The translations under genes were made by a program, and so were the position numbers. A stretch of 64,000 nt of DNA from Romanomermis culicivorax. Its lineage: Eukaryota; Nematoda; Enoplea; Mermithida; Mermithidae. The stretch covers positions 744,001 through 808,000 of the forward strand of contig CAWUHX010000133.1 in the NCBI GenBank assembly GCA_963922205.1, read 5' to 3'. The notes beneath the pieces are model-generated. The model searched no databases. It was not told the origin of the DNA and saw only the letters and a list, made by a program, of their open reading frames with translations. This document shows, one piece after another, positions 1-64,000 of this stretch; the first letter of the stretch is position 1; each line of letters opens with the position of its first letter.

Positions 1-17
1 TCCGTGTCTCTTTATAG

Positions 18-623
18 GTTTACAAAAATTGTATTCTTTGGAATATTTGGATTTACGTAATAATCGATTGGTTCAAACAATCGATATTCGTCCGATCGGT
101 AACTTACCGTGTCTAAAAGTTTTACTATTGGCTGGCAATCCATTAGAAGCCAGTGTAGAGTATCGAAGTCGAATTTTGGAATGGTTTACGGATCGAGCGG
201 CTGAAGTTGTTTTGGACGATCAAGTTACCAGTCCCCGGGAACTTGATACTGTTGGAGTTCGCGTCGCCATTAGAAGAGTTAGTGTCATATCGTATACGTA
301 GTCGTCATCATATGCTATACAATCGTCTATTTTAAAACTTTTCTCTGATGATAAATCTATTATCACTTCTTAATGTCGAAAGTCGGTTCAATATACTTGA
401 CAAAACATTTTTCCGGCCATAGTTTATCGTTTGAAGGAAAGTCCCATGTGCGGTAACTTCTCAGCTGGTAAATGTTTTTCATTTAACATTTTAGGCAAGG
501 GAAGGTAGAGAGAAACAGCTCAGATTGGCAAAAGACCGCATTGATCACGCTTTGAATATGATCGTTGATCCACCTTATTCTGCTGATTCATCAAGTTCCT
601 TCGAAAAAGATGCAACGCCATAG
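18..623 (+). CDS. Nischarin-like leucine-rich-repeat protein, last two exons (5' end outside window)
   Basis: Exon 18-277 follows a tttatag acceptor and ends at a gttagt donor; exon 495-620 follows ttttag and stops at TAG 621-623. The phases agree (both phase 0 at the shared junction). The first exon encodes an LRR repeat (LEYLDLRNNRL) and then the conserved post-LRR segment with ERA-like DRAAEVVLDD and ELDTV motifs that is characteristic of nischarin (imidazoline receptor candidate, a cytosolic integrin alpha5/PAK/Rab-binding protein). The second exon adds a basic helix and a serine-rich tail ending in KDATP. Compared with vertebrate nischarin, which continues for many hundreds of residues, this protein ends soon after the LRR domain. 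That could be a real short isoform or lineage form. Family assignment rests on recognising the post-LRR motif; the N-terminal PX domain would lie upstream of the window. Confidence 0.72.
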
Positions 624-664
624 TACATTAGGCGTCTAATGCACATTGCACTTCCCTCAAGTAG

Positions 665-1073
665 CAGGTTCCTACACAACCTGGGAAACTCAGGGGATTT
701 TTTTCAGCACCTGGGAAACCTGGGAAACTCAAGGGATGTATTCATAATGATTGATCTGCTTTGCGGGCTTTTCCTGCGATTTTGGAGAGTGTTTTTGACT
801 AAATTTTTTGCAAAAAACTTTGTTTTTTACTACCATATTTATTTGCAAACTTTTTAGTTTTGGCTTGTTGAAATTCGTATTGGCCTGTAAAATAGGAGCC
901 AAATGGCCTGTCGAGAAAAAAACCAAAAAAACCTGCAATACACACTCTATAAGTATTTAGTGTAAACAACGAAAATTTGTGTCCCAATTGTGTATGTTAA
1001 AAACCTGGGAAATTATTCATGAATAACCTGGGAAACTCAGGGGATTTTTTTGGCCAGTAGTGTAGGAACCCTG
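665..1073. mobile_element. Short TIR transposon, CAGG-TTC(C/A)TACAC family, 6-bp TSD
   Basis: The left end CAGGTTCCTACAC is mirrored by GTGTAGGAACCCTG on the right. The element is flanked by AAGTAG on both sides (659-664 and 1074-1079). Just inside both ends are copies of the subterminal motif AACCTGGGAAACTCAGGGGA. No transposase ORF is present, so this is a non-autonomous copy. It sits about 40 bp downstream of the nischarin-like stop codon. The same architecture is seen at 13831-15359 and 6422-8901. Confidence 0.8.
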
Positions 1074-1079
1074 AAGTAG

Positions 1080-4000
1080 GTTACAATATGCAAGCATGTA
1101 ATACTCGCAGTTTGAGCGAATATGTAAATTAATCAAGCTGTCCAGCCACCTGGAAAACCAGGAACAATCAAGAAATTTCGATTAAGATTCTTATGATGTA
1201 GTTGTTTCTATTGCAAGACGGGCTCATATTATTGTAAGATAAGCCAAATTTACGTTTCAGAAATCTTTAACTTCAAAATTTTCCAGCGCAATATCATTTA
1301 TCTAGGTTTGCTAAAGTGCGGTTCATAGGAAGTCTTTTACTATTACTCAATTAACATTTGATTGGTTTTGCGCATCTGTAATGTTCTTTTTCGTCTCTAA
1401 CTGTTGATATTTAATATATTTTTAAGAGTAATTAGGATTTCGACTTTTATGCTTATATTATTATGTTTGCTAGCTTAATGATTGTTACAACTTCATCAGG
1501 GATATGCACAAGGTCGTAACGAGCCATACCCAAATACCGCGACCGCGGTATGTTTCTTGGAGTAACGTGATACTACATGATGATGTTCATGTTAAATGCC
1601 TTAGAAAAGAAAGCGTCTTTTTTTAATTTTTATAAGTTTTAGAAAATCAAAATCTCAAAATTTTCTGGTGCTACGCGCCGGGATGGACATGGAGAAAAAT
1701 TGAAGAAGCTTCCTTTTCATTCTTATACCCAAATATTGAGAGCTAGTAATGCACTGAGATTTATTTTTTTGATCGAAAAACAACTAAAGCATGATACTCT
1801 TATGTAGGAATAATGCTTTGTATAACATTTGTTTTTTTGTACATGACAAAATTGAAGAGAATGTTAAAAATTTCCGGTTTTTTCTTAGGTATAATAGTAT
1901 TTATTGCAGCAGCATTACAAAAAGAAAAACAACGAGCATTACTAAAATACATGAAAAAAGGCAAAACGTGAATAATTTACAAATACGTGATAATTAAAAA
2001 TCAGGAACTATAAATGCCGTATAAGAATTATATTTCTTGCTATGCATAGCCAAAAGAGCTAGTGAATATACATTTGTTCAAAAAAATTCTGGTAAAGCCC
2101 TGAATACCCTAACATTACTGGGGGAAATGTGTTGAGTGCACTGTTTTTTTGTACAAGCTTCTTTGTACCTGTACAAAGATAGGCCAAAAATCTTTGTACG
2201 AAGAAAATATAGTTACAAGAAAGATAGAAAAATTGAGATTTGGACTTCAAAAATGCACTAAAATTCGTCTTTTTGATGTCGAACTCCAAGCATTTTTCCC
2301 TTTTCAGATAGTTTTTTCCCACAAGACACGGTTCATATAAAAAGAGGGGGTGGACTTATCTGAAAAAAATATTCCGGTGTTTTCTGATTTTAGAGCGTGG
2401 AGAAACATTTTTTAAACGGGTAATATCGACAAAATCTTTTTATACTTCGTACAACCATACCAAAAAAATCCTTGCACGGAGCCGAAAATGTTTGTCTCGC
2501 ACAAAAAACAGTGGTGGTTGAGTGTGCTCCAAATGTTGCCCGTATTGTACATATAAGAACATTTCTTGGTATCGCTTTGATTTTAAAATTGCTTTGCGAT
2601 CTGGTGCTGGACAGCATGATGGCGCGGGAGTCAGTCGACTTCAAATCTTCCTCAAGGTATTTTAATTATATAATGTGACAGTACTGCTAACGATTCTTTA
2701 TATCAAGGATTTAATTTCAGAATAGTTATCTCTCAGAATAAGAATAATCCTGAAATTGAACCTGAAATTTATGATACGCTTTGAGAAGTATTTTTGTACT
2801 CCTCCAATCACTTTAATACAGCTAGTGTGTGACATAGTCATACAGCTGTAGCTTATAGATTTCAAGGTCTTGCACAAACTTTACATGCTTCAGTTTGTAG
2901 TAAAACATTATTACTAACAAAACTTCTGATAATATGGTGAAGTCTAAAATGATTATTTTTTACTATAGTACTGATATTTTATTAAATTTCAGATTTTGTG
3001 ATAACATGATACCCAAATCTTTGATACAATTGTCTGTTTTGAGCACAACTTAATCATTAATCCTGTATCCACATTTCGGATTGTCATTGCCGAAACGCAG
3101 TTGATGACAAAAGTTGTCAAATATTGGAAACTTGAAGAAAAATAGAAAACTGTTGAAATAACCGTTGTTGTTTCAAATTGTCTCAAGCCACAGCTATGTC
3201 CAAACACTCGGCTCAGAAGCAGACCTCTACTGTTCTCGGTTTTCTAGTTACTTGGCGGCACTATCTAGCCGACTTAAAGCATCAGCAAATTGCTCAGGTC
3301 TCCCTCTGGTACGCACATTCTTACGATTTTTCTAATGAATTATTGACTATTTATGCGCCAAAACTCCTATTAAAATGACCTGAAAAACCAGGAAAAGTCA
3401 GGGAATTTCATAAGGAGGGTATATGAAAGAATGATCCCTATGCATATTCCAAAAATATATCATTGGAATCAGACATGCACGGCAAGAATTTTCCGGGGGG
3501 TAGGCGAGCAAAAAAACAAAAAAAAAGTTCTGCAAGCCTGTTTTTCATACAAAATATGCACTAAAGTTATCAAAAAAGCTGCCTTGGAAAAGTTCAGGGG
3601 GGTATTTGACGATTTTTTGGGCCAGGGGGCAGTGATCGACGGGACAAAAATTTTACCAGGAGGGGGACGAAGTTGCCGGGACCGGGACAAGCACACCTGA
3701 AATTTAACATGTTAAATATATTGATTAATTTGATGGATAAAATTACTCAATGACGACAATATAAATAGAGAAAGTTTATCCACATTTCAAGAAAATAAAA
3801 TGACTTCAAATTAATACTATTGTTGTATCCAATAGCACGCAAACCATATTTCAGAAACATCAACTTATTAACGTTTTCTGTCTTCAATTGATAACACTCC
3901 AACTCTTCAATTGATAACACTTCAATTGATAACACTGGCGATATCACTAGCTGTGCTAAATTCCTATTCACTAGCAACATTGCTGCATGGTGGACATAAA

Positions 4001-5597
4001 AATTTCATTGCCAACTGAATAAAGGATAAACGCAGCAATAATTACTCTGTAAGTTGCTGAATAAACAAACCTAGTGTGCTAATTCATTCTGATGCACTCT
4101 ATAAAAATCCATTGGATTGGTGGCTGAGTCAATAATTGCCATTGAAAAATATTTTGTGATTTCGGTTTGTGCAATAGTTCACATAGATTCAAAGCCTTTC
4201 AATCTTGAAGACTCAATTTAACAATTTTCCTCTGATGAATCTTCTTCATACCAAAAGGAGGAAAGACTCAATAAAGAAAAAATATTAGATACTGTATTTT
4301 AAAACATGATTAAAAACATACTCTCCTGTTTTTAAGTTTTTTGACACCAAATCAACACTTCCTTCTTTCTTCAAGGAACGTTCAAATTGGTGATGCTTTG
4401 CCACCCATCACAATAAAAAATTGATAAATTTATAAAATTTGAATAAAAAACAATACAAAGTTTCATTTCTTCAACCAAATTTTGCGAAAATTAACAGAGA
4501 AAAGTATTTATACAATATCCGACCAGAATAAAAAAAATAATCGGGTTAACTCACTTTAAAAATTGGGCTACGGTATATTTATCGAAAGCCACAAAGTATG
4601 TGTAAATGGTTATTATTCAATTCATATTTCACAAAATCGCCAACTTTTCCCAGCTCGTCTCGGCACATTTTTTACCTGGACTGGGACGGCTTTTTCTGGC
4701 CCGGGACCGGTTTGGGACGGGCGTCCCGGTCGGCCACTGACAAGGGGATGGCCAGGCTCTCAGGTAAGGGATGTTTAACCCCCTATCCCCTATGTACATG
4801 TATGATTGGTATTAGATGGATGCCGAATTTTCAGACATTATGGCGTGTTGAATTGACATTTATAGTTACAGTACCTCCGCAAATTTTTGACTTTACCCCT
4901 TACCTGAAAATCTGCCTCTGGAGACCCGCGTTCCTCAGGATTGAAAATGATTGTTCTATTCAAGTTGGAATATTATTTGCTGTTTCACCTCCATACATCA
5001 AGTTCTCTATATTTCTCATTCACTTAAATTTGAAGAATTTTAGTGTGGTTATATCAATGTAAAATTTATATTCCTGTACAAAAATTTCGGAAATTAGGTG
5101 TAAGAATAAGTTGATCCATCTTTGTTAAGTCATTTTCTGGATAAAAGGGTGTTCAACTCACTGACGTCACAGACTGTGTAAATCTATATCATTCGAAATA
5201 TTTCGTGTCTGGCCGTACGTGTAACGAAAGATATATGGGTAGCCTCCACTCAAATTTTGATTCCACCATCCTTCCTCTAAACGGCTCGAATGTTTGAAAA
5301 AAAAATTTTTCAACTCATCCGAAGTTCGCCTCCCTATAGGCACTGTGCACCCCCATACGACCTAGTTGAATTGTTACAATGCCTAGCTTTCAGTTCGTAA
5401 TCATGAATGCCATTCAGGAACCGTTATATTTATTTATTATAATTTTGTACGTCTTGTATGCTGATGAAAACAAAACAGAATAAAATATTAGTTTGCTAAA
5501 TATTAGTCATTTAAAATGACGCTAAGAATTATCGTCACTAAGCCTATTTTCGAATATTGAGCCGTAAAATACAATCGGATGGTTCTTTTTTCTGCAG
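1080..5597. other. Intergenic region between the nischarin-like gene and MSH2; no supported gene
   Basis: I see no convincing coding exon here. It holds degenerate pieces of the dispersed repeats found elsewhere: a GC hairpin after an AAAATTTTC tract near 1660-1685, single CCTGGAAAACCAGG motifs near 1150 and 3380, a purine/G-rich piece at 3600-3700, a short tandem TTCAATTGATAACACT repeat at about 3900-3940, and a GC-rich block at 4670-4760. Open frames such as 4598-5062 are repeat-derived and have no recognisable domain. The MSH2 promoter must lie in the last part, but no clear core element stands out. Confidence 0.6.
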
Positions 5598-6223
5598 ATG
5601 TTCGATGAAAATTTCGCGAATTTCGTCGGTAGTGTCTTGAAAGTAAATTCTTAGTTTTGTAGTTTATAAAGATGATAGCAAAAATAATCCGTGTTGTTGA
5701 ATATTTTCTCATTTTTAGGGCAGCAGCGTCACTACAGTGTGCATTTTTGATAAAGGAGTAAGTAAATTATGTCGTCGCTGCTATTGATGTCTACTTTATA
5801 TGTTTTAGGAGTATTACATGTGTTTTGAGCGATGCGCACAATTTTTGGCCAGAGAAATATTCAAGAGCAATGCCGTTATGAAAATTTCTCCCGTTTCGGG
5901 AAAAGGTGAGGGAAATCATCATTCAGAAAGACTAAATTTTGACAAAATATCTTTGGCTAGCAGTTTATCTGAAATGAACGATTAGAAAAATCGCTGTCTG
6001 AACAGATCGAGATTTTTTAATAGAATATCCAAGTTTCGCATTTTCACGTTTCGATTGTAAGACTGTAATATCTCTTTCAGATGACCGAAAGCTTCGTTTC
6101 ATGAACATAAATAAGAATCAATTCGAAAATATTCTCCGGCAAGTTTTATTGTTTTATCAATACCGGATTGAACTATACAGTTGTTTGAATGTCAAAAATC
6201 AAGACTGGCAATTGAAATGCACG
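5598..6223 (+). CDS. MSH2: MSH2 exons 1-4: N-terminal mismatch-binding domain
   Basis: Four exons (5598-5642, 5719-5757, 5809-5905, 6081-6223) with short introns of 51-175 bp encode the MutS domain I region. Recognisable landmarks are TTVCIFDKG (matching the TTxRLFDRG strand), the EYY..F....LAREIFKS helix, and the [19 protein letters not shown] helix. The donor at 5758 is a perfect GTAAGT. MSH2 does not insert the mismatch-wedging Phe of MSH6/MutS, and the FxE motif is accordingly absent here. The start MFDENF follows a polypyrimidine-TGCAG string, so an additional upstream exon cannot be fully excluded, but the frame and length fit a genuine N-terminus. Confidence 0.88.
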
Positions 6224-9200
6224 GTATGTAAGTTCTTTACTAGTCGGCTTTGGCCAGAAATTTTTAGTGTTGATTTCCTTGCTCCCATGGCGCCGTAGTC
6301 GCATGACGGTAAACTTTTTCGAATATAATCCGTCTTTTCGAGATAAAAGGACTAGTTTCGCTCCCGAAAATACCTGGAATAATAAAGTTTCAAACCATAC
6401 GAGATATTTAAAACCTGTCATCAGGGTGTCAAGCGAACCTGGAAAACCTGGAAAGGTCAGGGAAAAAATTTTAGGCCCGGAAAACCTGGAAAAGTCAGAG
6501 AATTTTGCCTAGGATTCGTGGGCTGTCGTTTCTTTTGTTGTTTTTTAAATTTAATTTGCGCAGCCCGAACTTTGGTCGAGTGTGTGCAAAAATATCCTGA
6601 TTTGTAGCCGAAAATTGAATTAAAATATGGAGTTCTTGAACAATTCTATAAAGTTATTTAAATTCTCGCCGCACTCCATACCTGTAATTGGGGTGGGGGT
6701 TGGGGGAGACACCTACCCCACGCCCAAATTGTTCGACCATGTACCCAAATGTTGGGACCTTCATCCCCAACTCGAAAGAATTTGGAAAAAGTAGCCTTTT
6801 TTGGGAAAATTTTCGAAATTTCTGTGATCAGTCAAAGAAACATTGAACTGTACGTCTGGTTCGCTTTAGAGTGCACATATAGATGCTTTATCCTAGTGAG
6901 CATCTGTATATAAGCGGTAACTTTATTTATTTTTTAAGCTTAGGCTGGAGCCTGAAGTACCCGATTGTCCACCAATATCCCAATTGTACATGCTGAAGTG
7001 TGCATAACGTTATAAGATGAGTGTGAACCAGACAAAATTAACATCTTCAAATGTTTCTGAGCTTTTTCAAACATTAAAAAATTTCAGCAAAATATTCTAG
7101 AGCGTAATGACCTTCTATTAGATAAGAAATCGCCCGTTTATTTTTCTATGATCACAAGTGAGAGCTCAAAAAATGTATTGAACAATTCTTCAAATATTTA
7201 TTTCACGAATAATATTCGAATTTTCTGTTCAAAAATTGTAAATTCTAGACTATTTGTGAAATTTTAAAACCAGTATTCATTCTTTAACTTTCATATAAAT
7301 TTGGCGGCAGTAGCTAACTAATCCCGCGTGGCTGTATACTGGAATTGGCCAAATAGCCGCCCGACTATTAATCAAAAATAGATTCCTTTTTGGCTAAACA
7401 GCCGCGGGTCTGTCGAGCTAAATTATATCTTTTGGGCTAAAGAGCTGCGCGACTGCGACAAGTCCAGTTGAGTGAATAGTTCTTTCTGTTCAAAAATTAA
7501 GAGCAAGCATGAGTTCATCAGTAACACAACCTAGTATGCTTGCAGTGTTCTTTCCCGGTGGCAAATGAAAATCTTTGGCGGCAGACGAAATTGGGGTAAT
7601 CATTTGTAATGTTCAAACGAAAATATTAAATTTCATCAACGCATTCTAGTATTTTATGACATATTTTTATACTGTACTTCAAAACCGAAAAGATGCATTT
7701 TGGTGGACTTAGAAAGATCAAAATCTCACAATTTTCCGGCGCTTGGCGCCGGTCGTGCGTATAATAATCATTATTTTCTATTAGGCGCATCCGTTAGTGC
7801 ATGCACTTCCATTTATTAATCAATGTTCAACAGTTTCTTTTAATCAAGTTTGCTCGTGTCATTTTGTTATCGTTAACAGTCAGTATTTCGTCGCAAATAG
7901 AGATTTTTCATCAATTCTCTCAATTTTTTCTCCTGGGGCTCGGAATTTTTTAAACGTTTGCCATTCTAGAATGTAATTTAGAACTTCTATTCACTAATAT
8001 TTGTTGTAGAGATTCATTTTCCAGCGTTTTTGAGAATATGAAAACTCGGAGGAACAAATTACACTCTATCAGTTTGATTCTAATTCATTTCTTATCGTTG
8101 TGAAGGTTCATTTTCCAGCGTTTTAGGAAGTGGAAATCTGAAAATTTCACTAGCACTCTGCTCCAGACTAAAAAATGAATGAAATTGGATAATTCTAATC
8201 GTAACTACAGAAATGTTAATGTCGGATAAATTCATGAAAACTCGATCGTTAAAATGCTTTCTGCTCCTGTAGAACGACAATTCATTATTCGTTAGCTCAA
8301 TTTGACTGACCTGACTAAAATTTTCTCACTTTTTTCTTAATTTTTGTAGTTTACTGACTACAAAAACATCAGAATGCCTGGGTCCGTGGCCACATTATAA
8401 ACGTTTTTAGAAATGTGGAAAATTTTCGGAAAATGAGGAAAAGAATTTTGCTTTCAGTCTTCATGTGGAAAAATACTTCGAGGAAAAAAACAGTGGTTTG
8501 AAGCATCATAATCAATCAAATAAAGCGCACCCTAAAGCTGTCAAAATCGAAAACTTAGACCGTAGAGGAACACAGGTTACTCAATTTATATACATTTTTG
8601 CTATGTACAAATGAACTATTAGCTGCCGTTTGTACATGTGCAAATAGGTCATGCATATTCAAAAAAACGATAGATTTTCCTTCGCAACAATTGAAAAAAT
8701 GTTGCGAAAATGTTTTAAAATCAACTTAATAAAATTTTGTTAGGATCATGTGTGCTTTATACATGTCTATTGTCTTCGGTGTCTTTCACAATTTTATGTA
8801 GGAATTACTGTTAGTTTTCAGTCTGAAAAAACCTGGAAAATTGGCCCGCAAAATCTGGAAAAGTCAGGGAATTTCATTTTGGGGAACTGCTTGACACCCT
8901 GTGTGATTTATCAAGTCACAGAGGATAATTTTTTCATAATCGTTAATAGTAATTCTCTTTTCGGTGTCATGCTATCTTCCATTGCTATTTAGGCTTCACC
9001 CGGTAACTTGGCCGCCTTTGAAGATATTTTACTCGATTCTGGGAATGCTGAAAGTACGACGGTTATCGCTCTGAAATTTCGACAGGAATCGGATAAACTG
9101 GTAAGATTTAGTTGATGCAGAGTGCATTTCCATTTTTGTTTATGATGTGATATTTTCTATCAGACGCTAAATAGTTGAACTAACTATATTAGAGATATAA

Positions 9201-12200
9201 TGTATGCTAGGCAGGCATGTATCGGGCCAGACAATGTCAGGTCAGGCAGTAAAAACACCGAGTCGGGTCAGACGCCTCTGACCCGATTCATAGAAAACTG
9301 GATCACGGGTGAAAAAAACATATTCAATTCATAAATTCGAAAAGCGTATACTTGTCATGTGACACGTTTGTTTATCATTCAATTGTGAATAAATACGAAA
9401 TGACTCATCTTATTGCTTCTAACTACCAACTACTTTTGTCCATACACTTCTTCAAGTAAACAAAATCTTTCTCTTATTCTGGACAAGAAATAAAATGATC
9501 TACGATCATCGAAAATGGATCAGAAAATGTCTGAAATGATGGCCAAAGCCATTCTTGTTTGGCGTAGAAAATCTGTTTTTCCGAGTTAATGGTAGAAGTA
9601 AATTTCATTTTGTTACTTAATCTTGAAAATTTTCTCTCGGGCAGTGAACAGCCGATTACAGGAAAGCCATCGGCCGATTGGTACCCACGCTGTATCATAG
9701 TATTTTGTTTAACTATTCATGATTTGTATTTTACAGAAAATTTTGAGTCATTAGGAAATAGCATAAAAGGCTGTTGTCTTAGGCACCTGAATAATCTTGC
9801 CTCTTTGAAAATCGTCGTATTCGAGATATTTCAGAGTACTGTTTCATTGTTGATAGTTCTAGAATCCCATGGAGACAGTACAGTCTTACTTTGGCACCCA
9901 TCTCACTTTGGCGTCGATCTTACTCTGGCTCCCAATGTTACGGGCAGTCTTAACTGGGTGCCCGTCTTACTTTTGTGTCAATCATTTAGTAATAATCTTT
10001 CTTGGATGCCTTACTTCGGCTTCCGTCTAACTTTGGCGCCTCAGCCTAGGCTGATATTTATGATCTTTGACTTACTAGTACTACGAGTGATTTTTTTAGT
10101 ATTTCATTACACAAAATTTTATTGTCGCACTATAGTCTATTCAACTTTTAACTACCCTGACTGAAAGTCACGTCCGTGCAGAAGGGGGGCGGCCGCCCCC
10201 TCATTGAGGCAGCATGCACACAGTGTATCGCGTAAAATCAACATTTTCTGGGGCTATTCAGTAAAAAAAAGTTAGTCCGCCCCCCCCCCATGAAAAAATC
10301 CTGCGCACGGCCCTGTATTCAATAATAGTTTTTTTTAAATTTTGAACTCAAAATGACAAAATATTTGAAAATAATTGAAAAAAGTTTCTCAAAAAAAAAA
10401 TTAAAAAACGAAACGTAAACGATACTTCCATCACCCGGATTGATACAGGTAAAGAATGACAAACGTCCGCTTAAACTGATTGTTCTGTCAGTCGAGGTGT
10501 GGAAAAAATTCCGTACAAAGAACATAAATTCTCGGAATAAAGAAGTCGTCATATAGTTGCAACATGAGAAAAAGACAGCTATTTAAACGAAAAAATGTGT
10601 CAGCTGAAATTAAATTCTTGAATGATAATCACCGTAGTACTAAAAAAATATTTTCAGAAAAAAATTTTGAGCTTACAAATCGTAAAATCACAAAATTTGA
10701 AAATATTTCAAAATCAATTGAATATAATTTATAATTATCATGTCCGTTTTACGTTATACATGTTTACGGTTAGTAGTCTAAAACTGATAATTTGTGTTGT
10801 GTTGACCAAATTTATGAAAAATAGATTTCTAGCTTAGGTTTTTTGTTTTCTAGCTTGTTGGCGGCATTGTCTAGCCTATTGAAAACGTCCGCACATTGCT
10901 TAGGTTTCCCTATGGTACATACCAGAGCATCCCATGTAGAGTATTAACCTGGTCTTAGGTTTGGAAATTCATTTAGTACCCTGGTAAAAACAGCTCACTA
11001 TTGCAAAAAAATTCGGTAGATCTCATCTACCAGAAAAATTACACAATGTGTGCTACAGAGGAATTAATCTCTGCTCTTTTTGACACATTTACTGAACAGG
11101 TGACGATGAAAAAGTATGCAACTTCTGTGCAAGCTCGGATGTAGGGGGTGCGGGGGGGGGGGCTGCCGCCCCCTAAACTTTTGAAATACGATTTTTTTCT
11201 GTATACCAATAGGCAAATCTGAAAAATTTTTGAAAATTTTTTGAATTTTTTTTTCAAATACTTAATTTTGAGCAGTGCCCCCCCCCCCCACCTGAAAAAA
11301 AATTCTGGATCCGCCACTGCTCCTGTGCCATATAGCGGTTTCTAGGACAGGATATCAGCACATTTATATATACTACTTGTATCATGAGCTATGTTAATAT
11401 GTAATTTATAAGACAAAAAGGGTTGTTCCACGTCAAGGTCCCCACTCGACCTTCTCAAAAATTCGTGAAATTTTCACCAGACACACCCCTAGGTCTGGAA
11501 TGAATAAAGCTAAAGTTTTACTCTGATACAACACATACTCCGCAAGTTGTGGGGCCCTAAACTTTTGGGTTCGCCCATCTGGTCCCGGAAGACGTGACAA
11601 AAGCTCAAGTTTGGCATGTGATTGCCAATCCAATATTTGATAAATCAGGCTTAAATTTTCACATCCAACACAACTTTTTACGCTTATACATACCTAGACA
11701 TTAGGTTCAACTGGACTGGATTCAACTTGTTACCAGATGAGTCGACTTGCGTACCAGATGACTGAATTCTTAGCACCGGATCATGTTTTGTATGTGAACC
11801 AATTTTGACTACAAATATGAGATGAAGGACTTGGAGATAGACCGACCATCAACTACAAATAGGAAATCAGTCAATCAACTTATCACGGAACAATCTATCA
11901 ATGAAATGAACAAAACCAGCAAATCAACCAACAAGAGAATCAGAGAAACAACTAACTAACTCATGACTTAATTAAGCAACCATTAACCAAGAAATCAGCA
12001 ACCCAACTATTAACCAAAGAATCAACCAGTCAGCCACAATCAGGTAATCAAACAATCAACGAAAAAATCATTGAATCAGAGAATCAATCAGTCAAACAGG
12101 GAATCAATCCATTAATCACGGAATCAATCAACAAATCAGAGAATCAATGAACGAGCGAATCAGGAAATCAAACAACCAATCAGAGAGTCAATCTATCAGG

Positions 12201-15200
12201 GAATCCATTAATGTTTTGCATAGGAAAATTGTGAGATTTTGACCCTCTAAAACACACTAGAATGCACTTCATCAAATTCTCTGACTTTTCATGGTTCCAG
12301 GCATAATTTTATCCTCTGGCCCAACAGGTTTGACAGACTTGCTGGATACACTGGCATGTCCTAAAAAATATTTAGATCCTTAAATAAGCTTGAAGTGTTT
12401 GATTGCACTGTGTCTATTTTGTACAAGATAAATGTAGCATACATCCGGTTCCCTACGACTACTCCTGTTTGGCTTGACAACCAATGAAACAATTCGGCAA
12501 CCATCCAAATTTTTGGACTAACTGGTACCAGATGAACCAATAGGACTTGTCCTGGTATGCGCTTATCCCAACTATTTTACTTACAACCATTGTAATATTT
12601 TTTATAGAAAAATTTGCGGAAACAATGTGGCCACTGTTAGCAGTCATAACTCAGAAACTGATAGTCGCAAACATACATGCACAGGGGGTCAGCCAGGAGA
12701 GGGGATGGAATACAAATTTTTTTTCGTTCTTGATAATGAGAAGAAAGGTCTTCTAACATCCAAACAGCATATTCTTACAACCATGTTAGTCAGATATATG
12801 AAATAATTTGCTTAGACAGCACTTTTCAAAGTTTTAATGTTAGTCCTTTGGAATCAAGTTTGTTTGTTTAGAAAAATTGTTAAACTACAGCATCATTTCC
12901 ATTTTTATGACGACTTTCTCTTCTCTCTTGCTCATTTTCCTTCGTCAAATTCTCAATCATTGCTGGGGGATTTAAATCTGCTGGAGGGTCAGCAAGAATC
13001 TGCTGGGGGTCAATTAAAATTATCTGTGGCCCCCGCGTGCATGTATGGTCACAAATCATTATCTTGAGGTATACGTTTTAAGATAACTCTGTTTATATGC
13101 ACTGGGAAAAAAACGTTTTCACCTATCGGGAAAAGCCGGGAACTTAGTTTTTGGAAATCGCTATGAACCCTGTTCTTTGTCCGGACCCGTAATGCACAAG
13201 GTACTCCAAATAACGGACAGGTTGAGAGCCTTTTCTTCTTTTTAGGGTCTGGTCGAGCCAACAATCTTATTTCTACTTCCGGTATCAGTCAGAAAGTATT
13301 GGGTAGCATACCAGCCCAAGAGGCTCGATACATCCCTATTGCCAGGAATATAGAAATCTATTTTTCATTCCCAAATTATTAACATAGAAGTTTGGGAGTG
13401 AATTGAAATCATGCGTCAGTGATCTAGATTTTTCAGTTTGCTGAATATAATATTCTCTTGTCCTTATATCACCCGTAGCTCACCTCGGATTTTCTCGCAG
13501 CTATTATATATACTGCCGCAGTTCATTCTTTTTAGAATGTTGCTATTGGATGTTTCGATTTGTCCGGATATATGATCAGAGTTGCTGAGTTCGTCGATAG
13601 TGCTCGGTTTTGCGTTTTAGAGGTGACAATGAATATCTTCTCATGTTCTGAATGAAGTAATCCGTGTAAGAAGACTCAAATTTACATTCCCTCAAACCGT
13701 GAAGTCAGGAAATTTCGTCTTATATTCTTATGATGTAGTCGCTTCTAAAAGACAAATTTAGGGGTCAAGACCAAAAGGAGGTCATAATCTGAAACTTTTC
13801 CGGCGTTTCGCGCCAATTTTATGCCTAATTCAGGGTTCATACACAACCTGGAAAACCTGGAAAACACAGGGAATTTTTTTTCAGGTCTGGAATACCTGGA
13901 AAACCTGGAAAACACAGGGAATTTTGTGGAAAAATAAATATTTTGTGTTGAAAAGTAGAGGAAAATCGTCAAATTTTTTCGCCGCGCTGCGGCGAGTTTT
14001 CTTTTTCAACTATGCACATTGAAAGTTAAATTGCTGTAAATCATCGAGTATTTGAAATCGTTTTTTTTAGTTTTTCAACTTCAACTTTTAATTTAGCCTT
14101 CAAATTATTATGTCAAAGTCAACGTTTCAATTGGATTGTAAAGGGTAATATCCGAGAACTCCTCATTTATGTCAGAAAATTGGAAACTGATGAACAAAAT
14201 TTTTTCGGCCATATAGAGCATTCATATTTGCGAGCAAAAAAGAATTCGAGTCTGGTCAGGGTTTTTTCAGGCAATTAGGAGCGATGGCTTCTAAAAATTC
14301 TGATTGACTCCTAAAAATTTAGGGACACAAGCCAACATGGCTTGTAAAAATCAGAGCCTAACAACCCTTACGATTAGGTGAGTTTCCTGTCCAGAGATGC
14401 ATTCTTATGCGTTTTTAAGAAAACATATCGAAAATTTTCCGGCGCTGCGCGCCGAATTTCAAGTCACTTATGATTCGTGTTATCATTTCTGTTGTGCGGT
14501 TGCAAAATGTCGACCAAGCTTATGCTGGCTTATAGCTTTTAAACATCAGCATGTTATGGATGAATGTTTGACATTGTATTGTTTTTTCACATATTTGACT
14601 AAAACCTAGGTTTTTCTAGATTATTTCCACAAAGTCGTTTTGTGGTTCTTTAGAATTTTCGACTTTCGTGAAGATAACTTTTTGCATTTGGAAAATGATT
14701 AAGCGTGGGACAATAGCAGAGGTTCTTCTGTCTGAAATGCCTAATTTTTGAATTTTAGTTTGCCTGACTGAAAACATGTTGAATTCACTGACAAATTAGA
14801 CTTTTCAGGCAGGAAATAGATATTAAAAATAGTCATTTTCTAACGATATAGAATATCAAAATCCAGATTTTTTCCGATGCTCTGCACCGCATTAATTACC
14901 GATATCCGAGTCCGAAGTAAAATATCTATCACACTTTTTTATGGTTTATACGTTGGTTTATATATATCATAAATAATTATGATTGGTAAATTACTGACTC
15001 TTGATATACGAAAACGTTAGAAAAATGTTTTAACGCTTCCACCAATCAAATGGTGAAAAGTTCACGATTAATTATCGGTAGCTACATAAGAGTGTGCTGA
15101 AAAATAAATTTTTTGACGTTTTAGAGGCCTCGGAATCAAAATTTTTCGGCGCTAGGTTGCGCAAGAATTTGAAATAAATTTTTTGATTTAGTACTCTATT

Positions 15201-18200
15201 TTTGATGATGCTTAAGCTCACACATGTTTCTATTATTCAGTATTTTTCTTCAGAATAGTATATTTCATCATTATAAAAACCTGGAAAAATTTCATTTGTC
15301 AACCTGGAAAACCTGGAAAACACAGGGAATTTTTTTTCTCCAACTTTGTATGAACCCTGCTAATTATCATACATGCATAGCATAGAAATTTCGTTGGGGG
15401 TCAGCCAGGACAGGGGGTCGAATAGAATTTCTTGTTTCTTGATTACCAAAAGAAACGTTTTCTTATATCCAATCCGCAAATTATAACATCTATGTTGATC
15501 AAATATTGGCTATTCGCTTAGTCTACTTTTTTAAGGGCTCAGAAAAACTATTAAACTACAGCATCATTTTAAATTTTATGACGTATTTCTCTTTCTTTCA
15601 TTCTCATTTTCTCTCATCGTCGTCTTGATCAATGCCGCGATGCAAAATCTGTTGGCAGTCAGCCAGAACCCAACCCCACCCCCCCCCATGTGCATGTATG
15701 CTAATTATATTTATTTATCTAAATTTGGCTCGAGCCCAGCAGTTAGGAAGTCTATTTCCGTTGCTCAATCAGCATTTAATTGTTTTAGTCCGTCTGTAAT
15801 GTTTTACTTGATCTCTAAACATTAATATTTAACATTTTTTCGTGAGTAATTAAAATTGAAACTTTTTCGCTGATCTTATTATTTTTCCTCACTTGATGAA
15901 TATAATGAATTGTTTTAGTCACAGGGAAATTGAAATAGGAAATTTCTCAACTTCATCATTTAATGAACAACGAAACATATTCTAGAAGCTTACTTTTCAG
16001 TGTGTCCAATTTCCGGACTCCAATACCTAAATTTTGAAGCATATTCATCTAGTCAATTTTTCATTGCGTTTATTCAACCGAAATTTTAAAATCAATTCCG
16101 ACTTCCACTTGATGTTTTTTGCTGTAGAATATTTTGCAAGTGTTTTTAATTTGATTTTTGAGAAACTTTTGGCATCCGCGCCAATTTTTGGCACATGTGC
16201 AATGAGATTTTTTATTAACCGTTTTAGAGCATAAAAATCTCATGAGATTCATTGTGTGTATAACATTTATTTCATTGTACATGACGAATTTGAGAAAATT
16301 CAAATTTTTTCTTAATTATGAGAATTTTATATTTGAGTAACGGCGTAATGCAAAAATTAGTCTGAACAGCACGTACACATCAACTATAAATATTTTTGAA
16401 CTGAAAACGCATTTTTAAAAAAAAATTGCATGTTGGAAAAAGTGACCATTTTACAGTATAATGGAAAAGGTGCATGTAAATAGCAATGATTCTCGGTACA
16501 AAGAAGCTATCAGAGTGCTCAAACAGAGTTCATTGAAGGAAAACAAACAGCTACTGAAACGAAAAAAAAGTGGCAGATGAAGAATATAAATCATTGAAGA
16601 GCAGAATCGTAAAATTGAAGAAAATTTGTCGCTAGAAAAAAATTTGTTGAGTTTACAAATCGTAGAATTGAAAACTGTGAGAATATTTTTGAATTAATTT
16701 GATAAAATTTCATTATGATCATGCGTGCTTTTTATGTTTTTACAGTTTCCTCCGGTACTCACTTTTATCTTTCATGTATGAATTAAGGATGAATTTTGCT
16801 ATGAAAAACTTGGAAAATTAACCTGGAATTTTTTTTTTGGGAAAGTGTTGAACACTCTGGTAAGTATAATCGGTTTTCTTCTAGTCGCTTTTGGTTCGTA
16901 TCGCACCCAAAGAATGCTTGATTTGTTCATCAGACGTCAGAAATGTCGATTATTCGTTGCTACAGTCCGTTCTTCTGCGTGCAAATGTACCAGTAACTGA
17001 AAAAAAATCTGGTAACGTTGGATTGTATGTCTGAGCATCTCATTTATCAAATTTTGCTTTTTCTAGCTGACTTTAAAGGTACTTCCATTCAGCAGGACTT
17101 GAGTCGCTTGTTGAAATTCCGGAAGGGAGAAAATACTGATTGCACGTCTTTACGTAAGTAGAATTAATCAAATAATATACAATTCTTATTATCATACGGA
17201 AATTTCACAAAAAAATTTCATTTTTTTACTCGAGAATCGTCAATTCAACAAGTATTGAGGCCTGAGAATGATATAACGACTGAATTTTTCATTATCAAAT
17301 TGATGTCATCACGTTACATTTCCGCGGAAACGTACGTCATGCGAGAAACATAAATCGATAAAAAATCAAACGGCCGGTGTTTTGAAAAATATAATATGCT
17401 AAGCTTATTAGTGAAACTATGCTTTCAACTCAACTCCATTCACTTCCAATATGCTGAGCATTATTCATTCATTCTTATCTGCAATATTTTGGCTTCTTAT
17501 TGCATTCTGTTATTTTCTAGCTCAACTAAACAGCACGGATGTAATGGATTGCCTCGCAGCTTTGATTAAGTTTCTTAATTTGTCTGAACAAAGCTCAAAT
17601 TTCGGCAAATTTCGCCTAGAATCTCTTGTTTTCGATCGATATCTTCGTCTAGATTCAGCGGCCATAAAATCACTGAGAGTGATTGATTGCGGTGTTCTAT
17701 CAGGTAAGTAACATGATAATTCGATTTTCAAGATGCCCAATGCTTACCCAATACTGAATAAAAAATAAACTGACAAAAAAGCCTTGAAAAAAGTTCATAG
17801 GCTTTGTAAATCCTATCAATATCGATTTACTTTCTGACCTATTTTACTTGAACTATTGAGCGTTTGCGATTCCTCCATATTTCCTGGCAGCAAAATTCAG
17901 TACCGCAAATAGTGTAATCATCGAAAAAATTACAGCTAACATTTCAGGTATTAATAGCGCCAATACCCTGTACGGACTGTTGAATAAATGTCATACTATG
18001 GCTGGCAAGAAGCTTTTAAACGAATGGCTAAGGATGCCGTTACTCGACGTCAACCGAATCAGTAATTCTTACAGCGTTTCATATTTGATTTACGTTTCCT
18101 GAAGTCGAAAAATCATGTGAAAAATCCACGATTATGTAATGTACGCGGGCAGATTTTCCATTATGTTTTTGACAATTCTCGAAATGATGCTATGTCGTAT

Positions 18201-21200
18201 ATATCCCATCAGTTAAATTTAATTATATTTTGTCCTCCTACTCTGCCAGTGTTTTCACTTACTTTTCGAATCAATGTAATCAAGCCATAAATTTAATGGA
18301 GTCCTGAGGTCTTGGGGTCACCGATTCCTTAAAATTTTAGGGGGCCCCTGAAGTCGAAAACCAAAAAAATGCAAAAAACGTTTCAAAAAATAGTAATTCT
18401 TGTCTCAAAACCGTACAAAATGTATTCCGAAAAAATTGACGTTTTCGACCGTTTTCTGTTCAAAAATTTATATTTTTCATCAAAAAATTGGCATTCTTCA
18501 GTTTTTTCCGATCAAAAGTGTGAGGGTCCCTTTGACTACCATATAGCTAGTCATAAAATTAAAATATCCTAGGGGAGCATGACCCAATGGCTAGCCATAT
18601 GGCCTGCGATTCCTGGAGGGTTACAATCGCTTTCCCCCACTCCCCAATTACATGTATGTATATGAATCAAGCCAGTTTACTCGACTGGTAGCATCAGACT
18701 CATGACGCATTGTTTGCTGTTTTGCTTTGATAGATGAACGTTTGGATGCCGTTGAAGCTTTCGTCGAAAATTCTGACGTTCTGCGCAATATACGTGAAAA
18801 CATTCTAAGCAAAATCGAAGACTTACCGAAAATTTTAAGAGCTTTCAATCGGAACAAAGCTGATCTTCAGGTACAACAAACTGTTTCAGATAAATCATCT
18901 AACGAGCTCCTAATGCTTCATAGCACGTTTTCAAAATTTATCAAACGGTTCAACTGTTGCCGAACGTTAAATGTCAACTCGTAATGATCGACAATCAAAA
19001 ATCTACCGTGAAAGCTTTATTCTTGGATGTCATAGATGTGAGTTTGTGGGAAAATGGTTCCTCATTGTCAGTAGTTGTAGTCTGGTATTTCACAAGGATA
19101 TATTGCTGGATTTCGAAAAATACGTGTCAATGGTCAATTGTACATTGGAAATTAATCGAAAATCAACGTCTTACGAAGTTCGCGTTAAGCGCAATTTCGA
19201 TGAAAATTTAAATGGTTTGTAATCGTCTTGTCGCTTTTACTCTACATTATCTCTTCTATTTCCAGAAGTCTCTGAAGAAATGATGAAAAGTGAAACCAAT
19301 ATTAACATCGAATTCAAAAAAGTATTGGGTTTTTATTTATAAATTTTTTCCTGCTTCCAAATTTTGTTGATAGTTCGTGTTCATTACCTTCGATTCGGTT
19401 CTAAAATTTTCGTTTTTTCTCTATAGTTGCCTTCAGTAGATTTCTTAGTCCTTTAGATCGCCAAGGATTTGAATCTCGAGCCGGAGAAGGGTGTTAAACT
19501 CGAAAATACCTCACATTTAGGATATTTTTGTCGCGTTTCGCGCAAAGTAATGTAGTATTGGATTATCTACATCTTTTCTCAAAACCACTCTATATGTTGT
19601 TTTTCAACTTTTAGGATGAGAAAGTGCTCCGAAATAACAAAAATTACCAAGTTTTAGAAATTCAAAAAGCTGGCGTAAGATTTTGGAATGCTACGTTGAA
19701 AAGAATGAATGACGATTATAATATAATTTACGATAAATATAGCGAAATTCATACCGGTATCGTCAAAGAAGTCGTTAGTATTGCGGGTAGAGTGTTTTTT
19801 ATATTAATCGGTAACTGTTTCAATTCAATGCTGAAATTGCGGTGTTCGAAAGCTATTTAATCAACGCGTATGTTTGACGGTTCTGGTTCTTGAAAGTTGC
19901 CAGAAAATTATCCTAGGTTTTTCGTCTAAACGCGCTCGATTTCCTGCGATTTAACTTTTTTTATTCATAATTTTATTTTAGCCGGTTATATGGAAGCCAT
20001 GCGACGTCTTTGCGACCTACTGGCAACTTTGGACGTGATTATATCATTCGCTGAAGTCAGTTTAGTGAATCCCATTCCGTACGTGCGACCTGTCGTCCAC
20101 GAAAAAGGTTTTTGAACATTATTTTTATATATTTTGCATGCAATTTCTTCGTATTGTTAAGGCGCTGGAGTTCTCAAGTTGAGTGATGCTCGGCACCCTT
20201 GTTTGGAAAGGCAAGATGATGTATCTTTCATTCCCAACGACGTAAATTTTTCGAAAAGTATGCTCAGCGCACTTTACTGGGATTTGTTTACTTTTTCTAT
20301 GTTAATTGTGTTACTTAATAACAAGATGCCACCAACTGAAAAATAGCCGGGACTATTTTTAGCAACCGGGTTATAACCGAGAATTTAGTAAACCAATCAG
20401 CAGTCGAGTGTTGAGTAACTTTTTAAGCGATTTTGAGATATTTGACTTCGAGGAATTCAAAATTTTTCGCCGCTTCGCGGCGTTGTACGAGTTACGAATA
20501 TTATATTATTGTGGTTTCTTTATTTTGAAAAAACCTAAAATGTGTAATTTCAACGTTGATATTCTTTATATAATGTTCTCACTGCTCAACCGCTATTGAT
20601 CAGACATGTGTGACACATGCAACGTTAAATAGAGTTTTGAAATATGCATCTCATTATTGTATGGCGGTGTTGAAGATTTTTACATAGTCCAAGCATTCCT
20701 CGGTATTCTTAGTGATAAAAGAATCGATTTTCCCGCCAAATGGCGAAAAATTTACGGTTTCAATATAAAAAACCATTTTGGTGCACTTCAAAGGTTCAAA
20801 ACCTCAAAATTTGGTACTTTCCCGGTTCGGTCAACTTAGTTCCTTAGCGTCAACCGCTGGCGTTTATAGTAAGACAGACGACGTTTCCGATTGAACTGAA
20901 ACGCAAACCTGCCTGTTGTTTATACCATACATGTAACGGAGCCCCGAGGCCCGGGGGGGGTCAGTAGTTCCCAAAATTTTGGGAGGAGGAATCTCTCAAG
21001 GAAAGAAAATTCGATTTTTCCACGAAAAAAATCCGAAAAATAGTAATTTTTGCCTAAAAAACCGAAAAAATGAATCTATGGCGCGAAGCGCCAAGAAAAT
21101 TCACATTCTTTTATCATTTTTTGTTCAAAAAATTGACATTATTCAGTGTTTTTCCGACCAAAAGTATGGGGGTTCCTACGGCTACCATGTGGCTAGCCAT

Positions 21201-22765
21201 TGGGCGACCGCCCCCCAGGATTTTCCAATCCAATGGCTAGCCACATGGTAGCCGTAGGAACCCCCATACTTTTGGTCGGAAAAATACTGAATAATGTCAA
21301 TTTTTTGAACAAAAAATGATAAAAGAATGTGAATTTTCTTGGCGCTTCGCGCCATAGATTCATTTTTTCGGTTTTTTAGGCAAAAATTACTATTTTTCGG
21401 ATTCTTTTCGTGGAAAAATCGAATTTTCTTTCCTTGAGAGATTCCTCCTCCCAAAATTTTGGGAATTACTGACCCCCGGCCCCAAAAAAGTCGCCCAACC
21501 CCCCCCCCAGACCTCGGGGCTCCGTTACATGTATGTTTCCAATAAACTTCACGTGGATAATACTTTCGGTTCTTGTTGAAAGGCTTCTAAATTGTGAAAC
21601 TGGAAAGCAAGTGTTATTTCACATTATTTTTATTCTCTATAGAACCAAGTTTCAAGTTCAGCTGAAAATTCGATTGCGTATTCAGCTAACTCTTCAAAAG
21701 TTTTTGAACAAAAATTTTGCGATAAAAATTTAATGCACGATATCGACGTCTGTGCTTGTTCATGTCACTTTTTTATTTACGGGCGTTTCGAAGAAAACAG
21801 GCTATCACTCGTGTGTGCCGATGTATTCGTCAAGGTCAACATGTCACGTTATCTAATTCACAATTGTGTTTAAGACGGCTTTAATCGCTATTATGGCTCA
21901 ATGCGGTTGCTTCGTGCCTTGCTCTTCCGCCGAAATTAGCATCTTTGACGGAATTTTTACTCGAATCGGTGCTTCGGATTGCCAACTGAAAGGTGTTTCC
22001 ACCTTTATGGCTGAAATGATAGAGACTTCGTTCATTTTGGAAGCAAGTTACTTGTGAAGCGTTAGAAATTCTATTCACTATATCACACTACACATTCAGG
22101 CTGCTACCGAACATTCATTGATTGTCATAGATGAACTGGGACGCGGTACATCAACCTTCGATGGGTTCGGTTTAGCTTATGCTATATCTGAGTAAGTTTG
22201 CGTCTATTTTTGGAAAAGGCTTCCTATGGTATGTTGCCGTTGCCCGGCCTCTGGTTTGCTTGAAAGTTTAACTGTAAATTCGGCATACGTGGTTAATTTA
22301 TTCTTTCTTGTCAGATTTCTATATTTAGATGTCTAGCTTTATAATGATTTTGTTGGAAAAGTTGCACAGAAGAAATTTTTGGTAGAATTTGAGAAACTGT
22401 GAAAAATATGTTAAAAGTCGCTTTTGAAAGTTGAAGACTTTTTACTTCAATTCTATCCTTAAAATTTCTATGCTTAACACTTCTTCTAGGTACATTGTGC
22501 TGAATTTGCATGCCTTCACATTGTTCGCTACGCACTTTCACGAGCTTACTGCCTTGTCACGAACAATTCCCACTGTACGAAATTATCATGTTACCGCGGA
22601 AATGAATGACAATCGAATGACTCTTTTGTTCAAAGTCAATCCTGGTAAATACTTCCACTTTTGCCGCTGACATATAATTTTGCTTTTATATTATAAGGTG
22701 TTTGTGACGAGAGTTTCGGAATACGTATCGCGGAAATGGTCAAATTTCCGAATAGTGTTATCCAA
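5598..22765 (+). CDS. MSH2: DNA mismatch repair protein MSH2 (MutS homologue 2), 22 exons recognised, P-loop exon missing
   Basis: Exons read directly: 5598-5642, 5719-5757, 5809-5905, 6081-6223, 8993-9100, 13536-13622, 16885-17011, 17067-17153, 17521-17703, 17948-18061, 18734-18870, 18924-19037, 19097-19214, 19266-19321, 19457-19546, 19615-19786, 19982-20107, 20162-20257, [gap], 21875-22042, 22100-22191, 22490-22644, 22698-22765. All junction phases agree except across the gap. MSH2 pairs with MSH6 or MSH3 in the nucleus to recognise mismatches and uses ATP to signal repair. The order and spacing of conserved segments follow MSH2 from N-terminal domain to Walker B and the THFHEL helix. The start is the first ATG after an in-frame TAA at 5565. 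No stop or frameshift lies in any exon, which argues for recent constraint. The P-loop exon was not found, and the final C-terminal exons are unclear. Confidence 0.92.
6422..8901. mobile_element. 2.5 kb TIR element in an MSH2 intron, same superfamily as 13831-15359
   Basis: CAGGGTGTCAAGC at the left end is matched by GCTTGACACCCTG at the right end. The flanks are TGTCAT (6416-6421) and TGTGAT (8902-8907), a 6-bp TSD with one mismatch. Inside both ends lie repeats of CCTGGAAAACCTGGAAA(A/G)GTCAGGGAA. No transposase frame is visible. The body contains a nested element (about 7660-8500), and its first part (6676-6830) is a truncated copy of the CATACCTGTA family. Confidence 0.7.
7660..8500 (-). 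mobile_element. Nested copy of the 60824-61815 hAT-like element
   Basis: Read on the minus strand this region parallels 60824-61815: ttcctcgaagtatttttccacatgaagac..., then CCTAAAACGCTGGAAAATGAACCTTCACAACG, then the hairpin accggcgccaagcgccgg and the tract agtccaccaaaatgcatcttttcggtttt. Its outer tips are worn, so the boundaries are approximate. Its presence inside 6422-8901 gives a relative insertion order. Confidence 0.6.
8993..17153 (+). CDS. MSH2: MSH2 exons 5-8: connector domain
   Basis: Exons 8993-9100 ([13 protein letters not shown], clearly orthologous), 13536-13622 ([10 protein letters not shown], ending at LE), 16885-17011 ([11 protein letters not shown], then TEKKS) and 17067-17153 ([16 protein letters not shown]) build the connector domain. 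Their introns are the longest of the gene (2.8, 4.4 and 3.3 kb) and hold most of the transposons of this half of the window. The exon at 13536-13622 is the most diverged: the usual LCEFPDNDQF stretch is replaced by a weakly similar [10 protein letters not shown], but phase and flanking residues fit. Confidence 0.85.
9880..10060 (+). repeat. Degenerate minisatellite, unit about CTTACTTTGGCACCCGT
   Basis: Phrases of the type cttactttggcaccca, ctcactttggcgtcgat, cttactctggctcccaa, cttaactgggtgcccgt and ctaactttggcgcctca follow one another at roughly 17-30 bp spacing. The 191-codon open frame covering this stretch comes from the repeat and lies in an MSH2 intron, so it is not taken as a gene. Confidence 0.55.
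10165..10315. mobile_element. Short hAT-like MITE relic with CAGGGCCGTGCG-type end
   Basis: The right end reads atcctgcgcacggccctg, the reverse complement of a common non-autonomous hAT tip. The left end is a worn version (cacgtccgtgcagaagg). Poly-G and poly-C runs sit inside both ends. No TSD could be read with confidence. Confidence 0.4.
11125..11320. mobile_element. Short MITE relic with GTGGCGGATCCAGA-type end
   Basis: The right end tctggatccgccactg is a typical tip of non-autonomous hAT-like elements. Internal G-run (about 11145-11163) and C-run (about 11277-11290) are inverted relative to each other and flank a T-rich middle. The left tip is degenerate. Confidence 0.4.
11860..12205 (+). 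repeat. AATCA-rich degenerate tandem repeat
   Basis: About 350 bp of imperfect repeats built on (G)AATCAATCA and AGAGAATCAATCAG, spaced 12-20 bp, in an MSH2 intron. No ORF or TIR is associated. Confidence 0.65.
12672..13047. mobile_element. CATACATG-family MITE, 8-bp TSD with one mismatch
   Basis: Begins CATACATGCAC and ends GTGCATGTATG. The flanks are GTCGCAAA (12664-12671) and GTCACAAA (13048-13055). Inside the left end is GGGGGTCAGCCAGGA; inside the right end are TGCTGGGGG..TCTGCTGGAGGGTCAGC repeats. No ORF. The TSD length and short TIR suggest a hAT-type mobiliser. Confidence 0.8.
13831..15359. mobile_element. 1.5 kb TIR element with perfect 6-bp TSD CTAATT
   Basis: The ends CAGGGTTCATACACAAC and TTTGTATGAACCCTG are inverted copies. 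CTAATT flanks both sides (13825-13830 and 15360-15365). Subterminal CCTGGAAAACCTGGAAAACACAGGGAATTTTT repeats occur twice on the left and once on the right. The interior carries several hairpins of the type cggcgctgcgcgccg (13979, 14441) and no transposase. It lies in the MSH2 intron between exons 6 and 7, and abuts the next MITE almost directly. Confidence 0.85.
15368..15700. mobile_element. CATACATG-family MITE with perfect 8-bp TSD CTAATTAT
   Basis: Begins CATACATGCATAG and ends TGCATGTATG. CTAATTAT occurs at 15360-15367 and 15701-15708. It contains GGGGGTCAGCCAGGACAGGGGGTCG near the left end. It landed exactly beside the end of the 13831-15359 element, sharing the CTAATT duplication. Confidence 0.85.
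17521..19546 (+). CDS. MSH2: MSH2 exons 9-15: lever and clamp (core) domains
   Basis: Seven exons (17521-17703, 17948-18061, 18734-18870, 18924-19037, 19097-19214, 19266-19321, 19457-19546). Landmarks are [33 protein letters not shown] (the conserved core helix with its NKC and W), [12 protein letters not shown], the [10 protein letters not shown] segment, [15 protein letters not shown] and the [30 protein letters not shown] segment. Exon 18924-19037 starts at a TAG acceptor that is itself the in-frame stop of the upstream intron. The GC-palindrome-like gtcgcgtttcgcgc at 19531-19544 is coding sequence here, not a copy of the dispersed hairpin repeat. Confidence 0.88.
18300..18660. repeat. Relic related to the 20926-21534 fold-back element
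   Basis: Carries the same ordered phrases (tcctgaggtc tggggtca at the left, ccaaaa.. atgcaaaaaacg, gaccaaaagt-like cgatcaaaagtg, the ggctagccat phrase, and a right end acatgtatg) but only one arm. It lies in the MSH2 intron before exon 18734-18870. Confidence 0.5.
19615..20257 (+). CDS. MSH2: MSH2 exons 16-18: end of clamp and start of the ATPase domain
   Basis: Exons 19615-19786, 19982-20107 and 20162-20257 encode [11 protein letters not shown], the [12 protein letters not shown] helix, [16 protein letters not shown], the DARHPCLE motif and [10 protein letters not shown]. These match the region immediately before the Walker A loop in MSH2. Exon 20162-20257 ends at a GTATGC donor in phase 1. 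The next conserved residues should be the ITGPNMGGKS P-loop, but they do not follow in any frame on either strand. Confidence 0.9.
20258..21874 (+). other. MSH2 intron where the Walker A exon should be; P-loop not found
   Basis: The protein jumps from [10 protein letters not shown] to [16 protein letters not shown], losing about 20-25 residues that contain the invariant GxxxxGKS loop. I searched the whole interval by eye on both strands for GGN-AAY-ATG-GGN-GG and for GGNAAR(T/A)CN contexts and found none. The interval holds a GC hairpin repeat at 20463-20482, AT-rich filler and the fold-back element at 20926-21534. The missing piece must be 2 mod 3 in length to restore phase. Either the exon was deleted or displaced when the fold-back inserted, or it is lost from this assembly at the palindrome. 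Confidence 0.7.
20926..21534. mobile_element. Fold-back (long inverted repeat) element in an MSH2 intron
   Basis: The ends CATACATGTAACGGAGCC and GGCTCCGTTACATGTATG are inverted copies, and the arms at about 20979-21205 and 21228-21454 are almost identical reverse complements around a spacer of about 20 bp. As a result both strands carry the same meaningless 90-codon open frame. The arms contain the GC hairpin tggcgcgaagcgcca and G/C runs near the tips. The CATACATG tip resembles the 8-bp-TSD family found elsewhere, but I see no clear flanking duplication here. A related single-armed copy lies at about 18300-18660. Confidence 0.85.
21875..22765 (+). CDS. MSH2: MSH2 exons after the P-loop: Walker B, signature loop and THFHEL helix
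   Basis: Exons 21875-22042, 22100-22191, 22490-22644 and 22698-22765. They encode [27 protein letters not shown] (the ABC-type signature helix), the Walker [16 protein letters not shown], the D-loop region, [10 protein letters not shown] (switch His) and [17 protein letters not shown]. All catalytic residues of this half are present. The intron 22043-22099 uses a GC donor (GGAA|GCAAGT): the GT two bases further on would break the frame. The reading frame after VIQ at 22765 is unclear. Confidence 0.92.
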
Positions 22766-25739
22766 GTAATTTTACGGAGATCGAAGCTTTTAGGAAAACG
22801 TCTTCATTTTGAAATTAGAGTCGCTGAGGGAAGATCTAGCAGGCACAGACTCACTAGAAATCGGGACATCATTTACTGTTTGCACATGGAAAATTTCTTG
22901 ATTTCTGTAATGAGCGTCATTTTAAAATTATGTTTCTAGTATATGTATAGCTGCGACTACCAAAAAAGGACTATTAAGCATACATGCGCATAGGGGAATA
23001 GAAGAGTAAACCTTCCTACCTGAAACTCTAGACATCTATCAAAGCGTAGAAAAGACATAGAACATTCACTAAATGCTAGAGACAATATACTTCAGTGTGT
23101 AACAATTCGTATGACCTCGTACTTTACATTTTCACGCTATTTTAAAGTGTCAAAAAAGACGTGAAAAAATCTAAAAAGGCATTGGGAACTCTTTAAGTGC
23201 ACGTTCCCTCAAGAAAACGCAGAATTTTTTTTTCATTTCTGTAGGCACTAATGTCCGACATATTGTGTTAAAATTTTAATCCTATTTGTTCACCGTTATA
23301 AGTTGTAAACAATTACACACACTGCTCTGTCATTCAAATATGTTCTTGGATCTGAATGAATCCTTAACCATCAAGTTCTAAGCAAACAAGATTCGTCTTT
23401 ACCTAATGAATTAAGAAAAAAAGACTCGAAGTTCTGATAAATTTTCATTGATCCAGCTTTGATTGCTGCTGAACGATATGCTTCAAATGAGAGGGAAAAA
23501 ATTTTGATTAAATTTCAGAAACCGAGTGATTGTAATCCACTCACAGGAAAACGGCAAGAGTTATTCCGATGCTTTATGCTGTATTGGAAAGGCACTACAA
23601 TCGGCTATCGTTTGATATATTTTGGTCTGGCAGATATCACGTCTTGTGAAACAGAGTGCCTATAACTTTAGAGCACTTTTTCACAGCTTATAACACAAGC
23701 CGGATCCAGACAACCAATATTTATTTTGTAACTATAAATTCTCAGCTTCGATTTTTTTCAACTAAATTACTAAAAAGAGGAATTTTTGTTGCATCTATTC
23801 CAGACACTCTGTTGCACTATCATTGTGAGTATATCGTTGAAATGGTACCACTAATTCGACACACATCCTGTTGGTGGCATATTCAGTGGGGTCGAATATA
23901 ATTTTTGTATCAACTTTCAGGATGTGCAGACGCTTGCAACTCCCAAACGGTGCACAAATTCGATTGAAATTTGAACACCCTGTTGGATTTTAGTGGCTAT
24001 AGAAATCGAGAAAAAATTTTGCGTTATCCAATGGAAAAGTGCTCGAAAAAAGCTTCAAATGACTTTTTCGGTTTATTTCGACTTCCTTTTTGATATACTT
24101 CAAAATAGCATAAAATGTGTAAATTAATGTATTCTAAAAATTTCTTATTCCTACATAGAGATCGACCTTGCATGTAATTAACATTTGGCTACAGAGTCTC
24201 GTCTTTTGTAAGCTGTAATATTTCAAAACACTTATACAAAAATGCCAAGTAATGTTAAAATTCAAACTTTGGAGTAATGTCGCTGTGCGAATTTTGATTT
24301 TTATCTGGAATAAATGCTGCCACACGTGTGAAACTGCTCAAAATGTGTCATTTTCAGATACTATTAATTTTCAACTTATTGCAGGTCAATGGAACAGAAA
24401 GTCGAATCTCCCAAAAATCGTGTCCTAGATGTTTCATTGTTGTAGGTGTGAAAACCTTTATAAAACAAACCGAACGATTTTTTTGAATAAAAATCCTACA
24501 AATAGTTATCACGACGGTACTGCACTTGGTCTTCAATTAGAAGCATTTTATCAAAACAGACTTTAAAATCAATAACGCCTAGGAAAAATAGATGAGAATG
24601 GAATTTAGTCGAAATTCTGTTGTGTTGTAGGAAGCATGGTCAAAGCTGAAAATGTACACCTCGACAACCAATTCTGTGAATGCGGAACATCGTTTAAAAT
24701 GTCTTTTGGATGAAGATTCGACTGTGACCGAAAAAGCTCAGATCATAAGAATGATTTTGTCGTAAGCTTTAATGTTGAACTTATCCACTGTTCTGTAGTA
24801 TTAAAATCTAATCATCTTGTTTTGTGCAACTGATATGTCGTCGTTATGTGGTATTTTCCTCCAAAGCAGGTTAGCTTGATGATTCAATTGTCGCACTTTC
24901 GGCAAGGCACTCTCCGAGCTAGTCTGTCAAAGGCGTTTCTCAATTGGTCCACAAACCATTGTTGAGCACAGCACAAGTGTTTACCCTTGCACTAAATATC
25001 CCACTTCATCAGCTATGCTTTTAAGAATTATCGTAATCGAAAAATGTCCATGAATAAGTGTTATGCATTTGATTGGGATGCGCAAGCGCCGTATAGCGCA
25101 TTAAGTGCCATGTAGAAAACAAAGTCTCAATATGGTATGAGACGTACTAAGTGCAAACAAGCTGTTGAACTACTTTTTGACTTTTTAGGAGACAACCCTG
25201 AAATAATCTGCGCTTCTCATGCCAACAAAGTCGGCAAAAGTCATTTATTCGATGATGAATCCTACAGTAATAATTTAACAAAAATTACCTAACCAAAAAA
25301 GTTCCACACATTTGAAACTGGGCTGTTACAAAACGCACGGTCTCAACTAGAATCTTCTTGCATCAGGCAGTAATGAAATGATAGTTATAAATCATAGAAC
25401 GGCAACTGATTTAAATTCATTCATAAGGTTTAACAAAGAATTGAAATTAACTGAAATCAAAAAATTATTGCTGCCGATCAACCATTTAAGTAAAGACCGA
25501 TAATTACCAGCTCAAAATCAGCGTGGTTTATTTTTTTACGAGTTTTATCAAAAAGGAACATTATGTAACGAAATAAATACGCATACTAAACACACAAGCA
25601 AAGGAGGAAACAAATTCAGCAAGTTTCAATATGGAAGGTTTTGGGGCAAAAGGCACAATGGCCCAGTTTTAGGGATGATTAAATCAAACTTACCTATGCT
25701 ATAAGCAGAGATTTTCTATTATTTCGCATATGTACACCT
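22766..25739. other. 3' flank of MSH2; no firmly supported gene
   Basis: Apart from the tentative exon at 24632-24763 I see no clear coding sequence. A segment at about 24230-24430 recurs in diverged form at about 26900-27100 (shared phrases such as ttcaaactttgg and ttaattttcaactta), which marks a dispersed repeat. Confidence 0.5.
24632..24763 (+). CDS. Possible terminal exon of MSH2
   Basis: After a ttgtgttgtag acceptor an open frame begins EAWSKLK and ends KAQIIRMILS followed by TAA at 24761-24763. The length (about 43 residues), the opening (compare the E-F-L-S-K-V-K segment of MSH2) and the amphipathic ending are compatible with the last MSH2 exon, which helps MSH6/MSH3 binding. No exon linking it in phase to 22765 was identified with confidence. 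The open frame at 23459 (AAERYASNEREK) is a weak candidate but has a phase conflict with 22765. It could instead belong to another gene. Confidence 0.3.
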
Positions 25740-26239
25740 GATGGCATTAGGTGTTTCAGTATCTTTAATTCACATTTTAGAATATTGATAAAGGCTTTTA
25801 AGCTGGGGATATTCCCTGATATCCATGATTTGTAAATGAAAAACTTTGCGATTAGTAATATGTAGTTTAAAATTTGAAGTCTTTCTTGAACCTAGAATCA
25901 CATCTTACTTTGTCAGTCTAATTGTGTTGTCCAGCCTTTCTTGGATTCTTCGGTTGAATTCTTGCCAAAAATATTGGACTGTTAGGCATGGGTGTGCAGA
26001 ATGTAATCTTCTGAGTCATCACAGTACAGGCAAATACCTGATTCTTTGATTTTGTATTTTGCTAACAAGTGCGGAATTATGAGGAAATTATGCAGTATTT
26101 TGAATTGAAATTGTCTATATTTATTTCCAATTTTCATTTCGGTGAGTATTTTCCATGTTCTGTCGAAGTCAATGCCAAGTGGGAGGTTGAGCTTGTCTTT
26201 CCATATAATTTCATTTTTTGGTATACTGCCTTGCTTCAC
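25740..26239 (-). pseudogene. Non-LTR retrotransposon (LINE) reverse-transcriptase C-terminal relic
   Basis: On the minus strand 26239-25982 encodes the region after the RT domain typical of animal LINEs: WKILTEMKIGNKYRQFQFKILHN, then a zinc-binding CLYC..SEDYILH motif (zf-RVT type). After a short break the frame resumes with TVQYFWQEF, the usual FW segment that follows the zinc motif. The 5' end and the catalytic RT core are absent, as expected of a 5'-truncated insertion. Dead copy. Confidence 0.75.
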
Positions 26240-27339
26240 TCATGTAATTCTTGACTTTTGTTAAGTCTGCAATGTTAATGATTTGCGGATTTTTTTAAAC
26301 TGCGTAGCTTCTCAAGGGGTATTCGAATCCCAATGCTGCTTTCAGAGCTACTGTGGAATGTATGAATGAAAGAATAAAATGATAAAATTCTGTGGCATGG
26401 TGGGTGAAAGTGCTTGCCAGTGCCTATAAGCAGGATTTTCCTTCATTTTTGCTTCTAATTTTTGACTGTTCTAACTTTCTTGCAGAGTGTAAAATGTTTG
26501 CTAGTGAAACAGTTAATATATCAAACAGTCTGTTAGTTATTTGATAATTCTACAGTATAGGTAATAAACACAAGGGGTAGACAAGGGCCACCTGGCAAAT
26601 AAAATGATTTCTATGAAATTTTCAAAAGTATGCCTTCGTCGGAGAAGTGCAGCTCCCATAACGGTAAGAAAATTTTGATGAAAATTTAATCAATGGAGTA
26701 AAAACGAATGAGCTACAATATAAAAAATAAAATTTTGTGGCGTGGGATGGGAAGGTGCTCAGGAGTGCCCATAAACAAAATTTTTTCAATTTTGACTGTA
26801 AATATTGCATCAGAAGAGAACATATTCTCTCCTCTATAATGAATATTCATTTATCAAATAAGATCTATTGGATCTTGAAATATTGCTTGGCTAGCAAGAC
26901 CACTGAAAAATGCCAAAAAAATCATCAATTTTCAAACTTTGGCATACTGTAGCAGCACCAATTTTCGTTTACAAGCAAAACAAATGGTACCATGGAACTC
27001 AGTGCACAAAACTACCCAAAATATCTGATTTTGAGCTTTGATTAATTTTCAACTTATCATAGGGAAAGTAGAACCACTCAGAAATCGTGTCTCATATACA
27101 GCCTTTCATGCTAGATTGGCCTAATTAGTTTCTGCTATTTTATCTTTTGATTAATGTTAGTTTTTGTTTATTTCACACTATTTGTGTGTGCTCTAGCAGC
27201 AGCAAAGGTTACTGTATCTTTATATAGGAGGTACACGCAAATATTTGTTTCTTCTGACTCCTCTGCTTTCATTTCTGGTAGTTTGTCCTGTTTTAGAAGA
27301 CCTGTGTTTAAGATTGGCCGTAATTCCCACATACACTAC
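26240..27339. other. Non-coding, repeat relics
   Basis: Two diverged copies of a short segment (about 26395-26480 and 26735-26815, sharing the phrase tgtggc.tgg..tgg.aaggtgct) lie here, together with the second copy of the repeat described at 24230. No gene is supported. Confidence 0.45.
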
Positions 27340-28480
27340 TACTGTTGCAATAAAAAACAAGTTACATGCTACAAGTTACAAGTGAAAAAAGTTACCAGTT
27401 CTACAAGTTGGCCTTGCATATAAATTTTCTGTCTACAGGCAAAAAATTACTGGTCCAGAGTCAATTTTACTAGTCATACAAGTATGTTACAATTGTAGGA
27501 GTTGTAAGTTACAATTGTAGTTTTTTGAGGTTACAAGCCCTACAAGTATAAATCAGAAGCATTTTTTATGAATGCATTTTTATAGGGAGATTTTACATGT
27601 TGTACAAGCGTATTACAAGTGAACAGAAAACCATTGCATAAAATTTTTTTAGTTGTACACTAACAATCAAATTAATTCGAGGATGGAATACTCGTTCTCA
27701 AAGTTATTTCTACCTATAAAATCGTCTTTAGAATTGTTACTTTCAGTAAAATTATCCATAGTAGCCTAAATATGGAAAACTGCACATGCACAGGAGAAAA
27801 ATTTTTTGGAGGGCCAAATATCAGTAATATTCCTGTACAAAGTTGGGGCTGATTTTTCGTGGGGGGTTGTACACCCTCAAATCCTCCCACCCCTGCCTTC
27901 ATGCATGTAGAAAACACTTGTAGGACTTGTAATTGATTTTTTAATGTACATTTTACTAAGAGTTAAATATCAATGAATTAATCCATAAAAATGGATAACG
28001 CTTATATGACTCTGAAGAAAAATGGCTGCTCTATCCATTACAACTAAATTTAAAAAACAAAATGTTAAAGGAAAAGAAGAAATTGAACAAAACTAATTAT
28101 TTATAAGCGAAATTTGACACGTAATTCTATCACAAGTTTAAACATTAGGAGTCTTTTTACAATTGTAGCACTAATACTTTTGTTCAAAGCCTAACTTGTA
28201 CAACTTGTAAATTCAACAAAAATTGTGTGTTAAAATGTTCAAACCTTAACTGTCTTGTAGGTACAAGTAGTTTTATGCTGCACTTGTAAAATTTCTCTTG
28301 TAGAACCTGTAATCATTACAAGTGCTTTTATGCAAATATGTAAATTACAGTTGTAGCACATGTAAAAATTTCACTTGTAGGACTTGTACTTGTAGCTTTG
28401 ACTTGTAACTTTTATGCAACAGAATTCATGTATAATTTTTGGCTTGTAGGACTTGTAATAACTACAAGCGTTTTATGCAG
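27340..28480. repeat. ACAAGT/ACTTGT repeat region with strand switch
   Basis: The left part (27340-27620) is full of TACAAGT and TTACAAG words; the right part (27915-28475) is full of the complementary ACTTGTA words, for example cttgtaggacttgtaat repeated at about 27917, 28377 and 28445. A C/G-rich piece with cacatgcac and catgcatgtag tips (27785-27910) lies between. The whole looks like a decayed fold-back or satellite of about 1.1 kb. Confidence 0.5.
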
Positions 28481-28747
28481 CAGGTCCCAGGGGAAACTAA
28501 CCATCTATCCTGGATGTGTCCAGAACACGTCCAGGACTCAATCAGTACACTATATGGACAGTAAACTCTTGCCACAGAAAGCCAAAGAATTTTGCTGATG
28601 CTTCCTTCTTACCTTCCTATAATGAAAGCAAACATTATTTGTGAGATATAAATGACAGGTCAACTTTTGTCATACTGTACGTCAAAACAAAGTGCATATC
28701 CACTACACATCCTGAAAAAACTATGATTGACAGTTATTGCATGAATG

Positions 28748-30168
28748 TCAATTATTAAGAATGATGAAAGTTTCTTTTGTGCTGCCAAAAAAGACACATT
28801 CTGGACGCGACCTGGATGCATCCAGGATGCATCTCACATGTGAGGTAGTGGTTTCAGAAGATTTCAGTAAAATGATGATCACAGGGAACCTCTGGGCCAG
28901 ATCTGATGAGATCAGGGTCACCCAGTGTGGCAAAGAGAATTTTACCATGGATTTCTAAAGGGAGAAGTTTGTAGCATATGTTCCTGGCTTGGTAGGAGTG
29001 GTAAATGTGAGTGGCTGTGACCTTTTGGCAGGGCCAGATGGTCAAAGCATTGCCAGTGAATTCAGCAGTGATGTCATCTCATTGGAGGAATGCTCAGGCT
29101 CTGAGGGTGGCATCAAAGCGTAGCAACTGCCAGGTAAGATGAAGGTACTGCTGGGCATGAGAGCAGAGTTCAAGCCAGGTATATCAAAATGCTGTGATTT
29201 CCAATTCCTTGATTTGTTGTGCCAGGTAGTTGAGTTTGGCATTGACTGGGTCAGTTGAATTATGGATTTTGGGGCCAGCGAGGCCGTGTGTGAAGGTGAA
29301 CCATTGAAAGGTATGGGAGATGAAACCCTGATCAGTCCTAACTGTGCCAAGATGGAGGTCAGGACATGGAATTTGATGGCGGAAATTGCAGATGATCTTG
29401 AGGGCTACCTGAAAATCACATGTGTGCCAGAGATAGAGGTAGTGACCCTTTGGGGATTAGGTGACACCTGTTGGAGAAGTTTAATTCTGACCACATGATA
29501 ATGCTGTCTACTGTGGAGCAGGAACCTGTAGTGGGATGGCAGTCACCAACATCACCAATGATGCTAGTGGCTGTGACACCATCCCAGGTGATGATTTGAC
29601 CTTCCGAGATGAAGAGGTTTGTGATGGAGGTACAGTAATCTTTTCAGCACCATTTGTAATTGATGGTCAAGGATTAGTTTGTGGAGTAGAAACCAGGTTG
29701 AATTTAAGTCAAAATGTGTGTGCCATACTGCTTGTCTCTGTATGCATGCAAGCAAGCATGCGGTGTGAAGTGAGCAGATGTAATGACATCAGCAGTAATC
29801 CCTTCGGATCAAAACAAACCTGTGTTTGTGCAGATTTTCTGGGTTCTGAGTATGCATTTCCAGGCAAGACTGATCAGTGCATCAGAAGGAGTGATATAGA
29901 CAGAGATGTTGACTTTTTTCAGGCTCCAGGTTGATTGAGGAAGCTTACAGTCAGTTTTGTGAGGAATATTGAGTGGGTGACCACTGCCTGAAATACCACA
30001 GAGTTGAAAAGACTGTTGAGTATTTATTAGAGATGCCATAAGTGTGATTAAGAGAAGTTTATTTATTGTTGATGAACAATTTGAAAACAATAAACTTTTC
30101 GAATGTAATAACAAAAATAAAAATATCAGGCCAGAGGGTGACTGGCCTGATGGCAGTGGTGGCAGCAT
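28748..30168 (-). pseudogene. Envelope-like glycoprotein remnant of a minus-strand LTR retroelement
   Basis: Several minus-strand frames are collinear with the envelope-like region of the 46389-55126 element. At 30168-29809 a hydrophobic leader is followed by FQLCGISGS, the IPHKTDC cysteine and CILRTQKICTN. At 29045-28854 the segment TIWPCQKV then ICYKLLPLE then ATLGDPDLI matches the plus-strand copy at 50250-50400. Frameshifts and stops break it into at least four pieces, and the transmembrane part is missing at the low-coordinate end. It begins only about 40 bp after the gag remnant, with no pol between them. Confidence 0.75.
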
Positions 30169-30207
30169 CAGCAGTGCCCTATCTGGCTTCCATTTCTGCC
30201 CCTAGTG

Positions 30208-31969
30208 TCAGGGAATGATTGCTACCAACGGCTGGTGGGGTGTAGGGCCCCTCAGTGATGGTGACCAGGCTTGTTTGGATGGTAACAGCCACAATGTAGC
30301 CAGCAGCTGGTGGAGGCCAGCCTTGGGGGGGGGGGTTGGCTGGTGGCCACTGTGTTCCTGTAATGTAGGAATAGAATCAGTAAGGGAGTTGATTCTGTTG
30401 GGCCTGCAATCTGTTTGAAGGTCCTTAGTTGTGTGAGGCTTACCACTGTCCAGCAGCATGAAGTGGTAAACGTGAGGGTCAGCTGTGGGGGTTGCACTGA
30501 CAGGCATCAAGGTCAAGGCCTATCAGGCTGGAAAAGGCAGCAGCAGGGGCTATTCTACAACACAAACAGGGTAAGACAGTGTGTTATGGCCCCCAGATAT
30601 GCAGCTAAGTGTTCATCATCCACATCCAAAGGATTGGGACCTGCGTGAGGAATGGAGGAGTCCACTGCATTAATGTGGTGATGGTAAGGTCAAGATTGAT
30701 TTCCAGAATTTTGAGGAAGAAAAATGACCTGAGGCCTTGCAGGATGGGGTTGAACATATTGGCCGGCTGTCTATTATAAGTGGTATTACCTTTGGCTGGC
30801 AGGTGCAGCATTGGGCAGGCAATGGCCCAATGTTGGCCGCTCACTCCACAATGTGGACATGGCCAATCACATTGTGTGTCAGTGTGGCTGGAGTGGCAGC
30901 CAGATCTGCAGGGGGCTGGCAACAGGGGCTGAGGTTGCAGTGGGGGGCTGGCTGTTGAGAGGTAGGCTGTTGAGAGGTAGGCTGTTGATGACCTGACATT
31001 TGTCCCTATAGTGTTCTCCAAGACTATCGTGAGGACACCACTTCTTGGCCAGGGGGGTGACTGGGCACTGGGAGGATGCTGCTGGGCGCTGAGGGGCAGC
31101 AGCAGGAGCACTGGGGCAAAAGCTGTTGCTCCTTGAGTTGGGTGATGCACACAAGCAGCTAGGTTGTTTGTGCCTGGAGTGAGGCAATGACGGAGTTGTC
31201 ATTGCAGCAGGTGGTGGTGAGCCTGGTGGCGGGGGCTGTGTGGCACAACAGGCAGGCATTCGTGGTTTCGCAGAGAAAACAGCATTAGAGGGTGCTGTGA
31301 GATAGATCTCATCACAAAAAAAGTTGAGATTCTGCATAACAGGCAGCCTTGGTGGCCTATGGGAGGGTGTTGAACTCTCTGAATTTGATACTGTCTCTGA
31401 GGAGAGGCTTAAGGCCTCTCTGGAATATTGGTTTGATTATAGATTCCCTTTTGCTAGCAGTCAGAGAGGGGTAGGCTACTCTAGACATGCCCTTAAGGTG
31501 CTCAAGAAATTCTATTGCAGATTCAAATGGTTTTTGTATCTGCTCAAGAAATTCTATTGCAGATTCAAATGGTTTTTGTATCTGGTTGTGAATGAGCTGA
31601 TGGTGGATGTCTGAGTCCCATTCTTCAAGGAATTCCTCTCTGAGAAATCTGGTATAGTCCTCAAAGTGGGTGAATAGAGGCACCCATTTTTTTTAATTCT
31701 CAGAACAAGGCCAGAGCAGCTTCACTGAGACAAGACTCCAAAAATGTGATTTTGATGTGATGGTCAGTGTCACTGATCCCTTGAAGGATGAGGAACTGAG
31801 TCAGCCTGTCCAAGAAATTGGGAGCAGAGTCTCCAAAAATGCCAGAGAAATTGGGAGAGGGCCTGAGCCCTGCTAACAAAGAAACTGTATAGAATGGTGG
31901 TTTATGTCCTCCAATTTCTGTGTGAGAGGGGTCATGGCCTGAATGAAAGCATCTTGAATGTGGTTTCAA
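30208..31969 (-). pseudogene. Gag remnant of the same minus-strand LTR retroelement
   Basis: Fragments 31969-31700, 31683-31357 and 31150-30605 align in order with the gag of the 46389-55126 element: a capsid-like LLAGLRPSPNFSG segment, FLILQGISDTD, IIKPIFQRGLKP, then a Pro/Gln-rich linker and a CCHC-like CPHCGVSGQHWAIAC knuckle. The capsid part carries an exact 42-bp tandem duplication. Stops and frameshifts are frequent, so the copy is dead. Confidence 0.75.
31501..31584 (-). repeat. Exact 42-bp tandem duplication inside gag
   Basis: 31501-31542 and 31543-31584 are identical. The duplication is in frame, repeating 14 residues (IQKPFESAIEFLEQ/H) of the capsid-like region. The related plus-strand gag has a single copy, so the duplication arose in this copy or its lineage. 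Confidence 0.95.
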
Positions 31970-32374
31970 GAGCCATTTTGACAGTCTTCATTGATAGTTC
32001 TGTGATTTGAGAGAACTCTTCGGAGAGGGGAAGGCTTGTGGACACCAATGGAGTACAGAAAGTTGGAGACTTTGAATTTATGGTGGCTGATTAAAACTCA
32101 GTCGGGAGACTGTGAGTGTGTTTTGGTGATCAGGCAAACGGTTCTTAGAAAAACAGATGTGTTAGTAGACTGCTGTTGTATGGTGCTTGGAGGATGCCTG
32201 TTTGAGAAGAACTAAACAAGTGAGAAAAATGTGTAGACTCACTGGGCATGGCAGGGTAGCTTGTTTTATGGCAGCGGTAGGGCCTAACCTTTGTCCGGCA
32301 GGATGAATTTTAATTATTATTTTTTGTAAACAAAATGCACTGGTGGATTGTTTTGGGGAATTTTAGGGGGGAGC

Positions 32375-35300
32375 TGTGTGTGGTAAGAGATGGCTGGGGG
32401 TCAGTAATACAGCAGCTGCAAAAAGGGAAAACTGTTTTGAGTGGTAGACAAATGAGGTAACATTTATACAGATAACAGATAAATGATAAACACAGATAAA
32501 TGATAACGAGATAATGTACAGATAAATGGGTAAAACATTCATCTGGGGATATATTACAGGCATTTAGGAATGCTGAGAATAGAATGGAATATTTACAGTA
32601 AGGAAACTCACTGAGAGTGAATGACGAATGACATGATGGCAGAGGAGCAGACTATTTACAATAAATGGGTAGAACATTTATGTAATATATTATAAGCATT
32701 TAGGGATACTGGAAGTAGAGTACAGGTTGGGGAACTTGCGGAGGGTATGAGGTATAAGCCTTGGGCAGAAGAGCCAAGTATTTTACAAGCTTGGTGTAAA
32801 AGGTATGACCTTTCATCAAGGTTCACTCACCAGGAGTGGAAGAGATGTGAGAGGAAAATAAGGAAAAAGAAAAAATGCAAAAAAGATGAACTATTTTACA
32901 AGCCTAGAATGAATGGCTGAACAAGTCATTAGAGGTTTCACCCACCAGGGGTGGTTGCAATTGACTAAGGCAATGGGAAGGTAAATTACCTCGCCCAAGG
33001 ATGAGCACAATTGTGATTATTTACAGCCTTGACAGATGGGTACAATGTTCTGTCAAAGGAAACTCACCAGGATTATCATATACAGCTAAGTGAGGGGCGG
33101 CTCAATCACCTAGAGGTGGTCGTCGTGTGCGAAAGATGAAAACACAAAAAACTGGACCATGAGGCTGTACCAGGGGGATTTCTGTGTAGGGGGGTGACCC
33201 CTATGAAAAATAACAGGGTGACTCAACTTAAGAATAACCATAGGCCTGCTATGATTATTACTGCTTGAGTGAAAGGAAAACAATTCACATGGGGGACTTA
33301 TACAGGTGAAAATGCAGAGAAAAATTACAGATCAGACACAATTAGGCAGCTCAGCTTTGTTCCTAGGGACCCCCTAAAGTGGACCGAATATCACAGCAAA
33401 TGTATAGCAAAAACAGAAAGATCATTAAGTAGAGAGGAAAAGAGTCTCTTGCAAAGTGAGGGAGGCACAATGGTTGGCCATTGTTCCAGAAACAAGGTAA
33501 AGGCACAGTACTGTAGAAATAGGAGAGAGAAGGGAGAGAGGAAAAAATTAACAAAGCTGGGTTCAAAAAAATGCATATATATATATGGGTTAGCATGATG
33601 TTCAAGACCAACATATAAAACTCAGAGTATGATGTCGATGCAGTACTGGGGATAAAAAGAAAGGAGGAACCATGCACGGCCCTAAAACATTGTGAAAAAG
33701 GAAAAAAGATTTATGTGATTAGGGCCAGAGGGGTGCAAAATTGACGATTAATGTTTACTCAGCAATTTTGGCCTGTTCTTTGTATGAAATCCAAAGGTGA
33801 CTTAGAAAATCATATGGTCCGGTTCACCACAGATGACAGTGCAGGACAAGTGAATGTTTTGGGCATGAGCAAGAGCAAGTGAAGACAATGAGAAGATAAA
33901 TGGGTATAGAAAAGAATGTTTTGGATGGAAAGCTGTTCAGGAAAACAAAAGTGAATAAGATGAGAGTAAATAGAAGGGAGAAAATGAAAAGAAGATAAGT
34001 AATGGGGAAATGAACAGAATTGAAATTTGGAGGAAAATGGTAGGAAGGGAAACAAAAAAATTATAAAATATGGAAAAAGGAAAGAGAGACCATGGCTGTT
34101 TGTGGAAAACTGGCTGGGAAAGGAAAGAGAAAGAGGTTATGGGATGACCCCTGAGTGTGGGGTCTGATGGTCAAATTTTCAAAAACAAAAAACTGCCAGC
34201 CTCACCATGTCAAGTTAGGGGAGGTGGTGTAAGAGATGAAATAGAGGAAGTAGCAGTGCCTCAGCAATTAGGCCTAAGGGATGCTATGGGAGTCATAGGC
34301 GCTGGGGTACTGTAGGCAAGAAAAGCTACTAATAAACCAGCACCTTGTACATCACAGAGCCTATCACATAGAGTGGCTGCCCATGGATTATGAAAGAGTG
34401 TTGGAGAGGGGAGGTCAGCAGTCGTAGTCCTAGAAAGGGCCTCGTGGAGAGCTGGAGAGCTGGAACCGTAATCCTAATGATGAGTTCCTGGAGGGAGTAA
34501 CCCAATTGAAGACTGAAGGAGTAAATCAACAATGGAGTAGGAGAGAGAGAAGGGGAGTTTGACCCCAATCTCACTTAGTAACAGCTCAAGGTGAAGACTC
34601 AACAAACAATATTCAAATTGATCTTTTAATACTATAAGAAACAATAGCATAAATAGGGGAACTTTGATGGCTCTCTGTAGTATGGAAATGTGAAATTGGC
34701 CAAGCAAACTCGGTATTTATGCTAGTGGGAGTAGGAGTGTCAGCTTGTTGTAGTGTGTTTCCACCGATTTTGCTATTCATTTGTAATCTTTGTCGATTTT
34801 CGCACAAGGCCCGCGAGTACAAAGTGGAGTGAGTGATGCGGACCATGAACAGTCATCTTGCTGTAGCACATGTCAGTATGTGTGCGTTTGGTCGCTCTCT
34901 GGTGTGTTATGGTTCTCTTGTATACTTACCATTGGTTTGTTTTTTTTATGCCTGCTCGCCGCCTCCCAGCGTGCCCAGCCTTTTCTTCGTATTTTTTCTC
35001 GTAGTGCTTGGGAGTGATTGTTATCTCGCCCACCTCGTTTTGTATTAGTAAGTGTTTATTTTTGCGTCAGGTAAAATTCGGAGAGAATTCTCCTTCACTC
35101 TTTCCTTATTTTAATTGGGAGACAGGTTAAGGAAATAAAGCTTCCTTAATCTGCTGGGTAATTAGTGTCGGGTTTAAGTTCATTAATTGAGTTTAATCGG
35201 GTAAGCATGGGTGTTGGGAATACGTGCATTAAGGACGAACCCTGGAATCCCACTCCTGCCTGATTCATCAAGCCCCGACACATTTTAATATATAACAAGC

Positions 35301-35601
35301 TGCTCCAGAGTATGGTAGGAGGAGGCAGCTATAGTAATCATGGAGGCTTTTTGCAAGAATGGGCCAAAAAAAGTTCCCACTGGTCTTTCTTAGCAGAGAA
35401 GAGGCCAGTGTGTATGTATTTCTGTGAGGATGCAGGAAGGAGGCCTCTGGATGGATGCTGATTCTGTTTGCTAGAGTTGTTCTTCAAGTACAGAAATTAC
35501 AAAAAGACACGAGCATGAAAGTGAACACATACAATAATAATCGAGCATACTGTATGAGATCAAAATATACTCTAAGATCACATGAGCAGCTGCCTGTGAC
35601 A
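32375..35601 (-). repeat. LTR-like copy 1 of the minus-strand retroelement, with leader and an inserted solo LTR
   Basis: Between the integrase C-terminus of one fragment (ends 35672) and the gag of another (starts near 31970) lies non-coding DNA bounded by TG at 32375 and CA at 35601. From 33075 it is collinear with 36940-38484: shared phrases include agctaagtgagg, ggattattactgcttgagtga, caaactcggtatttatgctag, ggagtgtcagc and gaaggaggcctctgga. The stretch 34746-35297 is a later insertion. The inner edge (32375-33075) has no counterpart in copy 2 and may be partly leader. LTR assignment is by position between pol and gag and by duplication; the exact ends are uncertain. Confidence 0.55.
34746..35297. 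mobile_element. Solo LTR, 552 bp, TSD AGCT
   Basis: Starts TGTTGTAGTG and ends ATATATAACA (TG...CA), and is flanked by AGCT at 34742-34745 and 35298-35301. The collinear copy at 36940-38484 lacks this block at the same point (ggagtgtcagc then agctac), giving an empty-site comparison. It contains an AATAAA at about 35132. A 4-bp TSD fits Ty3/gypsy-type integration. It does not match the LTRs of 46389-55126, so it represents another family. Confidence 0.8.
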
Positions 35602-35671
35602 GGGGGGCCTTTGAGAAGGAGGACCCCTTTCTTGAAGTGGTGGCAGTAGCATCCAATTAATCATCCTAAAA

Positions 35672-36935
35672 TCATCCAGGCATAATGGCATCGGCATCAT
35701 CAGCTTCAACATGAAGGTTGGGATCAGTGTCTTGTTCAATCATTTCCATCATTCTAAATATGTAAAGCAGGTCCTGAGTGGTAGAGTCGACCTCTGGCAT
35801 TGCATCTGACATTGATAGCTGATCCAGAAGCATCACTGGGGTGGACAGGTGGTAATGCTTGAGCTTGTTCATGTGGACCTCCTCAACTTTGCCTGTGCCG
35901 CATCCAATGGTGGCATTGGGGTATGCGACTTTGATGACCTCATAGGGCTTGGTGTAAACAGACAGCAGTTTTGGGGTAAGACAGCATTTGCCAGGTGTAC
36001 TGAGTTTCAGTACTAAGTTCCATACCTTCTATAAGGCATCTTTGGCATAGGGATTATAACTTCATGTGTAGGCCTCTAGTGCCCTTCAAAATTGGTTTTG
36101 GATGATAGTCAGGGTTTCCATAAAGTGATGCTTGACCTCCATATTGTAGGTGGCAATGTCAACAATGTGTGCAGGTGCGGGGAAGGTCAAGGTTGAGCCA
36201 ATTGGTAGCCCAGGTGTTCGTTCATACATGAGTTCAAAAAGGGAGTACCCTGTGGTCACATTCTGGTGTATGTTGACCGCAAATACTGCATACTGGAGAT
36301 GTTCATCCCAGTTAGTGTGATTTTTTTGTACATACATGTGTAAGTGTACAGCTAGAGTTTGGTTTGCCCTTTCAACCTCACCATTTGCCATTAGAGTGTA
36401 GGTGGTCGGGTGGATTTTCTTGGTGGAGCAGAGAGCAGCTGACATCAGTCTTGATGTGAAATCAGTGCCTCAATGCAACTGAAGAATTTTAGGAGCACCA
36501 TGGCAACACTATCTTTGTGACAAAGAGTTTGGGGATAGTATGTGTGGTGATGTCCAGTGTGGCAAAGGCTTCCACATACTTGATGAAGTAATCTATAAAG
36601 ACCGCCACAAACTGGTTCTCATTTTCTGTTAAGGTCATGAGACCTATACAATTAACTCTTGCCCTATGAAAGGAGCCAGTGATACTGATTGGTTTCAGAG
36701 TGGCTTTGGTTCTTTGACCGGCATGTTTGTTGCATTTCCAAGTGTTACACTGCTGACAGAATTGATAGATGTCTTTGGTCAGTGTTTCCCAATTACATTT
36801 GGGGCTGATGAGCCAGGCTGTCTGCTTGAAGCTGAAGGGAACTGCTAGTTCATCATTGTGGTGTGTCCTGATGATGAGGTCAATCAGTCAGCAGGGCATC
36901 ATGATCAGATTGTTGCTTCTATCCCATTTCTGGAG
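35672..36935 (-). pseudogene. Integrase and pol C-terminus fragment of a minus-strand LTR retroelement
   Basis: Read from 36935 downward: the end of the zinc-binding domain (CQQCNTWKC), the catalytic core start around GSFHRARVN, IDYFIKYVEAFA, then after breaks HPTTYTLMANGEVERANQTL with the catalytic Glu (36445-36086), and the C-terminal tail MNKLKHYHL ending at 35672. It matches the integrase at 53500-54610. In-frame stops and shifts are present. The fragment starts abruptly at about 36935 against LTR-like copy 2, so gag, env, protease and RT have been lost from this copy. Confidence 0.75.
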
Positions 36936-38484
36936 GATACCATACAGGAGTATTATATATAGCTAAGTGAGGGATGGCTCGATAACTTAGAGGGGCTCCG
37001 AGGGAGCAGAATGATGAAGTACTAGACCCTGAGGCATTGGAGGGGGGACCCTGGAATGGGGTTGACCCTAGAAGGGGGTTGATCCCTATGAAGAGAACCA
37101 GGCAACTTAACTTGTGAATATTCCTAGGCTGACTAGGATTATTACTGCTTGAGTGAGAGGAAATCGAAACACAAGAGGGATCTATACATGTGAAATCATG
37201 GGGAAAATTCACATATTAGACACAGTTAGGAAGCTTGGCTATTGTCCCAGGAACCCCTAAAAGTGAACTGAAGATCACAGTAAGGATAAAGCAAAAATAG
37301 AAAGATCTAAAGAGAAAGAGAACAAGAGTCTCTTGTAACTGAGGGATGCACTTTGGTTAGACGTGGTTCTGAAAAACCAATGTGTAAAAACTACAGTATG
37401 ACAGAAATTCAGCACTGGGGAAGAGTAGAGAAAAAAATTGGAAGAAGAGGGCAGGAGAAACACATGGTTTGGCCGAATGCCGAAGACACAGGTATGAAAA
37501 ACACACTGTATGACATGGGTACAGTACTGGTGAACAGGGAAAAAGAAAATGGGCCGTGCACAGCCATAAAATGTAGTTGAAATGAAATAAAGATTAATTG
37601 TGATTAGGGCTGGAGTAGTGCAAAATCGTCAATTAATGATTGCTCAGCAATTTTGGCCTGTTCTTTGTAAGAAAGTCCAATAGTGACCCAGAAAATCATG
37701 TGGCCCTGTTTACCATAGATGACGGTGTAGGACAAATGAATGTTTTGGGCATGAGCAAAAGGAAACTAAAGAAAGGGAGGAGATGATAAATGGGTAAGGA
37801 AAACATAAAAGTGGAATAGGATGAGAGTAAATAGAAGAAAGAGAGGGGAATTCCTGGAGGGAGAGACTATGGGGAATTTCTGGAGGGAGAGACGGGACTG
37901 AGGACTGAAGGGATAAATCAACACTGGAGTAAGAAGAGGGAGAGAGAGAAGAACAGGAAGAGTGTTGGGGCCCAGTCCCACTTTTCTACTAGCATATGAA
38001 TAAGACTCACCAAAAACAATATTCAAATTAATCTTTTAATAATATAAAACATGGTGGCATAAATATGGGCACTTGGATGATTCTCCATAGTAACCAAATA
38101 TGAGTTTGGTGGAGCAAACTCGGTATTTATGCTAGAGAGAGTAGGAGTGTCAGCAGCTACAGAGCACAGTAGGAGAAAGCAGCTAGCTACAGTAATCATC
38201 GACGCTTCTTTCAGGAGAAGAAAGGGGTCGAGTTGAAGGCCAAAACTAGTTCATGCTGGCCTTTCTTAGTGGAGAAGAGGCCAGTGAGCATACATGCATT
38301 TCTGTGAGAATGCAGGAAGGAGGCCTCTGGAGGGATGCGGACTCTGTTTGCTAGAGTCGTTTTTCGAACACAGAAATAGTTACAAAAACACATGAGCATG
38401 AAAGTGAACACATACAATAATAATTGAGCATTTTGTACGAGATCAAGGTATACTGTAAGATCACATGAGTGGCTGCCCATTACA
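36936..38484 (-). repeat. LTR-like copy 2 of the minus-strand retroelement (truncated)
   Basis: Collinear with copy 1 from agctaagtgagg (36958) to the outer end near ggctgcccattaca (38484), and free of the solo-LTR insertion. It abuts an integrase fragment on its inner side. On the minus strand the order is therefore copy 2, integrase, pol tail, copy 1, gag, env. That fits unequal exchange between elements or tandem insertion followed by an internal deletion. Confidence 0.55.
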
Positions 38485-38929
38485 TACTGTATTGGATAAA
38501 TTGTCATCAATCCGAACCTGTAAAATATTCTTGTCCATAATTAGTTTCTTACTTCAACCACTTCATTTGTTTTCTATCTTTTTCGTCTCACAAAAAATAG
38601 GTAAATTGGTCCATTGTTCATATTTGCACTTATGAATAATTTGCATTCGTAATTCTGTAAGTATTGGACAGCTGAGTTATGTACATAATTAGTTCTCTGT
38701 ATGTCTTCCATATTTCATTTCTAGCCAGGTACAGGAGGTAAATAAGGCCAAAAAATAAAGAAACCACTAATCCTCATTAGTTTTGAATTTTACCATATTC
38801 AACCCCTCCCAGTGTGAACAATTTCAAGGAACTTGTCAAGCAAGTAAAATCAATTAGTTTCAGATTTTTTCAAGTCGACTTTCTCGACTTTTTCGAGTCG
38901 ATTTTCTCGATTTTTTCGGGTCGATTGCT

Positions 38930-39200
38930 TTTCAGTCGTTGCTCTGCTTAATGCATTTGAGGAGATCTTGTTTTTCGATATTTATTTCCTCAAGGACGAA
39001 GTCTTCCATCCAATGATCTTCCATTTTTCTGGACGATGTATTCCGTCCAGTGTTTTTTACTTTCAGATGACGTTTTCCATCTAGACTTTCTTTTTGTGGA
39101 TGATGTTTTCTGTCTAGAAATTTGAGTATTTGTGGATGACGTTTTCCGTCCAAACTAGTTGGGTTAAACGACGTTTTCCGCCTGTGTTTGAGTTTTGTTT
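38930..39200 (-). repeat. Tandem repeat with unit GATGACGTTTTCCGTCCA
   Basis: At least eight diverged copies of TGGATGA(C/T)G(T/A)TTTCCGTC(C/T)A are spaced 25-45 bp apart. On the minus strand they spell a repeated SLDGKRHP-like peptide, but there is no recognisable domain and no start context, so it is listed as a repeat. It lies about 200 bp upstream of the primer-binding-site-like sequence at 39418. Confidence 0.55.
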
Positions 39201-39414
39201 GGACCAGGCTTATCCGTCCATTATATCCCACAACCCACCTTCCCGATTAGTGGTTTAATTACTTTTCCTGAGAAATCACCTTACCCATCCTACCGTACCC
39301 TGCTCATCTGCGTGTTTGTTTAAATTTAGATATTCTGTTATGTTTCAAACTCATATCATTCTTTTAATTTAAATATTGTCATTCGTTCCCTCACAGCAAT
39401 TACAACAACGTAAC

Positions 39415-40090
39415 AACTTGGCGACCGTACCAAAATCAGGAATGGTAAGTATCCCACTTCCAACCAATTCAAAAGAATCCAACCATTCAGAATCACAATT
39501 TTCTTACCCTCTTCAACCTGTTGGTCGTAATTCTTTGTTAGTGTTCAAAATCTGGCCAAAAGAAAGACAGAAAGTTTCTCGGAGCAGTTTCAGAAAATAG
39601 AAGAGAAAGTGAAAACTCAAATTTTCGATACAAAGAAAATGATCCACCCTGATCAGATTGATCAAATTGTTCATCACTCCATTGAATATGTTGTTGGTGA
39701 TAGACCTAGTGGTCTGGAAGGTTGTCTGAGAGATGCAATCACAGGACAAAATATCCCAAACTGTGAAATTAATACCGTATTGTAAGGTTTGTCAATTTTT
39801 GGGTCAATGGTAAATACAGGTTACTGTAGCTGAATAACCTGCAGATCGGACTGAATACTAAACGTTTTTGAGTTATTCTATTTTCTTCAGAAACGTCAAT
39901 GAAAACGTCAAAGGATGGACCGCAACGGTGATGATTAGGAAAATGCTAAGGTAATTTTAAAAGGAAAATCTTAGTCTCGCAACAAAATTATGTTTCTTTC
40001 CAGCTTCCAATGGTCACAAATCCGGACGGAACAAAGGATGTTTTATCCAGCAACCCTACGACGTTATTAAAGAGCAGAAAGGAAAGCAGG
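39415..40090 (+). other. PBS-like motif and a short chain of exon-like open segments, unassigned
   Basis: ttggcgaccgtacc at about 39419-39432 looks like a gypsy-type primer binding site and follows a sequence ending gtaaca, as an LTR would. Downstream an open frame (about 39530-39783; SFSEQFQKIEEKVK, then VVGDRPSGLEGCL) ends at a GTAAGG donor-like site. Two further segments with good splice sites follow: 39892-39951 (acceptor ttttcttcag) and 40014-40089 (acceptor tttctttccag, donor GTAAGC). I do not recognise the product. It may be a retroelement gag start or part of a host gene. Confidence 0.3.
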
Positions 40091-40668
40091 TAAGCTAAAT
40101 TTATTAATGAGATAGAGAAGTAAGGTGAAGTGATTTTTACATACAAAACTGACATATATATATAAAGAAAAAGACATAAAAACTAAGTGATGACGTCATA
40201 GTTTCACATAATGTTAGATCATAATCTTGGTAGGCGTAGTCGGATAAAAATAAAAAGTTTGGTGATGTAAAGCGAAGAATCTTGGCACAATGTCTACAGT
40301 AGGATTGGATAACGTAGGTTTGCCTGGTATGTGTGTGACTGTGAGAGCATCGCCGTTTACTGTAGGTTGCTCAACGGCTATTATTATTGATTGATTTGTA
40401 GCGCTCCCACAGTATTGAATGATATTCGTCTGGCAAATTTCAGAAATAATCCGTTTGTACATATCAGACCCCCACCAGTGTTTTGAGGCACATTTGGTCA
40501 AAATTTTTGGGGCTGGTTAAAAAATTTTGAAACGTTCTTAACCTTACAAGGTGTCAAACCTGAGGATGCAGAAATAAAAAAGACTGCTTTGAATCCTACC
40601 TTTCTGGTCCCGCTTCAGCTGCTTTAGGTGATCTTAAGTTACGGCAGAACAAACCCACTACTCACGAT

Positions 40669-41051
40669 CATACATGCACAGAATAGAAATTCTGCTGGGG
40701 GTCAGCCAGGACTAGGAGTGGAATACAAAATTTTTTTTCGTTCTTGATAATGAGAAAAAGGTCTTAGATAGGTCTTTCAACATCCATGCAGCATATTCAA
40801 CTTATATTAGTCAGATATGTTGAATTATTTGCTTAGACTGCATTTTTATAAAGTTTTAATGTTACCTTTTTTGGAATCAACTATGCTTTGTTTAGAAAAA
40901 TTGTTAAAATACAACATCATTCTCATTTTTATGATGACTTTCTCCTCTCTCTAGCTCATTTCCCTTCGTCATCTTCTCTATCATTGCTGGTGTGGTCAAA
41001 TCTGCTGGGGGTCAAAACTCCCTCAAACCCCCCTCCCCACTTGCATGTATG
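40669..41051. mobile_element. CATACATG-family MITE, 8-bp TSD with one mismatch
   Basis: Begins CATACATGCACAG and ends TTGCATGTATG, with flanks CTCACGAT (40661-40668) and CTTACGAT (41052-41059). It has the family motifs GGGGGTCAGCCAGGA near the left end and TGCTGGGGGTCAAAAC near the right end. Confidence 0.8.
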
Positions 41052-41342
41052 CTTACGATGATTACAAAAACCTATTTCCTACATCATGTACCCAAATAAC
41101 CGTAACAGTGACGTCCATCAACAAATTTTGATGGAAAGAAAGCAAAGAAATTCTGAATTCTGGAGTACTTTTCTGAACTTGGGAAACTGGCCGGTCAAGC
41201 TTTCCCAAATTTATCTCTCGACCACAGGGAAAATATAATAAAACCCATTTTTTGAGAGGCCTCACACCTGAAATCTGTGAAATCCTAAGATATCATTAAT
41301 TTTCAACATCAGATGAAGTTCATAATGCAGTTAACCCTAGAC

Positions 41343-41875
41343 CTATAGTCTGTTTTTTTGAGATGCTTGTAACCGAAAAAAATGAAATAAAGTATACATT
41401 GTTTGTTTAATTACCGCGTGTGCGCACACTATACTGTATTACGGGAAAAAACCCGGCAATTGAAATTTGACGGAATTGAAGGAAAAAAGTTGTGAATGAA
41501 AAAAAAATTCGAAGATGATTCTCATTTAACGAAAAATATGTGGGAGTTGAGATCGTGATACAATGGGTGTGCTTTGGGAAGTTAAAATCTCAAAATTCGG
41601 CGCATCGCGCCTCAGCGCTGGTGATTTGCTGAGCTTTCTCTGCGTAGAGCGAATATTTTTATTCGCGCGAAAGTTTTTTTTTGGCATTTCTCGCACTGGA
41701 CGGCTATTATTTTCAAGAGTTATCGAGTTTAATTAAGAATTTTGTCACGGTTTACCGCCGGCGGTTAATCGATTCCTAACATACAGTCAACAACGATATT
41801 ATCTCGCCACGAAATTCTGCATGGGTACACTTTCAGCATTTTTGCGTTACAAGCATTTAAAAAAACAGACTATAG
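41343..41875. mobile_element. CTATAGTCTGTTTTT-family TIR element
   Basis: CTATAGTCTGTTTTTTTGAGATGCTTG at the left is mirrored by CAAGCATTTAAAAAAACAGACTATAG at the right. A GC hairpin (aattcggcgcatcgcgcc, about 41594) lies inside. The same tips bound 55701-55951. The element ends exactly where retroelement coding sequence begins, so it truncates or interrupts that pol gene. The first 18 codons or so of the open frame at 41821 belong to this element. Confidence 0.7.
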
Positions 41876-43532
41876 TAGCTGTGACTTACTACAATAATAT
41901 TGAACGACCTTTGCAGGAACTTACCATCAGACATCAATCAGGTAAAATAAACAAGAATGCTGATGCGCTATCAAAAAACCTACTACCAACTGTAAACACT
42001 GGACTGTCGGCATTTGCAAAAGAAAAATTTAAAATACCAGCACTTGTTAAAACCAAAAAGTCCTTAAATTGGACTACTAATGTCATCATGGGAAGTTCCA
42101 TTACCACCGAAGTAGATCCAAATTTGGAAAAGGAAGATCCATGTCAGCCACCAGCTGAACAGTTCAAAATCAAGCAAGGAAATGATGAATTTTGTAGTAA
42201 ATTGCTTATGTATTTGTGTCATGGAAAGCTACCCGATGACCCCAAGAAGCCCAAAAAGTTGCTATTTTTGGTCCGCAGTTCACTGAAATAAACCGAGTTT
42301 TCTACTGGTTCCAATAGTGAGATGGATCCAAAATTAGAAGTCCCGCAGGAGATGCAATAAGAGATTTTGGAAGCTTGCCACGATGATCTTTTCGCTGGAC
42401 ATTTTTGATTTTCTAAGACTTTAGCCCGATTACGCTCACATTATCATTGGCTCTCATTGTACAAAGATGCTCGAAAACATTGTTTGAGTTGCGTTAGTTG
42501 TGCTATGAGAAAATGCCCGACTAAGAAAGCTCACGCAGCTATGATTCAATTACCCGTTTCAGGACCTTTTGATCGTGTAGCCATGGATATTTTAGGTCCA
42601 CACTCACTTAGTGAAAAAGGGAATAAATATGTGATAGTTTTCACTGAGTATTTGACTAAATAGGCTTCTGCAGTAGCTATACCTGATGCAACAGCTGAAA
42701 CCGTAGCTCAAGCTTTCATGTCCGAAATTGTTCTCAGATTTGGTACTCCCCTTAGCCTACTTACTGATCGTGGAACTAATTTGTTGTCCCAACTGATGCT
42801 TAAAATTTGCGACCTATGTGGAACTCGGAAAATTAACACTGATCCCTATCATCACCAAACAGATGGCTTAGTTGAAAGATTCAATAAAACCTTGGCCACC
42901 ACTGTTTCCATGTATATAAATAATCGCCACATTGACTGGGACTCATACTTGTTACATGCGCCTGCTTCGCCTATAATACCGTACCCCAAAAATCAAACAA
43001 ATACTCACCATTCTTCTTATTGTACGGTCGTGATCCCAATCTTCCTGTTGACGCAGCTTTGACCTTTTCGCCCAATCGATATCGTGTTGATCTTGACGGC
43101 TATGGCAATCATGTTCAGCATTGGCTAAATTTCGCCTGGGACTCTGCAAAGCAAAATATAGAATCAGCACAAAGAGCCCAAAAATTTGCACATGATAAGA
43201 AAGAACGGGGACAGGAATTGGCAGTAGGCACGCTAGTATTCAAATATAACCCTACAGTACGCCCTAGACACTCCCCGAAATTTACTATCCCGTGGCATGG
43301 ACCCTACATCATCATTGGAGCAAAACATCCCAACTACCAGATAAAATTGGAAGATAAGCCTCTACAGGCGCCAGAGTGGGTACATTTTAATCTGCTAAAG
43401 AAGAAAAATATCTCTGATGAAAAACCCATTGCATTACTTATAAACTCGGTAGAACATCCAGAAATAAGCAACTTTTTGCAACTTGTGCCCCCATGCGCAT
43501 TTTCCGACGACGCCCTGGTATCCTGGCCCTAG
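41876..43532 (+). pseudogene. Ty3/gypsy-type pol fragment: RNase H end and integrase
   Basis: Starts with the end of RNase H (HQSGKINKNADALSKN). The integrase follows: an HHCC zinc finger (H..H near 42380-42400, CLSC..C at 42482-42500), the catalytic core with MDILGP, LLTDRGTN and the Glu in DGLVERFN, then the LLYGRDPNLP segment and a C-terminal domain with the WHGPYII (GPY/F) motif. Breaks seen: stops around 42290-42415, TAG at 42661-42663, and one frameshift near 42960-43020. The frame then stays open to 43530. RT and protease are missing, cut off at the TIR element on the left. A second gypsy lineage: its sequence differs from the 46389-55126 integrase. Confidence 0.82.
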
Positions 43533-44416
43533 ATGCCGAATTTTTGTCCTGGAAAAAACCTTACAATCAGTGGCCCACTGACATTCAAAAATTATTAAGC
43601 GTCCATGAAACTGGAAACCCGAAAAAATGTGGTCCCTTTGCCGCCTGCCTCCAGTTATGCCGATTTGATGGCCATATAGTCGTCTTTGATCTTGTTAGAA
43701 TCTGTTTCATCCCCCCCCCCGAATTACGTGAACTCTTGCTCACGACTACCAGCTTTATAGGATTTGATAACCAGAATAATTGTCGAGCCCTTGCTAACCT
43801 AGACTCTCGCTTAGGCAACATAGACATTCAAGGCGATCCCCAACAAACCTGGTCCGCCTTGTCTCATAAAAAATCTGTAGAATTTTTATGTGAAAAACTT
43901 GCTCCTGAACATCCAAAAGGCACCACCATCCAAGCCTTATCTGGTATTGCACACCCATTCAGTGAAACCACACCCAGCTTGTCAAACCTCACTCAAATTT
44001 TCATTGGACCCACCATAGATAAAACCCTCAGAGGTGCAGGTTTTGATTGGGCCCGACCTAATCTTCCCCAAGATAGTTATACTTACGCAGCTCTTGATGC
44101 ATTAGCCACTTTCGATTTGTACTTGGCCCCGGACCAATTTCATGAATTTTTCATGCGAGCCAGAAGTATTTTATCTAAAGAACGTCATTTTGGTCACGTC
44201 CGAGTCCTAGACCAACTTCTGTGCCCATCCACAGTACCCCCACAAAATGAAAATCAAAATTCCGGTGGGTATTCCTTTTTTCCCAATCTTAGTCCAAGTA
44301 GTGAATCAGCACAAGAATCCCCTGATCCCAGCACTAGCTCCAAATTTACATACCAATCTTCAAAAAAACCCAATGTTGTCACAACCTGTGACCTCATTTC
44401 AGTCCGATTCCGATAG
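43493..44416 (+). CDS. Retroelement ORF3: DEDDy-type 3'-5' exonuclease domain protein
   Basis: The ATG at 43493 overlaps the last 40 bp of the integrase frame (-1 relative). The first 210 residues form a DnaQ/RNase D-like fold: Exo I LALDAEF (D14, E16), Exo II FIGFDNQNN (D92), and Exo III YAALDALATFDLY (Y198, D202). The Y-x3-D spacing defines the DEDDy subclass, and all five catalytic residues are present. Such enzymes trim RNA or single-stranded DNA 3' ends. A Ser/Pro/Gln-rich tail follows, and this frame ends at 44416, but coding potential continues in other frames to 45294. The position after integrase and before the polypurine tract and LTR makes it part of the retroelement. From memory, DEDDy ORF3s have been described in bdelloid rotifer LTR elements. 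Confidence 0.82.
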   Translation: MRIFRRRPGILALDAEFLSWKKPYNQWPTDIQKLLSVHETGNPKKCGPFAACLQLCRFDGHIVVFDLVRICFIPPPELRELLLTTTSFIGFDNQNNCRALANLDSRLGNIDIQGDPQQTWSALSHKKSVEFLCEKLAPEHPKGTTIQALSGIAHPFSETTPSLSNLTQIFIGPTIDKTLRGAGFDWARPNLPQDSYTYAALDALATFDLYLAPDQFHEFFMRARSILSKERHFGHVRVLDQLLCPSTVPPQNENQNSGGYSFFPNLSPSSESAQESPDPSTSSKFTYQSSKKPNVVTTCDLISVRFR

Positions 44417-45294
44417 TGGATGGGACGACTTGAACGAAATCGCCGCCAGTAAAACCTGCAACCCTAGCAGCATTGATTATTCCGATGCCCATCGGTTCAA
44501 AGTTACGATTTCGAGACCAGAAAAGGAGGTAGTAGAAAAACCTATTGAATTCCAGGATCAATTAGACCAAGATCCGCTCCTAATTGGTTTGACTGTCGAT
44601 GTTCCCAACTCATATTCATCTACCAGAACCGAACCTTTAGGTAACATGAGCAGCAACTTTCTCACTTTTCAGAGGTCTTCCAGACCTAGGAAGCGGATCA
44701 GCAACCAAAGGGCGCCATCCCAAAGCCCCTCGTCAGTCAAGAAGTCGCCGACGCCTGGACGAAAAGACACTGGAACTACACCCTGTTTCAGGTCAGCTGG
44801 CACATCACCCCCGCAGAACCAAAAGCCAACATTCGCGCCTGCCAATCACTGGCCTGCTCCACCGCCATCAACACCAATACCTCAACTGCTGGTGCTCGCC
44901 TACAACCCTTTCCAGCCGGCCCCCACAATTCCCATCCCCCTTACCTGGACACCTGCCACTGGAAATTTATCCCGAATTTCGACGCCAATGTCGACATTTT
45001 CCAAGCCCAATGACATTGAGCGTCAGGACGAGCAACCGATATCGGGATGAAGATCGAATCAAAATTCATATGGATCATGCCTTGGCCAAATTCGTCCAGA
45101 AATTCCCCCCACCATGCAGAGGCCCTTATCATCCAGAAATGTGGGAATTTATGGAAATCAAAGCCGCCAGTCTTCGTCGATGAATAGAAGACACCCTTCA
45201 CCTTGCAGCGCGTGAGGTCATGGACAAAGCAATTGCCGAACTCCATTATTTCGCCATGGATTACTGGGATCATCGCCGCCATGACAGAAAATGA
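44417..45294 (+). pseudogene. C-terminal region of retroelement ORF3, frame-broken
   Basis: Coding character passes from the frame of 43493 to the frame open from 44247 (QSDSDSGWDDLNEI, then RPEKEVVEKP) and, after about 44650, to the third frame, which is open to the TGA at 45292-45294 apart from one TGA at 45181-45183. The last part (HMDHALAKFVQKF, YHPEMWEFMEIKA, AELHYFAMDYWDHRRHDRK) is rich in aromatic and charged residues and looks like a folded tail rather than noise. Two single-base insertions would explain the shifts. I recognise no family for this tail. Confidence 0.55.
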
Positions 45295-45507
45295 ACGATT
45301 TTGAACAGTGTTCCCCGGACAAACGAAATTTTTGAAAAAATTATTTTATTCTTGTTTACTTATTACCAACCATAAAGGGCCCTTTTTTCAAGGCCCTTTT
45401 TTAAACGTTTTTTTTTGTATGTTAAGTCCCCCAAATTTTTATTAAAATAGTTACCCCTAAGAGCAGAGCCATCAAAAGCCTGAGGATCGGGAGATCTCTT
45501 TTTTTTA

Positions 45508-46385
45508 AGGAGAGGAAGGTGTAAGATTTCAAGACAACCAGCACACCCACTTTCCTAATTTGAGAAACCCTGTTTATTTCGACTATTAAATGAAATGTTT
45601 TCTACCCATTTCTTTTTCCTACTGTATTCCCTATCTATGAAATTTATCTAAACTTTAAATGAGACAAGTCATGGCCACATAAAAAACATTTTACTTTCTT
45701 CTTTTGATCTTTATCTTGCCGAAATTGTCGTCAATCGCTGGATTCGAACCGATCGCCCACCATTGCTTGCCAAAATGCCTGAAGAAAAACCCTAAAAGAA
45801 AGATTATGAAATATCTTATATTTACGTCATATCATCATACTTCTTACTCGTCTTTTGGTATAAATACTCGTCATCTTTTTATATTTTTTTGATCCCTTCC
45901 ATACGCATATAAAACTTAGCCGTGAATTGGGTCGAAAGTCGTCTCCTCGTATTTTGATCGATATACTATTTTATCTCCTGTTGGAATTAGATTCCTGAGA
46001 TCCCTCCCAAGTTGAAATTAATCCATTCTAAGTTTGACCTTATTGTTCTTTCATTTGCCCACTTACTTGACTCTCTCTCTCCTTTATTGACGCCATTCAG
46101 TTTGGTCTTTGATTGTTTCTTGCATTCCGTGGCTGGAAGAAGCAAAAACATACAGTAAACCTCACCATCGGAAGTTCATGCTACAGTAACTCCAACCAAC
46201 CTCATAACCCATAAATATACCAAGTCTTACATCTTTTCGTTAATATTTTCACTTTTCGGGTTTTTTATCAGTATTACAATATTTGTTCTGCGTCATATGG
46301 TTTTCGTCATTTTTACGCCTTTTTTTCTGACAAACTTTTCACGTTATTGTAATCTACATCATCGATTCACCAAAAAACTCGATTT
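45508..46385 (+). repeat. Polypurine tract and probable 3' LTR of the exonuclease-bearing element
   Basis: AAGGAGAGGAAGG (45508-45520) is a good polypurine tract followed at once by TGTAAGATTTCAAG, the expected LTR start. The LTR would run right to an unknown end before the next element begins at 46389. No matching 5' LTR was recognised in the window, so the right boundary is only an upper limit. No further gene is seen in this stretch. Confidence 0.5.
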
Positions 46386-46388
46386 TGC

Positions 46389-46911
46389 TGTGATGAAGAG
46401 CAACCACTTCACAGAAACGAAATTGCATCATGTTTTTTATGCTGTTTTTTATTGAGAAACAAAATATTATTTTGAGCAACCACGTTTGCATTTTAATTTA
46501 TTATGATTGTTGTTGGAGATACCACCAAGCCTGTCCGGAAAATTCTGGTCAAGTTCATATTGACCATTCTAATCAAAAATAAACTACAGCTAGCCTCGGC
46601 CAGCAATCCACAGTAAGGAATCACAAGAAACTTTTAGCTTTTTTTTAACTTTTTTTTTTTAGTTAGCGACTAGAGTAAACTTTCATGAAACTGATAAACA
46701 GAACCTCGTGAGTAATCTAGGCCATAAGAATGATAAGATAAGATCTGATAAGAAACTATAAGAAGAAAATATTTTTAGATATATTATTATTATTCTTTTT
46801 CTTATTCTGATGATTTTTATTTTTGGGATTATTCTGTGATGATTTGTGAATGTTGGAGAATAAATGAAATATCGTATTCTGTCAAGGAAAGATTAGAAGC
46901 GCTCCTTAACA
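46389..46911 (+). repeat. 5' LTR (523 bp)
   Basis: Begins TGTGATGAAGAG and ends CTCCTTAACA. It matches the 3' LTR over its length. Differences include a poly-T tract (about 46632-46660) where the 3' copy has gctagcctcgg, and an extra segment (aagaatgataagataag, near 46727) absent from the 3' copy. Both copies carry an AATAAATGAAAT context near the end (about 46859) that could serve as a polyadenylation signal. Confidence 0.9.
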
Positions 46912-46931
46912 TTTGGTGAGGCTACTGGATC
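46912..46931 (+). promoter_or_regulatory. Predicted primer binding site of the 46389-55126 element
   Basis: The bases directly after the 5' LTR read TTTGGTGAGGCTACTGGATC. A TGG two bases after the LTR is the usual PBS start. I cannot assign the priming tRNA by eye. Confidence 0.5.
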
Positions 46932-47327
46932 TTGCTTGTGTTATCTCCGAAAGAATCGCCGAGGAGTACTACTTAGTTGGATTTTTTCTGAAGCAGCTTT
47001 TGAGCACAGCATTTAAGCACAGCCGAGGCCCAGGTAAGTGTCGATTTTTTTTCCACTCTGCCCTTGAGCACAGCCTTTAAACAGCACAGCTCAAAGCATT
47101 TGTTTTATTTTGCAAATCCTATTATTTCATAGGATTCACTATACTTTTTCTGTCATTCTACAACACAATAAGTAATTTCACGTGTGCCACTGGCAGAAAG
47201 TGCACCCAGTATACTTATATAGGTAGAATTAACAAATACACCAAACGCGCAAATTTCTTTTGCTCAAATTTGCATAAAGCCGAGCTACCTTTGCACATTA
47301 GCACTATAGCTTCGCACACTGGATCCT

Positions 47328-49184
47328 ATGCCAAAGAGGAATCAAGTTCGTCGAAAATTATCCTTGAGTGATCAGTTTCAGCAAATCGTTCACCAAGCAC
47401 AGCAATCAGTTTTAGGTCATCAATCTAACACCACTATGCCCAATATGAGCGATCGTTCAGCAAGTGAACAAGCTGCACTTGAAGACATCGTTAAAACACA
47501 ATTGGCACAATGCTTATGCCCCTACAGCAGAGACTCATTTTGCTTACAAAGAGAATCGCAGATAACCACACAATTAGAAGACAACAATCAACGATTCAAT
47601 GATATTAATGATCGACTGCAAAATCTAAACCTCAATAATGCTACAGATGAGATTCGCAGAGCAAGCTTGCATTTTAATCCGCTTTTAGGAATACGACCAC
47701 CTTCTCTGTTCTCAGGTTCTTTGGGTGAGAATCTATTTGAATGGTTTAACAAATTCGAAAAATTCATGACATTGCAAGGTATTCCTGATACTGATGAATC
47801 ATACAGGATCACCTACTTGTAAAATTATTTGACTAGAGAAGCCCTGGTATCGTTCAACCAAATTAAGTTGCGTAATATTCTGTCTACAACCTATGTGGAG
47901 TTTAAAAATGAGTTGCTTCTTTTATACCCTGTAGGTAGAGACAGTGACCTGCTACAGCAGAGAATTCAAGACGGAAAACAAAAATACAAAGAATCTGTTT
48001 TGGAATTCAGTGAAGAACTTAAGAAACTAGCTAATGCTGCATACCCTGATGCTACTCAAGCAGTCAAACTATCCGTGATTAAACCTATTTTCCTAAGAGG
48101 TCTTGAACCCAGAATCAAGCGTGTTATCGAGTTTACTAAGTTTCAAAATCTGACAGATGCAATAGAGGCAGATCATTATGTTGAAATGCAGCTTGCCAGA
48201 AAAGAACTCAGTTCAGACATACAATCTGAATCCACCTCAGCTAATCTTGTTCATTCTCTAGATTCTCAAAAAATTAGTAAAATCGAAAACGATATCAAAA
48301 AAATCCGATGCTCAATTGTTACAAATAAAGGCATGCAGAATTCATTATTATATCGTCAAAGGATGCCCACTCAACAATACGAGAATCGTCCGAAATGCGA
48401 AATTTGTGGGCAAACAAATCACGGCACTCAGCAGTGCAAAAGCCCGTGCCAGCATTGCAGATGGACGGGCCATCGAACCAACGCCTGCAGAATGTCCAGG
48501 CCTCGAGGTAATCTCACTTTAAATTCCTGTAGGAATAATCAACTCAATTCTTCAAGAGATACAGATTTTCAGAATCAGATGTCATCTGGTAATTCTTGGA
48601 GAAATAGAAATCAAAACAAGCATGGAAACAACTATTCTAACAATTTTATTCATGAGTCTTTTGAAAATCAGAACTCGATCAATGCACTCGACCTTGATGA
48701 TGAAAACGCTTTTAGTCCTAATTCTCATTTTCAAGCAAATTATGTCATAAACACCAACTGGGAATCTCCAGTAAAGACTGTGTATTCTTCGCATACAAAT
48801 TTGTTATGCACTTGTGCATACTGCTCAGGACACGGGGACATGTTTAGATACAACTATTCATATGTCAACAGCCAAGAGAACCAAATGGACGTCAATCATA
48901 GGCAAGAACCACCTCGAAATTTGGAGGTCGTCATCAAGCAAAAATCAGTCGATTCACTGACAGAAGCCCTGAAAAGCTTGGAAGTCGACTCCGAAGGATC
49001 GGCTGATGGAGAAGCAAAGTCCGCACTCAAGAAACACTTGATGGCTATTAAATCAGCCATGGAAAAATTGAGTATTCAAGGTGAAGCTTCTAAATTGATT
49101 CAGAAAGCTAAACATTCATTTTGCTCAATTTTTCAGAATCAGAATCCTAAGGATCGATTCTCCCAAAATAATATTCAAAAGTGA
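47328..49184 (+). pseudogene. Gag polyprotein with two CCHC zinc knuckles, one in-frame stop
   Basis: The ATG at 47328 starts a basic N-terminus (MPKRNQVRRK). A capsid-like region contains LLGIRPPSLFSG, WFNKFEKFM and VIKPIFLRGLEPR. Two knuckles of exact C-x2-C-x4-H-x4-C spacing (CEICGQTNHGTQQC and CQHCRWTGHRTNAC, about 48396-48490) bind nucleic acid. An acidic/helical tail (SLTEALKSLEVDSEG) ends at TGA 49182-49184. The only lesion is an in-frame TAA at 47820-47822; both halves are in one frame. The total of about 618 residues is long for gypsy gag. The next frame (envelope-like) is in the same reading frame just beyond the TGA. Confidence 0.88.
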
Positions 49185-50631
49185 AGCAAAAATATTTTGA
49201 TTTACCCAGAAGCCTTGATTCTTATATTTATGTATTCACTTTTTATATTTTGCATTCCGATAAATGCATATTCTATGAATAAATTTCACATATGTGGAGC
49301 TGCAAAATCTGATCATGCTTTGTCTATTCCTCAAAATATAACATGTCAAGCACCTTCTAGACTCATTAATCCATACCTCATGAATATTTCACTTTTTGTG
49401 CTCAGGAGTGAACCTTTATTCATCAAAGCATATAAGTGTAGCCTCAGAACCCGAACAGTCTGCACAAATATGAATTTTTTCGGATCTAAAGGCATCGTTG
49501 CTGACAAAGTAAACATTATTCATGTGTCACTGAGAGCATACAGAGATACAATAATCACTAGAGAATATGCAGGTATCAAGCTAACACAAATTTAAAAGGT
49601 CTTTATTCCACGAATCACACACTGCATGTTGAATACAAGTGGTGTTATACTGACTTATGCAAATCCATAGAAAACTTTATACTAAAAGAAGGACAAATTG
49701 CTTCTTTTGATTGAAATCTTGTCACCAGTGACCTTGGTGATCTGGGTGGATGCAGTGCTTCTGCAGGCCAGTGTTTGAACGAAAGTACTATTCTTTGGAA
49801 TTCTACTATTTTCTCTCACTTTTGCCCATACGTCTATAAGAATCTATAGGCTGCAAAACAATCTGGACCATATGTTATAATTCACGAAATTCAGGGTGCT
49901 TTTGTAGTCAAGTCAAAGTATACTTGATGTCCTGAATACCAAGATCTTTTATACACTCAGCAGGGTGTCATTCTGCAAATTCATGGGTCTCATAATACCA
50001 ATCTGTCTAATTCATTTGTTCCCAATTCACAAAATGATCCAGTGAATTCTAAACTGAATTATCTTTAATACAAAATTGTTCGTAGTGAAATTGAAAATTT
50101 TTGGTACATCTGGTTAAGTTATGCAATCATGCCCAGAGATACCTAGACTTAATCTGGCAACTACTTCTCTTCCATCCTACAATAGGAGCTAGAGCATTCA
50201 TGCAAAGAAACAATATAACTGCTGACTTCACGGGAGATGTTCTAACTGTGTGGCCATGCAAGTCAGTTATTCCTGTCAAAACCTACTATGACTATAAAGT
50301 AGGACAAACATGCTATAAGTTCTTGCCAGTTCAACTTGAAAAGACACTCATGTTTGCCGCCCCTGGTGGTACCGATCTAGTCGACAGTAGTCCAATCGTT
50401 GACTGCAATCATCATGCAATCAGAATTTTCAAAAAGAATCAAACATGGATGACAAATTCTGGTCCAACCCATGTAAGTAATATTCCCCTTGAACTTATGT
50501 TGAGAGGGGAACATGAACTTTTCCAATTTAATTCTCCTTCTGTATTCCACTATCAACTTGCTCAAGCACCTACAAACTATGCATTCCTAGACAATACATA
50601 TTCAAAATGCATAGAATTGAAAGTATTCTAA
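49185..50631 (+). pseudogene. Envelope-like glycoprotein, ectodomain part, broken
   Basis: An open frame continues in the gag frame directly after the gag TGA. A hydrophobic stretch with an internal ATG (about 49230, MYSLFIFCIPINAYS) is a plausible signal peptide. The ectodomain that follows has paired cysteines and N-glycosylation sequons (PQNITC, LMNISL; later NHT, NES and NST in broken frames between 49600 and 49830). After a damaged 500-bp stretch with several stops, frame 50101-50631 resumes with DVLTVWPCKSV, GQTCYKFLP, APGGTDLV and PIVDCNHH. A homologous set is on the minus strand at 28748-30168. No similarity to a named viral glycoprotein family is obvious to me, so the call is by topology. 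Confidence 0.7.
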
Positions 50632-51395
50632 ATAATGTGGTCAATTATACATCTGGCTTGTCCCTACAGCCGAAAGAAATCTATGAAATTTTGTCTGTTG
50701 CTGGTGTAGGAGTAGGACGAGCAGCAAAAGGAGTCGGGAATGCGTTTGAGCATGTAATCAATAAGGAATCTGAACTTATATCAGCTTTTGGTAACCTAGT
50801 GAAAGCTCCAATTCAACTATTAATTAATTTGTGGATCATTCTTCTGATCTGTGCAGCCATTGCTTATTTCTGTTATCTTTTTCTTGTTTATGGTTATAAA
50901 AAGCGAAATCGAACCAAACCCATAGAGGAGCCCGAAAGAACAACATTTTCTCAAGCATTATTACGACTAGCAAAAATCAAATCCAATAGTGACAGAAAAA
51001 ATCAAAACAAAAGGTCGACTGTTAGATTCAACAAAGCAACGAATATGGTTGACCTAGACCCTGATATGAATCTATCGTCAAATTCAATAAAAAGAACCCC
51101 TCATATTGATTTCATGGTAAATGGCACTGTCACTGTGAATGCATTGATCGACAGTGGAGCTGTCTATTCCCTACTTGATGCTGATGTAGCAGTAAGAGTT
51201 CCTGACCTTTGTATTCATCCCACAAATGCTAGACCCATAGCTGCAAACTGTGAACCTATCCAAATTCTTGGATGTGCTTATATTACTGTGTCTGCATATG
51301 ATGTGAAAGAGACTATTCGAGTGCAAATTCAGAGAAATTGTGCTGCAAGACCTTGTTTTAGAAACAAATTTCATGAATCGTTTCAGAAACATTGA
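50607..51395 (+). CDS. Envelope membrane-proximal region and transmembrane helix fused to retroviral-type aspartic protease
   Basis: One uninterrupted frame of 262 codons overlaps the previous frame by 25 bp (-1 relative). It starts with an amphipathic helix (IESILNNVVNY), then a Gly-rich GVGVGRAAKGVG segment, a strongly hydrophobic helix (about residues 70-95, WIILLICAAIAYFCYLFLV) and a basic stop-transfer GYKKRNR. A Lys/Arg-rich cytoplasmic linker of about 65 residues leads to a pepsin-like protease: HIDFMVNG strand and catalytic LIDSGA (about residues 185-190). The protease's last part continues in another frame from 51340 (LETNFMNRF.N). Thus the protease is in cis with a type I membrane anchor. 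The frame is intact over the junction, so this is not an annotation artefact of joining broken pieces. Confidence 0.78.
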   Translation: MHRIESILNNVVNYTSGLSLQPKEIYEILSVAGVGVGRAAKGVGNAFEHVINKESELISAFGNLVKAPIQLLINLWIILLICAAIAYFCYLFLVYGYKKRNRTKPIEEPERTTFSQALLRLAKIKSNSDRKNQNKRSTVRFNKATNMVDLDPDMNLSSNSIKRTPHIDFMVNGTVTVNALIDSGAVYSLLDADVAVRVPDLCIHPTNARPIAANCEPIQILGCAYITVSAYDVKETIRVQIQRNCAARPCFRNKFHESFQKH

Positions 51396-53275
51396 ATTCA
51401 ACTGGGAGAAATCTTATATTATATTCAAGGCACATAATGTACCATGTGAAGGTATGCACTTCAATCCTCCTAAAAACCGAGGAGCGATTCTATTAGATTC
51501 ATTGACCATTTTAGAGCCAAGAATGATTCATCTTATCTATGCTCCAGTTTCAGCTTTATACACAGAATCTTCAGATGATGTGAGATTCAAACCAAAATTT
51601 CTGGGAAATAATGTTTACTTTGCATCGTCAATCAGCAAACTCCACAATAAAAAGATTCCAATCCAAATCCTGAATCTCAATAATAATGCTGTTAATCTTT
51701 ATCCAGGTATGTGGATCAGCGAAATCAAAATTCACAAAAGTCCTGTGGGAATAAATATGATAAACCAATTGGTGAGTAAACAATTTGAAGATTCAGTCAC
51801 TCGGGAATAGATTTTAGCCAAGGTCCATATTTCAGAAAGCCTTACAAACACAGAAAAAACAAACTTAATTAACTTGCTTTTGAAATTTCCTAATTATGCA
51901 AAATCAGAGAAAGATACTGGACGAACTCAACTAGTTAAACATCACATCAATACAGGAGATTCAAAACCTATTAGATCATATCCATTTCGAACTTTTCCTA
52001 GAGAAAAGCAAATCATAATGAAGGATGTTCAAGCCCTAGAAGCCGAAAATGTCATTCAAAAGAGTGTGAGTCCATACTCAACAAATTCAGTAATAGTCAA
52101 AAAGAAAGATGGCAATTTTCAGTTATGCATCGATTTTGGAGCCTTAAACAATGTCACAAAGAAGGACGTTTATCCATTATCGAAAAATTGATGATATTCT
52201 TGATATGTTGAAAGGCATGCAATACTTCACTACTCTGGATCAAGCGAATTCGTATTGGAGTATTCCTATTGTAGAGAGAGACAGAGAAAAAAAACCGCAT
52301 TCATGACTCCAACTGGTTTGTATGAATTCAATTATTTTCCATTCGGTCTATGCAATGCCCCAGCCACATTCCAGAGACTCATGGATATTCTTTTCTCAGG
52401 TCTAGAATGGTCTTCATGTTTAATCTACTTTGGATGATATTCTTGTATTCGGGAAAAGTCATGATGAAATGCTAGACAGACTTGAATCCGTTTTATGTCG
52501 TCTCCAAAAAGGAGGAATGAAATTGAGGCTTAATAAATGCAAATTCAGTTTTCCAGAAGTCAAATATTTAGGGTACAAAATATCCGCTGGAGGCATCGAG
52601 CCTGATTCTAAAAAGCTGCAAGCAATCGTAGATATGCAACCACCAAAGAATCAGAAGGAATTAGAATCATTCCTTGGCTTGGAGTCATATTATCGGAAAT
52701 TCATTAAAAATTGTGCACAACTTTGTTATCCACTGACAAAATTACTCAAAAAAGAAACAAAATTCATCTGGGACAGCATTCAACAAGAAACTTTTGACAT
52801 TCTGAAACACAAACTAGTTAATCCACCGATTTTAAGCCATCCTGATTTCAGAAAACCATTCATTCTTCAAACTGATGCATCGGGTGATGGCATTGGAGCC
52901 GTTTTCAGCCAAATTCATGAGGATGGGAAGGAACATCCCATTGCTTTTGCAAGCAGAACCTTGAAGCCAGCGGAAAGAAACTATAATATTATGGAACAAG
53001 AAACTCTTGCAGTTGTTGAATTCGTGAAATACTTCAGACCTTATTTATTCCAACATGAAGTCCTTGCTCAAACAGATCACACAGCTGTTAAAAGTGTCCT
53101 CCAAAGATTAAATCCATCTGGTAGGATAGCTTGTTGGGGTTTAGCCCTGTCAGATTTTAAACTATCGATTCAACCTAGCAAGGGTTCCAACAATAAAAAT
53201 GCTGATGCTCTGTCGAGACTCCCAAAACATGGATGGAATTCCTACTTTCAACATCAAAGACGTCACATTTGCTAG
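51340..53275 (+). pseudogene. Pol: protease C-terminus, reverse transcriptase and RNase H, several frame breaks
   Basis: Order: protease flap/C-terminus and linker (51340-51807), TAG at 51808-51810 in frame, RT fingers (51874-52190; VSPYSTNSVIVKKKDG, LCIDFGALN), RT palm (52255-52437; YFPFGLCNAPATFQR), RT thumb/connection (52430-), then RNase H (TDASGDGIGA, MEQETLAV, TDHTAVK, NADALSRLP; D, E, D, D all present) to 53275. Breaks: a stop, shifts near 52180 and 52285, and a one-base insertion exactly at the catalytic YxDD loop near 52432. The copy cannot make active RT as it stands. The domain set is typical of Ty3/gypsy. Confidence 0.88.
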
Positions 53276-53299
53276 ACCAGAAGGAGAGATAAATGTCAT

Positions 53300-54610
53300 T
53301 AATCATGATGGCCCTAACCTACAAAAACTGCAATGAGAAGATGTCAATCTTTTCCTGATCATAAACCTTCTAGAAACCCAAAGAACAGTAGAATTTAAAG
53401 CTTATACCCTGAAAAACAAAATTCTTCATAGAAAAGTAGAAGGGAACTACAAAATTGTTATTCCAAACATTCTCAAAAAACTCATAATCAAATCTCATCA
53501 TGATGACATGCTTATCGGCCACTTTGGAGCTCAGAAGACTATTCAACTTATATTAAAGTCATACTTTTGGAATTCATTACGAAAAGACGCTGAAGCATAC
53601 TTGTAGGACATGCATACTCTGTCAAGTGAACAAGCCTATGCGACACAAAATCAAAGCATGCTTAAAACCCATTGAAATCACAGGTCCATTTGATCACGTT
53701 GGTGTAGACTGTGTAACCCCGGACAGAAACAGGAAATCGATTTATTGTAGTATTCATAGACTATTTCACTAAATACATTGAAGCATTCCCAACTCAAGAC
53801 ATAACCTCAGGGACCATAGGGAACCCGTTTGTTACTCAAATTGTATGTCGACATGGTGCACCTGAAATTCTCTAGTCAGATCAAGGCACTGACTTTACAT
53901 CAAATCTGATGCAAGAAATCACGAAGCTTTTTGATACAAAGAAAATCCATACGTCTGCCTATCATCCAATGGCAAACGGAGAAGTCAAAAGAGCAAACCA
54001 AACACTAATCATCAGAATACGAATGTATATAAGTGAAAATCAATCTGATTGGGATCAGCACTTGCCGTATGCTATTTTTGCAACTAATATTCATTCTAAT
54101 TCAACAACAGGATATTCACCCTTCGAACTTATGTATGGGAGGAATACAAAACTACCTATTCATTCGGCCCTAAACTTCAATCCAAACCTACAGTACATCG
54201 ACATTCAGGATTACCAGACGCAAGTGAAGAATCATTTTACTCAGGCGTTGAATCACATCAAGTCGAAAGTTGAAGAATCACAGAAGAAGTACAAGGAAAT
54301 GTATGATCACAGCCAGAAAAACGTCAGTTACAAGTTAGGGGACCTCGTTCTAAAAGAATCAGAAATCGTGAAGAAAGGAAGAATCAAGAAGCTGCAGTCA
54401 ATTTTCGAGGGACCATTTAAAATCCTGGATGTCACCTATCCAAACATCAGGATCGAGAAAAAACGAATGCGCAATGGGATTGAGACGATACATGTCAATC
54501 ATTCTAAGCCATTTTATAAACGCGCTGATCAAGAACACTGGATGCCGGACCCGAACATTGACGAAGAAGGATCGGACGGGGATTTAATTCCCATCCGAAG
54601 TTCAGTCTGA
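53300..54610 (+). pseudogene. Pol: integrase, N-terminal half broken, C-terminal half open
   Basis: The zinc-binding region (HHDDMLIGHFG, then a damaged CxxC) and the first half of the catalytic core (53500-53905) carry stops and shifts. From 53909 a clean frame encodes KKIHTSAYHPMANGEVKRANQTL, containing the catalytic Glu, the SPFELMYGRNTKLP segment, a coiled linker, then a C-terminal domain (LGDLVLKE, FEGPFKILD, the GPY/F-type motif) and an acidic tail ending at 54608-54610. It stops 15 bp before the 3' LTR, so nothing follows pol in this element. Confidence 0.85.
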
Positions 54611-54625
54611 AATATAGGACGGCCA

Positions 54626-55126
54626 TGCGACGAAGAGCAACCACTTCACGGAAACGAAATTCCGTCATGTTTTTTATGCTGTTTGTTTATTGAGAAACAA
54701 AATATTATTTCGAGCAACCACGTTTGCATATTAATTTATTATGATTGTTGTTGGAGAAACCACCAAGCCTGTCTGGAAAATTCTGATCATGTTCATATCG
54801 ACCACTCTAATCAAAACTAAACTACAGCTAGCCTCGGCCAGCAATCCACAGTAAGGAAGCACGAGAAACTTTTAGCTAGCCTCGGTTAGCGACTAGAGTA
54901 AACTTTCATGAAACTGATAAACAGAACCTCGTGAGTAATCTAGGCCAAACCTGATAAGAAACTATAAGAAGAAAATATTTTTAGATATATTATTATTATT
55001 ATTATTATTATTATTCTTATTCTGATGATTTTTATTTTCAGGATTATTCTGTGGTGATTTGTGAACGTTGGAGAATAAATGAAATGTCGTATTCCGTTAA
55101 GGAAAGGTTGGAAGCGCTCCTTAACA
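54626..55126 (+). repeat. 3' LTR (501 bp)
   Basis: Begins TGCGACGAAGAG and ends CTCCTTAACA, collinear with 46389-46911. It has an ATT trinucleotide expansion (about 54990-55013) compared with the 5' copy. The sequence just upstream (aatataggacggcca) is only weakly purine-rich, so no clear polypurine tract is visible. Confidence 0.9.
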
Positions 55127-55378
55127 TTGCCATGATTCGTAAAAAATTTAAATTTTGGGAGCTTTTTTTAATAAACATTCTAATTTTTTAGCAAGATAAA
55201 CAACGTCAAAAGGATAAGGATAAAGATAAAGATGAAGGTAAACCTTTTGAAAACAAAATGATAAAGATGAAAATAAATATAAGGATGAGAAAATACATAA
55301 GATATGTTTATCTTTATGTTTATCTTGCAAAGAAGCTACAAAGATATATATTTCTGAGCACTAACCACCAGTCACACG

Positions 55379-56044
55379 CATACATGAACGTGGGGGGGGT
55401 TGGGGGGTTTTGACCCCCAGCAGATTTTTATTGACCCCCAGCAGATTCTTGCTGACCCCCAGCAGATTTTACTCAATTAGCCATGATTGAGAAGTTAACG
55501 AAGGAAAATGAGCAAGAGAGAAGTGAGAGTTGTCATAAAAATGGAAACGATGCTGTAGTTTAACTATTTTTCTAAACAAAGCATACTTGATTCCAAAAGA
55601 GTAACATTAAAACTTCAAAAAGTACTGTCTAGGCAAATTATTTCTCATATCTGACTAATATAGTTGTGAAAATATGCTGTTTGGACGTTAGAAGAACTTT
55701 CTATAGTCTGTTTTTTATAAAATGCATCCAAATAGAAAAGTGACACAAATCAGTACTGTCGTCAAAATCGCTTACATAAAGTTCTTTTTGTAAAATTTTT
55801 AACTCGAAAAGTTGCTAAAGGTTAGGCAAGTATGCTTACAAATTTCCAGTCCTACATGATATTTTGTTTGTCAGAAAATCGCGAAAATCTGAAATACTAC
55901 TTGCTTTCCACTTTTATTATTTGGAAGCATTTTAAGAAAAACAGACTATAGGACCTTTTTACATTATCAGGAACGGAAAAAAATTTGTATTCCACCCCCT
56001 ATCCTGGCTGACCCCCAGCAGAATTTCTATGCTGTGCATGTATG
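55379..56044. mobile_element. CATACATG-family MITE, perfect 8-bp TSD GTCACACG, with a nested element
   Basis: Begins CATACATGAACG and ends GTGCATGTATG. GTCACACG flanks both sides (55371-55378 and 56045-56052). The left arm carries three copies of TGACCCCCAGCAGATT. The body is the reverse orientation of 12672-13047 and 40669-41051, interrupted by 55701-55951. It inserted about 250 bp downstream of the LTR element. Confidence 0.9.
55701..55951. mobile_element. CTATAGTCTG-family element nested in the preceding MITE
   Basis: Tips CTATAGTCTGTTTTTTATAA and AAGAAAAACAGACTATAG are inverted copies. Removing 55701-55951 restores the collinearity of the host MITE with its other copies. The immediate flanks GAACTTT and GACCTTT may be a worn 7-bp TSD. 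Second copy at 41343-41875. Confidence 0.8.
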
Positions 56045-56351
56045 GTCACACGGCTGACACCTCAAATGACATAACGATGTTATAAATGGAGGTGTTATTT
56101 GGATCACACGGATAACCCTACATCTTTTTAAAGTAGTCTTGCTATGAAGATTTGACAATGGTCGACCGATCGAAAATCATATTAAAACCCGCCAGTATGA
56201 ATGAGACCTGGGGCAACGGAATCAATCGAATGTTTGCATGTTGCACGTTTTATGTATAATTTTATCGAGGGATTGAGATTACTGTGAGTTGATTGTAAAC
56301 GACGAAAAAATTGTACATATGTTTTTTTCCAGAAATGTGGAAACTAGAAAG

Positions 56352-56548
56352 CATACCTGTACCTGGGGGGATTGGGGAGAGACCCCCCCCCCCCAACTTG
56401 GCCAACCATGTACCCAACATCCCCCCCCCCCAGTTTGGAAAAAATTAAAAAAATTTGCGAAAAGTGTATATGTTTTTTGGCCTTTTTTGGGAAAAATTTC
56501 GACTTTTTTCGACCCCCCCCCCAACTGGTCGGAGGTCTTACAGGTATG
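56352..56548. mobile_element. CATACCTGTA-family MITE
   Basis: Begins CATACCTGTACCTGG and ends TCTTACAGGTATG. Runs of G then C in the left half and C before the right end are the family hallmark, and the middle ggccttttttgggaaaaatttcgac is almost identical to 63294-63511. No flanking duplication was seen. Confidence 0.75.
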
Positions 56549-56762
56549 CACATATCTACAGTTTTATTCTTCATAATGCAAAACATTTTCATATCATTTT
56601 TCCTCATTTTAAGCAAAAATACAGATTCCTTATCACAACAAATAAAATCATATATGTACTAATGAGTAATGCACCGTCAAAAAAATTTTTCGCATTGATA
56701 TTTATGAAGACTAGCTTTTCGACTGATGCAGATGGCAGTCAATTATGCAACTTGCTGTGAAC

Positions 56763-56905
56763 CATACATGATCGTGGGGGGATTTTGACCCCCAGCAGAT
56801 TTGACTCCTCTAGCAATGATTGAGAAGTTGATGAAGGGAAATGATCAAGAGAAAAGAGAAAGTCGTCATGAAAATGGAAATGATGCTGTAGTTTAACAAT
56901 TTTTG
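56763..56905. mobile_element. Truncated CATACATG-family MITE
   Basis: Begins CATACATGATCGTGGGGGG, continues with TTGACCCCCAGCAGATT and the family body (gaaaatggaaatgatgctgtagtttaac), then stops where other copies continue. The right end is missing. Confidence 0.7.
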
Positions 56906-56989
56906 GTATTACTGCGAGGTTTTTGCTTTTGTTTGCTGTCTGTATCGTCAAAATGGCTCTGTAGGGCACAGACACTAATATTATCGGAA

Positions 56990-57900
56990 TTGCCACCATT
57001 TGCATCTCAGAAGAGTCTGCCAACAATTTTGCGATAGCTAATGGTCTTCTACCAAATTTACCTGTGGTTGGACAGCTGGGAAATCGACCTTTATGTCCAA
57101 AACAGAATTGTGCTGGAGAATGATATTGTACTGTCGTTAAAGGTATGGTAATAATTATCTTACAGTATCAAACAAAACCATTTTGATTTTATGGTCCGCC
57201 TCCATTTTTTCAACGGCAAAAATATTTCATGTGCAACATCAAATTTTTTGAGATTATAAGATGGTGTGACCACGACACAATAGGTAAAAGAGGATCCATT
57301 TTCTAGTCTTACTTGTCCAAAATTACAAATTTTTTACTCCATGAATCTGAAAAGCATTGCTTAATGGGTTGGACCCATCTAGTTCCACATTTAAAGATGT
57401 TCAAATGGTCAAAGAGATCGATCCTCTAGATGTTTCCAAAAGGTCAATCATATGCAGATGATTTCCAGGATGCAAACCAAAAACACGATTTGCTGAACTT
57501 TGAACGCTTTTGACTTTGAAAAGGATATTCATGGGAGAAATGGTTTCATTGTGAACTATTTTTCCCGTTCTTTTTCCATGTGTTATCCCACGTTCTTTGT
57601 CTTAGTACATCTTGCAAAAAATCTTGGGAAAATGCCTGCACAGCATGCAGTATGAAACTTTGGACTTGATAGACTTTCCTTGAGAAAGAAACATAAAAAT
57701 CTGTTAAATTTTGGGGAAATGGAAAGCTTCGAGAAAGACTTTCTTCTTGCTAATCGAATCCCCTGCCCTATGATGCACCATGATGAAGATAGAATACATT
57801 CAGGAGAAGTTGCTAACTGCTTACCTTTTTCTTCACAAAAAATTCAAGCTTCACTGAAAAATGACAGAAAATAAAATTTTAGCAAAAGCTGATTATTTCA
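56990..57900 (+). other. Exon-like remnant, unassigned, within non-coding DNA
   Basis: After an acceptor-like tctgtag (56962) about 48 codons are open: TNIIGIATICISEESANNFAIANGLL, PVVGQLGNRPLCPKQN, then a stop at 57119. Further protein-like stretches with stops occur to about 57870 (for example PSSSTFKDVQMVKEIDP). This looks like a decayed gene or transposase. I do not recognise it. Confidence 0.25.
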
Positions 57901-58719
57901 GAACTTTGAAACAATTTTGTGAATATTCAAACTAACTACAACTCAGCAGTAAAATTTTTCTTAATCAAAATAATAATAATCAGTAATTTTTACTGAAGAG
58001 GTATAGAATCATATATTCCTTTAGCAGATACATACTGTCATCAAAATGACCTTCACTAGGCTTTAAAACAGACGTTTTGATCTAAAATTTTCAATAAACT
58101 GATCAGATATGCTAAAATATTCTTCAAAAATAAAACATGTAAAATAAAATATCCACAAAAATTTGAAACTAGCTCATGCTTTCCAGGTTTATTACTCGGC
58201 AGCAACAGACAAAAATCGACTATAATTGAACATCAATATGATTTTTTGCTACAAATAAATCAATTTTTTTCAATATTTGTTTTTTTAGATAGATTTTCCG
58301 AGACATTGGGAAAAAGGGTTTCAGAACCAGGCAGAGCTGTATCTGTAATTTCTTGAGGGACAGAACACAAACAACCTGCAAAAATGCAATTTTGAAACCA
58401 AAAGCTCCAATAATACTGCTGTAATGCAGATTCACATATTTCCTTAACAAGGCTAACATGTTTGAAAAAGTATATCTTATAAGTTATCTTTCAAAACCAA
58501 TTTTCCAATTTAGAATGTTTATTTGAATAAAAGTTGAAATTTATGAGCCGCAGGCAAATTAGCATTTCAAGGAAAAAATAAGCAAGCATAAATGAAATAG
58601 AGACAAACAAATTGGACAAGGAAAACATAAAAAACACGATAGATGATGAGCAAAAATGCAAATACACATCAGTCGAGTCACGAAAATAATTAGAAGTAAA
58701 TCATAGTCTCCTTTTATTC
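57900..58719. other. Non-coding, AT-rich; nothing recognised
   Basis: No ORF with coding character, TIR or tandem repeat stands out here. Confidence 0.4.
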
Positions 58720-59560
58720 AAAATTACTCTGTGTGTTTGTAGTACTCCATCAGAAAAAACGTCTTTTGATATTGAGTAACCACTGGCCACTCATCAGGAG
58801 TGGTCACTTGGATGATCACTAGCCACAAAATGGAAGTTATAGGCTAATTCTCCACCAAAGAAAAGGTTTGTCGAGTTGAATCACTGCTGGTCACTCAGCT
58901 GGTCTGGTCACTCGGATGACCCACATTTCAATTTTATTCAAAATATGCTTTGAATTTTTAGTACTATTCATCAGAAAACGCGTCTTTTGATTTGTGTGAC
59001 CTCTGGCCACTCATCAGGTTGGTCACTTGGATGATCACTAGCCACAAAATGGAAGTTATAGGCTAATTCTCCGCCAGAGAAAAGGTTTGCCGAATTGAAT
59101 GACCACTGATCACTCAGCTGGTCTGGTCACTCGGATGAGCCTTGGGCACCTATCTTGAGTGAACATTAGATAACATTCAAAACGTTAGTTATAAGCCAAT
59201 TCTCCGCCAAAAAAAAGGTTTGCCGTGGTCAAGTCACTCGGATGACCCACATTTCAATTTTATTCAAAATTACACTGGGTATTTTTAGTATCCATCAGAA
59301 TATAATATAATATAGAATTAGTATCCATCAGAAAATGCGTCTTTTGATTAGGTTGGTCACTTGAATGATCACTAGCCATAAAATGGAAGTTTTCTCCACC
59401 AAAGAAAAGGTTTGCCGAGTTGATTGACCGCTGGTCACTCGGATGACACCTGGGCACCAATCTTGAGTGAAAATTAGATAACATTCAAATTGCCAGTTAA
59501 TGGGCTAATTCTCCATGGAAAAATATGTTTGTTGACTTGAGTGACCACTGGTCATTCGGA
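58720..59560. repeat. Imperfect long tandem repeat, three to four units of about 220-300 bp
   Basis: Units share the order: tttcaattttattcaaaatta, agta-tccatcagaaaa(a/c)gcgtcttttgat, ggtcacttg(g/a)atgatcactagcca, aaaatggaagtt, ctccaccaaagaaaaggtttgccgag, ggtcactcggatga. Copies start near 58715, 58930, 59240 and 59460 (partial). No ORF. Confidence 0.75.
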
Positions 59561-59655
59561 GGATCACTGGTCTGAATCTCGATTTAACACAGCACAACAT
59601 ATAATTACTTTGTTCATTATTTTTCAAAATATAACACAAGCATTATACTGGTAAA

Positions 59656-60601
59656 CAGGCCCGTAACTAGGGGGGGAATAGGGGGCATTCCCCCCTGAAA
59701 TGAAATCCAAAAAAAATTTTTAGCGTATCTGATTGAGCGCATGTATGTGAACAAGTGACTACTCTTGGCAGCTGTGAATTTCTTTTCTATTCCTTTATTG
59801 AATCATCAAAATGAGGGGTTAAAGGTACAAATATTATATTTTATAATAAAATTTGCATGTCTAACAGTGTCATGCATTTGTTGAATATTGATTGAGTTTC
59901 ATTTCGCTGTTTCCTACATAATAGGCTTTTTCTTGCTGTACGTATTTTATAATTTGCTTTGGATGAATAGTAGGGGTTGAAGTTTATGACAATTTTTTTG
60001 GGATTGTTTCAACTTATGAATCTAATACAATATGAAGCATATCACTATTTTACATCTTCAAATTTAAACAACAAACGTCAATGTGTAGCATCAAATTCAG
60101 CTTCTTCACGTGAATCTAGTGCTGCAAATGATTCTCAAAAACCTTCAGAATCAACAGGTTAGTTAGAATAAAATTGTATCATCGTTCTAATGAGTTAAAA
60201 TTTATTTAAATATTAATCGAATTGTAACACTAGTGTCAACTACCGCTTCTACAGAATCGTCGACACCAGCAGACCTTTCAGTAGCATCATCAGCACGTTA
60301 GTTCGATTCAAACAATAAATTTCGATGCACAATAAATTATAATATAAATTTTGATCTTGAGTTTTCTCAATTATGTATTTTAAATATAGTGTTTTAAGAA
60401 ATTTTTCGAGCACTAACAGTGCTAAAAATTGATTTTTTCTGGGGCTTCGCCCTAGACCCCACCAGGGGGCGCTTAAGGGCGCCACCCTGGACCCCTCAGC
60501 CCACTGGTCAGTCACTGCGCGACCTCCATTCGCCGAGTTTTGAGTAAGCCAAAACATTTTGGTGATTCCCCCACTGAAAAAAAATCCTAGTTACAGGGCT
60601 G
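59656..60601. mobile_element. hAT-like element, perfect 8-bp TSD CTGGTAAA
   Basis: Tips CAGGCCCGTAACTAGG and CCTAGTTACAGGGCTG are inverted copies and CTGGTAAA flanks both sides (59648-59655 and 60602-60609). TSD length and tip sequence match hAT superfamily elements. Inside, 59977-60162 can be read as a short frame with a Ser/Asn-rich part (SSRESSAANDSQKPSE) that may be a leftover of an N-terminal transposase exon, continued after an intron-like gap at 60225-60300 (ESSTPADLSVASSAR). The rest of a transposase is absent, so the copy is non-autonomous. Confidence 0.85.
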
Positions 60602-60823
60602 CTGGTAAAGGTGTAAAGGTAGCATTTAGGTCACTTGGGTCAAAGGTTGACTAAATTTTAATCATCGCGTCCGAAATCGCAATGCGTAACCAAATAGTTG
60701 CTTTGAATTTTGCGCGCAAACAACGCGATGCGCAAGTACTTCCGTTTATCGTATGACGTCAACATGTTACTACGTTTACTGTAGGTACCTTTTGCGTTGC
60801 TAACACTATAGGGTGGGTGTGAA

Positions 60824-61815
60824 CACCGTTTTTTTTTCCTCGAAGATTTTTTCCACATGAGAACCGGACCCAAAATTTTTTTCCTCATTTTCCAAAAATT
60901 TTCCACATTTTTAAAAATGCTTATAATGTGGCTGCGGATGCTTTTTTGTGCATTTTAGGAGCATACCCAAGCATCTTGTTGTATTTGTAGTCAGAAACCT
61001 GCAAAAATGAGGAAAAAAATTGAGAAAATTCTGGTTATGTATGTTAGTCCAAAATGAGCTCATGAAGAATATATTGGTGTTCTATAGGAGCGGATAAAGC
61101 AAGTTAACGATAGAGTTCTCATGAATTAATCTGCTATCAACATTCCTGTGATTCCGATTAGAATTATCTAATTTTATTTTGTTCTTGGTTTTGATTTTCA
61201 CTTTCTAAAACGCTGGAAAATGAACCTTCATAACGTTGGGAAATAAATTAAAATCAGACTGATGAAGTGTAATTTGCTTCCCATTCCGGCGCCAAGCGCC
61301 GGAAAAATTTTCGGGTTTTTGAACGCTGAAAAATAAATCTCTCCAACAGATATTCATGAGCAGAAGTTCTAAAATCGTAGTCTAGAATGATGTCTTCAAT
61401 TTCCACCTTTAATAAACGCAAAAGTACAGATTGCAAACGTTAAAAAAACTCCAATCATCGAGAGAAAAAATTGAGACGATGAAAAATCTCTATTTTCGGC
61501 GACATAATTGACTGTAAACGATTAGAAAATGAAACGAGCTAACTTGATTGATAGAAACTGTTGAGCATTAATTAGTAAGTCGAAGTAGATATGCTAACGG
61601 CCGCGCCTGATAGAACATAGTTATAATTATACCCATGACCGGCGCGAAGCGCCGGAAAATTTTGAGATTTTGACCTTTTAAAGTCCACCAAAATGCATCT
61701 TTTCGGTTTAGAGTTCCCCAAAATTTTTTCCACAATGAGAACCATACCCAAAATTTTTTTCCTCATTTCGAAATTTTTTTCCTCAAAAGACCCCATTTGA
61801 GGAAAAAAAACGGTG
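60824..61815. mobile_element. 0.99 kb TIR element, perfect 8-bp TSD GGTGTGAA
   Basis: Tips CACCGTTTTTTTTTCCTC and GAGGAAAAAAAACGGTG are inverted copies, with GGTGTGAA at 60816-60823 and 61816-61823. Subterminal repeats of TTTTTTCCACA.GAGAACC.(G/T)ACCC occur inside both ends. Two GC hairpins (ccggcgccaagcgccgg at about 61288 and ccggcgcgaagcgccgg at about 61638) lie in the body, each next to an aaaatttt tract. No ORF of note. The copy at 7660-8500 belongs to the same family, and isolated hairpins elsewhere are probably its fragments. Confidence 0.85.
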
Positions 61816-61849
61816 GGTGTGAACCAGACGCAGTAATACCAATTATTTA

Positions 61850-61996
61850 ATATATCTGACTGACATAGTCATAAAAATATGCTGTTTGGATTTTAAAAAA
61901 CCTTTCCAAGACCTTTCTTTTCATTATCAAGAATGAAAAAAATTGTATTCCACCTCCCCTCCTGGCTGACCCCCAGCAGAATTTCTATGCTGTGAA
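61850..61996. mobile_element. Truncated CATACATG-family MITE fragment
   Basis: Matches the right part of 55379-56044 (catagtcataaaaatatgctgtttgga, then ccacctcccctcctggctgacccccagcagaatttctatgctgtg) without the internal nested element, and lacks the left half and the terminal CATGTATG. Confidence 0.7.
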
Positions 61997-62014
61997 CCAC
62001 TGTTTTTCTGGCAA

Positions 62015-62165
62015 TAGCTAGATGGACTCGAGTCCATTCAGCTAAAACCCGCAAAATGGCTAAATGGACTCGAGTCCATCTAGTCAAAACGGTATGATAA
62101 TGGCTAGATGGACTCGAGTCCACCCAGTCAAAAACACACAAAACGACTAAATGGACTCGAATTTT
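62015..62165. repeat. Tandem array of the 16-bp palindrome ATGGACTCGAGTCCAT, period about 43 bp
   Basis: Perfect palindromes at 62022-62037 and 62064-62079, one with a single change at 62108-62123, and a half copy at 62151-62160. Each contains an XhoI-type CTCGAG centre and is preceded by ggcta(g/a). Spacing is 42-44 bp. Confidence 0.9.
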
Positions 62166-62329
62166 CCCGTAGTACAGTAAATGTGTGAATATTGAAAGCT
62201 GTGAGATAAATTTTAAAACGTGCAGATTTGGAGGTTTAAGTTACAAATAACTATACAAATCAAACATTGTGAGTAAACTTTTATAACGTTTGCAAGTGTC
62301 TGCACAATGATGCACACGTTGCATGAAAG

Positions 62330-63060
62330 TTGTTAATAAATTTTAAAACAAATTTTAAATTTAAAATTAGAAAATTTCAAAATTAAAAATCGAAAAATTT
62401 TAAAATTTATATTTGAGAATTTTCAAAATTTAGAATGCATAAATTTAAAAATTTTTGATTCAAAATTTATAATCGAGAAATTTTACAATTTATAATTGAA
62501 AAATTTTAAAATTGAAAATTTTTAAAATTTACAATGAACAAATTTAAAACTTGAAATAAACATATTTAAAAAATTTTGAAATGAAAACATTTCAAAATTT
62601 AAAAAATTTGAAATTACAATTCAGAGTTGAAAAATTTAAATTTGAAAAATTGAAATTGAAAAAATTCAAAATTTAAGATTGAAAATTGAAAAATTTTAAA
62701 ATGTTGAGTTAAAAATTTTAAAACTTATAATTGAAAAAAATTTAAAATGAGAAAAGTTTAAAATTTTAGATAGGGAAATTTTAGATTTAAAAAAAATTGA
62801 AAATTTTTCATTTATAAATTTTAAGGTTTTGTAATTATAAATTTTAAAATTTTTTAAGTTTAATTTTTTTCAATTTTTCAGTTTTAAATTTTCTAACTTT
62901 TTCAATTTTAAAATTTCTTAATTTAAAATTTTAAACTTTTCCAATTTTAAATTTTTTTCAATTATAAGTTTTAACATTTTTAACTCATAATTTTAAAATT
63001 TTTCAATTTTGAATTTTTTTAATTTTAAATTTTTAAAAAATTAAAATTTTTAACTTTCAA
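62330..63060. repeat. AAATTT-rich satellite with an A-to-T strand switch
   Basis: About 730 bp of almost pure A/T built from words such as gaaaaattttaaaattt. The first half (to about 62800) is A-rich with G as the only frequent other base; the second half is T-rich with C as the other base. The two halves are therefore complementary in style and could fold on each other. Confidence 0.8.
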
Positions 63061-63293
63061 ATTTGTCACATTGAATGAAATTGGAGCCATGTCACATTAA
63101 ATAAAAATTGGCCAATCACATTGAAGGAAAAATCCATGCCATATTGATAGGAAAATACGGCCATGTCACTGTGAGTGACATGCTATGACCGGGTTGGGTG
63201 GCTCCCTTGATTTTCATTTCGGGAATCTGACCCGGCTAGTTCTGGCTAAAGGAAGGCCTATAGGGTACTCTGGTGCTGTCCTGGGGTTCTGCT

Positions 63294-63511
63294 CATACCT
63301 GTACTTGGGGGGGGGGGGTTGGGGGGGACCCCCCCCAACTTGGCCAACCCATTACCCAAAATCATTTACCCCCTCAACCCCCCCCCCCCCCCAGTTGGGA
63401 AAAAATAAAAAAAATTTGCCAAAAAGTGTATGTTTTTTGGCCTTTTTTGGGAAAAATTTCGACTTTTTCCTACCCCCCCCCTCCCAACTGGTCGGAGGTC
63501 TTACAGGTATG
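63294..63511. mobile_element. CATACCTGTA-family MITE, perfect 8-bp TSD GTTCTGCT
   Basis: Begins CATACCTGTACTTGG and ends TCTTACAGGTATG. GTTCTGCT occurs at 63286-63293 and 63512-63519. Long G and C homopolymer runs (63307-63336, 63378-63393, 63473-63481) flank the family core. It has no ORF of its own; the Pro-rich frames across it are artefacts of the C runs. Confidence 0.9.
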
Positions 63512-63519
63512 GTTCTGCT

Positions 63520-64000
63520 GTAGAGTAATAGACAACGCCGCCAGGTCAGGGGTGGCAATCCCTGGTCTCATTCAGTATGAAAGATGGACAAGGTCACTCG
63601 AGGAATGACCTGGTATAGGGGACCTGATTCTGAACCAAAATCCCCTTTTTAGCCCTAACCCAAGGAGAACAAGGGCCCTTCTAATTGAGGGGAGACTCAA
63701 GGGAAAACCGACTTAAGAAAGGGTTCCCCAAAAAAACCCCTCAACAATAATAATCTCCTGAAAATACTTACCTAGTCCTTCTCAAACCATGATTCGACAA
63801 AGGGGGATGGGTCCCTGGTTTTCGGTTGGCGATCGGCGAAGGAGGGAAACAGTCCACATGGTTCAGCCACTAGTGACGGCGGGAGGTCAGGGCAACTCTC
63901 TTTAGATTCGATGTAAGGGTACAGACGGGGACCTGGCACAAGGTAGGCAGTAGGTATTTATGCAAATTTGGCGACAGATGCAAGGGAAATGCAAATATTC
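63520..64000. other. Non-coding sequence at the right edge, higher GC, possibly an LTR or leader
   Basis: Together with 63180-63285 this forms a GC-richer block interrupted by the MITE above. There is no ORF with recognisable domain and no tRNA or rRNA motif. Its base composition differs from the AT-rich satellite to the left, which suggests that a different repeat or element begins here and runs out of the window. Confidence 0.35.

What the first reader, a model, noticed from the sequence alone, without database searches (positions are those of the whole stretch)
49185..51395. Envelope-like glycoprotein placed between gag and pol, with its transmembrane end in one ORF with the protease
In the full-length LTR element 46389-55126 the order is gag, env-like, protease-RT-RNase H-integrase. 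A single intact 262-codon frame (50607-51395) holds a Gly-rich membrane-proximal segment, a hydrophobic helix, a basic stop-transfer signal and then the LIDSGA aspartic protease. In retroviruses, errantiviruses and BEL/Pao elements with env, the env gene lies downstream of pol. Here Pol would be made as the cytoplasmic extension of a type I membrane protein, which would offer a different way to bring Pol to budding sites. That functional reading is inference; the layout is visible.
Basis: partly seen in the sequence, partly recalled or inferred. Interest (0 to 1): 0.9.

Follow-up and report, generated by a model that had tools for sequence, protein, structure and literature searches.

The report
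Retroelement with glycoprotein between Gag and Pol
In this animal genome, probably a worm's, virus-like jumping genes carry their cell-entry glycoprotein in the middle of one giant protein, between the capsid and the replication enzymes, instead of as a separate gene at the end as retroviruses do.

Summary
Element 46389-55126 has LTRs (86% alike), a 4-bp TSD (TTGC) and the order gag, env, protease, RT, RNase H, integrase. The env part is a real glycoprotein: 50101-50628 matches Pfam PF24664 (chuvirus-type class III fusion glycoprotein), E 7.6e-13. This copy is old and broken, but the layout is no accident. The host genome (359 Mb, probably a nematode) has at least 68 PF24664 places, 14 in open frames of 1,963-2,578 codons. 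I fetched the middle of 17 of the 68: 17 have Gag zinc knuckles upstream, 16 have PR/RT downstream, and in 7 (plus one found by RT) Gag, Env, membrane anchor, protease and RT lie in ONE uninterrupted frame. Six families under 70% alike share the layout; Env and RT trees agree in outline; window-versus-relative pieces show purifying selection across the Env-protease join. Database proteins show Gag-Env, Env-PR and (hookworm) Env-PR-RT-RH-IN fusions. Most likely a Gag-Env-Pol polyprotein threads through the ER membrane, in flavivirus-like order. My searches found no report of this, but one key paper was not readable. Translation and cleavage are inferred.

The parts
46389..46911 (+). 5' LTR (TGTGATG...TTAACA)
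   Evidence: 86% identical to 54626-55128 over 535 aligned bases (families D1-D5); ends read
46385..46388 (.). TSD TTGC, 5' copy
   Evidence: sequence
46914..46931 (+). probable primer binding site (TGGTGAGGC...), primer tRNA not identified
   Evidence: sequence after the LTR; inference
47310..47819 (+). gag, first part (open frame), ends at an in-frame stop
   Evidence: N-terminal part matches the start of L060's open frame, 52%
47823..49181 (+). gag, second part, with zinc-knuckle motifs
   Evidence: 35% to L060 Gag, E 3e-69
49182..49184 (+). in-frame TGA between gag and env in this copy only; L048 and L060 read through here in one frame
49185..49592 (+). env, N-terminal part (same frame as gag); internal signal-like hydrophobic stretch at about 49212-49268, then the ectodomain start
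   Evidence: 47-48% to L048/L060 env N part
49593..50094 (+). env middle, broken into several frames
50095..50628 (+). env, fusion-domain part: class III (Monjiviricetes/chuvirus type)
   Evidence: PF24664 E 7.6e-13 for 50101-50628; 68% to L060
50532..51392 (+). open frame joining the env membrane-proximal part, TM, basic tail and aspartic protease; ATG-to-stop ORF is 50607-51395
   Evidence: 51% to L060 over the same join
50817..50891 (+). transmembrane segment of Env, followed by KKR
   Evidence: sequence; homologous hydrophobic segment in L048/L060, mean hydropathy 3.12
51144..51161 (+). protease active-site motif LIDSGA
   Evidence: sequence; PF13650 E 0.009, below the Pfam cut-off, in this copy; relatives score above or near cut-off
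51307..52434 (+). end of protease, linker and reverse transcriptase, in broken frames
   Evidence: 54-79% to L060 piece by piece
52424..53272 (+). end of RT plus RNase H
   Evidence: RT_RNaseH_2 E 4.1e-36, RVT_1 E 6.7e-8
53337..54607 (+). integrase, in broken frames (open frames 53337-53603, 53557-53769, 53876-54607)
   Evidence: 53909-54607 matches the integrase region of relatives
54626..55126 (+). 3' LTR
55127..55130 (.). TSD TTGC, 3' copy
   Evidence: sequence
28857..31987 (-). second, more decayed copy of the same kind of element: gag (31876-31321, knuckles 30895-30749) then env (30150-28857); no pol was recognised downstream of it
   Evidence: PF24664 E 6.4e-4, below cut-off, on 28857-29078

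Best explanation
This is a decayed copy of an LTR retroelement of the Ty3/gypsy type that carries a chuvirus-like (class III) envelope glycoprotein inside a single Gag-Env-Pol open reading frame. In intact relatives one frame reads Gag (zinc knuckles), internal signal sequence, about 520-540 aa ectodomain, transmembrane anchor, basic tail, aspartic protease, RT, RNase H, integrase. Most likely working: the full-length RNA is translated into one polyprotein. Gag emerges in the cytosol; the internal signal opens the ER translocon; the ectodomain goes into the lumen; the anchor stops transfer and Pol is made in the cytosol. Signal peptidase would free Gag from Env, and the element's protease would free Pol and mature Gag at the membrane during assembly. 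This puts Gag, Env and Pol at one membrane site in equal amounts, the order used by flaviviruses (capsid, glycoproteins, protease, polymerase). Shown: the order, the single frame, the homologies, the two hydrophobic segments, the constraint. Inferred: translation as one protein, topology, cleavages, budding, infectivity.
For: Env homology: PF24664 E 7.6e-13 in the window, 4.4e-15 to 4.2e-20 in five relatives (L012, L060, L052, L051, L057); the env profile's only PDB matches at E <= 1 are three herpesvirus gB entries, best 0.0033. Order and frame: 68 PF24664 places scored in the genome, 14 in open frames of 1,963-2,578 codons; of 17 middles fetched, 17 with Gag knuckles upstream, 16 with PR/RT downstream, 14 with tblastn-level Gag similarity, 7 with everything from knuckle to RT in one frame (L048, L052-L056, L060), plus L012. 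Longest open frame by chance in 500 resamples of L052: 248 codons against 1,760. In L012 and in L052-L056 the only strong hydrophobic segments are the two that bracket Env; L048 and L060 likewise in their long frame. No start codon is conserved before the signal: nearest in-frame ATG 75, 36, 4 and 86 codons upstream in families A, B, C, D; none before an upstream stop in the E and F copies looked at. Purifying selection, window pieces against L060: Ka/Ks 0.14 env N, 0.17 TM-tail, 0.22 PR, 0.13 RT-RNase H (Ks saturated). Env and RT trees both join the window to L048/L060 and both set families C and D apart. Other sources: P0121 Gag+Env, P0122 Env+PR, P0123 (Ancylostoma duodenale) Env-TM-PR-RT-RH-IN. 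Recent activity: L052-L056 99.3-99.8% alike; C72 LTRs 396/396 identical.
Against: No RNA or protein data. Three fetched copies and the window have a single in-frame stop near the gag-env border (L045, L047, L051), at different distances from the signal, so decay is likelier than programmed read-through, but read-through is not excluded. A nematode-type splice acceptor (TTTTCAG) lies 154-253 nt before the first ectodomain Cys in families A, window, B (8 of 9 loci) and F, but not in C, D or E, so a spliced Env-Pol mRNA is possible. Family B, the one with five intact near-identical copies, has DCGA where D[ST]GA is usual, so its protease activity is uncertain, although PF13975 scores 29.0 against a cut-off of 28.2. 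The C72 frame ends inside integrase. No structure model could be made. Env relatives were not found in IMG/VR or GTDB contigs.
Confidence: 0.8

Rival explanations
1. Same genome order, but several mRNAs: full-length RNA gives Gag-Env-Pol (or Gag), and a spliced or trans-spliced RNA entering just before the signal sequence gives Env-Pol with a start codon from the leader exon.
For: TTTTCAG lies 154-253 nt before the first ectodomain Cys in families A, window, B (8 of 9 loci) and F. Retroviruses make Env from a spliced mRNA, and Cer1 makes CERV from one (PMC10309623, passages).
Against: Absent in families C, D, E; TTTTCAG also occurs elsewhere in the same loci; chosen after looking. No conserved ATG near Env. 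It would still give Env-Pol fusions, so it changes amounts, not the architecture.
Confidence: 0.3
2. Env is an in-frame retained intron: splicing it out yields Gag-Pol, keeping it yields the membrane-anchored form.
For: The gag, env and pol parts share one frame, so removal of a multiple of three would keep Pol readable.
Against: No in-frame pair of good donor and acceptor was found around Env in any of 6 copies scanned (general consensus only, so weak).
Confidence: 0.07
3. Chance: a glycoprotein fossil (an endogenous chuvirus piece) inserted into one retroelement copy.
For: The window copy alone is broken in all genes, and chuvirus glycoprotein fossils are common in arthropod genomes (PMC10084718, passages).
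Against: Same order in 17 of 17 fetched places for Gag and 16 of 17 for PR/RT, six families, intact frames, selection, and fusions in other sources.
Confidence: 0.01
4. The internal glycoprotein is kept for a job other than cell entry, for example as a membrane anchor that assembles particles inside the cell.
For: No infectivity evidence exists; a membrane anchor alone could be useful for assembly (inference).
Against: The ectodomain keeps 16 Cys in each of 4 families counted and 4-8 N-glycosylation sequons, and constraint in the env N part (Ka/Ks 0.14) is like that of RT-RNase H (0.13).
Confidence: 0.15

Closest known systems
Anakin (BEL/Pao elements of mosquitoes with a chuvirus glycoprotein, PMC7642597)
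   Same: An LTR retroelement carrying a chuvirus-type glycoprotein (passages).
   Different: Pao, not Ty3/gypsy-type, pol; described as elements of canonical Pao structure plus a glycoprotein. The passages I saw put env downstream of the polyprotein for Roo, Tas and Cer-7; I did not see Anakin's own gene order stated.
Errantiviruses and other envelope-carrying gypsy elements (PMC13172572 passages; Chary and Hayashi 2025 eLife, not held, known only from that citation)
   Same: Ty3/gypsy-type pol with env; some are said to have type III fusion glycoproteins (PMC13172572).
   Different: [quoted passage not shown] Here env is internal and fused on both sides. Whether the eLife paper includes this layout I could not check.
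Cer1 of Caenorhabditis (PMC10309623)
   Same: Nematode Gypsy-type element with one very long polyprotein and no stop between gag and pol (passages).
   Different: Its extra part (CERV C-terminal region) lies after pol, residues about 1871-2272 of the polyprotein, and CERV is a nuclear RNA-export protein, not a class III glycoprotein.
Jingchuvirales (chuvirus) glycoprotein and other class III fusion proteins
   Same: PF24664 above the curated cut-off; weak matches to herpesvirus gB.
   Different: There a separate gene of a negative-strand RNA virus (recalled); here fused to Gag and Pol.
Flavivirus polyprotein (recalled)
   Same: Works alike by layout: capsid, internal signal, glycoprotein, anchor, then protease and polymerase in one frame.
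   Different: No relationship: the replication genes here are LTR-retroelement genes with LTRs and integrase.
Troyka (PMC12440569)
   Same: LTR superfamily with a single Gag-Pol ORF in most members.
   Different: CG...CG termini, 3-bp TSDs and no envelope in any member (passages).

Membership tests
Ty3/gypsy-type LTR retroelement (Metaviridae) | LTRs with short TSD | tested here: met
   Window LTRs 86%, TSD TTGC; C72 relative LTRs 396/396, TSD GTAG read
Ty3/gypsy-type LTR retroelement (Metaviridae) | domain order PR-RT-RNase H-integrase | tested here: met
   Pfam and tblastn on relatives and the window
Ty3/gypsy-type LTR retroelement (Metaviridae) | RT groups with Ty3/gypsy reference elements in a tree | not tested
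   No named reference set was at hand; Pfam profiles (RT_RNaseH_2, Integrase_H2C2) fit by name only
Errantivirus / retrovirus-like gene order | env downstream of pol as a separate ORF | tested here: not met
   Env upstream of RT in 16 of 17 fetched env places (the 17th has no recognised RT) and 7 of 7 RT-found elements
Class III (Monjiviricetes/chuvirus) fusion glycoprotein | profile match above curated cut-off | tested here: met
   PF24664 47.7 bits in the window, 55.1-71.7 in five relatives, cut-off 27
Class III (Monjiviricetes/chuvirus) fusion glycoprotein | class III fold | not testable with these tools
Class III (Monjiviricetes/chuvirus) fusion glycoprotein | signal sequence, ectodomain, single C-terminal anchor | tested here: met
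   Two hydrophobic segments bracketing about 520-540 aa; simple hydropathy, no trained topology predictor
Troyka superfamily | CG...CG termini, 3-bp TSD | tested here: not met
   TG...CA termini and 4-bp TSD in the window

The most novel reading that the evidence does not exclude
A lineage of envelope-bearing, possibly infectious Ty3/gypsy-type elements, in this genome and at least one hookworm, uses a third expression plan for retroelements: one Gag-Env-Pol polyprotein, made through the ER membrane and cut by signal peptidase and its own protease, giving Gag, Env and Pol in equal amounts at one membrane, convergent with flaviviruses.
Probability: 0.6. Interest if true: 0.93.

Novelty: new variant of a known kind. 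Interest (0 to 1): 0.86.

Why it matters
Retroviruses and the envelope-bearing retroelements I read about place env after pol and express it apart, which is taken as the way to control amounts and to keep Gag and Pol off the secretory pathway. A successful lineage that fuses all three breaks that rule. It makes open questions testable: how an element assembles when Gag, Env and Pol arrive in equal amounts, whether a retroelement capsid can form from a membrane-tethered precursor, and how genes for glycoproteins are captured (into the middle of a frame, not only at the end). It also means that screens that look for env downstream of pol will miss such elements.

Tried and rejected
Chance insertion into one copy: rejected (17 of 17 and 16 of 17). 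Env as an in-frame intron: six copies scanned, no in-frame donor-acceptor pair, with a general consensus, so weak. Subgenomic Env-Pol mRNA: TTTTCAG near the signal in four groups and absent in three; left open. Programmed read-through at the gag-env stop: the stops differ in place among the copies that have one; thought to be decay. Long LTR-type frames L009-L011 and L013-L018 (among the RT hits of 2,011-2,340 codons, though L018 is broken): no env match, no zinc-knuckle or D[ST]GA motif; set aside. Troyka, errantivirus, Anakin and Cer1 membership: see the tests. Host: SL1 search found nothing, but no control genome rang either and only 50 of 149,498 candidates were scored; TTAGGC arrays are abundant. 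The window's protease ORF found no relative among 682 candidates in the protein collection. Searches of viral contigs with RT, env and the env profile and of GTDB contigs with the env profile gave nothing. NCBIfam gave only two irrelevant weak hits. A genome-wide count with the window's own RT did not complete, so whether close relatives without env exist is unknown. Literature: searches for 'between gag and pol' with envelope (15 papers, listing only apart from PMC10309623), chuvirus plus env, errantivirus plus Metazoa, (0 papers; 0 papers) gave no report of this layout; Chary and Hayashi 2025 could not be read.

Full report
Observation. LTRs 46389-46911 and 54626-55126 are 86% alike over 535 aligned bases, with TSD TTGC (read). 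Open frames run gag (47310-47819, 47823-49181), env N part (49185-49592), env C part (50095-50628), anchor plus protease (50532-51392), then RT, RNase H and integrase in broken frames. The copy is old: every gene is interrupted. A TGA at 49182 parts gag from env, which otherwise share a frame.

What the middle part is. Piece 50101-50628 matches PF24664, the Monjiviricetes fusion glycoprotein, at E 7.6e-13, above the curated cut-off. In relatives the match is 4.4e-15 (L012) and 1.3e-19 to 4.2e-20 (L060, L052, L051, L057), with weak matches to herpesvirus gB and bornavirus G, as expected of class III relatives (that expectation is recalled). A profile of nine env parts finds only herpesvirus gB among solved structures at E <= 1, best 0.0033.

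Other copies in the same genome. The window lies in an unnamed 359-Mb assembly of 595 contigs. A PF24664 search scored 68 places, a lower bound, 14 of them in open frames of 1,963-2,578 codons. All 17 have CCHC zinc-knuckle motifs upstream on the same strand. In 14 of 17 gag is also recognised by tblastn, and in 16 of 17 PR/RT is recognised downstream; L049 is the exception. In 7 of 17 (L048, L052-L056, L060) one frame holds knuckles, signal, env, anchor, protease region and RT. Seven elements found by RT instead (C72, three on C293, C198, C38, C405) all have env upstream of RT and integrase downstream. C72 is in one frame from Gag to within integrase: 1,499 codons of it lie in L012, 2,199 in all. 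Its LTRs are identical over 396 bases.

Families. Nucleotide comparison gives groups A (L048, L060), B (L046, L047, L049, L052-L056, L059), C (L051, L058), D (L012, L021, L028, L030), E (L045, L050, L057, L029) and F (L044). The highest identity listed between groups is 68.9%, and the window is 66-67% like A. So this is not one young family but an old layout. Five B copies are 99.3-99.8% alike with the fetched 1,760 codons fully open. Trees of the env core and of RT-RNase H both join the window with L048/L060, both unite B, E and F, and both leave C and D outside that set; deeper forks are unresolved, and metagenome RT relatives (P0001-P0004) nest among the families in the RT tree. This fits one capture before the families split.

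Anatomy of the join. In L012 the Gag end is basic and leads straight into a 19-residue hydrophobic core, then the ectodomain. The second hydrophobic segment comes after the ectodomain and is followed by a Cys/basic tail and the protease motif LIDTGA; these are the only two strong segments in 1,499 residues. The same pair occurs in L048, L052-L056 and L060. Each of four ectodomains counted has 16 cysteines and 4-8 sequons. No start codon is conserved before the signal, as expected if Env is made by cleavage and not by its own initiation. Between the window and L060, amino-acid changes are strongly under-represented in env N (Ka/Ks 0.14), the anchor-tail region (0.17), PR (0.22) and RT-RNase H (0.13). 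Ks is saturated, so only the contrast counts; two of eight pieces (env2, rt1) gave no ratio for that reason. The Env-protease join is thus kept by selection, not by chance. L048 against L060 differ too little to tell (ratios 0.11-0.54).

Outside this genome. In a collection of 5.8 billion proteins the env part finds three at E <= 0.001: P0121 (1,056 aa, Retrotrans_gag plus PF24664, with signal and anchor), P0122 (652 aa, PF24664, anchor, RVP) and P0123 (1,805 aa, Ancylostoma duodenale, env parts, anchor, PR, RT, RNase H, integrase). Each shows part of the same order; none spans it all.

Mechanism. Shown: the order, one frame, the glycoprotein's identity, two hydrophobic segments, constraint, recent copies. 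Inferred: the polyprotein is inserted into the ER through its internal signal, Gag is freed by signal peptidase, and Pol is freed by the viral protease on the cytosolic side. This would supply Gag, Env and Pol in equal amounts. The main rival keeps the architecture and adds a spliced Env-Pol message: TTTTCAG lies 154-253 nt before the first ectodomain Cys in A, window, B (8 of 9 loci) and F, but not in C, D or E. A caveat on the protease: family B has DCGA in place of D[ST]GA in each copy looked at, though the domain is recognised.

Known or new. In the passages I read, env lies downstream of the polyprotein in Roo, Tas and Cer-7 (PMC7642597), envelope-carrying gypsy elements are described as tandem GAG, POL and ENV (PMC13172572), Troyka has no env (PMC12440569), and Cer1's extra part follows pol (PMC10309623). 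PMC10084718 reports chuvirus-type glycoprotein fossils in nematodes flanked by simple repeats, and finds no clear capture by Gypsy elements. My searches for this gene order found nothing. Chary and Hayashi 2025 (eLife) was not held. I therefore call it a new variant of a known kind: an envelope-bearing LTR retroelement with a new genome plan.

Host. TTAGGC arrays are abundant (12,618 forward and 13,644 reverse matches to TTAGGS repeats; nearly all of the places listed read TTAGGC), which is the nematode telomere unit (recalled). With the hookworm match this makes a nematode likely. The SL1 search was empty but uninformative.

Noticed in passing
window 40418-44416 (+): Remains of another Ty3/gypsy-type element (gag and integrase pieces) followed by an ORF (43493-44416) with a weak 3'-5' exonuclease match (PF01612, E 0.0011, below cut-off), like the DEDDy exonuclease ORF3 reported for bdelloid LTR elements (PMC5408684, passages).
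   Followed up: partly
G000:C293:386000-412500 (L021-L027) and G000:C180:404-17640: Three gag-env-pol elements in a row with near-constant spacing (7457/7453 on C293, 8365/8365 on C180): tandem arrays sharing LTRs, or an assembly effect.
   Followed up: no
L052-L056, L046, L047, L059, about 3250-3270 in element orientation: Family B protease motif reads DCGA where D[ST]GA is usual, in each of the copies looked at (5 by motif scan, 5 by reading), although the frame is intact in five.
   Followed up: partly
L009-L011, L013-L017: Other very long LTR-type polyprotein frames (part of the 2,011-2,340-codon frames) with a YIDD RT and no zinc knuckle, no D[ST]GA motif and no env match; what fills about 1,300-1,500 codons before RT is unknown.
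   Followed up: no
whole genome G000: TTAGGC arrays are very common and interstitial.
   Followed up: no
window 35675-36887 (-): Integrase piece of a related element (42% to this element's integrase) between two blocks of a long direct repeat (36945-38477 and 33068-35594).
   Followed up: no
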